Source: a virus. From it: a DNA stretch of 36,186 nucleotides. The notes under the pieces were generated by a model. It searched no databases, had not been told where the DNA came from, and worked only from the letters and a program-made list of their open reading frames with translations. How positions within the stretch are numbered: the stretch's first letter is position 1; each line of letters starts with the position of its first letter. The stretch lies in the IMG/VR virus record IMGVR_UViG_3300024520_000243, positions 1 through 36,186 of that record; one strand, given 5' to 3'. This document shows, piece by piece, positions 1 to 36,186 of the stretch. The translations under genes and the position numbers were made by a program.

Positions 1-182
1 CCGCTCTGGTTAAAAGCATCGGCTCCTGAATAGTCGTTTGCTATCGTATGCCCCAGACGGCAAGCAGCATATACCTCTTTAGAACGTGCATAGCTAAAGA
101 TGTCTCCAAGCTCATTGTCTACAGCGAATTTGGCCATATCTTCAAATTTATCACAGTACTCTTGTTGCAATGCTTTTTTCAT
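1..182 (-). CDS. Hypothetical protein, partial (C-terminus outside window)
   Basis: The N-terminal 60 residues of a minus-strand gene that runs off the left edge. It starts with MKKALQQEYCDKFEDMAKF and continues in a soluble, mixed-charge sequence with no motif I recognise. The start at 182 is supported by a GGAG ribosome site about 7 bases upstream and by a near-perfect sigma-70 promoter at 212-240. The reading frame is open to base 1. Function unknown. Confidence 0.8.
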   Translation of the reverse strand, partial: MKKALQQEYCDKFEDMAKFAVDNELGDIFSYARSKEVYAACRLGHTIANDYSGADAFNQS

Positions 183-211
183 TTTTGCTCCAGTTTTAAG
201 TTTCTATAGGT

Positions 212-240
212 ATTATATTTTATTGTTTTTTAGAAGTCAA
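212..240 (-). promoter_or_regulatory. Sigma-70-type promoter for the leftmost gene
   Basis: On the minus strand the -35 box TTGACT (235-240) and the -10 box TATAAT (212-217) are 17 bases apart. The predicted transcript start, near 205, lies upstream of the GGAG ribosome site and the ATG at 182. The -35 box overlaps the stop codon of the DUF2061-like gene at 237-413. Confidence 0.75.
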
Positions 241-413
241 GTTTTTTCCCACCACTTCTCAAAGAAATAATGAACAGTGGTCATCGTGACTGCAAAAGCT
301 GCCGTCATTGCTATTGTTTTTGTTATTTCTCCCAAGAAAAGGTAGGAAAGGACGAGCGCTATTAGCGTGGAGATTATTCTCCAAACTATTACTTTTTTTA
401 GTGTATTCTGCAT
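237..413 (-). CDS. DUF2061-like small membrane protein
   Basis: A 58-residue protein. The order of elements, a WRI-type segment (VIVWRIISTLIALVLSYLF), a second hydrophobic segment (about residues 34-47) and a basic aromatic end (HYFFEKWWEK), is what I know from DUF2061, a family of two-helix inner-membrane proteins of unknown role. The ATG at 413 is only 11 bases downstream of the 3' end of tRNA-Arg and has no visible Shine-Dalgarno sequence, so its mRNA may begin where the tRNA is processed off. It ends inside the promoter of the next gene. Confidence 0.7.
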   Translation of the reverse strand: MQNTLKKVIVWRIISTLIALVLSYLFLGEITKTIAMTAAFAVTMTTVHYFFEKWWEKT

Positions 414-424
414 AAATATTGAAG

Positions 425-497
425 TACCCTCGACAGGATTCGAACCTGTGGCCTACGGATTAGAAGTCCGTTGCTCTTCCAACTGAGCTACGAAGGC
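425..497 (-). tRNA. tRNA-Arg, anticodon UCU
   Basis: A 73-base cloverleaf on the minus strand. The acceptor strands GCCTTCG and CGAGGGT pair with two G-U pairs. The D arm is GCTC-AGTTGGAA-GAGC, the anticodon stem ACGGA/TCCGT encloses CTTCTAA (anticodon TCT, reads AGA/AGG), and the T arm ACAGG-TTCGAAT-CCTGT is canonical. The discriminator is A and CCA is not encoded. It sits between two small protein genes and is probably co-transcribed with them. Reading AGA codons would suit an AT-rich phage in a host that uses AGA rarely (inference). Confidence 0.95.
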
Positions 498-502
498 AAA
501 TG

Positions 503-697
503 TTAGGAATCAAGCTCGTGTTTATATTCTCCAAGGCTATAGGGGTCAACGTCGCTTGACTTTTTATTATGTCCTGAACCAATCCACAAAGCTTCTTGTG
601 CTCTGCTTGCCAGTTTGCCTAGTTTTTCGTCTCCCCATCGACTTGTTTTGTTGTACTCCACCAATGAGATTAATATTTCCTTTATTTCATCGTTCAT
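503..697 (-). CDS. Small hypothetical protein (64 aa)
   Basis: Unrecognised 64-residue soluble protein with an acidic helical N-terminus (MNDEIKEILISLVEY) and a polar C-terminal half. The ATG at 697 is preceded by AAGGAAA with suitable spacing. The gene ends 5 bases before the tRNA-Arg gene and follows the MazG-like gene by 28 bases, so it is probably part of the same transcript. No motif suggests a function. Confidence 0.65.
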   Translation of the reverse strand: MNDEIKEILISLVEYNKTSRWGDEKLGKLASRAQEALWIGSGHNKKSSDVDPYSLGEYKHELDS

Positions 698-725
698 AAA
701 TTATTTTCCTTGTCCTCTCGGCTCT

Positions 726-1055
726 TTACGATACCTTTTTAGCTGTATCTGTGCGTTCATATATTTGCCCCAATACGACACCATCTTGAAAGCTGCCGCG
801 TTTTTGTGCTTTTTTCTTGGCTGTCTTTACAACATCTTCGAACTTCAGTCCATTGATATCTATAAATGTTTTTATGACCTCAAGCATATCTGCGGCCTCT
901 TCACAAGAAGGATTTTCAATAAATTCGTCGGCCTCTTCTATGATTTTGAGCTTCAGTCTCATCATGTGCTCTGAATGGTCACTAACCTTGCGCCAATAAC
1001 AAGTTCGGCCATCTTCTTCAATAATTTCAGGGATGTGGTCTCTAACTAATTTCAT
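726..1055 (-). CDS. MazG-like nucleotide pyrophosphohydrolase
   Basis: A 109-residue all-alpha protein beginning MKLVRDHIPEIIEEDG, the usual opening of the MazG-like/phosphoribosyl-ATP pyrophosphohydrolase-type family. The metal-binding pattern is visible as two acidic helices: KIIEEADEF (about residues 37-45) and CEEAADMLEVI (about 51-61), corresponding to ExxE and ExxD. Family members hydrolyse non-canonical or signalling (d)NTPs to the monophosphate, and in a phage could clean or rebalance the nucleotide pool. The start overlaps the stop of the 44-residue gene upstream as ATGA, and AAAGGTG serves as ribosome site. The exact substrate cannot be inferred. Confidence 0.75.
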   Translation of the reverse strand: MKLVRDHIPEIIEEDGRTCYWRKVSDHSEHMMRLKLKIIEEADEFIENPSCEEAADMLEVIKTFIDINGLKFEDVVKTAKKKAQKRGSFQDGVVLGQIYERTDTAKKVS

Positions 1056-1186
1056 TCTATCACCTTTAAGTCTTGTTTGCGAAAGACTCTGTTTTTGTCC
1101 ATGCCGCTCAACGTCACCATTATGCCGTAAGATTTAGTTATAATGTGAAACTTATTTTTATACTTTACCAAATCACCGACTTTCAT
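1052..1186 (-). CDS. Tiny 'GDLV' protein (44 aa)
   Basis: The 44-residue protein MKVGDLVKYKNKFHIITKS... opens with the KxGDLV motif shared by four other small proteins in this window (1339-1542, 3314-3493, 6301-6492, 7926-8192). The alternation of short hydrophobic strands suggests an SH3-like or KOW-like beta-barrel (inference). The ribosome site GAGGAA lies 4-5 bases before the ATG at 1186, and the stop overlaps the start of the MazG-like gene as ATGA, indicating translational coupling. Confidence 0.7.
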   Translation of the reverse strand: MKVGDLVKYKNKFHIITKSYGIMVTLSGMDKNRVFRKQDLKVIE

Positions 1187-1187
1187 T

Positions 1188-1346
1188 TCATTCCTCGCTA
1201 AGCTTTTGATTATTGCGAAAGCAAGCACAGCGTTTTTCGGCTGACGTTACTTTGGCTTCAAGAAGTACTATCGTTTCTTTCAATCGTTTATTCTCTAATT
1301 TCAAAGTTGCTATTTGTTTTTCGTACTTGTCTGTGGAATCATTCAT
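1188..1346 (-). CDS. Small coiled-coil protein (52 aa)
   Basis: A 52-residue protein (MNDSTDKYEKQIATLKLENK...) with heptad-like spacing of I/L residues through residues 10-36, predicting a single coiled-coil helix. It ends in a short tail with CAC. It starts inside the end of the upstream GDLV gene (an ATG at 1349 is also in frame) and ends one base before the next ATG. No strong Shine-Dalgarno sequence is present, so expression probably depends on coupling. Function unknown. Confidence 0.55.
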   Translation of the reverse strand: MNDSTDKYEKQIATLKLENKRLKETIVLLEAKVTSAEKRCACFRNNQKLSEE

Positions 1347-1542
1347 CATCTAACACTCTTACAATTTCATCAGCAAAAACAGGCATACGTCTATCATCCT
1401 CCACGGTTAAAACGTCACAAACATAGTCATTTAGGCGGCTAACCTCCCAGCTATCAAGTTTTTGCCTCACCTTGATAACAAGTGCCAACTCTAATTCTCC
1501 GCGAGAACCGTAGCGTAGCTCTACCATATCACCGACCTTCAA
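1339..1542 (-). CDS. Small 'GDMV' protein (67 aa), TTG start
   Basis: A 67-residue protein, MKVGDMVELRYGSRGELELA..., with the same N-terminal K-x-G-D-hydrophobic-V motif as the other GDLV proteins and a beta-rich pattern ending in VFADEIVRVLDDE. The initiation codon is TTG at 1542, inside the 3' end of the lipoprotein gene (14-base overlap). The ribosome site is weak. Probably a small SH3-like fold, role unknown. Confidence 0.6.
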   Translation of the reverse strand: MKVGDMVELRYGSRGELELALVIKVRQKLDSWEVSRLNDYVCDVLTVEDDRRMPVFADEIVRVLDDE

Positions 1543-1879
1543 GGCAATTCCAATCTGTTAGTTCCCATCCACAGTGATTTTCTAAGTTAAGACACCATCT
1601 CTCTACGCAAGCATCAGCTTCATAAATCCACAAACAACAGTTTGAAGTGCATTTTGCGATGAAGCCTTCATTGTTTTGAGGCAAGTCATTGAACTCGCAC
1701 TGTGTATCCAAGGTCAATAGCTCTTGGAAGTATTCTCTTACGTCTGGCCATTCAACATTGATAGTTGTTGTCCTTTCAATCGCGCCTTCTGGAACGTCAA
1801 CTGTGATGTTTGGTTCAAGCGTGCAACCTATAATAAGTACACCGATGACGCAAACACTTATATAAAAATCTTTTTTCAT
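1529..1879 (-). CDS. Small cysteine-rich lipoprotein
   Basis: A 116-residue protein with a short signal peptide (MKKDFYISVCVIGVLIIGC) and a lipobox (LIIGC), predicting lipid attachment at Cys19 after signal peptidase II cleavage. The mature part carries nine further cysteines in 98 residues, including CTSNCCLW and closely spaced cysteines near the end, suggesting disulfides in the periplasm or at the cell surface. I prefer the ATG at 1879 to the ATG at 1885 because it places the AAGGA site at normal spacing and forms an ATGA overlap with the upstream stop. Surface lipoproteins of phages can act in superinfection exclusion; that is only a possibility here. Confidence 0.65.
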   Translation of the reverse strand: MKKDFYISVCVIGVLIIGCTLEPNITVDVPEGAIERTTTINVEWPDVREYFQELLTLDTQCEFNDLPQNNEGFIAKCTSNCCLWIYEADACVERWCLNLENHCGWELTDWNCLEGR

Positions 1880-2277
1880 AACCATAAGTCCTTGTAATGT
1901 TTAGCAAATAAGTTCATTCCTTCGTCGAATCTTTTCATGTTCTTGGCTTCTATAATACTCCATCGTTTGCGATTGCTTGCGTGATATTCGGCTGACCCGT
2001 AATCTGATATAACATATTCAAAGCTCCATATCATTTTGTCAATCGCTCGGTGCCAGCCTATCATTGAGTTGAACGTCATTGGATAACCCAATCCTATTTC
2101 TTTAAGCCGCTTGAGGCGAGGGATGACGAACTTTGCAACAGTGATATCAAGACTCCAAGCTTGTCTATCGCTGAATCCTCTTGTCAAGTACTGAAAGAAG
2201 TACAGCACTTGGCGATAGACGTAGACAATTCCCAAGAATCTCATCGCTCGATAGAAAAAGTTATTTAACCTTTTCAC
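1876..2277 (-). CDS. Hypothetical phage protein (133 aa), GTG start
   Basis: A basic, aromatic-rich 133-residue protein with the segments FVIPRLKRLKEIGLGYP, FNSMIGWHRAIDKMIWSFEY and FDEGMNLFAKHYKDLWL. This pattern resembles a protein often seen in tailed phages but I know of no function. The reading frame opens earlier, but the GTG at 2277 is the likely start: AGGAG sits 5 bases upstream of it, and the start then falls just after the previous gene's stop instead of overlapping it. The stop overlaps the lipoprotein start as ATGA. Confidence 0.65.
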   Translation of the reverse strand: MKRLNNFFYRAMRFLGIVYVYRQVLYFFQYLTRGFSDRQAWSLDITVAKFVIPRLKRLKEIGLGYPMTFNSMIGWHRAIDKMIWSFEYVISDYGSAEYHASNRKRWSIIEAKNMKRFDEGMNLFAKHYKDLWL

Positions 2278-2285
2278 TTTAGCTC

Positions 2286-2780
2286 CTAAGCCACGCTCGC
2301 AAGAATCTTGTCTGAGTGCCATTTGATTGTACCGGGACGACAGGCAACAGTTTTGAATTGTCCTTTTACATATACTGTCAACTCGTTGCGACCAACGGAA
2401 GTGACGATTGCATGTTTTTTGTCGACTACAATCAAACTTCCCACAGGAGGGAAACCCTCTTCTGTTACTGTCATATCGCCCATCTTTAGGAAAGGGCGCT
2501 TTTGTCCAGCAACATAGAGAACACCTTTTTTCTCGTTCAAGACCAAATTAGTCTTTTTTGGTGGTGCGCTCAGAGAAGAATACTGCTCGCCTTCAACGTG
2601 CCATTGGTCGTTTTTCTTTTCTGCGCTCAAGATTTTGAAGACAATTGTACGGTACTTTGGGTATGTTACATACGTTTGAAGTTCGCCATTATTGTTCATT
2701 ACAGCTTCTTCCCGACCCTTTACTTTCGCTCGGCCAGTACCAAAACACCATTTCTTCATAAGAACGTCACCACAATTCAT
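2286..2780 (-). CDS. Hypothetical protein (164 aa)
   Basis: Unrecognised 164-residue soluble protein with a basic N-terminus (MNCGDVLMKKWCFGTGRAK) and a beta-rich C-terminal half containing repeated short strands separated by turns. The ATG at 2780 has an excellent ribosome site (AAGGAGCTAAAAA), and a strong sigma-70-like promoter lies 33-61 bases upstream, so this gene leads a transcription unit that includes the small genes to its left. No catalytic motif seen. Confidence 0.65.
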   Translation of the reverse strand: MNCGDVLMKKWCFGTGRAKVKGREEAVMNNNGELQTYVTYPKYRTIVFKILSAEKKNDQWHVEGEQYSSLSAPPKKTNLVLNEKKGVLYVAGQKRPFLKMGDMTVTEEGFPPVGSLIVVDKKHAIVTSVGRNELTVYVKGQFKTVACRPGTIKWHSDKILASVA

Positions 2781-2812
2781 TTTTTAGCTCCTTTGCTAAT
2801 GTTTCTTACTAT

Positions 2813-2841
2813 ATAATATTTTATTATTATTTGTTTGTCAA
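2813..2841 (-). promoter_or_regulatory. Sigma-70-type promoter for the 2780-leftward unit
   Basis: Perfect -35 TTGACA (2836-2841), 17-base AT-rich spacer, -10 TATTAT (2813-2818) on the minus strand. Its predicted start lies near 2806, about 26 bases before the ATG at 2780 and upstream of the AAGGAG site. The -35 falls just before the stop codon region of the zinc-ribbon gene. Confidence 0.75.
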
Positions 2842-2844
2842 GGA

Positions 2845-3066
2845 TTATTTTTCTTCTGTGTAGGTATCTGTAATAACTGGCTTTTCTTTGCTGTAGGAGA
2901 TAGCAAGAATGTGCTTATATCTACTGTATTTCGGGTCAGGCACCTCTTTCAACAAAATAGATACGTTACCGCACTGGCAGGAGTCTGCCGCAAAACCTTC
3001 GTGGAATTGTTTATAGTAAAACACTCGTTCACACAGGGGACAAGTAATCAAAATTTCTTCTGGCAA
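2845..3066 (-). CDS. Zinc-ribbon small protein (73 aa), TTG start
   Basis: A 73-residue protein with two cysteine pairs, CPLC (about residues 9-12) and CQCG (about 30-33), spaced as in a single treble-clef or rubredoxin-like zinc ribbon. The C-terminal half is polar and uncharacterised. The start codon is TTG at 3066, chosen because a GGGGGG-A run supplies a Shine-Dalgarno sequence at the right distance and no ATG lies nearby. It probably binds zinc and a protein or nucleic acid partner; the role is unknown. Confidence 0.65.
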   Translation of the reverse strand: MPEEILITCPLCERVFYYKQFHEGFAADSCQCGNVSILLKEVPDPKYSRYKHILAISYSKEKPVITDTYTEEK

Positions 3067-3075
3067 GTTCCCCCC

Positions 3076-3246
3076 TTAGATGAAAAATACTACCGATGTG
3101 CGACCATTTTCTTCGTGGACCACTCGTACCCTTCTTTCGGGATTTGAGCTAGACCATTGTTTGGCATGAACCATACTCTGTTGCTCATCGTATCCACTAT
3201 AGCAGTCTACCCATCGTTCAGAATCTAAATATTGAATTTTATACAT
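3076..3246 (-). CDS. Small hypothetical protein (56 aa)
   Basis: A short gene, 56 residues (MYKIQYLDSERWVDCYSGYD...RVRVVHEENGRTSVVFFI), with a likely beta-alpha-beta pattern. The ATG at 3246 is preceded by GAGG at 8 bases and by a consensus promoter at 3282-3310, which makes it a convincing gene despite its length. The zinc-ribbon gene follows 9 bases downstream. Function unknown. Confidence 0.65.
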   Translation of the reverse strand: MYKIQYLDSERWVDCYSGYDEQQSMVHAKQWSSSNPERRVRVVHEENGRTSVVFFI

Positions 3247-3281
3247 AAAATTAACCTCGTTTGAAAGTTGTTTATATATAA

Positions 3282-3310
3282 ATTATACGTTATTCTGGTT
3301 TATATGTCAA
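3282..3310 (-). promoter_or_regulatory. Sigma-70-type promoter for the 3246-leftward pair
   Basis: Perfect -35 TTGACA (3305-3310) and perfect -10 TATAAT (3282-3287), 17 bases apart on the minus strand. It lies in the gap between the stop of the GDLV gene at 3314 and the ATG at 3246, so expression of the 56-residue and zinc-ribbon genes is set here. Confidence 0.8.
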
Positions 3311-3313
3311 GTA

Positions 3314-3493
3314 TTATCTTTTAAAGCGTGTGTAGGACGGATAGGGTTTGATATTTTCAAGAGATTTTGTCTCATAAATCTTATTTGTTCCGTCTGACCA
3401 CTGAACTCTTACTTGAGTTGCCTGTTCAACTTTGATGATAACTCCACCAAAACGCTTGCCCTTCTTCTCTTTTACTAAATCGCCTATTTTCAC
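3314..3493 (-). CDS. Small 'GDLV' protein (59 aa), GTG start
   Basis: A 59-residue, basic, beta-rich protein opening VKIGDLVKEKKGKRFGGVII, a member of the small GDLV group in this window. An ATG exists at 3499, but it is only one or two bases from the GGAGG site. The GTG at 3493 has correct spacing (about 7 bases) and is the better start. The WSDGTNKIYE segment resembles the WQDGLWCLE segment of the gene at 6301-6492. SH3-like fold is an inference; function unknown. Confidence 0.6.
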   Translation of the reverse strand: MKIGDLVKEKKGKRFGGVIIKVEQATQVRVQWSDGTNKIYETKSLENIKPYPSYTRFKR

Positions 3494-3505
3494 TCTCATC
3501 CCTCC

Positions 3506-3534
3506 ATGATATAATACTTTTTTTGTGTTGTCAA
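3506..3534 (-). promoter_or_regulatory. Weak candidate promoter
   Basis: TTGACA (3529-3534) and TATCAT (3506-3511), 17 bases apart on the minus strand. If used, transcription would start about at 3499, leaving little or no room for the GGAGG site of the gene at 3493. The match may therefore be fortuitous, or the -10 may lie slightly upstream (TATATC, 15-base spacer). Confidence 0.3.
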
Positions 3535-3535
3535 T

Positions 3536-6280
3536 CTAAAAGTAATCAAATTTCTTGAAATAATCCCTTGTTTCTTTTATACTTGCGCCCGGTATTTTCG
3601 CAACTTTGGCGAAGGCTGTTCTGAATATCTCTTTCAGTATGTCTTCGTCGTCAGTTTCGGTCGCTATCTCCCAACCATTCCTTACAATATCTTCGTCGTT
3701 CTCTTCGTCTACTTTCATAGAGAATACCATTCGCCATTCGTCATCTCCCCAAGGGCCTTCTACCCACATACTTGAATTGGGAAACTTAAATTCATTATCA
3801 GTGCCGCCTGCCGCTTGGCGCATTAGTAGTCTTACTTCTGAACTATAGTCGTGTGTAGATTCGCCTGTGCGCTTGTTTCCTGTTATATGTGAAGTCATCA
3901 TTCCAGATTTTGGGCGCAGTATCGTGGCAGCAACATTCCACTGAGCATAATATTTTATATCGTCCATGTTCTTGAAACCATTCATTATATCAGCATCAAA
4001 CTCTGGGGAGCGAACTTCAAAATCAACAAATTTTCCTTCTCCGTCATCTCTTCTTGCTGCCATAGCAATGGGTTTATCGTCAAACATAATATAAATTTCT
4101 GCTGATTTGTCGGGTTGATGGTCAAAGGTAATCGGTATTTGTTTTATCAAGTCCTCAAGGTTTACATGAACATTGGTTGACATCTCAATAGCCCCCGGAA
4201 ATCCATAGTCTATCTCGCTTTCAGTCTCCTCGAAGCTCCATTCGTACCAGCTTTCGTCATGCCAAGCTTGGGAAAGTTCGTAAATTGCTGGGGCTTTAAA
4301 GATTCCCTCTTTTTGAAAATATTTCGTGGCAGATTCTTTAAGTTCTTTATGGTCGTTGTCAATCCTCTCCAGTCTCTGGCATATATCTGAAAGTGTTCCT
4401 GGTTCGTGAACGACATATCCATCAACGTAATCGCTGTTCCAGGCTTCGTCTGGAGCAAGTTTTGCCAAGTCTATTCCTAACTCTATATAAACAACTGATT
4501 TTATATCTTTTTTCTCGTCGTCATCGAAGATAGCCATTATGTTCTGATAGTTTTCGCTTCTTTCGGTGGCTGTCGAATAGTTAATGTCATTGCTCGGCCA
4601 CTCTACACCCAGTGTTTCTTCAAAATGTGTGTCAAGATACCTTATTGCGTTTCTGGTGCCATCTTGGAAAGCACTCTTTACAAAATCACTCTCATCAAAT
4701 ACCAGAACAAGTTTGGCGTTTGCTACAATAAATGTGCTGTCGTCTTCGTCTTCGGCGTAAGCTTCAATTCGCATTGCATGCCAGCGATTGTTGTAGTTGT
4801 TCGTGATATTATTTATCTCATGGTTCCATTGTTCGGATTGACGGCGCGTGGGATTATAAGATTCCTCTTCAGTAGGATCATACTTGGCGCTGCCATACGA
4901 TTTTACGCCAAGGAACCGATGAAACCGTTCGGAGTCTCTGTCGTCGTGGTCTTGGTAGCTCCCGCCTGTTCTTACCCAATTTGATAGAAGTATATCGCCA
5001 TCCCCATCAAATACCATTTTATCCACGTCTCCGTGGCTGATATCAGCGTCCTTTGAGTTTTCTATTTTGTCGAGAGTTGCGGCTTGATGTTCTTTTGCCC
5101 ATTCCGCTACATCCTTAAGGAGTAAGGGAAACGGCTTGCCATAGACTTTTACGCTGGGAACCGCTAAGGAAACTTTGAGAGTAGAGTTTATATATTTACC
5201 AAAACGAACGCGAGAAACTGGGTCAATTGCTCCTGTGCCTCGCTCCATGTCTTCAAATAATTCTTCGTCGTTCTCTTCAAGATGGTCGAGAAGGTCTTGA
5301 TAAGATGACCCTTCGGGAAGTTCAGACTCATCAATAAGATTGTCTAAGTCGATATTTTCTACGACATAAGCGATTGGGGCATGTCCGTGAGCTTCTGTAA
5401 CGGCACATTTATAAAATGAAGCGTCACCTCTTGAGGGAGGCGAATGACAACTATAGATATTATCGTAATCGCTCATCCTCAAAACGTCAATTGGATGACG
5501 GCTGTAAACAATTGAATATTCGCTACTGACCGTCGCATCGCCGGTAGCTTCTTCTGGATTTTCGCGGTAGAAAGCTGACTTTTTGTTCCACCATTCTGCT
5601 AATTTTTGATATATGTTGTAGGCAGAAACGGCATTTGATGTGGCATTGTGAAAGACATCAAATAGTTTTTGTTGAGCCTTTTTGGACTTGTCTTTCATTT
5701 CGCTTGCGGCGGCTCTGTACTTTTCAACATTTTCTTCGTCGTATTCTTTATCCAAATCTGGTTCCAGACCGAATTGTGTTGGGTTTATTTCATCAGAAGC
5801 TGTCCACGCTGCGCGAGCATTATCGTAGAGGCGAGCGCCTTTTTTAAGGAGCTTCCCTATTTTGATTTGTTTCTTCTGAATCATCTTTTTTCTTTTCTCA
5901 AATCTTTCAGGTGTATCATTGTAGAGAGGTTTGATGTCATCGCCATCCAAGAGTTGCTCTTTTTGTTCTTGTGAGAGAATGATTGTCGTCTGACCGGCCA
6001 AACTGGGCATCGTAAAAGAATAATAAATCGCCAAGCCTGTTGAAAAATCTGGCTCATAACCTGATTTGGCGAGTAGCTTTTTAAGAGCTTGGAGGTTTTT
6101 ATCCTTCGCCTTCATAGGGGTGACAAGACGCATCTTTTCACCAAAGATGTTGCCGAACGAAAGGTCTTCTGGTTTTAGGTTGTGAAGAATCCCATCAATA
6201 TCTTCAAGTTCTTCTTCTGAGACCTCATTGAGTTCTTCTTCGTTGAGATACTTTTGCCAACTTTCAAATAATAGTTTCAT
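3536..6280 (-). CDS. Large uncharacterised protein with capsid-targeting-like N-terminus (914 aa)
   Basis: A 914-residue, strongly acidic protein. Its N-terminus, MKLLFESWQKYLNEEELNE, is a short amphipathic helix followed by LNE. This resembles the capsid-targeting sequences of T4 internal proteins (for example MKTYQEFIAEA), which are cut at (L/I)xE by the prohead protease; the packaging role is my inference. Around residues 245-290 there is a cysteine/histidine-containing stretch (YSRHPIDVLRMSDYDNIYSC, then HSPP and YKCAVTEAHGHAPIAY) that looks conserved and possibly catalytic. The remainder is alpha/beta with no motif I can name. The ribosome site is weak. Candidates include an injected enzyme or another virion component. 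Confidence 0.6.
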   Translation of the reverse strand: MKLLFESWQKYLNEEELNEVSEEELEDIDGILHNLKPEDLSFGNIFGEKMRLVTPMKAKDKNLQALKKLLAKSGYEPDFSTGLAIYYSFTMPSLAGQTTIILSQEQKEQLLDGDDIKPLYNDTPERFEKRKKMIQKKQIKIGKLLKKGARLYDNARAAWTASDEINPTQFGLEPDLDKEYDEENVEKYRAAASEMKDKSKKAQQKLFDVFHNATSNAVSAYNIYQKLAEWWNKKSAFYRENPEEATGDATVSSEYSIVYSRHPIDVLRMSDYDNIYSCHSPPSRGDASFYKCAVTEAHGHAPIAYVVENIDLDNLIDESELPEGSSYQDLLDHLEENDEELFEDMERGTGAIDPVSRVRFGKYINSTLKVSLAVPSVKVYGKPFPLLLKDVAEWAKEHQAATLDKIENSKDADISHGDVDKMVFDGDGDILLSNWVRTGGSYQDHDDRDSERFHRFLGVKSYGSAKYDPTEEESYNPTRRQSEQWNHEINNITNNYNNRWHAMRIEAYAEDEDDSTFIVANAKLVLVFDESDFVKSAFQDGTRNAIRYLDTHFEETLGVEWPSNDINYSTATERSENYQNIMAIFDDDEKKDIKSVVYIELGIDLAKLAPDEAWNSDYVDGYVVHEPGTLSDICQRLERIDNDHKELKESATKYFQKEGIFKAPAIYELSQAWHDESWYEWSFEETESEIDYGFPGAIEMSTNVHVNLEDLIKQIPITFDHQPDKSAEIYIMFDDKPIAMAARRDDGEGKFVDFEVRSPEFDADIMNGFKNMDDIKYYAQWNVAATILRPKSGMMTSHITGNKRTGESTHDYSSEVRLLMRQAAGGTDNEFKFPNSSMWVEGPWGDDEWRMVFSMKVDEENDEDIVRNGWEIATETDDEDILKEIFRTAFAKVAKIPGASIKETRDYFKKFDYF

Positions 6281-6300
6281 TGTTAATACTAATTAGTTCC

Positions 6301-6492
6301 TTATAAGGAAGAAACGTCTTCTCGACTCTCTAAACACCATAAACCATCTTGCCAATAAACTTTAACGTGAACGCGGCTGACTTCTGTGATAAATCCAATC
6401 ATATTCTTTCCCTTTTTGGCAGAGAAAAACTGTCTTGGGTATTTATAAATAACTAAATCCCCTAATCTAAATTCTTTTTCTTCAAGAGCCAT
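6301..6492 (-). CDS. Small 'GDLV' protein (63 aa)
   Basis: A 63-residue protein (MALEEKEFRLGDLVIYKYPR...) with the GDLV motif at residues 11-14, and a WQDGLWCLESREDV segment like the one in the 3314-3493 protein. It overlaps the end of the hydroxylase gene by 31 bases and has only a weak ribosome site, suggesting coupled translation. Probably a small SH3-like fold; function unknown. Confidence 0.6.
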   Translation of the reverse strand: MALEEKEFRLGDLVIYKYPRQFFSAKKGKNMIGFITEVSRVHVKVYWQDGLWCLESREDVSSL

Positions 6493-6950
6493 TTTTTTCT
6501 GGTTCCAAAAATGTGATCCCAGAGAGGACTCGTCACTCCCCAGTTGGCGTCTTGGTCTTTTCCCATGTGATGTTCATAATGCCAGGGCAAGTTTTCCTTT
6601 CCCCATTCAACGTCCGTGTGGCTCCGCTGGTGCATATAGAAGTATCTCACAGTAAAGAGCGCCAAACATAAATAGAAGAAAGGAGAGATATGATACAAAG
6701 GCAAATGAAGCAAGTTTAGCAGGCATAAGTTTAATATTTCTTTTAGGACTACTGGATGTGGCGGGAATTTGGTATATGATGCGTCATAATTATCGTTCTT
6801 TCTACAAATTTGGTGATGACCTCGCCAATGTGAAGAAAAGAAGCTCTTTTTATTTTTGCCAAGGCCGTGAAACAAGTATTTGTGGACAGTCCATTCTAAC
6901 AAATTAGCATATAAAAACGCTAATAATATTAGAAATGGATATAAAAGCAC
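6462..6950 (-). CDS. Fatty-acid-hydroxylase-superfamily membrane protein, GTG start
   Basis: A 162-residue hydrophobic protein with the histidine boxes of the fatty acid hydroxylase/sterol desaturase superfamily: HKYLFH (HxxxxH), HWRGHH (HxxxHH), HQRSH and WHYEHHMGKD, plus the typical ending NWGVTSPLWDHIFGT. In this family the histidines hold a di-iron centre that hydroxylates or desaturates lipid, sterol or carotenoid chains at the inner membrane. Three or four membrane helices are visible. The start is GTG at 6950 with AGGGG about 9 bases upstream. A promoter lies at 7027-7055. It is an unusual cargo for a phage, perhaps altering host lipids; the substrate cannot be inferred. Confidence 0.8.
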   Translation of the reverse strand: MLLYPFLILLAFLYANLLEWTVHKYLFHGLGKNKKSFFSSHWRGHHQICRKNDNYDASYTKFPPHPVVLKEILNLCLLNLLHLPLYHISPFFYLCLALFTVRYFYMHQRSHTDVEWGKENLPWHYEHHMGKDQDANWGVTSPLWDHIFGTRKKWLLKKKNLD

Positions 6951-7026
6951 AGCGAAGCCCCTTTTTAAAACAACAAAGTTCCTGTATTTTGTCGGAATGA
7001 GCCAAAATTCAAGACTCTATATAATA

Positions 7027-7055
7027 ACTATAGGCGTGCGTAACAAAATTCGCAA
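7027..7055 (-). promoter_or_regulatory. Candidate promoter and leader before the hydroxylase gene
   Basis: TTGCGA (7050-7055) and TATAGT (7027-7032), 17 bases apart on the minus strand, in the 132-base gap 6951-7082. An alternative pairing is TTGTTA with TATATA a few bases further downstream. Either would give an untranslated leader of about 60-70 bases before the GTG at 6950. I see no strong hairpin in the leader. Confidence 0.45.
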
Positions 7056-7082
7056 TTAATATTATTTTTTGTAAAGATTCTA

Positions 7083-7430
7083 TTAATGAAGGGCAAGACT
7101 CGTGTTGTGAAACAAGAGTTCTCGATAGGAAATGGCCTCGGAAGAGATGTAGACGGCTGTTTGAGTTGCTGTTTCAGTGGTCATTATCCACTGTTCACCA
7201 TCTTCATCCCATACAGAAGTTAACTCTATTTGTTCAAGATAGTTTTCAAGATGGAAAAGAACGCCGACGTACTCACACAAACGTGAATAATGAGTCGTCC
7301 ACTCGTCAGGCTCCTTATCTTCAAGAAGGTCGCGAAGAGTGGTGAAAGCATTGTTTCTTTTATATAAAAGTTCGTTCAAATATTGTTTATGCTCTGTTTT
7401 CTTTATTGCATAAACAACTTTCTTACTCAT
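7083..7430 (-). CDS. Hypothetical protein (115 aa)
   Basis: Unrecognised 115-residue soluble protein, mostly helical by eye, with two acidic segments and several tyrosines and tryptophans (EDKEPDEWTTHYSRLCEYVG). It overlaps the end of the glutaredoxin gene by 8 bases and has no clear Shine-Dalgarno sequence, so it is probably translationally coupled to it. No motif indicates a function. Confidence 0.6.
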   Translation of the reverse strand: MSKKVVYAIKKTEHKQYLNELLYKRNNAFTTLRDLLEDKEPDEWTTHYSRLCEYVGVLFHLENYLEQIELTSVWDEDGEQWIMTTETATQTAVYISSEAISYRELLFHNTSLALH

Positions 7431-7680
7431 TGTCGCGGGACTCGAACCATTTCTTCAAATCAGTGAATCCGCCGATGAACTCTTCCTTGCCGTCCTTCTC
7501 TTTGCGAAGGATAAGCGGAACCGTAGACCAATCTCTAGATTCCTTTAGAGCTTCAAGATAGTCAAGTTCATCGTCCATGACAAAAACCGAAAAAGAAGTC
7601 TTCTGTGTAATCAATTCTTCTGCGGCCTGTATGCAAAATGGGCATTTAGACAAGGCCCAAACATAAAAGTGGTCACCCAT
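7423..7680 (-). CDS. Glutaredoxin
   Basis: An 85-residue protein with the thioredoxin-fold hallmarks of glutaredoxins: a beta strand ending in the CPFC redox centre (Cys13, Cys16), the cis-proline loop STVPLILR (about residues 52-59), and a GGFTDLKKWF C-terminal helix. Phage glutaredoxins such as T4 NrdC reduce ribonucleotide reductase. The B12-dependent reductase at 23267-25135, which has a C-terminal cysteine pair, is a possible client. It overlaps both neighbours by 8 bases in a tight run of small genes. Confidence 0.85.
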   Translation of the reverse strand: MGDHFYVWALSKCPFCIQAAEELITQKTSFSVFVMDDELDYLEALKESRDWSTVPLILRKEKDGKEEFIGGFTDLKKWFESRDNE

Positions 7681-7942
7681 TGAGCAAGGTTTTCCCTTTT
7701 AGTTTTGATTCAACAAGTGTTGGTTCGCCTAACACTACAAACTCAGTACCGCCTGAACCATTTTGAATAAAGACTTTTGTAAAAATCTGACTTGGCTCAA
7801 GGTCAGAACGATTGCCACTCTCGTGAATAAACTTTTTTGTCAGATTATCCTCGCGTAAGAAGACTACATGCTTGGGGTTCACGAACACATCTCTTAGACG
7901 AACGCTCCCAATATCTTTTACGACTTCAACAAGTTTTACCAT
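7673..7942 (-). CDS. Small hypothetical protein (89 aa)
   Basis: An 89-residue beta-rich protein (MVKLVEVVKDIGSVRLRDVF...) of a type common in large phages: residues 17-31 (RDVFVNPKHVVFLRE) form a strand-turn-strand typical of a small barrel. It has an excellent ribosome site (GGAGG, 6 bases before the ATG at 7942). The gene overlaps the preceding GDLV gene by 17 bases and the glutaredoxin gene by 8. Function unknown. Confidence 0.65.
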   Translation of the reverse strand: MVKLVEVVKDIGSVRLRDVFVNPKHVVFLREDNLTKKFIHESGNRSDLEPSQIFTKVFIQNGSGGTEFVVLGEPTLVESKLKGKTLLNG

Positions 7943-8192
7943 TATATACCTCCAGGTTATGTTTGATAATATTTTCTTTGCGAAAAAGCATATCCAATTT
8001 GGTTTCGTCCCAAAAGGAAACTTTTATCCATTTTTTAGAATCTTGCAATAAGCTCTCAACAACTATTCCATAGTTCGCTCTTTTAGTTTTATAGTGCGGG
8101 AACACGTCGCATCCTCCCGGCTTAAGATACTTAATAAAGCCTGTGGTAGACTGCGGAATCCATACTAAGTCACCAATGCTAAACTTGTTCAT
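7926..8192 (-). CDS. 'GDLV' protein (88 aa)
   Basis: An 88-residue basic protein, MNKFSIGDLVWIPQSTTGFI..., the largest of the five GDLV-type proteins here. The frame extends upstream, but the ATG at 8192 is preferred because GAGGAA lies just before it. Its C-terminal half contains YGIVVESLLQDSKKWIKVSF, again a beta hairpin pattern. It overlaps both neighbours. Function unknown; a small SH3-like fold is inferred. Confidence 0.65.
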   Translation of the reverse strand: MNKFSIGDLVWIPQSTTGFIKYLKPGGCDVFPHYKTKRANYGIVVESLLQDSKKWIKVSFWDETKLDMLFRKENIIKHNLEVYNGKTC

Positions 8193-8499
8193 TTTCCTCG
8201 GTATTCGGTTGTTGAGTCTGCTGTTCTGCCTGTGCCTTCTGTTGATAGCGAATCTGGGCATAGCCAAGCAAAATATTGCTTATTTCAGCAAGCTTTTCAT
8301 CAAACTTTGCTGCTGCTTCCCTGTGTTGCTTTATAGCTTGGAGAGAACGTACCAACGTGTCATCTTCAAAGGGTTCGCTCAGTGCGTCATTGACGCCCTC
8401 TACCCTATCTTTAAACTTTTGTTTCTCTGCCTTGAGCAGCGAATAGGCATTGGCTAAAACTTCATCTAGCTCAACTGAATATGATATATTAACTTTCAT
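8179..8499 (-). CDS. Coiled-coil hypothetical protein (106 aa)
   Basis: A 106-residue protein with a short strand (MKVNISYSVELDEV) followed by long charged helices (residues about 15-85) with coiled-coil character and a glutamine-rich disordered tail (AQAEQQTQQPNTEENEQV). The ribosome site is AGAGG before the ATG at 8499. It overlaps the start of the next gene by 14 bases. Function unknown. Confidence 0.65.
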   Translation of the reverse strand: MKVNISYSVELDEVLANAYSLLKAEKQKFKDRVEGVNDALSEPFEDDTLVRSLQAIKQHREAAAKFDEKLAEISNILLGYAQIRYQQKAQAEQQTQQPNTEENEQV

Positions 8500-8514
8500 G
8501 TAACCTCTTGAGTT

Positions 8515-8796
8515 TTATGTTAGCGCAAGCTTATACAACGTGGCAATTGTCAACGCAACAACTGATGTTATAATCATCCACAAAAGTCGCGAAGATGTTT
8601 CCTTCCAACTCTCTAGTTCGCGAAGACGGGCATACAAACCTGAGTCTGGATTGTAAACTGCCTCTTTGATTTGAACAATGTCTTGAGCTATCTCTTCTTG
8701 CTTATCTTTGACTGTATCAAGATTGGACATCATTATGTCAAACTTTCCGTTTAGCTCGGTTAGAGCTACTGCGTTATTTACTGATTCATTTGCCAT
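8515..8796 (-). CDS. Coiled-coil protein with C-terminal membrane anchor (93 aa)
   Basis: A 93-residue protein: residues 10-65 form a charged coiled coil containing NPDSGLYARLRELESWKE, then a single hydrophobic helix (LLWMIITSVVALTIATLYKL, residues 71-90) at the very C-terminus. This layout resembles XhlA-type and related phage membrane proteins thought to assist holins, but could equally be a host-membrane factor. The ribosome site is GGAG 7 bases before the ATG. An inverted repeat with a possible late promoter precedes it (8823-8843). Confidence 0.6.
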   Translation of the reverse strand: MANESVNNAVALTELNGKFDIMMSNLDTVKDKQEEIAQDIVQIKEAVYNPDSGLYARLRELESWKETSSRLLWMIITSVVALTIATLYKLALT

Positions 8797-8822
8797 TTAC
8801 GCGCTCCGTGTTTTGTCCTACT

Positions 8823-8843
8823 AATAAATAGTATAAACTATTT
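8823..8843 (-). promoter_or_regulatory. Inverted repeat / candidate late promoter element
   Basis: The arms AAATAGT (8826-8832) and ACTATTT (8837-8843) are perfect inverted repeats around a 4-base centre, between groEL and the 8796 gene. The 12-mer AATAAATAGTAT starting at 8823 occurs again at 30061, also in an intergenic gap and also about 25 bases before a start codon. It could be a shared promoter or operator. Confidence 0.4.
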
Positions 8844-8845
8844 TC

Positions 8846-10414
8846 TTACTTCTCTACAATTGCGTAATTTGAAGAAATCAAAGTGCTCGCTACAGAGACA
8901 GCATTTTGTAGAGCACATCGCGTTACGCGAGCAGGGTCAACGATTCCGGCATCATAAAAATTTACAAACTTGTTCTCTTTGAAGTCGTATCCAAAGTTGT
9001 CTTTACCTTTCGCGACTCGCTTTAAAATAATGTCGGGGGATTCTCCTGCGTTTTTGGCCATTTGTCTTAGCGGCTCATTGATTGCCTGTTGAACTATCTT
9101 TATTCCAAGCCCCTGCCATTCGTTATCTGTTTTTATTGAAGACAAGCCTTTAGATTGTTTGGTTAAAAATGTTGAGCCTCCAGGAAGAATCCCTTCAAGT
9201 TGTGCTGCTTTGACGGCTTCAAGAGAGTCTTCTATTCTATGGCGTTTCTCAATCATTTCAATTTCTGTTGCACCGCCGACTCGAATGACAGATACACCTG
9301 AAGCTAATCTTGTGATGCGCTCTTGTATCTTTTCACATTCGGTCATACTATCAGTATCTTGCATTATTGCTTTTAGCTTGTCAATCTCTTTTTCAATTAG
9401 TTCTTGGTCGCCGTTGCCGCCCATTAAAGTGGTGAGGTTTTTGCTGACCTCAACTTTTTTTACTTCTCCAAAATGAGTAAGCTTCACATCTTTCAGGGTG
9501 ACACCCATTTCACGGGAGATTAACGTGGCTCCAATAGAAGTAGCCAAGTCTTTGAGGATGTTTCTTCGCTCTTCTCCATAACGAGGTGCCTTAATTCCGA
9601 CAACTCGCATAGTTCCGCGCATAGCGTTCATTATCAAAGCGGCCAATGCTTGTCCTTCGATGTTTTCGGCTACGATGACAAAGGGTCTTCCCTCTCTTGA
9701 TGCTATTTCCAAGGCAGGTAACATCTCTTCTACTGCTTCTATCTTTTCATCTGTGACCATGACCAAAGGATTTTCGTATTTAACCATAGCTCGTTGGTCA
9801 TCGTTGATGAACGCAGTGGCTAAGTAACCAGAATCAAAGCGGAATCCTTCAACCAAGTCAAGGCTTGTTTCCACAGAACGAGCGTCTTCGATAGTAACTG
9901 AGCCATCTTTTCCTGCTAGGTCGATTGCTTTGGCTACAAGTTTGCCAATGGTATTGTCGCCATTGGCTGAAATAGTGGCAATGTTTTCAAGGTCTTCCAG
10001 TGTTTTCACTGGTTGTGCTGCGTTTAAAATGTTTTTTACTAGATGTTCTACGGCAGATTCCATTCCCTTTTTAAGTTCGATGGGAGGTGCGCCGCTTGCT
10101 AAGTACTTTTGTGCTTCTCTATACATGGCGTATGTCAAAACGGTTGTTGTTGTCGTGCCATCGCCAGCTTCTTGATTTGTTTTCTCGGCTGCTTGTTTGA
10201 CGATTTGAGCGCCTGTATTTTCGATGGGGTCTTCTAAGTCTATAAACTTGGCAACCGTCACTCCATCTTTCGTAGCGAACGGCATCTTATCTTTTTGGTG
10301 AAGAACCACCGTTCTACCTTTTGGCCCCAAAGTTGAAGCCACTGTGTCTGATACTGTTTTTATACCGTGCTCAAATTTTGAGCGCAGTTCATTTGAATTA
10401 CTAAAATATTTCAT
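8846..10414 (-). CDS. groEL: GroEL-type chaperonin (Hsp60)
   Basis: A 522-residue group I chaperonin. Recognisable in order are LGPKGRTVV, DGVTVAKFIDLEDP, GDGTTTTTVL (ATP site) and RIEDSLEAVKAAQLEGILPGG near the C-terminal equatorial domain. The acidic residues equivalent to E. coli Asp52, Asp87 and Asp398 are kept, so ATPase activity is expected. It is slightly shorter than cellular GroEL and lacks the glycine-methionine tail, ending SNYAIVEK. It folds proteins inside a double ring; in phages it probably handles virion proteins. A GroES-like partner lies at 22970-23251, about 12.5 kb away. The ATG at 10414 follows GAGG, and a promoter lies at 10431-10460. Confidence 0.97.
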   Translation of the reverse strand: MKYFSNSNELRSKFEHGIKTVSDTVASTLGPKGRTVVLHQKDKMPFATKDGVTVAKFIDLEDPIENTGAQIVKQAAEKTNQEAGDGTTTTTVLTYAMYREAQKYLASGAPPIELKKGMESAVEHLVKNILNAAQPVKTLEDLENIATISANGDNTIGKLVAKAIDLAGKDGSVTIEDARSVETSLDLVEGFRFDSGYLATAFINDDQRAMVKYENPLVMVTDEKIEAVEEMLPALEIASREGRPFVIVAENIEGQALAALIMNAMRGTMRVVGIKAPRYGEERRNILKDLATSIGATLISREMGVTLKDVKLTHFGEVKKVEVSKNLTTLMGGNGDQELIEKEIDKLKAIMQDTDSMTECEKIQERITRLASGVSVIRVGGATEIEMIEKRHRIEDSLEAVKAAQLEGILPGGSTFLTKQSKGLSSIKTDNEWQGLGIKIVQQAINEPLRQMAKNAGESPDIILKRVAKGKDNFGYDFKENKFVNFYDAGIVDPARVTRCALQNAVSVASTLISSNYAIVEK

Positions 10415-10430
10415 TAATACCTCTTCCTAT

Positions 10431-10460
10431 ATAATATATTAAAGTTATTTTGGTTGTCAA
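10431..10460 (-). promoter_or_regulatory. Promoter for groEL
   Basis: Perfect -35 TTGACA (10455-10460) with -10 TATTAT (10431-10436) at 18 bases, or TATATT (10433-10438) at 16 bases, on the minus strand. The predicted start precedes the GAGG ribosome site of groEL. It allows chaperonin expression independent of the upstream gene. Confidence 0.65.
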
Positions 10461-10461
10461 C

Positions 10462-12078
10462 CTATTTTTCAGATTTTATTTGTATTGTTTTTTGATTAAT
10501 CTGTGACGATGCTTCAATTGCCTCATCGGCAAGCTTGTCGTCTTCCATGCCGCCAGCAAAATATCCTTGAATATTTTTCGTTAGCGCCTTCAGGTTGCTG
10601 AAGATATCAAAAATTGCTGAGTTGATAACGTCTACTACGGCATTTATCATCTTTTGGATTCTTGAAGCTCCAATTTCAATTTCACCAATTTTAACGTCGT
10701 CTTGTTCTTCTGGGATTGAACTCTCAGGGACGTTTAAAACATCATAACGATTCATACTAAACTGGTGAGTGTTCACATAGCCAAGGGATACGCGAAGTGC
10801 AACCTTCTTTAGTTCTGGCGGCAAAGTGGCATAAAACTCAGCAGAAGCTCCTGGGCCTAAGAATCTATCTCCAAGGACTCGATTAACAATTTGACGTCGT
10901 GAATCCTTAACCTTTTGTTGTCTTGCTCTTACTTCTTCGTTTGCGTCGTAAATCAATTCAAAATAGCCTCCGACTTGGCTGGAATCCATGCTCTCTTCTT
11001 CCACTGCGAAGTTCTTCAATAGTTTAAGTAGCGGTGAACTCCAGCTTGGACGGTAGGAACGGCCACCTTGGCCGACGCTAATTTTTGAAAGTCCTGGCTT
11101 TCTTGGAGAAGAAAAAATGCCAGGGTTCTTTGCCCAGTTGATAGCTTGGAGAAGGCGTTCGGTCAAGCCAGGGTCTTCAATGGATTTCTTGATTATATTG
11201 ACGAACATTTCTTCGGCTTCTTCGGTAGACAAGTAGTCGGGCAGTTCTATATTGAAGTCCTCTGGGTCGTCTACAAAGCCTTGCGGGAGTCGTAAGACTT
11301 CTGGCTGGCGACTGCGGCCTAAGACGTCGTAAACGTTGTCTAGTGTAAAACTAAATCTATAAAACTTTAAAGTTCCCTCAAGGTCAAGACCTTCGCCCTC
11401 AAGGTCTTTCATCACTACAACGTATTGCATCAGATTTGGTTCGCGTACCAAGTCATTGACCAAATCTGTGTAGCTGCCGCCGACGTGGACTGTTTTCTCG
11501 TTATATAACTTAAGTGAGATGGGGGTTCCATCTGAAGTCTTCAGGTCGGCAATGGTTCTGTTGCCTGTTGCTATCTGGCTTCCTCCGAGCAGGACGCCAA
11601 GAAACGCTTCAAACGCAAAACCTGCGGAGGCAGCGTTGAAGTTTGTAATGATTTTGGTCAGGGTCTTGTAGAAAGTTAGATAGGCCAATGTTTTTCTAAT
11701 GGTTGAGGCTTGATTGCCGCTTCGTAGATCTTCTAGGGTTTTCTCGCTCATGGAATAAAACTCAGATAGCTTGGCAATTTTTTCTTGGAGGTCTCCACCA
11801 GTAGCAATATTATTCAAGAAGTTCGATAGCTGGACTCTTTGTTCTGAGGGGATTGGACCGGCATCGCCAGTTTTTAGGGACGCCCAGCCCAGTTCTGAGA
11901 CGCCAATTTCAGGGATGTAGGAGAGGAGTGATTCGGCATCGTAACCTTCTGTCGTGTCTTCTTCGTTGAGAGGGGTATCGTGGAACCTTACTTCGTGTAT
12001 CATCTGGAAGAGAGATTCCAAGCCAAAGGATTCTTTTGGTTCAAAATAATTACTTATTAAAGTTTTAAGGTCTGCCAT
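10462..12078 (-). CDS. Uncharacterised protein with nuclease-like patch (538 aa)
   Basis: A 538-residue protein I cannot assign. Around residues 155-195 the order FAFEAFLGVLLGGS, then TIADLKT, then ISLKLY resembles the E...D...(S/E)xK arrangement of PD-(D/E)XK nucleases, followed by HVGGSYTDLVNDL. The rest is mixed alpha/beta with a long helical C-terminus. It lies between clpP and groEL, close to the acidic 220-residue protein, so a virion or assembly role is equally likely. The start ATG at 12078 has AGGA upstream, though at long spacing. Confidence 0.55.
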   Translation of the reverse strand: MADLKTLISNYFEPKESFGLESLFQMIHEVRFHDTPLNEEDTTEGYDAESLLSYIPEIGVSELGWASLKTGDAGPIPSEQRVQLSNFLNNIATGGDLQEKIAKLSEFYSMSEKTLEDLRSGNQASTIRKTLAYLTFYKTLTKIITNFNAASAGFAFEAFLGVLLGGSQIATGNRTIADLKTSDGTPISLKLYNEKTVHVGGSYTDLVNDLVREPNLMQYVVVMKDLEGEGLDLEGTLKFYRFSFTLDNVYDVLGRSRQPEVLRLPQGFVDDPEDFNIELPDYLSTEEAEEMFVNIIKKSIEDPGLTERLLQAINWAKNPGIFSSPRKPGLSKISVGQGGRSYRPSWSSPLLKLLKNFAVEEESMDSSQVGGYFELIYDANEEVRARQQKVKDSRRQIVNRVLGDRFLGPGASAEFYATLPPELKKVALRVSLGYVNTHQFSMNRYDVLNVPESSIPEEQDDVKIGEIEIGASRIQKMINAVVDVINSAIFDIFSNLKALTKNIQGYFAGGMEDDKLADEAIEASSQINQKTIQIKSEK

Positions 12079-12107
12079 GCTAATAATTAGTCCTGAGATT
12101 TTGAATA

Positions 12108-12707
12108 TTAAACAATGATGTCTGCAATTCCGTGTTCTACCGCTTCTTCGGCATTGAAATAGATATCTACTTTTTTGTTTAGCATCTTCTTCAATCCGCT
12201 TCGGCTGATATTGGTTTCTTTGGCCAAAGCATTGATGTGTTGTTCTTGGACCCAGCGAGTTTCAATAATTTCGTTTTCAAGTATGTGGACTGGTCCGTAA
12301 TGTCCTCCGCGAATTGAGTGTATCATAACTCTTGTGTTCTTGCCAATTTTTCTTTTACCCTTTGTACCGGCAGCAAGCAATAATACTCCTGCTGACATTA
12401 CTTTACCAAAAGCAAATGTATGAACTTCGCAGGTTTTTTGAACCATTCGCATAAGGTCATAGATTGCAAACATTCCCAAGGCATCGCCGCCCCAAGTAGA
12501 AATACACAAATCTATAGGTTGCTCGGGTGCGTCCTTTAAAGCCAGTAGGCCAAGGCAAATATTTTCTACGGCTTCTTCGTCTAAATCTCCAAAAAGAGAT
12601 AAAGTTCTTGACGAGTTTGATTCAGAGGGAAGGTCGGCAAAACTTATTCGTAAAGTTTCTTTTGAATCTTCCCCCTCGGGTTTAGTCTTCTCTGTTTCGT
12701 CGCTCAT
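12108..12707 (-). CDS. clpP: ClpP-type serine protease
   Basis: A 199-residue ClpP-fold protein. Family marks are CISTWGGDALGMFAIYDLM (oxyanion-hole glycines and dimer helix), FGKVMSAGVLLLAAG with the nucleophile Ser105, RVMIHSIRGG with His130, and KKVDIYFNAEEAVEHGIAD with Asp181, so the catalytic triad is intact. ClpP normally forms tetradecamers fed by ClpX or ClpA. No ATPase partner is visible here, so it may use a host unfoldase. Alternatively it may act as a prohead protease, since several phage head proteases have this fold. The neighbouring acidic protein would suit a head-assembly context. Ribosome site AAGGAGAG; its 5' end overlaps the upstream membrane protein gene by 26 bases. Confidence 0.9.
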   Translation of the reverse strand: MSDETEKTKPEGEDSKETLRISFADLPSESNSSRTLSLFGDLDEEAVENICLGLLALKDAPEQPIDLCISTWGGDALGMFAIYDLMRMVQKTCEVHTFAFGKVMSAGVLLLAAGTKGKRKIGKNTRVMIHSIRGGHYGPVHILENEIIETRWVQEQHINALAKETNISRSGLKKMLNKKVDIYFNAEEAVEHGIADIIV

Positions 12708-13104
12708 GTGTATCTCTCCTTGTATTCCTTACGAGAGAAAAATCATGACAATCGGTTAACAATTGAATTAATTCTTCCCAATTTTTGATGCTAACATATG
12801 GTTTATATAATGGGGGGACCGAACTGTTTAATTTGTCAACGGATCTCTTCTTCCAGTTGTCCAAAAAAAGTTCATCTTCATTTTTAATAAGCTTGAATTG
12901 CTCTTCTGAAATCTTATCGGAGTCCTTTAGGGTTTTGTCCCTAAATGCCCGAACAATTGAAAGTTCCATAAAGGCTTGACCGATGAGTTGAAATGCGAGG
13001 AGTTTAATATCCATAATAAAGCGGCCTTTATTAGAAATATCTAAAATATGAGTTAAAATTTTATAGACAAGTGCGCCCAGGAAAAACCAAAAAAACTCCC
13101 ACAT
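12682..13104 (-). CDS. Membrane-anchored hypothetical protein (140 aa)
   Basis: A 140-residue protein with an N-terminal membrane helix (MWEFFWFFLGALVYKIL) followed by a helical soluble domain (residues 35-125) and a basic tail. The soluble part includes AFMELSIVRAFRDKTLKDS and a charged central helix, a pattern I associate with an unassigned protein family of large marine phages. It overlaps the clpP start by 26 bases. The GGAG site before the ATG at 13104 has long spacing. Function unknown. Confidence 0.6.
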   Translation of the reverse strand: MWEFFWFFLGALVYKILTHILDISNKGRFIMDIKLLAFQLIGQAFMELSIVRAFRDKTLKDSDKISEEQFKLIKNEDELFLDNWKKRSVDKLNSSVPPLYKPYVSIKNWEELIQLLTDCHDFSLVRNTRRDTHERRNRED

Positions 13105-13145
13105 ACATCAATGCTCCGTTAGTCGTGACTTATAGCGAATAAGAC

Positions 13146-13808
13146 CTATCGTGAAGCCAGAAGTCTTTTAGTAACACGTCGGGCAACCTCGGCAACAATG
13201 TTTGCTTCGTTGGTCTGCGCCTGTTGTTTCCCGTGTTTCTTTTCACAAGCTGGGACGCTGCCGCCTGCATCGATACAAGCTTTCACTTCTTTCGACCAAG
13301 GCGTTGTCAAGCGCTTCAAAGCATCAGACTCCGCAAGCTCTTCTTCAGGCTCTTCGTCGGAAACTTCAATGTCTGCCATTTCTTCGCCGCCTTCAGGCTC
13401 TGCGTCGAGGTCTACTTCGTCGGTGTCTTCACCTTGGCTAATTTCCAAAGTTCCGTCCTCGACCATATTCGTAAATACCTCGGTAACAGCATCAGCGATA
13501 GCAGTGCTAATTTCAGCAATTGGGTCGTCTTCGCCTTCCATACCTTCGCCTTCCATACCTTCGTCGTCCGGGTCCATGCCCATGTCATCAGGCATTTCTT
13601 CGCCGCCCATGTCCATATCGTCAGGCATTTCTTCGTCGCCAGCTTCTTCGGCAGAAGCATCGCCTTCCATTCCGGCAAGCTCGTCTTCTTCTGCTTCGTA
13701 AATTTCTTCATTAATGCGATCCACAAACGGGTTAGCCAGTGAATCAATTTCAGCTAATTTCATGAAGCGACGGATCGTGCCCTCCTTCAATAAATTCTTG
13801 TTACTCAT
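13146..13808 (-). CDS. Highly acidic virion- or scaffold-like protein (220 aa)
   Basis: A 220-residue protein with a basic amphipathic N-terminus (NLLKEGTIRRFMKLAEIDSL), a long, very acidic low-complexity centre (about residues 35-160, rich in D, E, G and M with repeats such as EEMPDDM and GMEGE), and a basic C-terminal helix (IVAEVARRVTKRLLASR). The centre contains a 15-base tandem DNA repeat (13531-13560). Acidic central regions with basic ends are typical of scaffolding or internal head proteins; that is an inference. It has a strong ribosome site (AAGGAG) before the ATG at 13808. Confidence 0.65.
   Translation of the reverse strand: MSNKNLLKEGTIRRFMKLAEIDSLANPFVDRINEEIYEAEEDELAGMEGDASAEEAGDEEMPDDMDMGGEEMPDDMGMDPDDEGMEGEGMEGEDDPIAEISTAIADAVTEVFTNMVEDGTLEISQGEDTDEVDLDAEPEGGEEMADIEVSDEEPEEELAESDALKRLTTPWSKEVKACIDAGGSVPACEKKHGKQQAQTNEANIVAEVARRVTKRLLASR
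13531..13560. repeat. 15-base tandem repeat, two copies
   Basis: TCGCCTTCCATACCT occurs twice in succession (13531-13545 and 13546-13560) inside the acidic-protein gene, encoding a duplicated GMEGE unit. Related ATTTCTTCG blocks nearby show that the acidic region grew by small in-frame duplications. Confidence 0.9.
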
Positions 13809-13864
13809 TTAGTTTCTCCTTGTTGATACCCGTTCGGGTTAATTAACAGTAATCAATGTAATAA

Positions 13865-14104
13865 TTAGTTGCTTTTTTCCAAAAACTTCTTTTGTAATTT
13901 TCTAAGTGCCACTTTTTCAATTTGAGATATTCTTACATGAGAATATTTTAGCCTCTTGGCGACTTCTGTCAGTGTCATAGGGCCATTTTTTTTAACGGCG
14001 ATTACTGTGCAATTAAGGTCGTCGCCATAATCAATCCACTTCCTACACTGTGTCTTTTTGCACTTCTTCTTTTGTGTCACGCACTTATCTACACATGAAT
14101 CCAT
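13865..14104 (-). CDS. Sigma-70 region 4-like mini-protein
   Basis: A 79-residue protein. Residues 38-75 (NGPMTLTEVAKRLKYSHVRI followed by SQIEKVALRKLQKK) match the helix-turn-helix of sigma-70 region 4, which reads the -35 box and ends in the typical QIE..ALRKL. The N-terminal half carries five cysteines (C4, C8, C15, C20, C32) that could bind zinc or iron. It lacks regions 2 and 3, so it cannot be a complete sigma factor. It may redirect host RNA polymerase, act as an anti-sigma or co-activator, or bind phage DNA. Ribosome site AAGGAAGG. Confidence 0.75.
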   Translation of the reverse strand: MDSCVDKCVTQKKKCKKTQCRKWIDYGDDLNCTVIAVKKNGPMTLTEVAKRLKYSHVRISQIEKVALRKLQKKFLEKSN

Positions 14105-14500
14105 TTATATACCTTCCTTTGTTGTTTCATCGCTGATTAAGTCAAAAATGTTTTCTATCTCTTCCTGGTTCAATCCAAATCGTTTTATTATATCTTGTTC
14201 TTTTTTGCGAATCGTCCTCGCTTTCTTCAGTCTAAATTTCCTCGCCATCATACTTTTCTCCTTCACTTTCTCAATAAAGGGCATAAGCTCTTCGTCTTCA
14301 GATAAGTAAGCTTTAATGTACTCGTTGAAGAAGAAGAATTTTGTAACATCATCAAACTTTAGTTTGAGAATCAAATTTACGTCTAACGCCTCCAGTGATG
14401 GAAACATTATATACTTTGCGCCTTCTGGTAGTGTCTTTTTTGTCACGGAAGAATATGAGTCCTGCCTTCGCTTAGGCCAGCCGAAGTTTGCTGTACCCAT
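14105..14500 (-). CDS. Hypothetical protein (131 aa)
   Basis: A 131-residue protein with a hydrophobic aromatic stretch (KLKFDDVTKFFFFNEYIKAY), an acidic segment, and a strongly basic helix (RKFRLKKARTIRKKEQDIIK) before an acidic end (NQEEIENIFDLISDE). It starts inside the 3' end of the GMP reductase-like gene (58-base overlap) with an AGAAGG site, and its stop is directly followed by the ATG of the sigma-4-like gene. A virion role is possible but not shown. Confidence 0.6.
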   Translation of the reverse strand: MGTANFGWPKRRQDSYSSVTKKTLPEGAKYIMFPSLEALDVNLILKLKFDDVTKFFFFNEYIKAYLSEDEELMPFIEKVKEKSMMARKFRLKKARTIRKKEQDIIKRFGLNQEEIENIFDLISDETTKEGI

Positions 14501-15453
14501 TTGACCTTCTCTCTGAATTCGTTTATCGTTCGTGCCCCTGAGTATGAGAATCCCGAACTGATTCCATTCTTTATGCTCTCTAATATATCTGTAACGGGGC
14601 CTTTGTGGTCTATGAGCGTGCTTATTCCTTCTTCCGATGATGTTCTGCCTCGCCAGTCCATTTGAGCGTCTTTGCTTGCCATCCCGCGATACTTTTTGAC
14701 TAAGCCGGTAGGGGTTTGAATCTCTTCGCCGGGGGATTCGTTGGTTCCCGCAAGTAGCGAGCCAAGCATTACAAAATCTGCTCCTGCTGCGAAGGCTTTA
14801 ACGATGTCTCCACTTGTTCTGATTCCTCCATCGGCAATGATTTTGGCCTTTCTGGTAGATTTTGAGCAGTCAATGATGGTTTGGAGTCCCGGCAATCCGT
14901 GGCCAGTCTGTATTCGAGTCGAGCAGATTGAGCCTCCACCGATATTACATCTTATACTGTTGGCTCCCCAATCTGATAAATCGTTAAAGGCTTGCTGGGT
15001 TGCTACGTTTCCTGCCATAATATGGAGATCATCACTAAAAAATTTTCGTAACGCGAAAAGGGCTTCCTTCATCAGTATGTGATGGCCGTGAGCCACGTCT
15101 ACACACAAAACATTTGCTCCTGCGGCATGTACAGCGGAAGCTCTTTCAAGAAAATCGCCTGTGACACCGATTGCTGCTCCAATATTCTGTGTCTCTCTGA
15201 CTGCGGCAGCTTGAACTGAGACAGTTTGCTCCTCGATGGAATTGTAACGATGGATAATTCCTATGCCGCCTTGATTAGAAATGGCCGTGACCATTGCTGA
15301 TTCTGTAACCGTATCCATAGGAGAAGAGATGACAGGCAGGTCTAAATATATTTTGTTATCGAGATTGTTGCCAATGTCTACTTCTTTTCTGCTTTTAATG
15401 TCAGAGTACTGAGGGATTAAAAGTATGTCATCATACGTCAGAGCTAACGTCAT
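14443..15453 (-). CDS. IMP dehydrogenase / GMP reductase-type enzyme
   Basis: A 336-residue TIM-barrel enzyme. It opens LALTYDDILLIPQYSDIKSR, has SSPMDTVTES and GGIGIIHRYNS, and the active-site loop IGGGSICSTRIQTGHGLPG whose cysteine attacks the purine C2. It has no CBS module, so at 336 residues it is near the length of GMP reductase. The STRxxTGHGxPxL arrangement and YRGMASKDAQ also fit GMP reductase (GMP to IMP) better than IMP dehydrogenase, though IMPDH without CBS domains cannot be excluded. It would shift purine pools during infection. It overlaps DUF3310-like and hypothetical genes on both sides; ribosome site GAGG. Confidence 0.88.
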   Translation of the reverse strand: MTLALTYDDILLIPQYSDIKSRKEVDIGNNLDNKIYLDLPVISSPMDTVTESAMVTAISNQGGIGIIHRYNSIEEQTVSVQAAAVRETQNIGAAIGVTGDFLERASAVHAAGANVLCVDVAHGHHILMKEALFALRKFFSDDLHIMAGNVATQQAFNDLSDWGANSIRCNIGGGSICSTRIQTGHGLPGLQTIIDCSKSTRKAKIIADGGIRTSGDIVKAFAAGADFVMLGSLLAGTNESPGEEIQTPTGLVKKYRGMASKDAQMDWRGRTSSEEGISTLIDHKGPVTDILESIKNGISSGFSYSGARTINEFREKVKWVQQTSAGLSEGRTHILP

Positions 15454-15694
15454 TTTCTACCTCTTTGATTAGTTGGTCAAGATACCAACGGGCCTTTTTT
15501 AAATCTTGAAGGGACTTTCCCTTGTAAGGGTGGCGAGTAACATATTTAACGATGTTGCTCTCAGGGTAATCCATCTTCCAAGAGCGAATATAGACATAGG
15601 TTTCTATGGCCTGTTCGCCCTCTCTGTTAATGTTGTAGTGATTTGGATGGTTTATTGAGTCCTCTTTGGACTTATCTAGTTTGTTTCCAGCCAT
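15431..15694 (-). CDS. DUF3310-like protein (87 aa)
   Basis: An 87-residue protein with the pattern I know as DUF3310: INHPNHYN at residues 14-21, an acidic E-x-x-E segment, SNIVKYVTRHPYKG (about 46-59), then DLKKARWYLDQLI. The family is widespread in phages, sometimes annotated as a nucleotide kinase without proof. It sits directly upstream of the purine enzyme and overlaps it by 23 bases, in keeping with nucleotide metabolism. Strong ribosome site AGGAGG before the ATG at 15694. Confidence 0.75.
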   Translation of the reverse strand: MAGNKLDKSKEDSINHPNHYNINREGEQAIETYVYIRSWKMDYPESNIVKYVTRHPYKGKSLQDLKKARWYLDQLIKEVENDVSSDV

Positions 15695-16017
15695 TCGCCC
15701 TCCTCTAAGGTAACGTCTTGCTCTTCAAGAATTTCATCTAACTTTTGTAGCTCACTGGAACTTTCTGGCGTCTCATCGAATATCACATATGCCGTATCCC
15801 ATTCGAAACCTTCAAGTTCTCTGACATGGCCTTCCCTATCATATTCAAAACGGCAAAGGTCTTCAGGGTAGATACCAAATCTATTTTCGAACTCGGTACA
15901 AAACTCCTCTGAATCTTTTTGCTCTTCCCACAACAAGAACTCATCCAGCAAATTAAATTCTGCTGCCAAGTCTGTATCAATTGGAAAACCAATTTTTTGT
16001 ACAATACAATTTTGCAT
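15676..16017 (-). CDS. Acidic hypothetical protein (113 aa)
   Basis: A 113-residue very acidic protein (many E and D residues, few basic ones) with aromatic positions such as LLDEFLLWEEQ and FEWDTAYVIFDE. It has no motif I recognise. AAGGAG lies before the ATG at 16017, and the gene overlaps the DUF3310-like start by 19 bases. Its charge suggests a DNA mimic or a protein partner of a basic surface, but that is speculative. Confidence 0.6.
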   Translation of the reverse strand: MQNCIVQKIGFPIDTDLAAEFNLLDEFLLWEEQKDSEEFCTEFENRFGIYPEDLCRFEYDREGHVRELEGFEWDTAYVIFDETPESSSELQKLDEILEEQDVTLEEGEWLETN

Positions 16018-16027
16018 AATATTCTCC

Positions 16028-16315
16028 TTATTTAAGCTTTCTCTTCTTTATGCGTTCTTCCATTTCTTTTATTAGGCCGATGGCCTTTTGCCAACACGCT
16101 GGGCAATATAAATTAACTTTTTCTTCTTGCTCTCTCACTACTACGTTCCAAGTCATAACTTGTTCTCTGTCTTGTTTGTCAAAGGGCTTCTCGCAAGTTA
16201 GACATTTATCGTCTATATTGCCGAACAAAGACACTTTGGCTGCTAAATCTTTCTCAGCTTCCTTTTTGGCTTTGTTCGCTTTGTTTCTGCTTAATTTTCG
16301 TTTTAGGGATGACAT
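16028..16315 (-). CDS. Zinc-finger protein (95 aa)
   Basis: A 95-residue basic protein starting MSSLKRKLSRNKANKAKKEA, then LFGNIDDKCLTCEKPFDKQD and later YCPACW: two CxxC pairs about 43 residues apart that should bind one zinc. The pattern is common in T4-like marine phages, with no known role. The frame is open further upstream, but the ATG at 16315 has GGAG at good spacing and is preferred. It overlaps the lysozyme's 3' end by 13 bases. Confidence 0.7.
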   Translation of the reverse strand: MSSLKRKLSRNKANKAKKEAEKDLAAKVSLFGNIDDKCLTCEKPFDKQDREQVMTWNVVVREQEEKVNLYCPACWQKAIGLIKEMEERIKKRKLK

Positions 16316-17187
16316 GTACACTCCACGCAACAGCAGTTTTCACAAGTTGACGGGACTCTCAAGCTCTCAAGCTTGCCGCCAGCCATCCAATTTTGGTCGC
16401 ACTTGCCCTTGACTCCCGGCACAGCGCCTGAACCTGTCCATTGCCACACTGTCCACTTCGACCACTCATTAATCATTCTTTTTGGTTCACTGTCGGTATT
16501 GTATGAAGCGAGCCACAAAGGGTACTCAAGTAATTTTTCCAAGTCGCCTTCAAAGCCCCTCTTGAGAAAAAGGTCGTAGGCCCAGCGAGCAGTATAAATT
16601 AAAGGCTTTACTTTTAATTCAGCCTCAACAACGTTTAGCCACTCCAGACACCATTCAACATTATATTGGTCGTCGGTCTTCATTCCTTTTTCCACGTCTA
16701 GTGTAGGAATCAAATCTCCTTTATTTACGCCTACTTGGCTGGCAGCGTCCAAAAAGTGTTCTGCCTCTCGTTTGGCATCATCTGCTCCTGCGTCTGAGTC
16801 AGGTCGACCAAAGTGATACAAGCCTGTTATGACGCCGCTGTCTCGTGCGCCCTTTACTCTGTTGACAAAGCCGCGATTAACGTGGCCCTGACCCTCTGTG
16901 GCCTTGACCCAAGCATATTTTACACCGGCTTTAGCTGCGGCATCCCAGTCAACGGTTCCATTCCAAGCGCTAACGTCAACCCCTGCGAAAACTTCAATTC
17001 CCATGTGACCAAGTGTTTGTGGACCAGCGATACCATCGACCCCAAGATTGTTATGAGACTGGTAGTTTCTAACTTCGCCTTCGGTCTTTGAGCCAAACTG
17101 GCCATCTTCCCGCAGTGGCAATTTGCTTTGAAGTCTTTTTACTTCTTGCCCCTCATCGCCTTTTCTAAGAGTATATTTAAATGACAT
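16303..17187 (-). CDS. GH25 endolysin with N-terminal peptidoglycan-binding domain
   Basis: A 294-residue endolysin. Residues about 6-62 form a PG_binding_1 domain (LRKGDEGQEVKRLQSKL, then YQSHNNLGVDGIAGPQTL). Residues about 66-275 form a GH25 muramidase: GVDVSAWNG with Asp71, and the DVE catalytic pair Asp164/Glu166 in IPTLDVEKG. It cuts the N-acetylmuramic acid-N-acetylglucosamine bond. There is no signal peptide, so release would need a holin. The last 13 residues, CENCCCVECTCHP, are exceptionally cysteine-rich. Ribosome site AAGGAG before the ATG at 17187. Confidence 0.92.
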   Translation of the reverse strand: MSFKYTLRKGDEGQEVKRLQSKLPLREDGQFGSKTEGEVRNYQSHNNLGVDGIAGPQTLGHMGIEVFAGVDVSAWNGTVDWDAAAKAGVKYAWVKATEGQGHVNRGFVNRVKGARDSGVITGLYHFGRPDSDAGADDAKREAEHFLDAASQVGVNKGDLIPTLDVEKGMKTDDQYNVEWCLEWLNVVEAELKVKPLIYTARWAYDLFLKRGFEGDLEKLLEYPLWLASYNTDSEPKRMINEWSKWTVWQWTGSGAVPGVKGKCDQNWMAGGKLESLRVPSTCENCCCVECTCHP

Positions 17188-17226
17188 GACTTGTTCTCCT
17201 TGTTTTCTGCCAGTTTTAATTAGACA

Positions 17227-17313
17227 TCAATCTTTTGTTATGTCCAATAGTTGAATTACTACTATTACTATTGACCCAATAAGCACTATCTTTGCGGCAA
17301 GATACGGGTCCAT
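17227..17313 (-). CDS. 28-residue single-pass membrane peptide
   Basis: MDPYLAAKIVLIGSIVIVVI followed by QLLDITKD: almost the entire peptide is one hydrophobic helix. Its ATG overlaps the dUTPase stop codon as TAATG, so translation is probably by re-initiation. It lies just upstream of the endolysin gene, where a holin-type or lysis-helper peptide could be expected, but that role is inferred from position only. Two similar arrangements occur in this window (22827-22970 and 27220-27303). Confidence 0.5.
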   Translation of the reverse strand: MDPYLAAKIVLIGSIVIVVIQLLDITKD

Positions 17314-17783
17314 TATTTTTTTCCTGTACTCCCGAAGCCGCCTGAGCCTCGTTGAGTTTCTTTTTCGAATTCTTCTTCTGATACTTCTTTCACTCCGCAA
17401 CAACTGATTGGGATTAAAACTGCCTGAGCGATTTTATCTCCCGCTTGAATGTACTGTGTCTTCCAGCCAATATTGTGAAGGTTCACGAATATCTCGCCAG
17501 TGTAGCCGCAGTCAACTACGCAAGCCCCAACAACTAATTGTTTCTTTGATGCAATGCCAGATTTATTTTTAATCTCCAGCATATAATCTGGGGGTACTTC
17601 TATTTTTAATCCAGTGGACAAAACAACTGTTGACCGAATCTCTATTGGGAATCCCATGACACTTGTTATTTGTTCTTGGATTTCTTTGTTGGGACAGAAG
17701 TACAAATCCATTCCCGCGTCTGTTGGATATGCTCTTGATGGAAGCTTTGCTCCTTCCCGCAAACGATATACTTTTAAGTTCAA
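17313..17783 (-). CDS. dut: dUTP pyrophosphatase, TTG start
   Basis: A 156-residue trimeric-type dUTPase. Visible motifs are YPTDAGMDLYF (motif 1), KNKSGIASK (motif 2), VVDCGYTGEIFVNLHN (motif 3), GDKIAQAVLIP (motif 4) and RGSGGFGSTGK (motif 5), so the active site is complete. It hydrolyses dUTP to dUMP, limiting uracil in DNA and supplying dTMP precursor. The start codon is TTG at 17783, with GGAGG 6-7 bases upstream; no ATG is near. It has its own promoter at 17816-17844 and is coupled to the 28-residue membrane peptide. Confidence 0.95.
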   Translation of the reverse strand: MNLKVYRLREGAKLPSRAYPTDAGMDLYFCPNKEIQEQITSVMGFPIEIRSTVVLSTGLKIEVPPDYMLEIKNKSGIASKKQLVVGACVVDCGYTGEIFVNLHNIGWKTQYIQAGDKIAQAVLIPISCCGVKEVSEEEFEKETQRGSGGFGSTGKK

Positions 17784-17815
17784 ATCCTTCCTCCTTGTTT
17801 AAAAAGTGTAAATAC

Positions 17816-17844
17816 ATAATAGTTTATATTATTTCGCTTGTCAA
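17816..17844 (-). promoter_or_regulatory. Sigma-70-type promoter for dut
   Basis: Perfect -35 TTGACA (17839-17844), 17-base spacer and -10 TATTAT (17816-17821) on the minus strand, just after the stop of the DNA polymerase III gene. It likely drives dut, the membrane peptide, the endolysin and genes beyond. Confidence 0.75.
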
Positions 17845-17849
17845 TCATT

Positions 17850-20800
17850 TTATCCTAATAATTTCCAATCCGACAACGCAGCTTTGGTGGAAAATCCCCA
17901 TTGCTCCTGATGATTCAGCTTTGCCATATATGGCCGATTCAAATGAATCTTATCCTTGTCCGGTCTGATTCCCCAACATTTAATATCAATCATCTCAGAA
18001 TTAATATCAAGAGTCTTGACGATATAATAGTATCTTCCCTTCAGCGTTTTCTTGACAAGAACCTCGCGAGGAATAAACCAAGCAAGTTTTAAGTCTTCGT
18101 CGTATTCTGAAATGGGAGTCACACAGAAGTATTCTAAACGCTTTCTGATATCTTCCGACAGAATAAGGTCAAAGGGATAAAGGCCGCTGAGATTTACTTT
18201 GTTCTCAATAGTTTCGTCGCGAGTAAAGTCTTCGGTGTCTTTGTACTCTTCAATAGCCTCGCCTAATTTCTTTCTGTTCTTTGGCCGGTTGTCTGCTACA
18301 GAGTGCCAGAAGTGTTTAAGGTTCACAAACCTTTCGTCCATTAGCTCATTTAATACTTCAGCCCTAATCAGAACGTCAATAGCCTTTTTGTTGAGCTTCG
18401 CGTAAACAATCTCATCATTGAAAAGGAATTCTTCAATAGTATTGAAGGGTCGATGGTCAATGATTTGTTCAATTGCTTTCTCGCCCAATCCCTTGATAGA
18501 TGTCAATGGCTGAATGAGAGTTTTGTTATCAGCAGAGATTTCCCAGACGACGCCAGACTTGTTAATGCTCATTGGCTCGATTTTGTAGCCAAACTTCTTG
18601 GCAAGGTTAATTGCTTTTTCCTTTCTTGACTCGGGTTCTTTATCTAAGAAAGCGGCCATCCACTCTGAAGGATAATAGTTTAGCAGCCAAGCGCACTGGT
18701 AAGAAATAATAGAATAGGAAATAGCATGAGACTTGTTAAAACCGTAGCCGCTGAAATACTCAAACTTTTGCCATATCTCTTGTGCCTTCTTATTCGATAT
18801 TCCCTTAGATTCACAACCTTCAACGAATTTTCTGTGGATCTTATTCTTCTTTTCATTTGTTTTCCCGGTTCCCTTTTTGGTTAATAATTTTCTAAGTAAG
18901 TTTCCCTCGTCCAAGCTAAGATTTTTGCCAAGCTTGTGTGCCAAGAGAGCAATTTGTTCCTGAAAGATGAGGAAGCCATACGTTTCTTTTGTGATTTCTC
19001 TAACAATCTTGTGTCCGTATTTAATATCTGAGGCGTTCTTCCTTGCCTCCACATAACTTTCGTGTACATTTGCTGACAATGGGCCAGGACGGAAGATGGA
19101 AGTAATTGCAGCGATGTCAATAATATTTTTTGGCTTGACTCGCTTGCAAAAGGTTTGGGCACCCTTTTCTGTAAACTGGAATATGCCAGCCCACTTTCCT
19201 TTCTGAAAGATATTCTTGTAGACGGCGCTGTCGTTCAGGTTAATGGTTTCTGGGTGTAGATTTTTATCATAATATTCTTTTACCTGTTCGAATGAAGGTT
19301 CTTCAATGTCGTGATGACGTTTAAGAATGTGAGAGATTGCCCCTTCAATCATTTTCAGTGTTGAGAGTCCGAGAATATCAAACTTAATGAAACCCATTGG
19401 TTCCAGTTGACGAATATGTTGACCTTCTGACCAAGGAGTCTGAGTTATGCCGCCGCTATTAATCAATGGCATCCTCTTGTCAAGGTCTTCCCCAATCACA
19501 ACGCCGCCAGCATGTCTTGAAACAGAACGGACCTGACCCATTAAAGCCTCGACGTGAGTTTTAATCTTTGGATACTTTTCCAAGAATCCTTTAAGACTGT
19601 GGGAATATTCCATGACCTCTTCAAAGTTTGGAGTGTGCACACCAGCTTTAATCCCTTTAATCTTCTTTGCTATCGGAGTTCCCCCGGACATCATTCTAGA
19701 AGTAACTGCGTTGACCTCAAGGAATGGAATACTGTACAGTTTTGATATATCTTTTATGAGCGAGCGCAATTGCAGCTTGTTAAAGTTTGAAATGGGAACT
19801 ACAGTGTTTCCTCCCCATTCCTTAATAAGCGTTTCTTTGAGTGCCATTGGGTCGCCAACGTCATAATCGATGTCAGGGTAGTCTTCGGTGTCTTTCCGCA
19901 GAAAGCGAGAGAAAAGAAGGTTGTATTTGATAGGATCTACCTGTGTAATGCCAAGGGCATACGCAACCAAACTTCCTGCGGCTGAACCTCTACCCGCTCC
20001 GGTCAATTGTGTTTCGGTCGCACGGTCGGCAACGGCCTTCATGGTTAAAAAATATTTGCTGAAGCCTGTGTTGCTGATTGTATAGAGTTCTTCTTTAACT
20101 CTGTCTAAATATTCTTTGTTGTCCTTGAGTTTTTTGTCCCTCAAACCTTCTACGCAAGCGGCAACCAAAGCTTTATCGGCTGACATTCCTGCCGGGACTA
20201 CAAAGCTTGGCAGACGAACGGTATTGTCTGGCATAAAGGAATCTATACGATTGTGTGCGATGTGATGAGTTCGTTCGATGCTTTCTCTTACTATATCATC
20301 ATCATACGAAGCTCCAACTTTCTCTGAGTAGTACTTGTAGGATTCCCACATCTCTTCGCCATTCTTAGGGTAGATCTCATAGCCAATTTCATCAACGTTT
20401 ATGGGGAGTTCCACTGGCATCCAGTCTGGGAATTTGCCCTTGCCTAAGAATCCTAATCTCTTGTAGAGTTCGCGGTCTTTCCAAGCATCTCTCGTGGGAT
20501 AGTGACTATCAGCAGTTGAGACAAGTTTGATTCCATATTCTTTGCTTATCTGAATAATATATTTATTGAGTTCGTGTTGTTCTTTCGCACTGAGCCATTG
20601 AAGCTCGCCATACCAGCGGTCCCCAAAGATAGATATCATCTTTTCTGTGGTCTTCCTCATTTCGCTCATTACTGCATCGGGGCCACTGTCTCTATTTTCC
20701 CAATAATTACCAGCATATACGCCGCCGAGGCAAGCGCTTGTTGCTATTACTCCTTCGCTGTGGTTGGCCAACATTTTGTAATCCATTCTCGGGAAGCGGT

Positions 20801-21275
20801 AAAAGTTGTCGGTTTGAAATGATTTGGAGACCAAAGAGAAAATATTGTTGAGGCCCGTTTGGTTTTGGGCCAAGAGAATGAGATGCCGTCGTCTGTTTAG
20901 AATACTTTTACTGAGACTTTTTGTGCTCTCGTCTTCAATTGTTGTACCGGATTTGGACTTATCAATTTGTCTTTTGGCTTTCTTGTCTTGCTTTACTTTC
21001 TCAAGCTCACTTCTCCATTTGCTGATACTGGGGAGAAAATAGGCTTCAACACCAAAAATGGGCTTAAAGTCTTTGCCTTCTTTCATCATATCTTGAGCGT
21101 GCTGAACCTGATAGGCAAAGCCGTTCATGTTTCCGTGGTCAGTCAGAGCAAGCGCATCTGAACCATTTTCAAAAGCAAAGTCCATATGCTCGGCAGGATA
21201 GCCCAAACCATCAAACGGACTTCCGACTCCGCTATGCGCGTGTAAACCGGCAAATGGTATGCTACTCTTCTTCAT
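17850..21275 (-). CDS. dnaE: DNA polymerase III alpha subunit (family C, DnaE type)
   Basis: A 1141-residue replicative polymerase, close to cellular DnaE in length. The N-terminal PHP domain keeps its metal ligands: HAH (residues 12-14), TDHGN, GVEAYF, and TADSHYP, so it may have proofreading activity. The palm has PDIDYDVGDP, matching the two catalytic aspartates of DnaE, and FIKFDILGLSTL supplies the third. Helix-hairpin-helix and C-terminal regions follow. The open frame begins earlier, but the ATG at 21275 (MKKSSIPFAGLHAHSG) has GGGGGA upstream and starts the PHP strand correctly. It overlaps the upstream gene by 14 bases. A family A polymerase is encoded too (34898-36079). Confidence 0.95.
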   Translation of the reverse strand: MKKSSIPFAGLHAHSGVGSPFDGLGYPAEHMDFAFENGSDALALTDHGNMNGFAYQVQHAQDMMKEGKDFKPIFGVEAYFLPSISKWRSELEKVKQDKKAKRQIDKSKSGTTIEDESTKSLSKSILNRRRHLILLAQNQTGLNNIFSLVSKSFQTDNFYRFPRMDYKMLANHSEGVIATSACLGGVYAGNYWENRDSGPDAVMSEMRKTTEKMISIFGDRWYGELQWLSAKEQHELNKYIIQISKEYGIKLVSTADSHYPTRDAWKDRELYKRLGFLGKGKFPDWMPVELPINVDEIGYEIYPKNGEEMWESYKYYSEKVGASYDDDIVRESIERTHHIAHNRIDSFMPDNTVRLPSFVVPAGMSADKALVAACVEGLRDKKLKDNKEYLDRVKEELYTISNTGFSKYFLTMKAVADRATETQLTGAGRGSAAGSLVAYALGITQVDPIKYNLLFSRFLRKDTEDYPDIDYDVGDPMALKETLIKEWGGNTVVPISNFNKLQLRSLIKDISKLYSIPFLEVNAVTSRMMSGGTPIAKKIKGIKAGVHTPNFEEVMEYSHSLKGFLEKYPKIKTHVEALMGQVRSVSRHAGGVVIGEDLDKRMPLINSGGITQTPWSEGQHIRQLEPMGFIKFDILGLSTLKMIEGAISHILKRHHDIEEPSFEQVKEYYDKNLHPETINLNDSAVYKNIFQKGKWAGIFQFTEKGAQTFCKRVKPKNIIDIAAITSIFRPGPLSANVHESYVEARKNASDIKYGHKIVREITKETYGFLIFQEQIALLAHKLGKNLSLDEGNLLRKLLTKKGTGKTNEKKNKIHRKFVEGCESKGISNKKAQEIWQKFEYFSGYGFNKSHAISYSIISYQCAWLLNYYPSEWMAAFLDKEPESRKEKAINLAKKFGYKIEPMSINKSGVVWEISADNKTLIQPLTSIKGLGEKAIEQIIDHRPFNTIEEFLFNDEIVYAKLNKKAIDVLIRAEVLNELMDERFVNLKHFWHSVADNRPKNRKKLGEAIEEYKDTEDFTRDETIENKVNLSGLYPFDLILSEDIRKRLEYFCVTPISEYDEDLKLAWFIPREVLVKKTLKGRYYYIVKTLDINSEMIDIKCWGIRPDKDKIHLNRPYMAKLNHQEQWGFSTKAALSDWKLLG

Positions 21276-22146
21276 TAATAATTTCCCCCAATGGATTAAG
21301 TTCACTATATGATAATATAAAATCTTTTGGTCTGTCAAGTGAATTCTCTGAACTAAACCAGTTTTTTAAGTTCTCCCAGTTGGACACGTCATAGTACCAA
21401 GGAATCTCAACATCGAAAAGGTTTTCTGTTGAAACATCAGCAAATACAAAGTCATGAGTAAAGAATCTTCCTGTGTAAGCTTTGTCTCTCGTAATGTGTT
21501 TCAAGTCTTTGTCGCTTCCTCTTACCTCGTTTGTTCTGAATCTCTTTCTTGTTATTAGATAGTCTTCCGCGCTGAAGGTGAATGGCAGGTACAAGCCGTC
21601 TCTGAAGGTCTGCTGGTTGTAAGAAACATGGAATGACCTTTCGCTTCTTATCTTGGCTCTGTGTTCCACCATATAATAAGGAGTAAACATACCGTAGGGA
21701 AAGGATACGAAGTATTTGTCAGGAGTGACCCAGCGGCTTATTTTGCGGCTGACGACATATGCGTTGTGAGCGCCAGTGATAATACTCCAAGAAAGACAAT
21801 TTCTTCTGCCAGCATCTTTAGGATGAGTAGGTACATAATATATAGGAATCTCTTTTACTTTCGGGAAGTTGCCGAACTTAGCGTTCTTAAAGTAAATGTG
21901 AGGGTCCACAACATAATCGCCAAGTCTATAGCGGATTAAGGGCTGAATGTCTTTGGGGCATACAAGCCAAATGGTATCGCATCCAGCAATGGCACAGTCA
22001 AAGACAGCCTTCTCGACAGCCAAATAGTTGTGGCCAATGGGAATCAGGCTGTCGTGCCAAGGAAATGTGAAGTCAAGGGGCTGTCCGTCGATTGGGACAA
22101 TGCCGACCAAGTTGAATCTTCTTTTATTTATTGGGTTAACTTCCAT
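21262..22146 (-). CDS. Nucleotidyltransferase-like protein (294 aa)
   Basis: A 294-residue protein whose first 60 residues (NLVGIVPIDGQPLDFTFPWH, then PIGHNYLAVEKAVFDCAIAG and CDTIWLVC) follow the layout of GT-A-fold nucleotidyltransferases that activate sugars or cofactors. The usual GxGxR/K signature is not clear, so activity is uncertain. The segment DKYFVSFPYGMFTPYYM may correspond to the substrate loop. A TTG at 22152 is in frame, but the ATG at 22146 seems better. It overlaps the 3' end of the next upstream gene, suggesting the two products work together. Confidence 0.55.
   Translation of the reverse strand: MEVNPINKRRFNLVGIVPIDGQPLDFTFPWHDSLIPIGHNYLAVEKAVFDCAIAGCDTIWLVCPKDIQPLIRYRLGDYVVDPHIYFKNAKFGNFPKVKEIPIYYVPTHPKDAGRRNCLSWSIITGAHNAYVVSRKISRWVTPDKYFVSFPYGMFTPYYMVEHRAKIRSERSFHVSYNQQTFRDGLYLPFTFSAEDYLITRKRFRTNEVRGSDKDLKHITRDKAYTGRFFTHDFVFADVSTENLFDVEIPWYYDVSNWENLKNWFSSENSLDRPKDFILSYSELNPLGEIINEEE
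21309..21338 (-). promoter_or_regulatory. Weak candidate promoter for the DNA polymerase III gene
   Basis: A perfect TTGACA (21333-21338) lies within the 3' end of the nucleotidyltransferase-like gene. The -10 is unclear: TATCAT at 18 bases (21309-21314) or TATTAT at 15 bases (21312-21317). It is 34 bases before the polymerase ATG. Confidence 0.35.
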
Positions 22147-22819
22147 AGACAAACTTTACTTTTTCTGAATTTTCATAGAAATCCATTTTTTTCTCTATCT
22201 CGCGTTTGAGTACTTCTAAGGTTATTGGTAGGCGAGTGCCTCCTGAATGGGCACCAAGAAAGGAATTCGTTGTTAGCAGGAACTCACTTTTAAATTTGGC
22301 CATGGTATCAGAATAGTTAAAGTCTTCCAGTTGTTCCTCATTCAATTCTGATATCGCATAGATTTTGATGGGGTCTGTGGGGTACTTCTTGAAGACAAAC
22401 AATTGTGAGACAAACTTATCTTCTGTTTCAATGAGCTTATCGCCTTTGGTCACAAGTGACAGTGGTTTCATATGATCGATAATCTTATATATGTCAACTT
22501 TTTTAACAGCAGGGGGCAGACCAATAATCTTTTTGTCGCTGCAAACGAAGATTACGTCATAGTCTACTCTTTTGATTACGTTACCTCGACAAACAATAGT
22601 AATCTTATCGTCGCTTACTCTTACAGTTTTAACGGAGTCGCCTCCAATAATGCGACCCTTGAACATTAGCTTAGTATAGATGAGGCCCCAAGCGAGTCTT
22701 ATTTCATCAGTTTCGTGTTCCCGTGGAAACTTTATGTCGCCAAGTATTAACTTTGTGTTGTGTTGGTCGGCAAATTGCAAAGCATCCAGAGATGAACCGT
22801 ATGTATATTTCTGAGCCAC
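22136..22819 (-). CDS. Uncharacterised protein linked to the nucleotidyltransferase-like gene (227 aa), GTG start
   Basis: A 227-residue protein. The N-terminus, KYTYGSSLDALQFADQHNTK followed by LILGD, resembles the first strand-loop-helix of a Rossmann fold (YGSSLDALQFA), but a full dinucleotide-binding motif is absent. The central region alternates strands (DKITIVCR, YDVIFVC) and the C-terminus is basic and helical. The start codon is GTG at 22819 with no strong Shine-Dalgarno sequence. The overlap with the next gene suggests a functional pair. Function unknown. Confidence 0.6.
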   Translation of the reverse strand: MAQKYTYGSSLDALQFADQHNTKLILGDIKFPREHETDEIRLAWGLIYTKLMFKGRIIGGDSVKTVRVSDDKITIVCRGNVIKRVDYDVIFVCSDKKIIGLPPAVKKVDIYKIIDHMKPLSLVTKGDKLIETEDKFVSQLFVFKKYPTDPIKIYAISELNEEQLEDFNYSDTMAKFKSEFLLTTNSFLGAHSGGTRLPITLEVLKREIEKKMDFYENSEKVKFVYGS

Positions 22820-22826
22820 TGTTTGT

Positions 22827-22970
22827 CTAGCTGAGAACTAAGTCCATTAAGACTGATGCCGCTGCCGTTGAAACAGATGTCATAGTCATAAGAGCCTGTA
22901 ACGCCACAATCCACAAAGGGAACAGGGCGAACGTCAGCAGCAACAATTGAGCGAATGATACTTTATTCAT
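22827..22970 (-). CDS. Small membrane protein after groES (47 aa)
   Basis: A 47-residue protein (MNKVSFAQLLLLTFALFPLW...) with one long hydrophobic segment (residues 8-29) and a small-residue C-terminal half. Its ATG overlaps the GroES-like stop as TAATG, indicating coupled translation. Function unknown; it is one of three tiny membrane proteins placed this way in the window. Confidence 0.5.
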   Translation of the reverse strand: MNKVSFAQLLLLTFALFPLWIVALQALMTMTSVSTAAASVLMDLVLS

Positions 22971-23251
22971 TATTTATCAATGACGCCGTAAACATGGTTT
23001 TCTAACACCAGAAGCAACTCCTCGCCTTGGATACTGATTTTCTCAACCATACTATTGTTTACAACGATTTCCTTCTTGATGTGTTTTGTTGAGAGCTTTT
23101 CGCAGTCTGATGAGACATCGCGTACAATATACACACTGTAAGGTTTAAAGCTGGTGACATAGGAATCGGGAACAAGAACAGTTGATACTTCTTCTGCTGT
23201 CTGCTCTCTTTCTGTCAGCAGGATGTGACGATTATAAGGTTTAAATTTCAT
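22970..23251 (-). CDS. groES: GroES-like co-chaperonin
   Basis: A 93-residue protein that follows the GroES plan. It opens with MKFKPYNRHILLTERE (compare the IRPLHDRVIV opening of GroES), has a variable loop at residues 18-30 where the GroEL-binding mobile loop would be, a beta-barrel core, and closes with GEELLLVLENHVYGVID (compare EEVLIMSESDILAIVE). Overall identity is low, as in T4 gp31, so the call rests on length, layout and the presence of a phage GroEL at 8846-10414. Ribosome site GGAG; a consensus promoter lies at 23327-23355. Confidence 0.75.
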   Translation of the reverse strand: MKFKPYNRHILLTEREQTAEEVSTVLVPDSYVTSFKPYSVYIVRDVSSDCEKLSTKHIKKEIVVNNSMVEKISIQGEELLLVLENHVYGVIDK

Positions 23252-23266
23252 TTTTTCTCCAATTAA

Positions 23267-25135
23267 TTATTTGATCTCGCAGGCGCCGCCAGCGCAAGCA
23301 AGCTCTCCAGTTAAATTCGTATTATCATTATACTCTATAACTTTTGTTAAGTCAATCTCTTTTAGCGTATCAATCAAACTTTCGTACCTATCCTTGGTAC
23401 AGCTTTCAAAAGGAGCCTGAACGTAGGTATGTTCTTTATCGTCGTAGGGAAGGACACTTAAGCCATTGTAACTATTGCGGTTTTCCCACATCCACTCGCC
23501 AACGTCATCCCACTCTTTTTCTTTGATGCTTACTGTTGCTGATACATTGTGAGTGTTCTGTCCTTTTCTGTGGCCTGTCTTGGTCCACTCGGTACTAATC
23601 TTCTTGACACGCTCAAGCATACTAAGGGCACTCTCGTTTCTGAGAATTGCTCCCCGAGGGGCACTTTGGGGTACGCCGATAACTGCTGTGTCGTGTGGCC
23701 TGAAGTATTCATCTTCAACTAATTCTGGATGTTTATTTTTCAAATAAGAATAAATTGATTCAGTCTTGCCAACTCTTATTCTACGAATATAATATCTATC
23801 ATGCCAAGAGTGTACTCCGCTTGAAGTTCCAAGGGTTAAAGAGGTTGTTCCGGCAGGTTTAACGCAGGTTGTTCTTGCGGCTGAGTTGATACCAATTATC
23901 TCTGCTACCCGTTTGTTCTCTTCAATTACTGTCTTGACTGCCTTCTTCATATCCAGCTTTAAAACTTTTCCAGAGGCAATGCCAGTCATACTGACGCCGA
24001 TTAGAGCATCTTTTTCTGTGTTTCGTCTCCATACCTCTCGAAGATAGTGAAAGTCGGTGTAAGAGGCTTGCAGAGTTGCAATGAAAGAAGCGGCCTTTGA
24101 CCTATCTTCATATTCATCTTGAGAACTTAAGTCGCTTGCGTTGATCTCTACCAAATTGCAAAACTGAAAGGGTCTCAAAGCGATTTCGCAGCAAGGATTC
24201 GTCCCCCAGTCCTTATCGTTGGAAAAATAAAATCCAGGCTCTCCGCAACCGGAAGCTTGAACTCGCTGCCAAAGACTTTTAAAGAAGTCTTTTGTAATTA
24301 AATGTCTCATTAGAACAGCAGAATTGTTTGCTCTGCCTCTTTGTGGGTTTTGCTCCCACCAATTGCCGGTTTTTGCGGCAAGCATTTCTTTATCGTCAGC
24401 GCTGAATAGTGAAATGAGGGCTGCTCTGCGAATACCACCAGCCAAAACCGCATCAGCAACATAACAAATGATGTCATGCACTTCCAAGGTAGAAAGCTTG
24501 TCGCCTGATTCTTTCTCTCTGAGTATACCATCAATCTTTACGAGGCACTCTTTGAGTGGTTGAGGGCCGGGAGCAGTACCGCCGGAAGTTACAAGTTTTT
24601 CGCCTTTTGCTCGGATATCGCTATAATCGAATCGGACCTTGGAGCCACCCTTAAAATAGCTTCCCATCAAAGCTTTAACAGCATCTGCCCAGCCTTCAAT
24701 GGAATCGTTTACGAGGAATCGTCGGGTGCGCTTGACAGAGGGTTTCTGAATCTCTGGAAGATTTTCAACATGGTGCTTCTGAACGCTATAACCAACGCCG
24801 GTACCGCCCAACAGCAAAAACATTGTTTCGCTAAAGGCTCGCCAGTCGTCGATTGGTAAGTAGGCACAATTAAAAATTCTATTGGGGGCGACCTCAATGG
24901 GTTTACCACCAAATTGCATGGAGCGCATTGAGGGTAATACCTTTTTATCGTAAACGTATGTGTAGGCTGCGCTGATTTCCTTTTTAAGTTCAGGAAACTT
25001 TTTAAGATGCATCTTCTTATTTCGGGTTACAAGCTCTTCCCAAGTCTCTCGACGTTCTTTTTTGGGCAAGTAGCGAGCGTATTTCATATGAACTGTTATA
25101 TCTGATAGAATTTCATTAGCAACGTTCTCTTCCAT
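23267..25135 (-). CDS. nrdJ: Adenosylcobalamin-dependent (class II) ribonucleotide reductase
   Basis: A 622-residue monomeric-type class II reductase. It shows SMRSMQFGG, FNCAYLPID (active-site cysteine), FLLLGGTGVGYSVQKHHV, the NPCCEIALRPFQFCN radical-site loop (about residues 315-330), and a C-terminal CAGGAC redox pair that would be re-reduced by thioredoxin or glutaredoxin. It makes deoxyribonucleotides using coenzyme B12 without oxygen dependence. It is shorter than the Lactobacillus leichmannii enzyme (about 740 residues), so an allosteric insertion may be missing. It overlaps the helicase stop as TAATG, tying dNTP supply to replication. Confidence 0.93.
   Translation of the reverse strand: MEENVANEILSDITVHMKYARYLPKKERRETWEELVTRNKKMHLKKFPELKKEISAAYTYVYDKKVLPSMRSMQFGGKPIEVAPNRIFNCAYLPIDDWRAFSETMFLLLGGTGVGYSVQKHHVENLPEIQKPSVKRTRRFLVNDSIEGWADAVKALMGSYFKGGSKVRFDYSDIRAKGEKLVTSGGTAPGPQPLKECLVKIDGILREKESGDKLSTLEVHDIICYVADAVLAGGIRRAALISLFSADDKEMLAAKTGNWWEQNPQRGRANNSAVLMRHLITKDFFKSLWQRVQASGCGEPGFYFSNDKDWGTNPCCEIALRPFQFCNLVEINASDLSSQDEYEDRSKAASFIATLQASYTDFHYLREVWRRNTEKDALIGVSMTGIASGKVLKLDMKKAVKTVIEENKRVAEIIGINSAARTTCVKPAGTTSLTLGTSSGVHSWHDRYYIRRIRVGKTESIYSYLKNKHPELVEDEYFRPHDTAVIGVPQSAPRGAILRNESALSMLERVKKISTEWTKTGHRKGQNTHNVSATVSIKEKEWDDVGEWMWENRNSYNGLSVLPYDDKEHTYVQAPFESCTKDRYESLIDTLKEIDLTKVIEYNDNTNLTGELACAGGACEIK
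23327..23355 (-). promoter_or_regulatory. Sigma-70-type promoter for groES, inside nrdJ
   Basis: -35 TTGACT (23350-23355), 17-base spacer, perfect -10 TATAAT (23327-23332) on the minus strand, within the 3' end of nrdJ. The predicted start near 23320 leaves a leader of about 70 bases before the groES ATG, so the co-chaperonin can be made independently of the reductase. Confidence 0.7.
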
Positions 25136-26502
25136 TATTGTTTCTCCTTATTTTTAAACATTTCTTTATAAACTCGTTTAGCGGCATCCATATCCCGCTT
25201 ATTTCTATTATTCACCTCATTCCGCTGAATCTCACAAACATCGTCCTGTTCGAGAACTTTTATGCAAACAGAGCCGGGGTCCATGAAGACAGAAAAGATA
25301 ATTCCATCGGGTCCATTTCTATTTTTAGCAATGAAAAGTCTTCCAATGTTGCTATTTTTATCTTTTATTGTTCTTGAGAGACTGATAATGAAGTCGGCAA
25401 CAAAGCATTTGTTGAACGCTTCGGAAATAGACTCCATGGTAATCACTTCTTCATTCAAACCTTTTCTGTTTGTTTGTGAAGCTGTAATCACAGGGCAACG
25501 GAATTCCTGAGAGAGTCCCCTCAAATCTTCGTAGATTGATTCAAGGTCGTGCCTCTTTTCTGTATTTCTGTGTACACTGCGGAGAAGGTCTCCATAATCT
25601 ACGATAACCATGTCCACTTCCATTTGTGTTTGTTTGACTTTTTCCAAATGATTTCTTATTGTTGTGGTTGAGGCAGACTTTGTAGGATACTCTTTGATTA
25701 TCAGTTGTCCATCAACTTCTTTGATTTTCTCTAAAATGTCATCCTTTTGTTCTAAAAGGTCGTCAAGATTGTGACCCGTGAGACAAGCATCATATCGTTT
25801 GGCAACGGCTGTGTCGGCCAATTCCAATGTATAATGAACAACGTTTTTGCCCTGTTTTAGTGCTTGAGCACCTAAGTGTACTAGAACATGAGATTTACCT
25901 GCGCCTGTTGGGGCCACAACGACAGAAAGCTCTCCTATGCCAAGGCCGCCTTTTGTAATTTTGTCAATCTTTGACCAGCCGGTTGATATTGGGTTTCTTG
26001 CCTTAAATTTGAAACGTTCCTCAAAGTCTTTGATGTAATCGTAACCAAAGTCATTGTCCAGGCCCGAACGGAGAGCTTTTGTAATTAACTTTTCAATCTC
26101 TTCAAAAGAGCATTTATTTAGTAGCGGAACCGATTTCATCATCGCATGTTTTAAAACCTGCTTTTTACAGAAATCAAGGCTTGCTGTTTTTATATATTCT
26201 TTATCGTCAGTTTCAGGGGTTGCCTGTATCCGAACGAAGAATTGTTTAACTTGTTTTTGAATAATGTCGTTTTCTAGCTCCAACTCTGTATTGAAGATAG
26301 AATTCAACGTCCCATTGACTGGGTGTGTCTTGTATTTGTCTTTATAGTCGAAGAGTTTCTTGGCAAAGACTTGAAGATACTTTAGCTCAAAAAAGCCCGT
26401 ATCTAACACTTCTTGCATTTGGTCGCAAAAGGGTCGGTCATATACCAACAACTTACATAAATTTTCCTGAAAACTCTTACCGAAGATACCTAAATTTTCC
26501 AT
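25135..26502 (-). CDS. Replicative DNA helicase (DnaB-type, SF4)
   Basis: A 455-residue hexameric-type helicase. The N-terminal part is a helical DnaB-like domain, and from about residue 170 the RecA-fold ATPase shows GWSKIDKITKGGLGIGELSV, Walker A APTGAGKS, and Walker B MVIVDYGDLL, followed by SQTNRKG, equivalent to the DnaB sensor region. It unwinds DNA ahead of the fork. Sequence style is nearer to T4 gp41 than to bacterial DnaB. No primase domain is fused, and no primase gene is visible in this window. It has its own promoter at 26527-26555. Confidence 0.92.
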   Translation of the reverse strand: MENLGIFGKSFQENLCKLLVYDRPFCDQMQEVLDTGFFELKYLQVFAKKLFDYKDKYKTHPVNGTLNSIFNTELELENDIIQKQVKQFFVRIQATPETDDKEYIKTASLDFCKKQVLKHAMMKSVPLLNKCSFEEIEKLITKALRSGLDNDFGYDYIKDFEERFKFKARNPISTGWSKIDKITKGGLGIGELSVVVAPTGAGKSHVLVHLGAQALKQGKNVVHYTLELADTAVAKRYDACLTGHNLDDLLEQKDDILEKIKEVDGQLIIKEYPTKSASTTTIRNHLEKVKQTQMEVDMVIVDYGDLLRSVHRNTEKRHDLESIYEDLRGLSQEFRCPVITASQTNRKGLNEEVITMESISEAFNKCFVADFIISLSRTIKDKNSNIGRLFIAKNRNGPDGIIFSVFMDPGSVCIKVLEQDDVCEIQRNEVNNRNKRDMDAAKRVYKEMFKNKEKQ

Positions 26503-26526
26503 ATCACCTCATTGAAATATAAAGTA

Positions 26527-26555
26527 AGTATAATATATGTTTTTAAACAAGTCAA
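26527..26555 (-). promoter_or_regulatory. Sigma-70-type promoter for the helicase-nrdJ operon
   Basis: -35 TTGACT (26550-26555), 17-base spacer, -10 TATACT (26527-26532) on the minus strand. The start near 26520 is 18 bases before the helicase ATG and just upstream of its GAGG site. Confidence 0.7.
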
Positions 26556-26594
26556 GCTATTTTGTAAGTCTTAGAAAGGATTGGTAAATTATTT

Positions 26595-26837
26595 TTATTT
26601 GAACACTTTGTTCTTAGCGGTTTTGAAAAGGTCAGGCAAGAAGCTCTTTTTGAGTCTGAGTAGTCTACCAAATCTTGCCCTGTTTCGAGCGTCCATATAT
26701 AAGGCAGTTGGTTTGCGTATTTCTCCATCGATAACTTGCTCGCCAAAATCATAAAACTTTTGTTTTAGTGGAGGTTTGGCAAGAGAGCAGGGAGAAAACA
26801 AAAAGCTCAGTAAAACTATTAATAAAATCTTTTTCAC
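26595..26837 (-). CDS. Small secreted protein (80 aa), GTG start
   Basis: An 80-residue protein with a signal peptide (MKKILLIVLLSFLFSPCSLA, cleavage expected after Ala20, though the C at 17 could be a lipobox) and a basic mature part with FGEQVIDGEIRKPT and LLRLKKSFLPDLF. I recognise this as a recurring small phage protein of unknown role. GTG at 26837 is in frame with GAGGG upstream. The nearby ATG is out of frame. Confidence 0.65.
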   Translation of the reverse strand: MKKILLIVLLSFLFSPCSLAKPPLKQKFYDFGEQVIDGEIRKPTALYMDARNRARFGRLLRLKKSFLPDLFKTAKNKVFK

Positions 26838-26842
26838 TCATA

Positions 26843-27205
26843 TTACCCTCTTTTAATATATCTGGTCCAGGCCCAAAGTTTGCGCTCTTTGAAATAATTG
26901 ACATTGGCTTGGTTCTGGTAGGCTTCTTGTTCAAAAGGATTCAAGAAATAGCCCTCGTACCATGAGCCGTGCTTGAATCTGCCATAAACATAAAAGACAG
27001 CATACAAAACCCACTGAAGAACAAACAACATTTCAAGCTGCTGATAGAAGTGAATTGTTTCATGTCTCTTTAGTGTATCGGATGCGTCGCTCCTACACCA
27101 TACAAAGCAGGCAAAACTAACTGCTTGAATCTCCATTGGAGAGATTTTTGAAAGCAGAACTGGTACAATACTGTTTTCAAAAATGAACGGTTTTAATTTA
27201 TACAT
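26843..27205 (-). CDS. Membrane protein with metallopeptidase-like HExxH motif (120 aa)
   Basis: A 120-residue protein. The HETIH motif (His48, Glu49, His52) sits at the start of a long hydrophobic helix, and a second acidic site, NPFEQEAYQNQ (Glu92/Glu94), follows about 40 residues later, the arrangement of a zinc metallopeptidase of gluzincin type. It has one or two membrane helices between the motifs. Metal binding is a good inference; peptidase activity is not proven. The ATG at 27205 has GAGGAAAAT upstream. It lies between the 5'-3' exonuclease unit and the secreted 80-residue protein. Confidence 0.65.
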   Translation of the reverse strand: MYKLKPFIFENSIVPVLLSKISPMEIQAVSFACFVWCRSDASDTLKRHETIHFYQQLEMLFVLQWVLYAVFYVYGRFKHGSWYEGYFLNPFEQEAYQNQANVNYFKERKLWAWTRYIKRG

Positions 27206-27219
27206 ATTTTCCTCGTGAG

Positions 27220-27303
27220 TTATTTTTTGTTGTTCATGGTCACGGCACAATTGATCATCATTGATAATACAAAAGCTGCCACACTTAATTCAAATACAAC
27301 CAT
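27220..27303 (-). CDS. 27-residue membrane peptide
   Basis: A 27-residue peptide (MVVFELSVAAFVLSMMINCA followed by VTMNNKK), largely one hydrophobic helix. Its ATG overlaps the stop of the 5'-3' exonuclease gene as TAATG, the same arrangement as the small membrane genes after dut and groES. Role unknown. Confidence 0.45.
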   Translation of the reverse strand: MVVFELSVAAFVLSMMINCAVTMNNKK

Positions 27304-28271
27304 TATTTATTATCCCGGCAAATTCGCCTAAAATCTTGAAACAGGTCTGACCAATAATTATCACTGATACCGTCAGTGAACATCATCAAATCTGTTTCAG
27401 TCTTATTAAACTCTGATTCAAAGTTGTCAATGGCCCAGTCCATTCTATGTTTGGTCTGGATTGACAAGCTTGGACTATAGAGTTGCATAAGACTATAGTT
27501 CTCTTTAATTAGTTCTTCGTTGTCAATAATAGACTGAAAAGCCTTAACTTTGCTCTCCTGATTGGAGCAGAACTCTATCAATTCTGGGATTGTTACGTCC
27601 TCTTCTTTCGCAAAAAAGTTAAATCTTTTGGCTACTGTTTTGAGTCCAACTCCCGGTACTCCAACGAGATTATCAGATTTGTCTCCCACCATTGCACGAG
27701 CCAAAGCAAAATTTGTCGGATGGATTCCATGTTCTTCAAGAATGTCAAGTTTATTTAAATATTGTTTTTGAATTGGACGGTGAAGAACTGTCTTGTCATC
27801 CAATAACTGGTAAAAGTCTTTGTCGCTTGAAACGATCACCTTCTGGTCTTCTTTGAAGCAAGAGAAACGAGTTATATACGAGATAATGTCATCTGCTTCT
27901 ACTTCATCGGCCATCAACTGAATAACTGGGAAGTTGTTAAGATATTCAAATATTCTGTGCATCTGCCAAATTCTATTTTCATTCTCTTGTTCTTCGCTAA
28001 GAACTTTGATACTTCTGTTCAGGCGAATTGGCGCTCGTCCTTCTTTATAGTTTTTGTTGATTTGCTTTCTTTTTTTGCTGCCGCCTCTGCCATCCCAGCA
28101 AACAATGATTGCGTCTGGTTTTATTTCGCGGGAAAGCTTTTGTAGAGACTTAAGGAAGCCAACGGCTCCACCAATCGGATTTCCGTCTTTCGACATTGTG
28201 GGGTTTACAATATATGACCTTAGAAACAAGTTTAGTGAATCTATTATCATAACACGTTTAGTTTTTAACAT
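27303..28271 (-). CDS. 5'-3' exonuclease (FEN / RNase H family)
   Basis: A 322-residue protein with the flap-endonuclease layout. MIIDSLNLFLRSY holds the first acidic ligand, DAIIVCWDGRGGSKKRK the second, and LMADEVEADDIISYI plus VIVSSDKDFYQLLD the remaining acidic cluster. GDKSDNLVGVPGVGLKTVAKRF is the helix-hairpin-helix. It resembles T4 RNase H and T5 exonuclease, which remove RNA primers or flaps at Okazaki fragments. The ATG at 28271 (MLKTKRVMIIDS) follows GAGGAAG and overlaps the end of the transglycosylase gene by 7 bases; the longer open frame upstream is not part of it. Confidence 0.88.
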   Translation of the reverse strand: MLKTKRVMIIDSLNLFLRSYIVNPTMSKDGNPIGGAVGFLKSLQKLSREIKPDAIIVCWDGRGGSKKRKQINKNYKEGRAPIRLNRSIKVLSEEQENENRIWQMHRIFEYLNNFPVIQLMADEVEADDIISYITRFSCFKEDQKVIVSSDKDFYQLLDDKTVLHRPIQKQYLNKLDILEEHGIHPTNFALARAMVGDKSDNLVGVPGVGLKTVAKRFNFFAKEEDVTIPELIEFCSNQESKVKAFQSIIDNEELIKENYSLMQLYSPSLSIQTKHRMDWAIDNFESEFNKTETDLMMFTDGISDNYWSDLFQDFRRICRDNK

Positions 28272-28888
28272 CCGTCTTCCTCGCTTCGTCGTTTGAGGAT
28301 TTGTCTTTTCCATCGTCGTAGAAGGCGATAGTGAGTGGGCTTTTGAAAACACCGGAAACGATTTGCTTTATTTACTGGTGCTCCGCGTGTTGTTTGTACC
28401 CAAGCTACTATCCATTTTCGTTCTGCTGAGAAGTTGCGGGGGCACATCTTTTTCTTTTGAATCTTCACATGTCTACGAGAAACGTGAGCAAGCCAAGCAC
28501 TTGCTGATTGGATGTGGTCTCTGCGATTTACATTATAGTAGTCTTCCCACCAAGGCCAAAGTTGTAAAACGCCAATGGCTTTGGCTATTTTTCTTCCTCG
28601 CCGGTCTGTTCTCCAGTCGCCTTTGGCAAGTGGATTGTACCTTGATTCTACATAAGCTGCGGCAATAGAAAACCCCAAAAGGCTTTTAGGAAATGATGGG
28701 GTAGCTCTCCGCCAGTCCTTTTCTAGTTTGATTAGGTCAAGCAGAACTTGCTCTTGCTTATCGGTTGGTGCCTTTGTCTTAAAGGTGTGATACATCACTT
28801 GCTCATATATCTCATCATATGTGATTTCGCAATCATATGAACATTGTTGTGATAGTAATAGTGTGGTTGTCAGTAAGATAATACTCAT
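28265..28888 (-). CDS. Secreted lytic transglycosylase (SLT-like)
   Basis: A 207-residue protein with a signal-peptide-like N-terminus (MSIILLTTTLLLSQQC) and a soluble lytic transglycosylase-type domain: AAAYVESRYNP with the catalytic Glu81, AIGVLQLWPWW, then SASAWLAHV. It cleaves glycan strands to anhydro-muramic ends. The C-terminus is very basic. A second murein enzyme (GH25) lies at 16303-17187. The export signal suggests that it acts from the periplasm, for lysis or DNA entry. It has its own promoter with a palindrome over the -10. Strong ribosome site AAGGAG. Confidence 0.8.
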   Translation of the reverse strand: MSIILLTTTLLLSQQCSYDCEITYDEIYEQVMYHTFKTKAPTDKQEQVLLDLIKLEKDWRRATPSFPKSLLGFSIAAAYVESRYNPLAKGDWRTDRRGRKIAKAIGVLQLWPWWEDYYNVNRRDHIQSASAWLAHVSRRHVKIQKKKMCPRNFSAERKWIVAWVQTTRGAPVNKANRFRCFQKPTHYRLLRRWKRQILKRRSEEDGC

Positions 28889-28907
28889 TAAAACTCCTTA
28901 TATCTTA

Positions 28908-28927
28908 TACATTTTATATAAAATGTA
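28908..28927. promoter_or_regulatory. 20-base perfect palindrome over a promoter -10 box
   Basis: TACATTTTATATAAAATGTA is a perfect palindrome (28908-28927) covering the -10 region of the promoter at 28911-28939, upstream of the transglycosylase gene. A dimeric repressor binding here would block transcription. In RNA it would be a weak AT-rich hairpin. Confidence 0.5.
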
Positions 28928-28939
28928 ATTATCTGTCAA
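28911..28939 (-). promoter_or_regulatory. Promoter for the transglycosylase-exonuclease unit
   Basis: Perfect -35 TTGACA (28934-28939) and -10 TAAAAT (28911-28916) at 17 bases, or TATAAA (28913-28918) at 15 bases, on the minus strand. The start near 28904 leaves the AAGGAG site of the gene at 28888 intact. Confidence 0.6.
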
Positions 28940-28954
28940 GAAGTTTTTATGGTT

Positions 28955-29302
28955 TTATTTTAATTGTGGAAAAGCTTTGGAATCTTGAACGAGGGGAACC
29001 AAGGGCACCGATGATGATTTCGGAAGCGTAGAGTGAGATTCTTTATCCTCATCGGACAAGTTATTCCAAGCCTCTTCTTTTCGCAATATCTCATCTATCT
29101 CGTGTTGCTCTAAATATTGACTTGGGGCGTCTTTAAAGTGAACTTGAAGCTCTTTAAAGATTGGTTGGTCTCTTTCTAAGTTCGGCAGTTCTGTCCACAA
29201 GAAAAGGGCCGCTAAGATGAAAGCAAAATGAAAAAGGGCCGATACTGCTGTCGAGGCCGCGAGATGAATGTTAAATAGATGTTTGTATTTTTTAAGGTTC
29301 AT
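28955..29302 (-). CDS. Single-pass membrane protein (115 aa)
   Basis: A 115-residue protein with a cytoplasmic basic start (MNLKKYKHLFNIHLAASTAV), one membrane helix (about residues 20-37) and a polar, proline-containing outside part (KDAPSQYLEQHEIDEILRKE). The N-terminal layout is reminiscent of TonB or of inner-membrane spanin subunits. Its position just upstream of a secreted transglycosylase suggests a lysis or envelope role, but this is only context. Ribosome site GGAG. Confidence 0.6.
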   Translation of the reverse strand: MNLKKYKHLFNIHLAASTAVSALFHFAFILAALFLWTELPNLERDQPIFKELQVHFKDAPSQYLEQHEIDEILRKEEAWNNLSDEDKESHSTLPKSSSVPLVPLVQDSKAFPQLK

Positions 29303-29331
29303 ACCTTCTCCTAATAATTAAGTACATAACA

Positions 29332-29360
29332 ACTATAACACGTTATTGAACAAAAAGCAA
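29332..29360 (-). promoter_or_regulatory. Candidate promoter
   Basis: TTGCTT (29355-29360) and TATAGT (29332-29337), 17 bases apart on the minus strand, 30-58 bases upstream of the ATG at 29302. The -35 is only a partial match. The 88-base gap 29303-29390 holds nothing else I can identify. Confidence 0.4.
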
Positions 29361-29390
29361 GGAAAAAGTATATTTTTTATTACTGAATTG

Positions 29391-30038
29391 TTATTTTGAC
29401 TTGGCGTTTCTCACACACTTTTTCCAGGCGCGGAAAGTTTTTCTTTCTGAACTTGCCCAAGCTTTCTCTCGCCAGTTTTTGCTTAAAGGTGGCCTTGGGC
29501 CGCAACCTCCTGGGCCGCCGCCGCCAGCCAGAGTTCCCTCTTCTCCCTCTGGTGGGATATCTATTGGATCAAGTTCTGGTGGGTCTTCTTCTCTTTCAAG
29601 TTCTACAGGCTTATCTTCTTGACGCGGAAAGGCCGATGTAGCATTGACTTTGACTTCGCGGCCGTTCAGGGGGTCCATGTAAGAGCGGCCAATAGTAACA
29701 TCAGGCGGCAACGCACAACCGTTTTCCTGATACCAAATCATAAATTGTCCTGTGGTCTTGCTGTCGTGTAGCAGTTTTTTGCCCTTGGGACCATAAATAT
29801 ACCATACCTGCTGGGGGACCGACCTTGTCGGCCCGTGGTATCTCGTTGGGTCAAACCCGCCGCCGCTGCTTTTTGGAAGCATGGCATACTTTGTTTCCAT
29901 TCGATCTTCTGGCCACAGTTCCATTCCCTGAACCTGTAAAGGCATACGCGGGAATCTACATGGCTTGTTTTGTTCCGTTAGTGCTTTTTGAATTTCTTCT
30001 TTGATGATTTGTTTCATGCGGGATTTGGTGATTTTCAC
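29391..30038 (-). CDS. Candidate packaged virion protein with targeting-like N-terminus (215 aa), GTG start
   Basis: A 215-residue protein opening MKITKSRMKQIIKEEIQKAL then TEQN, an amphipathic basic helix with IKE and LTE sites that would suit a T4-like prohead protease. After this come a WYIYGPKGKKLLHDS domain, a proline/glutamate-rich linker, a glycine-rich stretch (LAGGGGPGGCGP) and a basic C-terminus. It has six cysteines. Start codon GTG at 30038 with AGAGGAA upstream. An intergenic inverted repeat precedes it (30061-30081). A structural or injected protein is the best guess. Confidence 0.55.
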   Translation of the reverse strand: MKITKSRMKQIIKEEIQKALTEQNKPCRFPRMPLQVQGMELWPEDRMETKYAMLPKSSGGGFDPTRYHGPTRSVPQQVWYIYGPKGKKLLHDSKTTGQFMIWYQENGCALPPDVTIGRSYMDPLNGREVKVNATSAFPRQEDKPVELEREEDPPELDPIDIPPEGEEGTLAGGGGPGGCGPRPPLSKNWREKAWASSERKTFRAWKKCVRNAKSK

Positions 30039-30060
30039 AGGCAGTTCCTCTAAATTGTAT

Positions 30061-30081
30061 AATAAATAGTATGTTTACTAT
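30061..30081 (-). promoter_or_regulatory. Inverted repeat / candidate late promoter element, second copy
   Basis: AATAAATAGTAT (30061-30072) is identical to the 12-mer at 8823-8834. Here ATAGTA (30066-30071) and TACTAT (30076-30081) form an inverted repeat with a 4-base centre. It lies 23 bases from the GTG at 30038, in the gap after the DUF262-HNH gene. Confidence 0.4.
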
Positions 30082-30092
30082 AAAAAGACGTG

Positions 30093-31499
30093 TTATCCTT
30101 CACTCGTCATCATGATAATTTCCTTGTCAGGTTCTGGGGCTTTTTGATGAGGGAAATGAGGCTCATTATCTTTTGATCCCTTGGAGCGATTTTTTTCCAT
30201 TGTCATTAACTCGCCATTCGCTAATGTGGTTTGGCCACCGTTCTTGATCGATTTGACGTGATCTGCCTCATATTGCCCACCTAAATATAAATCAATAATT
30301 TTTATGTCATCACCCTCCCGTGTTTTACCATCTTGCAAAACGTACAAATCGCGTTTTTCATTAAAGGTAAAAGAATCGTTTGAGGTTCTTCGCCGTTTTA
30401 AAACACCGTCTTCGAGAAGTTTTTCGCAAGAAGCTTCAAAAGAGTGATTTAAAAGCTTCCTGGTCTTTAAATAGTTTTCAGAATTTGTATTATATTTCGT
30501 CCAATATGTATAGGATAGCTCTGATTGATTTTCCTCAGTAATATCTTTAGAAGTGTAACGGAAGTCGGCATCAAGCTCTACAAACCAATCAAAAAACCGT
30601 TTTCCTTCACTAATGTCATAGCTTTGTATGACAATATCAACAATTTCAAATAAACTGTGTAGTTGTCCCTTGGTAAACTTGTGTTTGAGAGGCGCGACCT
30701 CAAATTTTTCAATTTGTTTCAAAATGCTCTTAAGGCGCTCTAGCACTTTAGGTTCTAATTCTGCGGCGGTCTCATAAAAACGATCTAGAGCACCTTTCTT
30801 TAAATCAATTGACCTAGTAAACTTTAAAGCAAGTTGTGCAATCATTTCCTCGTGATATCTTTTATCTAAATCTTCGTCTTTTCCAAAAGTAAGATTTTTA
30901 AACAGTTTGCGGTATGTGGCACCAAGTTCTCGAATCGCATCGGAGAGAGAAGACCATCTTGCTTGTCTCCACTCTTGATTGTTTAATGCAGTATTGGTGT
31001 TCAAGCGACGAAAAAGATTACACATATCAACAATACCGATCCTACGCAATGTAATAACGTTAACCTTTTCAGTATATTTAATTTCTTCTTGTTCTTCGCT
31101 GGAATATTCAGAAAACCTTTTTCCCTTGGGCTGTACACGGTCGTCATCTTTAACAAAGGCTGCAATATAACTACTAGAATTGTTTCCATCGATGCTTACA
31201 TACTCGAAGCCTTCTTCTGAAACTTGTTCGAAGTACATCTCAGACTCTGTATCGCCCATTTCTGTGGCGTATTTAAGGGCTTCTTTTGTTTCTACTACAA
31301 TAATATGATTATAGACACTCCCCTCTAATAAACTCTTAAGGTAATCATTCCCCATCTTAATGGGCCAGCCAGAGCCTCTATCGATTCCTCCCCATCTCTG
31401 GAAATTACCATCCAGCTTCGTCTTTCCGTGAAGCCTTGAAATGTGATTTAAATTTTTTCTATCTTCTTTTGCATCGTACTTATCTGTCAACAATGGCAT
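30093..31499 (-). CDS. DUF262-type protein with C-terminal HNH nuclease motif
   Basis: A 468-residue protein. The N-terminal half follows the DUF262 plan: FQRWGG near residue 33, an IDGNN motif (residues 103-107) where DUF262 proteins have DGQQR, and FRRLNTNTALNNQEWRQARW. The C-terminus carries an HNH-type nuclease core: YEADHVKSIKNGGQ with His414, then N428 and NRSKGSK. DUF262 proteins with HNH or DUF1524 domains include GmrS/GmrD-type restriction enzymes that cut modified DNA, using nucleotide hydrolysis. In a phage it might degrade rival or host DNA. It lies 3 bases after recA. The altered DGQQR motif makes NTPase activity uncertain. Ribosome site AGGAG. Confidence 0.75.
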   Translation of the reverse strand: MPLLTDKYDAKEDRKNLNHISRLHGKTKLDGNFQRWGGIDRGSGWPIKMGNDYLKSLLEGSVYNHIIVVETKEALKYATEMGDTESEMYFEQVSEEGFEYVSIDGNNSSSYIAAFVKDDDRVQPKGKRFSEYSSEEQEEIKYTEKVNVITLRRIGIVDMCNLFRRLNTNTALNNQEWRQARWSSLSDAIRELGATYRKLFKNLTFGKDEDLDKRYHEEMIAQLALKFTRSIDLKKGALDRFYETAAELEPKVLERLKSILKQIEKFEVAPLKHKFTKGQLHSLFEIVDIVIQSYDISEGKRFFDWFVELDADFRYTSKDITEENQSELSYTYWTKYNTNSENYLKTRKLLNHSFEASCEKLLEDGVLKRRRTSNDSFTFNEKRDLYVLQDGKTREGDDIKIIDLYLGGQYEADHVKSIKNGGQTTLANGELMTMEKNRSKGSKDNEPHFPHQKAPEPDKEIIMMTSEG

Positions 31500-31502
31500 T
31501 TT

Positions 31503-32618
31503 TTACTTCTCCTCTTCTTCGTAAAAATCTGAAGCATTGCCAATTCTTTGGTCGAATTTCTCGATGAGTTCTTCGTCCATGATTGCCAATACTCGGTTTT
31601 TAAACTTCTCATTTTGAAGTTTAGTTGTCCAATGGGCAGATTGAAACTTTTCGCTCGTCCCATCTTCATATTTAAGTTCATACCAAGCTCCAGAACGTTC
31701 TAAATGCTCTGAGCTTTGAATGGCATCGAACCAACTCTCTTCGTCTTGTACGCCAACATTATCACCCCAAAGGATCTTAAATTGGCATTGACGACCTTGA
31801 GAACCAAAACGTGATTTCTCAAGCTTAACTTTAACTGTGTTTCCTATTCTGAAGCCTTTATCATCCATAACAAAGGATGCCTTTGCTTTTGGTCTGGTTA
31901 GCCAAACACGCAATGAATACGAGTAGATAAGAGTTTTTCCTCCCGGTGTCATATAAGGCGTTGTCATCGCTTCGGAAGGCGAACGTGTAATATTTGCCTT
32001 TAGCTGATTGAGAACAAGTAAAGTTGATTGTGTGTTCGCAATCGAAACCAAAAGCTTTGACATTCCTTTGGAAAGGATTCTGGCCTTTACTGCCATTGTT
32101 GACTGAGGGTTGAAGTCTCCTTCCATATCAGAGTTAGAAGGCGTTAGTGCCAGACTATCCCAGATAAACAACATTCTATTTTCATTTGATTTAAGAAGTT
32201 CCTCGATTGTTTCTAAAACGAATTCAACGCTTGTTGCTTGAATATACAAAATATTACTTGCGTTACATCCGATACGCTCAAGAAATGAGTTGTCTAGAGC
32301 AGACTCAGAATCGAAATAGACTACATCAATTCCTTTCTTTTGGGCATTGGCCGCGATTTGAGCCGCCATATATGATTTTCCACTGGATTCTAGGCCAGCA
32401 ATTTCTGTGATTTTTCCTACTGGAACACCCGCAAGCTTTCCACGACAAATCATACTATCTAGCCAACGAGAACCAGTTGAAATCCAATCGGTTACGTTTG
32501 TTGGGTTATCTTCGTCGTTCAAGTCATGAGCAACTTGCATACCAGCTTTTTTATTTATAAGCTGTCTCATCTGGTCTATGCTGAGTTTGCCAGCTTTTAC
32601 TTCTTTTCTTCGTGCCAT
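31503..32618 (-). CDS. RecA/UvsX-type recombinase
   Basis: A 371-residue strand-exchange protein. Residues 75-82 are the Walker A GLESSGKS, VVYFDSESAL follows, MLFIWDSLAL is Walker B, and STLLVLNQLKANI is the L2/sensor region, with a TPGGKTLIYSYSLRVWL motif of RecA-fold recombinases. The C-terminus is acidic. It promotes homologous recombination and replication restart. The ATG at 32618 (MARRKEVKAGKL) follows AAGGAG at good spacing; the open frame extends upstream but is not coding. Transcription probably starts at the consensus promoter at 32990-33018. Confidence 0.93.
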   Translation of the reverse strand: MARRKEVKAGKLSIDQMRQLINKKAGMQVAHDLNDEDNPTNVTDWISTGSRWLDSMICRGKLAGVPVGKITEIAGLESSGKSYMAAQIAANAQKKGIDVVYFDSESALDNSFLERIGCNASNILYIQATSVEFVLETIEELLKSNENRMLFIWDSLALTPSNSDMEGDFNPQSTMAVKARILSKGMSKLLVSIANTQSTLLVLNQLKANITRSPSEAMTTPYMTPGGKTLIYSYSLRVWLTRPKAKASFVMDDKGFRIGNTVKVKLEKSRFGSQGRQCQFKILWGDNVGVQDEESWFDAIQSSEHLERSGAWYELKYEDGTSEKFQSAHWTTKLQNEKFKNRVLAIMDEELIEKFDQRIGNASDFYEEEEK

Positions 32619-32628
32619 TTGTTTCTCC

Positions 32629-32925
32629 TTATTTTGAAAGCTTAAAGGCGTGATAGCAACTGCGGAAACCTTTCTTATCAATTTTGATTGATACGTTCTC
32701 TCCGTAGTCAATGACCTCTAAGACATAATCTTTGCTTCTTGAGAGAAGATTAGTAATGTCGCTATTGTCTGAATAGAAACTTACATAGCCATCTCCCAAG
32801 TCTTGTTTATAGGCGTTGATAGCCGTTTCGCTGTCTGGCCCTCCGCCTTTACCTTTAAATCGCCTTGCGACTTCTGTTATTTTTTCATTAAAGTTTGGGT
32901 CATCTTTCTTATATACTTTTTTCAT
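32629..32925 (-). CDS. Hypothetical protein upstream of recA (98 aa)
   Basis: A 98-residue basic protein (MKKVYKKDDPNFNEKITEVA...) with a lysine/glycine-rich loop (RRFKGKGGGP) and a beta-rich end. The ATG at 32925 is supported by AGGAG 5 bases upstream; the longer frame begins inside the previous gene. It lies 10 bases before recA in the same transcription unit, so a DNA-related role is plausible but unproved. Confidence 0.6.
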   Translation of the reverse strand: MKKVYKKDDPNFNEKITEVARRFKGKGGGPDSETAINAYKQDLGDGYVSFYSDNSDITNLLSRSKDYVLEVIDYGENVSIKIDKKGFRSCYHAFKLSK

Positions 32926-32932
32926 TTTTCTC

Positions 32933-33199
32933 CTATTGAAAAGCGTGCTTTGCTGGCTCTGCTTTAATAACGCCAAAAGCATCTCTCATATTATACCAAT
33001 CTTGATAAAGATTGTCAAGTGTTGTTTTAACGTTTATTTTCTTGACTTCGTAACCAGCGGCAGGTTGCGCCGTAAATTTAAAGAATTTAACTCCTCCGCT
33101 AACTCCAATTGAACCACAGGAGCACTCTCTAAAATCATCTTCCGTCCTAGAATAAACAATGTCTTCGCATTCCTTGCATTCAACTGCTTTAATTAACAA
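32933..33199 (-). CDS. Small zinc-ribbon-like protein (88 aa), TTG start
   Basis: An 88-residue protein beginning MLIKAVECKECEDIVYSR, then ECSCGS: two cysteine pairs (residues 8/11 and 27/29) that could hold a zinc ion. The second half is polar with aromatic residues. The start codon is TTG at 33199, with AAGGA at suitable distance. The recA operon promoter lies within the second half of this gene. Role unknown. Confidence 0.65.
   Translation of the reverse strand: MLIKAVECKECEDIVYSRTEDDFRECSCGSIGVSGGVKFFKFTAQPAAGYEVKKINVKTTLDNLYQDWYNMRDAFGVIKAEPAKHAFQ
32990..33018 (-). promoter_or_regulatory. Consensus extended -10 promoter of the recA unit, with operator-like repeat
   Basis: Perfect -35 TTGACA (33013-33018) and perfect -10 TATAAT (32990-32995) with an extended TGG, 17 bases apart on the minus strand, inside the 88-residue gene. 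The inverted repeat AATCTT (32998-33003) / AAGATT (33008-33013) fills the spacer exactly, the position expected of a repressor operator. Drives the 98-residue gene and recA. Confidence 0.75.
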
Positions 33200-33267
33200 T
33201 TTAGTTTTCCTTTTATTCGATAAAGTTGAGACATCTGTAAGCCCATGCCTCCCTGCGGCGAAAACTA

Positions 33268-34005
33268 TTAGCCAACAAGTTCGCTAAAAGCTTTATCTAC
33301 ACTATTTTGTGGTGTAGCAGATTCTACTACCACTTCTTCTGAAGCTTCTTCGCTATCCAAATAGGCCGCAAGAATATCTTGAACCTCATCTGGGGTTTTA
33401 CGACCGTTTTCAAACAGTTCTTCGAAATCAGGGATATTTTCCATGAGTTCTACAACTCTCTCCGAATCTTTATGAAGCGGTGAGGATTTACGACGGGGCG
33501 TAATTTTAGTTTCTGGAAAACTTGCTCCTGCTGGTTTACCATATCCAATCACTAAATCTGTTCCAGATTCGGGATCAGTAATGTCACCGTATTCAGGATT
33601 CAAAACAAGACCGAGAAGAGTTTCGTAGGTTCGTTTACCGAATCCCCACATCTTAACACCTTCACTTTCTTCGCCTCGTACTACGACAGGGGCAAAAAAT
33701 CGTTGACGTGCGCCAAGTTTTTTAGCAACTCGTTTAGATTCTTCTGAACCTTCTTTCCACAGTTGACGTACATAACTGTCAAGAGGACAGTCTTCGCCAA
33801 AATTGCGTTTTGGACTCAAAAATCCAGGGGTATCCCCTACATTATAATGAAACCAATAATCACGGAAAGGATCTCCGTCAGGAGTACAGACGATACGAAT
33901 CGTTTGTTCCCCATCTTGTGGACGCCAAAACTTGTTTGAGCCTCCGTTGGCATTGTTTTTAAGCGACACTTGCCGTGCTCGCATTTTTTCCATATTAATA
34001 GACAT
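33268..34005 (-). CDS. Single-stranded DNA-binding protein (T4 gp32-like)
   Basis: A 245-residue protein with the layout of T4 gp32-type SSBs: a basic N-terminus (MSINMEKMRARQVSLKNN), a core with FWRPQDGEQTIRIV, DYWFHYN and CPLDSYVRQLW, and an acidic C-terminal tail ending SVDKAFSELVG. The core's C and H residues could partly match the gp32 zinc site, but I cannot confirm this. It coats single-stranded DNA at the fork and during recombination. It follows the tubulin-like gene by 41 bases; AGGAG is 11 bases before the ATG. A strong promoter lies at 34450-34477 and a hairpin at 34033-34052. Confidence 0.8.
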   Translation of the reverse strand: MSINMEKMRARQVSLKNNANGGSNKFWRPQDGEQTIRIVCTPDGDPFRDYWFHYNVGDTPGFLSPKRNFGEDCPLDSYVRQLWKEGSEESKRVAKKLGARQRFFAPVVVRGEESEGVKMWGFGKRTYETLLGLVLNPEYGDITDPESGTDLVIGYGKPAGASFPETKITPRRKSSPLHKDSERVVELMENIPDFEELFENGRKTPDEVQDILAAYLDSEEASEEVVVESATPQNSVDKAFSELVG

Positions 34006-34032
34006 ATTTTATTTTCTCCTTGGTTAAAGTCA

Positions 34033-34052
34033 CCCTGACAAATCTCTCAGGG
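34033..34052 (-). promoter_or_regulatory. Hairpin around the tubulin-like stop, upstream of SSB
   Basis: CCCTGA/TCAGGG form a 6-base-pair stem with an 8-base loop that encloses the stop codon of the tubulin-like gene, 28 bases before the SSB start. No T-run follows on the minus strand, so it is not a typical terminator. A role in translational control, as with T4 gene 32 autoregulation, is conceivable. Confidence 0.4.
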
Positions 34053-34889
34053 CGCTAGTTTTTGAATCAAAGTGCTGTTACTTTCACAATAGATGTATGA
34101 CTGATCGTATTCGGTTGGGTATATTGAATAACCCACTTTCATTTTGTCATGCTCTATCGCGTCTTTAACCTGCTCTTTGATTCGGTTCATCAACATAGAG
34201 TCCTTTTCAAGAACTTCATGAGGTATAGCATAATAATACCTTTTTTCTCTTGGAATGTCAAGCGAAAAAAAACATTTTTCTTCTTCATCAAATTTATTAA
34301 AGCCAATTGAGCTAATACGCGCTGTATTGATACGACTGGTAAAAGTCGTGAATACAGGCATACTGTGTTCAAAAACATTAATCATGTGATAATTTGAAGC
34401 AATCATTTGATTTATACTATCCCAGTACTTTAATATTGGTACTGGACCTATTATACCAGATATTAATTGATTGTCAAGTAAAATTATTTTTTCAAGTAGT
34501 GATGACCTTGCGTATTCCTGAAAAATGTTGAACAGCAAGTTGTTTTGTAATTTTTGGTTGTCCGATAGTCCTTCTCTTTCTGGGATGATATACATCAAGG
34601 TAATTTTGGACTTGTCCTTTATTCTCTCCAAAATATTCAGAGCGGTGGCGGTAACATTGCCGCAGCTTGTAATGAATAGCGTTTCCGCATCTACTTTTTC
34701 TAAAAACTTGTTTATGGACTTGGGAACGCTCTTTTCATATAGTTCTACTGAATCTTGCTTTTTCAGGCCGAATGTGTTTTTAGTCTTCTTGAGACCGACA
34801 TCTATATTTAAGACGTTATATTCTGAATATTCCTTCAGACAATTTGCTATGTTACAACCAGCTTTTCCTAGACCTATGACAGTTTGCAT
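34047..34889 (-). CDS. Divergent tubulin/FtsZ-like protein
   Basis: A 280-residue protein that reads like a highly divergent FtsZ/tubulin-superfamily member. MQTVIGLGKAGCNIANCL matches the first nucleotide loop of FtsZ. LFITSCGNVTATALNILERI (residues 71-90) occupies the place of the GGGTGTG signature but has lost most glycines. TLMYIIPEREGLSDNQKLQN, then LEKIILLDNQLI, follow the FtsZ order of strand, F-helix and D-x-LI. It lies between SSB and the family A polymerase. GTP binding, and so polymerisation, is uncertain. Phage tubulins can position or transport genomes and virions. Ribosome site GAGG. Confidence 0.6.
   Translation of the reverse strand: MQTVIGLGKAGCNIANCLKEYSEYNVLNIDVGLKKTKNTFGLKKQDSVELYEKSVPKSINKFLEKVDAETLFITSCGNVTATALNILERIKDKSKITLMYIIPEREGLSDNQKLQNNLLFNIFQEYARSSLLEKIILLDNQLISGIIGPVPILKYWDSINQMIASNYHMINVFEHSMPVFTTFTSRINTARISSIGFNKFDEEEKCFFSLDIPREKRYYYAIPHEVLEKDSMLMNRIKEQVKDAIEHDKMKVGYSIYPTEYDQSYIYCESNSTLIQKLAP
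34450..34477 (-). promoter_or_regulatory. Consensus extended -10 promoter upstream of SSB
   Basis: Perfect -35 TTGACA (34472-34477) and perfect -10 TATAAT (34450-34455) preceded by TGG, spacer 16 bases, on the minus strand. It lies within the tubulin-like gene, about 440 bases before the SSB ATG, and would raise SSB output above that of the upstream genes. Confidence 0.6.
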
Positions 34890-34897
34890 TGTTCCTC

Positions 34898-36079
34898 TTA
34901 ATTAATATTGAGCTTTTTCATGTCGTGCCAATCTTTACCGGCACTACAATTAACTCTAAATTTCCCTAATCGTGTGACATCGAACGCTCTTTTGATATCA
35001 TTCAGAATATATTGATCATCTTCCGAAAAGTCGATAACAAGCGAATCGTGATTACAAAATTTAATAAAACTCTTCCGACCTTCCAAGAGTTCCCAAACCT
35101 TATACATTTGCTCAAAAACGAGATCTGCTGCCGTTGACTGAATGGCGTAATTTACGGCGTGGGCCTCGTCACATTCTATTTCTCGATTAAATATGGTTTT
35201 TACCTTATTGTCCGAAAAATACAAACTTTTGATCTTTTCCCGGTCGTAAATGTCTCCGACCTTAGCTTCGGTGCTTTTGGGGTTATAAAGCCAAGCAAAG
35301 ATCCTTTTCTTAGCGTTATCGCGATCTTTTGACCTAAGAAAGACATTCTTTAGGTTCCATTCGTGAAGATCTCCTTCTGGCTGCTCGTGGTCTAATAAGC
35401 CCAAAGCAACTCGCAATTCGCAAGCGTTGAAGTCGATTTCAAAGAGCCAATCATTTGTCGGCTTTAATACTTTACGATATTTCTTAGCCAGTGTCATCAC
35501 TGGAAAAGAATTCTTTTTTGTGCTTAAGCGGCCTGTGACCGTTTTGAACTGGTCGTAAGATATAACTTTGTCGCATTCTTGTAGTGTTTTGATGATGTTT
35601 CTATCTTGTACTGTGATGCTCTTTATTACGCTTGTGTCGATTTTCAATGGCTGTGATTTAATTTCAGTGATCATCTTTTCTAAGTTTAGGATATCATTGT
35701 AGTTTTCTGGTCTCTCACAGTTATCGAAGATGTGGTTACAAATGTTGTTTTTTATAGAGGCCCATTTTTCGAGCATATGTGTCGGCATCAGGTCATAAAG
35801 ACATATATCCTTTAGATTTACGCCTGTTGCTACGGCAGATTTTAAAACTGCTCTGAGTCTCGCTTGAATTTCTTCTAATTCTTCTTTCCATGAATCAGGG
35901 CACGCCTCTTCAAGAGTTTGACCAGCGGCAAATAAGTTTGCATATTCAATATCGTGTTTTTTAAGGTAAGGGGCGTATGACCAAGTTTTATGGCAATCGT
36001 CTGTGATTTCTTTGAAGAACTGTGAGTTCTTATAAATCATGAAGCAGTCATTTTTTTCGTCAAAAGTTTGAAACAGCAT
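34898..36079 (-). CDS. Family A DNA polymerase without exonuclease domain
   Basis: A 393-residue polymerase domain. TVTGRLSTKKN opens the thumb-palm region. Motif A reads EIDFNACELRVAL with the catalytic Asp, motif B is RDNAKKRIFAWLYNP, and motif C is CNHDSLVID (HDS instead of HDE). It is far shorter than E. coli Pol I (928) or T7 polymerase (704): the 3'-5' and 5'-3' exonuclease domains are missing, the latter being encoded separately at 27303-28271. The ATG at 36079 is preferred; GTG at 36085 is also in frame. The promoter's -10 lies only 7 bases upstream, implying a leaderless mRNA. A family C polymerase is at 17850-21275. Confidence 0.85.
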   Translation of the reverse strand: MLFQTFDEKNDCFMIYKNSQFFKEITDDCHKTWSYAPYLKKHDIEYANLFAAGQTLEEACPDSWKEELEEIQARLRAVLKSAVATGVNLKDICLYDLMPTHMLEKWASIKNNICNHIFDNCERPENYNDILNLEKMITEIKSQPLKIDTSVIKSITVQDRNIIKTLQECDKVISYDQFKTVTGRLSTKKNSFPVMTLAKKYRKVLKPTNDWLFEIDFNACELRVALGLLDHEQPEGDLHEWNLKNVFLRSKDRDNAKKRIFAWLYNPKSTEAKVGDIYDREKIKSLYFSDNKVKTIFNREIECDEAHAVNYAIQSTAADLVFEQMYKVWELLEGRKSFIKFCNHDSLVIDFSEDDQYILNDIKRAFDVTRLGKFRVNCSAGKDWHDMKKLNIN

Positions 36080-36086
36080 TACCACT

Positions 36087-36114
36087 ATTATACTTGATTG
36101 AGATCATTTGTCAA
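36087..36114 (-). promoter_or_regulatory. Promoter for the family A polymerase; probable leaderless start
   Basis: Perfect -35 TTGACA (36109-36114) and -10 TATAAT (36087-36092), 16 bases apart on the minus strand. Seven bases separate the -10 from the ATG at 36079, so transcription would begin at or within about 2 bases of the start codon. The -35 overlaps the end of the preceding gene. Confidence 0.6.
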
Positions 36115-36186
36115 CAAAAAAGAACGGTTCTTGGTCACCTTCTTTATAAATCCTTGAATTTATTAACTTTAAGTCGATGTAATCAA
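36104..36186 (-). CDS. C-terminal fragment of an upstream gene (partial)
   Basis: The last 26 residues of a gene entering from the right edge (ending DYIDLKLINSRIYKEGDQEP followed by FFFVDK). The frame is open to the window edge. A natural expectation is the missing exonuclease or another replication protein, because the polymerase downstream lacks that domain, but these residues are too few to identify it. Confidence 0.5.
   Translation of the reverse strand, partial: DYIDLKLINSRIYKEGDQEPFFFVDK

What the first reader, a model, noticed from the sequence alone, without database searches (positions are those of the whole stretch)
34047..34889. Divergent tubulin/FtsZ-like protein with an eroded GTP signature
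The first nucleotide loop (GLGKAGCNI) and the strand order after it follow FtsZ, but the GGGTGTG signature has become TSCGNVTATA. Known phage tubulins (PhuZ, TubZ) keep this signature. A degenerate member beside SSB and a DNA polymerase may have lost GTPase activity and become a scaffold, or may form a new branch of the superfamily linked to replication rather than DNA segregation.
Basis: partly seen in the sequence, partly recalled or inferred. Interest (0 to 1): 0.8.

Follow-up and report, generated by a model that had tools for sequence, protein, structure and literature searches.

The report
Signature-less tubulin-fold protein of phage replication
Large uncultured phages carry, always between a small DNA polymerase gene and the single-strand DNA-binding protein gene, a compact relative of tubulin/FtsZ that has kept the fold and the guanine-binding residues but lost the usual GTP-splitting parts, which hints at a tubulin-like scaffold for viral DNA replication.

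Summary
The ORF (34047-34889, minus, 280 aa) is real, and the tubulin reading holds. A 148-sequence alignment gave a confident AlphaFold2 model (pLDDT 95.3). It matches CetZ (Z 24.8), TubZ (23.4), FtsZ (22.9) and tubulin (about 21.8) over nearly the whole chain. Sequence evidence alone is weak: Pfam Tubulin scores 20 bits against a cut-off of 33.

The altered signature belongs to the whole family and is not decay. None of 187 distinct relatives has GGGTGTG; about two thirds have a glycine-rich substitute such as GGSGxISG. dN/dS is 0.07-0.11. Retained: loop T1 and the two asparagines aligned with tubulin's guanine contacts (N140, N160). Missing: the T3 Gly loop, a canonical T4, any conserved T7 acid, and helices H8 and H9 in the model. 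The best-conserved region besides T1 is the end of helix H5 (QEYARS).

Synteny is absolute where testable: polA upstream in 176/176 loci, gp32 downstream in 201/201. The phages resemble the described divPolA1 group (immuto), but isolates carry an unrelated small protein there. No relative was found in 50,697 phage records.

Best explanation: a nucleotide-binding, probably non-hydrolysing tubulin-fold scaffold or adaptor of the replication-recombination machinery. GTP binding and assembly are untested.

The parts
34047..34889 (-). Mini-tubulin: 280-aa tubulin-fold protein
   Evidence: AF2 model pLDDT 95.3; VIA-align Z 21-25 to CetZ, TubZ, FtsZ, tubulin
34851..34874 (-). T1 nucleotide loop, residues 6-13 (GLGKAGCN)
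   Evidence: G6, G8, G11 invariant in the 187-sequence set
34644..34667 (-). T4 position, residues 75-82 (SCGNVTAT); family forms GGSGxISG or SCGxVSG, never GGGTGTG
   Evidence: 0 of 187 canonical; variants listed
34503..34532 (-). End of helix H5, residues 120-129 (FNIFQEYARS): most conserved element besides T1
   Evidence: conservation 0.85 against 0.87 for T1; Q124, R128, S129 kept in the most divergent members
34470..34472 (-). T6 asparagine N140, aligned with tubulin N206 / FtsZ IPN
   Evidence: invariant in 187; register
34368..34436 (-). Core helix H7, residues 152-174, with N160 (codon 34410-34412) aligned with tubulin N228
   Evidence: model helix 152-174; N160 invariant in 187
34317..34367 (-). 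T7/H8-equivalent stretch, residues 175-191: loop, no H8 helix, no conserved acid
   Evidence: DSSP of the model; acid 54% at most at any position
34050..34316 (-). Reduced C-terminal domain, residues 192-280 (S7, S8, H10, S9, S10)
   Evidence: model elements
34898..36085 (-). Small family A DNA polymerase, divPolA1-like; always upstream
   Evidence: PF00476 6.9e-14; profile hits the immuto polymerase at 58 bits; upstream in 176 of 176 loci
33268..34005 (-). gp32-type single-strand DNA-binding protein; always downstream
   Evidence: PF08804 1.8e-13; phrog_1192 3.1e-25; downstream in 201 of 201 loci
31503..32711 (-). UvsX-like recombinase of the same gene block
   Evidence: phrog_97 5.6e-55; PF00154 1.3e-37
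25135..26502 (-). DnaB-type replicative helicase of the same strand block
   Evidence: phrog_19 7.8e-72
17850..21338 (-). Family C (DnaE-type) DNA polymerase, likely main replicase
   Evidence: phrog_405 9.9e-231; PF07733 5.9e-49

Best explanation
The ORF encodes a minimal tubulin/FtsZ-fold protein of a group of large uncultured tailed phages related to the divPolA1 (immuto-like) phages, in the gene block divPolA1 - mini-tubulin - gp32 - (UvsX, nuclease, helicase). Shown by computation: the fold, the family-wide absence of the canonical T4 signature and of a conserved T7 acid, the absence of H8/H9 in the model, the fixed gene order, and purifying selection. Inferred: it still binds a guanine nucleotide, through T1 and the T6/H7 asparagines, as a structural cofactor; it hydrolyses it slowly or not at all; and it acts as a static scaffold or adaptor, alone or as a short oligomer, that holds SSB, the small polymerase or the recombinase through the conserved surface at the ends of H5 and H7.
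For: Fold. Invariant T1 glycines, N140 and N160. No canonical T4, T3 or T7 in 187 sequences. Fixed polA-X-gp32 order in 176/176 and 201/201 testable loci, none on the opposite strand. dN/dS 0.07-0.11. H5 end as conserved as T1, and kept where the pocket wavers.
Against: No biochemical evidence for binding, hydrolysis or any partner. Gene order suggests a functional link but not physical contact. One divergent member (L441) lacks both asparagines, so nucleotide binding may be dispensable there. hhalign with FtsZ is not significant. Position of the conserved patch was not mapped on coordinates.
Confidence: 0.45

Rival explanations
1. A monomeric mediator or loader (working like T4 UvsY or gp59) built on a tubulin fold, in which the nucleotide pocket is a relic with no role.
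For: Position next to gp32 and UvsX. Pocket residues drop out in L441 and L445 while the H5/H7-end residues stay.
Against: T1 glycines and both asparagines are invariant in 187 sequences, which a relic pocket would not need.
Confidence: 0.22
2. A dynamic filament former like PhuZ or TubZ that positions or segregates phage DNA, using non-canonical residues for hydrolysis.
For: Fold match to TubZ, Z 23.4; phage tubulins with this role are known (PMC10299810).
Against: No canonical T4, no conserved T7 acid, no H8, the parts that form the protofilament contact and hydrolyse GTP in PhiKZ TubZ (PMC3678025). At least seven contigs carry a separate tubulin with canonical signature.
Confidence: 0.15
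3. A decoy that binds host FtsZ and blocks division during infection.
For: FtsZ-like upper face kept, lower catalytic element lost, which could suit a capping role (inference).
Against: Only 10-14% identity to FtsZ in structural alignments; fixed place in a replication block; QEYARS patch unexplained.
Confidence: 0.1
4. Not a tubulin relative but another Rossmann-type protein.
For: Weak sequence hits to dehydrogenases and TrkA_N in profile searches.
Against: Those hits are weak (PDB E 1 or more; Pfam E 0.002-0.01 in single members). All listed fold matches are FtsZ, CetZ, TubZ or tubulin, with Z above 21 over the whole chain.
Confidence: 0.02

Closest known systems
CetZ (archaeal tubulin/FtsZ family; 3zid, 4b45)
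   Same: Best VIA-align match, Z 24.8, 2.9 A over 257 residues
   Different: 16% identity or less; CetZ is a cellular protein of over 330 residues; no fixed replication-gene context known to me
TubZ (plasmid/phage partition tubulin; 2xka, 4ei7)
   Same: Fold, Z 23.4 over 274 residues
   Different: T7/H8 element and canonical signature lacking here; no TubR/centromere partner was identified here (not searched for specifically)
PhuZ / PhiKZ TubZ (phage tubulin)
   Same: Phage-encoded tubulin fold
   Different: PhuZ carries the T4 signature (PMC10299810) and a T7 catalytic aspartate (PMC3678025); both lacking here
FtsZ
   Same: Fold, Z 22.9; T1 loop; N140 on the FtsZ IPN asparagine
   Different: No GGGTGTG, no GxGAG, no conserved T7 acid, no H8/H9; hhalign not significant
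divPolA1 phages (Flavobacterium phage immuto group; PMC11348598)
   Same: Same small PolA, SSB, recombinase, nuclease, helicase order; GroEL; extra regular polymerase
   Different: The gap between polA and gp32 holds an unrelated small protein in immuto, Mel-JY01 and LR756508; no mini-tubulin detected
A0A6J5RW92, 'FtsZ cell division GTPase' of an uncultured Caudovirales phage
   Same: Best viral structural match, TMq 0.80
   Different: 452 aa, 11% identity; its genome was not available to compare context

Membership tests
Tubulin/FtsZ superfamily (by fold) | Tubulin/FtsZ fold: nucleotide domain, core helix H7, C-terminal domain | tested here: met
   Model pLDDT 95.3; Z 21-25 over about 260 of 280 residues
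Tubulin/FtsZ superfamily (by fold) | T1 glycine loop | tested here: met
   G6, G8, G11 invariant in 187 sequences
Tubulin/FtsZ superfamily (by fold) | Guanine-contacting residues in T6 and H7 | tested here: met
   N140 and N160 invariant in 187; lost in L441; residue roles from general knowledge
Canonical tubulin/FtsZ GTPase family (PF00091) | Pfam gathering score | tested here: not met
   20 bits against 33; 0 of 19 long relatives over the cut-off
Canonical tubulin/FtsZ GTPase family (PF00091) | T4 signature GGGTGTG/SG | tested here: not met
   0 of 187
Canonical tubulin/FtsZ GTPase family (PF00091) | T7 catalytic acid with helix H8 | tested here: not met
   No acid above 54% at 170-192; no H8 in the model
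Canonical tubulin/FtsZ GTPase family (PF00091) | GTP binding, GTP hydrolysis, protofilaments | not testable with these tools
   Needs purified protein
PhuZ/TubZ phage tubulins | T4 signature and T7 catalytic aspartate | tested here: not met
   PhuZ features from PMC10299810 and PMC3678025
PhuZ/TubZ phage tubulins | Filaments that position or segregate DNA | not testable with these tools
   Needs microscopy
divPolA1-type phage replication block | Small PolA upstream of gp32/recombinase plus a second regular DNA polymerase | tested here: met
   polA profile hits immuto at 58 bits; family C polymerase in the window and in 15 of 19 long relatives

The most novel reading that the evidence does not exclude
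A tubulin-fold protein that no longer hydrolyses GTP has become a fixed structural part of a phage replication-recombination complex, recognising partners through a surface at the ends of H5 and H7. It would be a non-cytomotive branch of the superfamily, and in some phages it works beside a second, canonical-signature phage tubulin.
Probability: 0.35. Interest if true: 0.85.

Novelty: new variant of a known kind. Interest (0 to 1): 0.62.

Why it matters
Known tubulin-superfamily proteins are generally GTP-driven filament formers. A family of at least several hundred viral members with the fold but without the signature or the catalytic helix, locked into a replication operon, would show that the fold can be recruited for a different job. 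It also makes directly testable what nucleotide binding does in a tubulin without turnover, and whether phage replisomes use tubulin-like scaffolds.

Tried and rejected
A first AlphaFold2 run with only three sequences gave pLDDT 39 and was discarded. Profile searches against PDB sequences found no tubulin, and hhalign with 23 FtsZ was not significant; so sequence alone does not prove the relation, the fold does. SirA, cysteine synthase and dehydrogenase sequence hits to PDB chains had E above 0.1 and were rejected. PHROGs and NCBIfam gave no useful family. tblastn in 50,697 phage records found only T4-like terminase chance hits for the window protein and nothing for L014 and L236. A pattern scan of the GTDB genomes found no relative; it is pattern-based and could miss distant ones. 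I tested whether the small immuto gap protein is a mini-tubulin piece: 2.8 bits, no. I looked for it in the window and the 240 loci: absent. GroEL is not specific to mini-tubulin phages, as immuto has it too. Three divPolA1 genomes named in PMC11348598 were not held, so the gap in those could not be read. Papers on a phage mini-tubulin or pseudo-tubulin: none found in the library.

Full report
The observation. It starts 8 nt after the stop of a family A DNA polymerase gene, behind a GAGG site, and is followed by a gp32-type SSB. The window is a 36,186-base IMG/VR virus record. A recombinase, an HNH-type protein, a 5'-3' exonuclease, a DnaB-type helicase and a ribonucleotide reductase follow on the same strand.

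Is it a real, conserved gene? Yes. Identity to the window protein goes down to 31%. dN/dS in six pairs is 0.07-0.11, including pairs with unsaturated dS of 0.53 and 0.64. No relative was found among 50,697 phage records or by pattern scan in the GTDB genomes.

Is it a tubulin? By sequence only marginally: Pfam Tubulin 20 bits, E 9e-4, below the 33-bit cut-off, reached at E 0.01 by only 9 of 148 relatives. hhalign against 23 FtsZ sequences was not significant, although its register puts N140 on the FtsZ IPN asparagine. By fold clearly: an alignment of 148 sequences gave a model with pLDDT 95.3 and pTM 0.92. Foldseek ranks FtsZ first (E 3e-13, probability 1.00) with TubZ and tubulin close behind. 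VIA-align gives CetZ Z 24.8 (2.9 A over 257 residues), TubZ 23.4, FtsZ 22.9 and tubulin about 21.8, all spanning the chain.

What is kept and what is lost. In 187 sequences T1 glycines G6, G8 and G11 and the T6 and H7 asparagines N140 and N160 are invariant. The latter correspond by element order to the guanine-contacting N206 and N228 of tubulin (residue roles from general knowledge). An aromatic residue precedes N160 by four positions in most members. None has the canonical signature; about a third carry SCGxVSG, the rest mostly glycine-rich forms such as GGSGxISG, SGAGxISG and CGAGxISG. None has the T3 GxGAG loop. No acid is conserved in the T7-equivalent stretch 170-192 (54% at most), and the model shows no H8 or H9 between H7 and S8. 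In PhiKZ TubZ, tubulin and FtsZ, T7 and the base of H8 form the protofilament contact and T7 supplies the catalytic aspartate (PMC3678025). Canonical hydrolysis in trans is thus unlikely; other chemistry is not excluded.

A second conserved site. After T1, the best conserved element is the end of H5 (residues 120-129, QEYARS); H168, M169 and N171 at the end of H7 are also nearly invariant. In the superfamily these helix ends lie opposite the nucleotide (general knowledge; not mapped on coordinates here). In the most divergent members the pocket wavers (L441 lacks both asparagines, L445 lacks G11), but Q124, R128, S129, H168 and N171 stay. I read this as a partner-binding surface; it is inference from few sequences.

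Context. Loci were chosen by the mini-tubulin alone, yet polA lies upstream in all 176 loci with room and gp32 downstream in all 201 with room, always on the same strand. The median gap is 5.5 nt after polA and 75 nt before gp32. The six further members found in two-tubulin contigs show the same order. The polymerase belongs with divPolA1, a truncated extra PolA of immuto-like phages of 155-190 kb that also carry a regular polymerase and chaperonins (PMC11348598; profile match). The window fits: a 1162-aa family C polymerase at 17850-21338 and GroEL at 8846-10414. In immuto, Mel-JY01 and the uncultured record LR756508 the same gap holds a different 129-151 aa protein (beside other small ORFs), and no mini-tubulin is detectable. 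The mini-tubulin is thus a lineage-specific component of a replication block, not one universal to it.

Mechanism. Most likely (0.45) it is a nucleotide-binding but non-cycling tubulin-fold scaffold or adaptor for the replication-recombination proteins encoded around it. Shown by computation: fold, losses, selection, synteny. Inferred: nucleotide binding, lack of turnover, partner binding. Rivals are a nucleotide-independent mediator (0.22), a dynamic PhuZ-like filament (0.15) and an FtsZ decoy (0.10). A prophage actin, AlpC, is required for efficient phage replication (PMC4446434), so a cytoskeletal fold serving viral replication has a precedent, but AlpC hydrolyses nucleotide.

A second tubulin. 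One contig (G102, 165,872 bases) also encodes a 364-aa tubulin-like protein with the canonical GGGGGTGS and a T7-like FDSKDLE. It belongs to a second family with at least 107 relatives, invariant T7 aspartates, hhalign probability 95.8% to FtsZ and PDB E 1.7e-9. Six of 20 long contigs of that family also carry the mini-tubulin. None of the records is rated complete, so absence of either gene is not informative.

Verdict. The protein is built on a tubulin fold but is not filed as a canonical tubulin/FtsZ GTPase, TubZ or PhuZ, because tested defining features are not met. It is a new, widespread variant of a known fold.

Noticed in passing
L357:1887-2981 (-), contig IMGVR_UViG_3300025131_009739; relatives L360-L439: A second, separate phage tubulin family (about 360 aa) with canonical GGGGGTGS and invariant T7-like aspartates; at least 107 IMG/VR loci, none in the phage records; co-occurs with the mini-tubulin in at least seven contigs.
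   Followed up: partly
window 8846-10414 (-): Phage-encoded GroEL (PF00118 1.4e-68); 13 of 19 long relatives and immuto have one too.
   Followed up: partly
window 14443-15453 (-) and 12108-12707 (-): An IMP dehydrogenase/GMP reductase-type protein (PF00478 1.4e-100), i.e. guanine nucleotide metabolism, and a ClpP-type protease (PF00574 3.7e-31).
   Followed up: no
window 17850-21338 (-) with 34898-36085 (-): Two DNA polymerases in one phage: family C replicase and a small divPolA1-like family A enzyme.
   Followed up: partly
L354:1346-1801, L353:3813-4256, L355:5374-5763 (all +): In immuto, Mel-JY01 and LR756508 an unrelated conserved 129-151 aa protein of unknown function lies between polA and gp32, where the mini-tubulin sits in the window lineage.
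   Followed up: partly
L441:1507-2400 (-), L445:1441-2355 (+): Mini-tubulins of some phages that also carry the canonical tubulin have lost pocket residues (both asparagines in L441, G11 in L445) but keep Q124, R128, S129, H168 and N171.
   Followed up: partly
window 30093-31499 (-), compared with L001:4723-6387 (+): HNH-type protein: near-identical phages carry a different version of it here, while the flanking genes are nearly the same; looks like local replacement.
   Followed up: no
L353:4598-5884 (+): Microcystis phage Mel-JY01 carries an S-adenosylmethionine lyase-type domain (PF23780 4.4e-10) in a hypothetical protein just before gp32.
   Followed up: no
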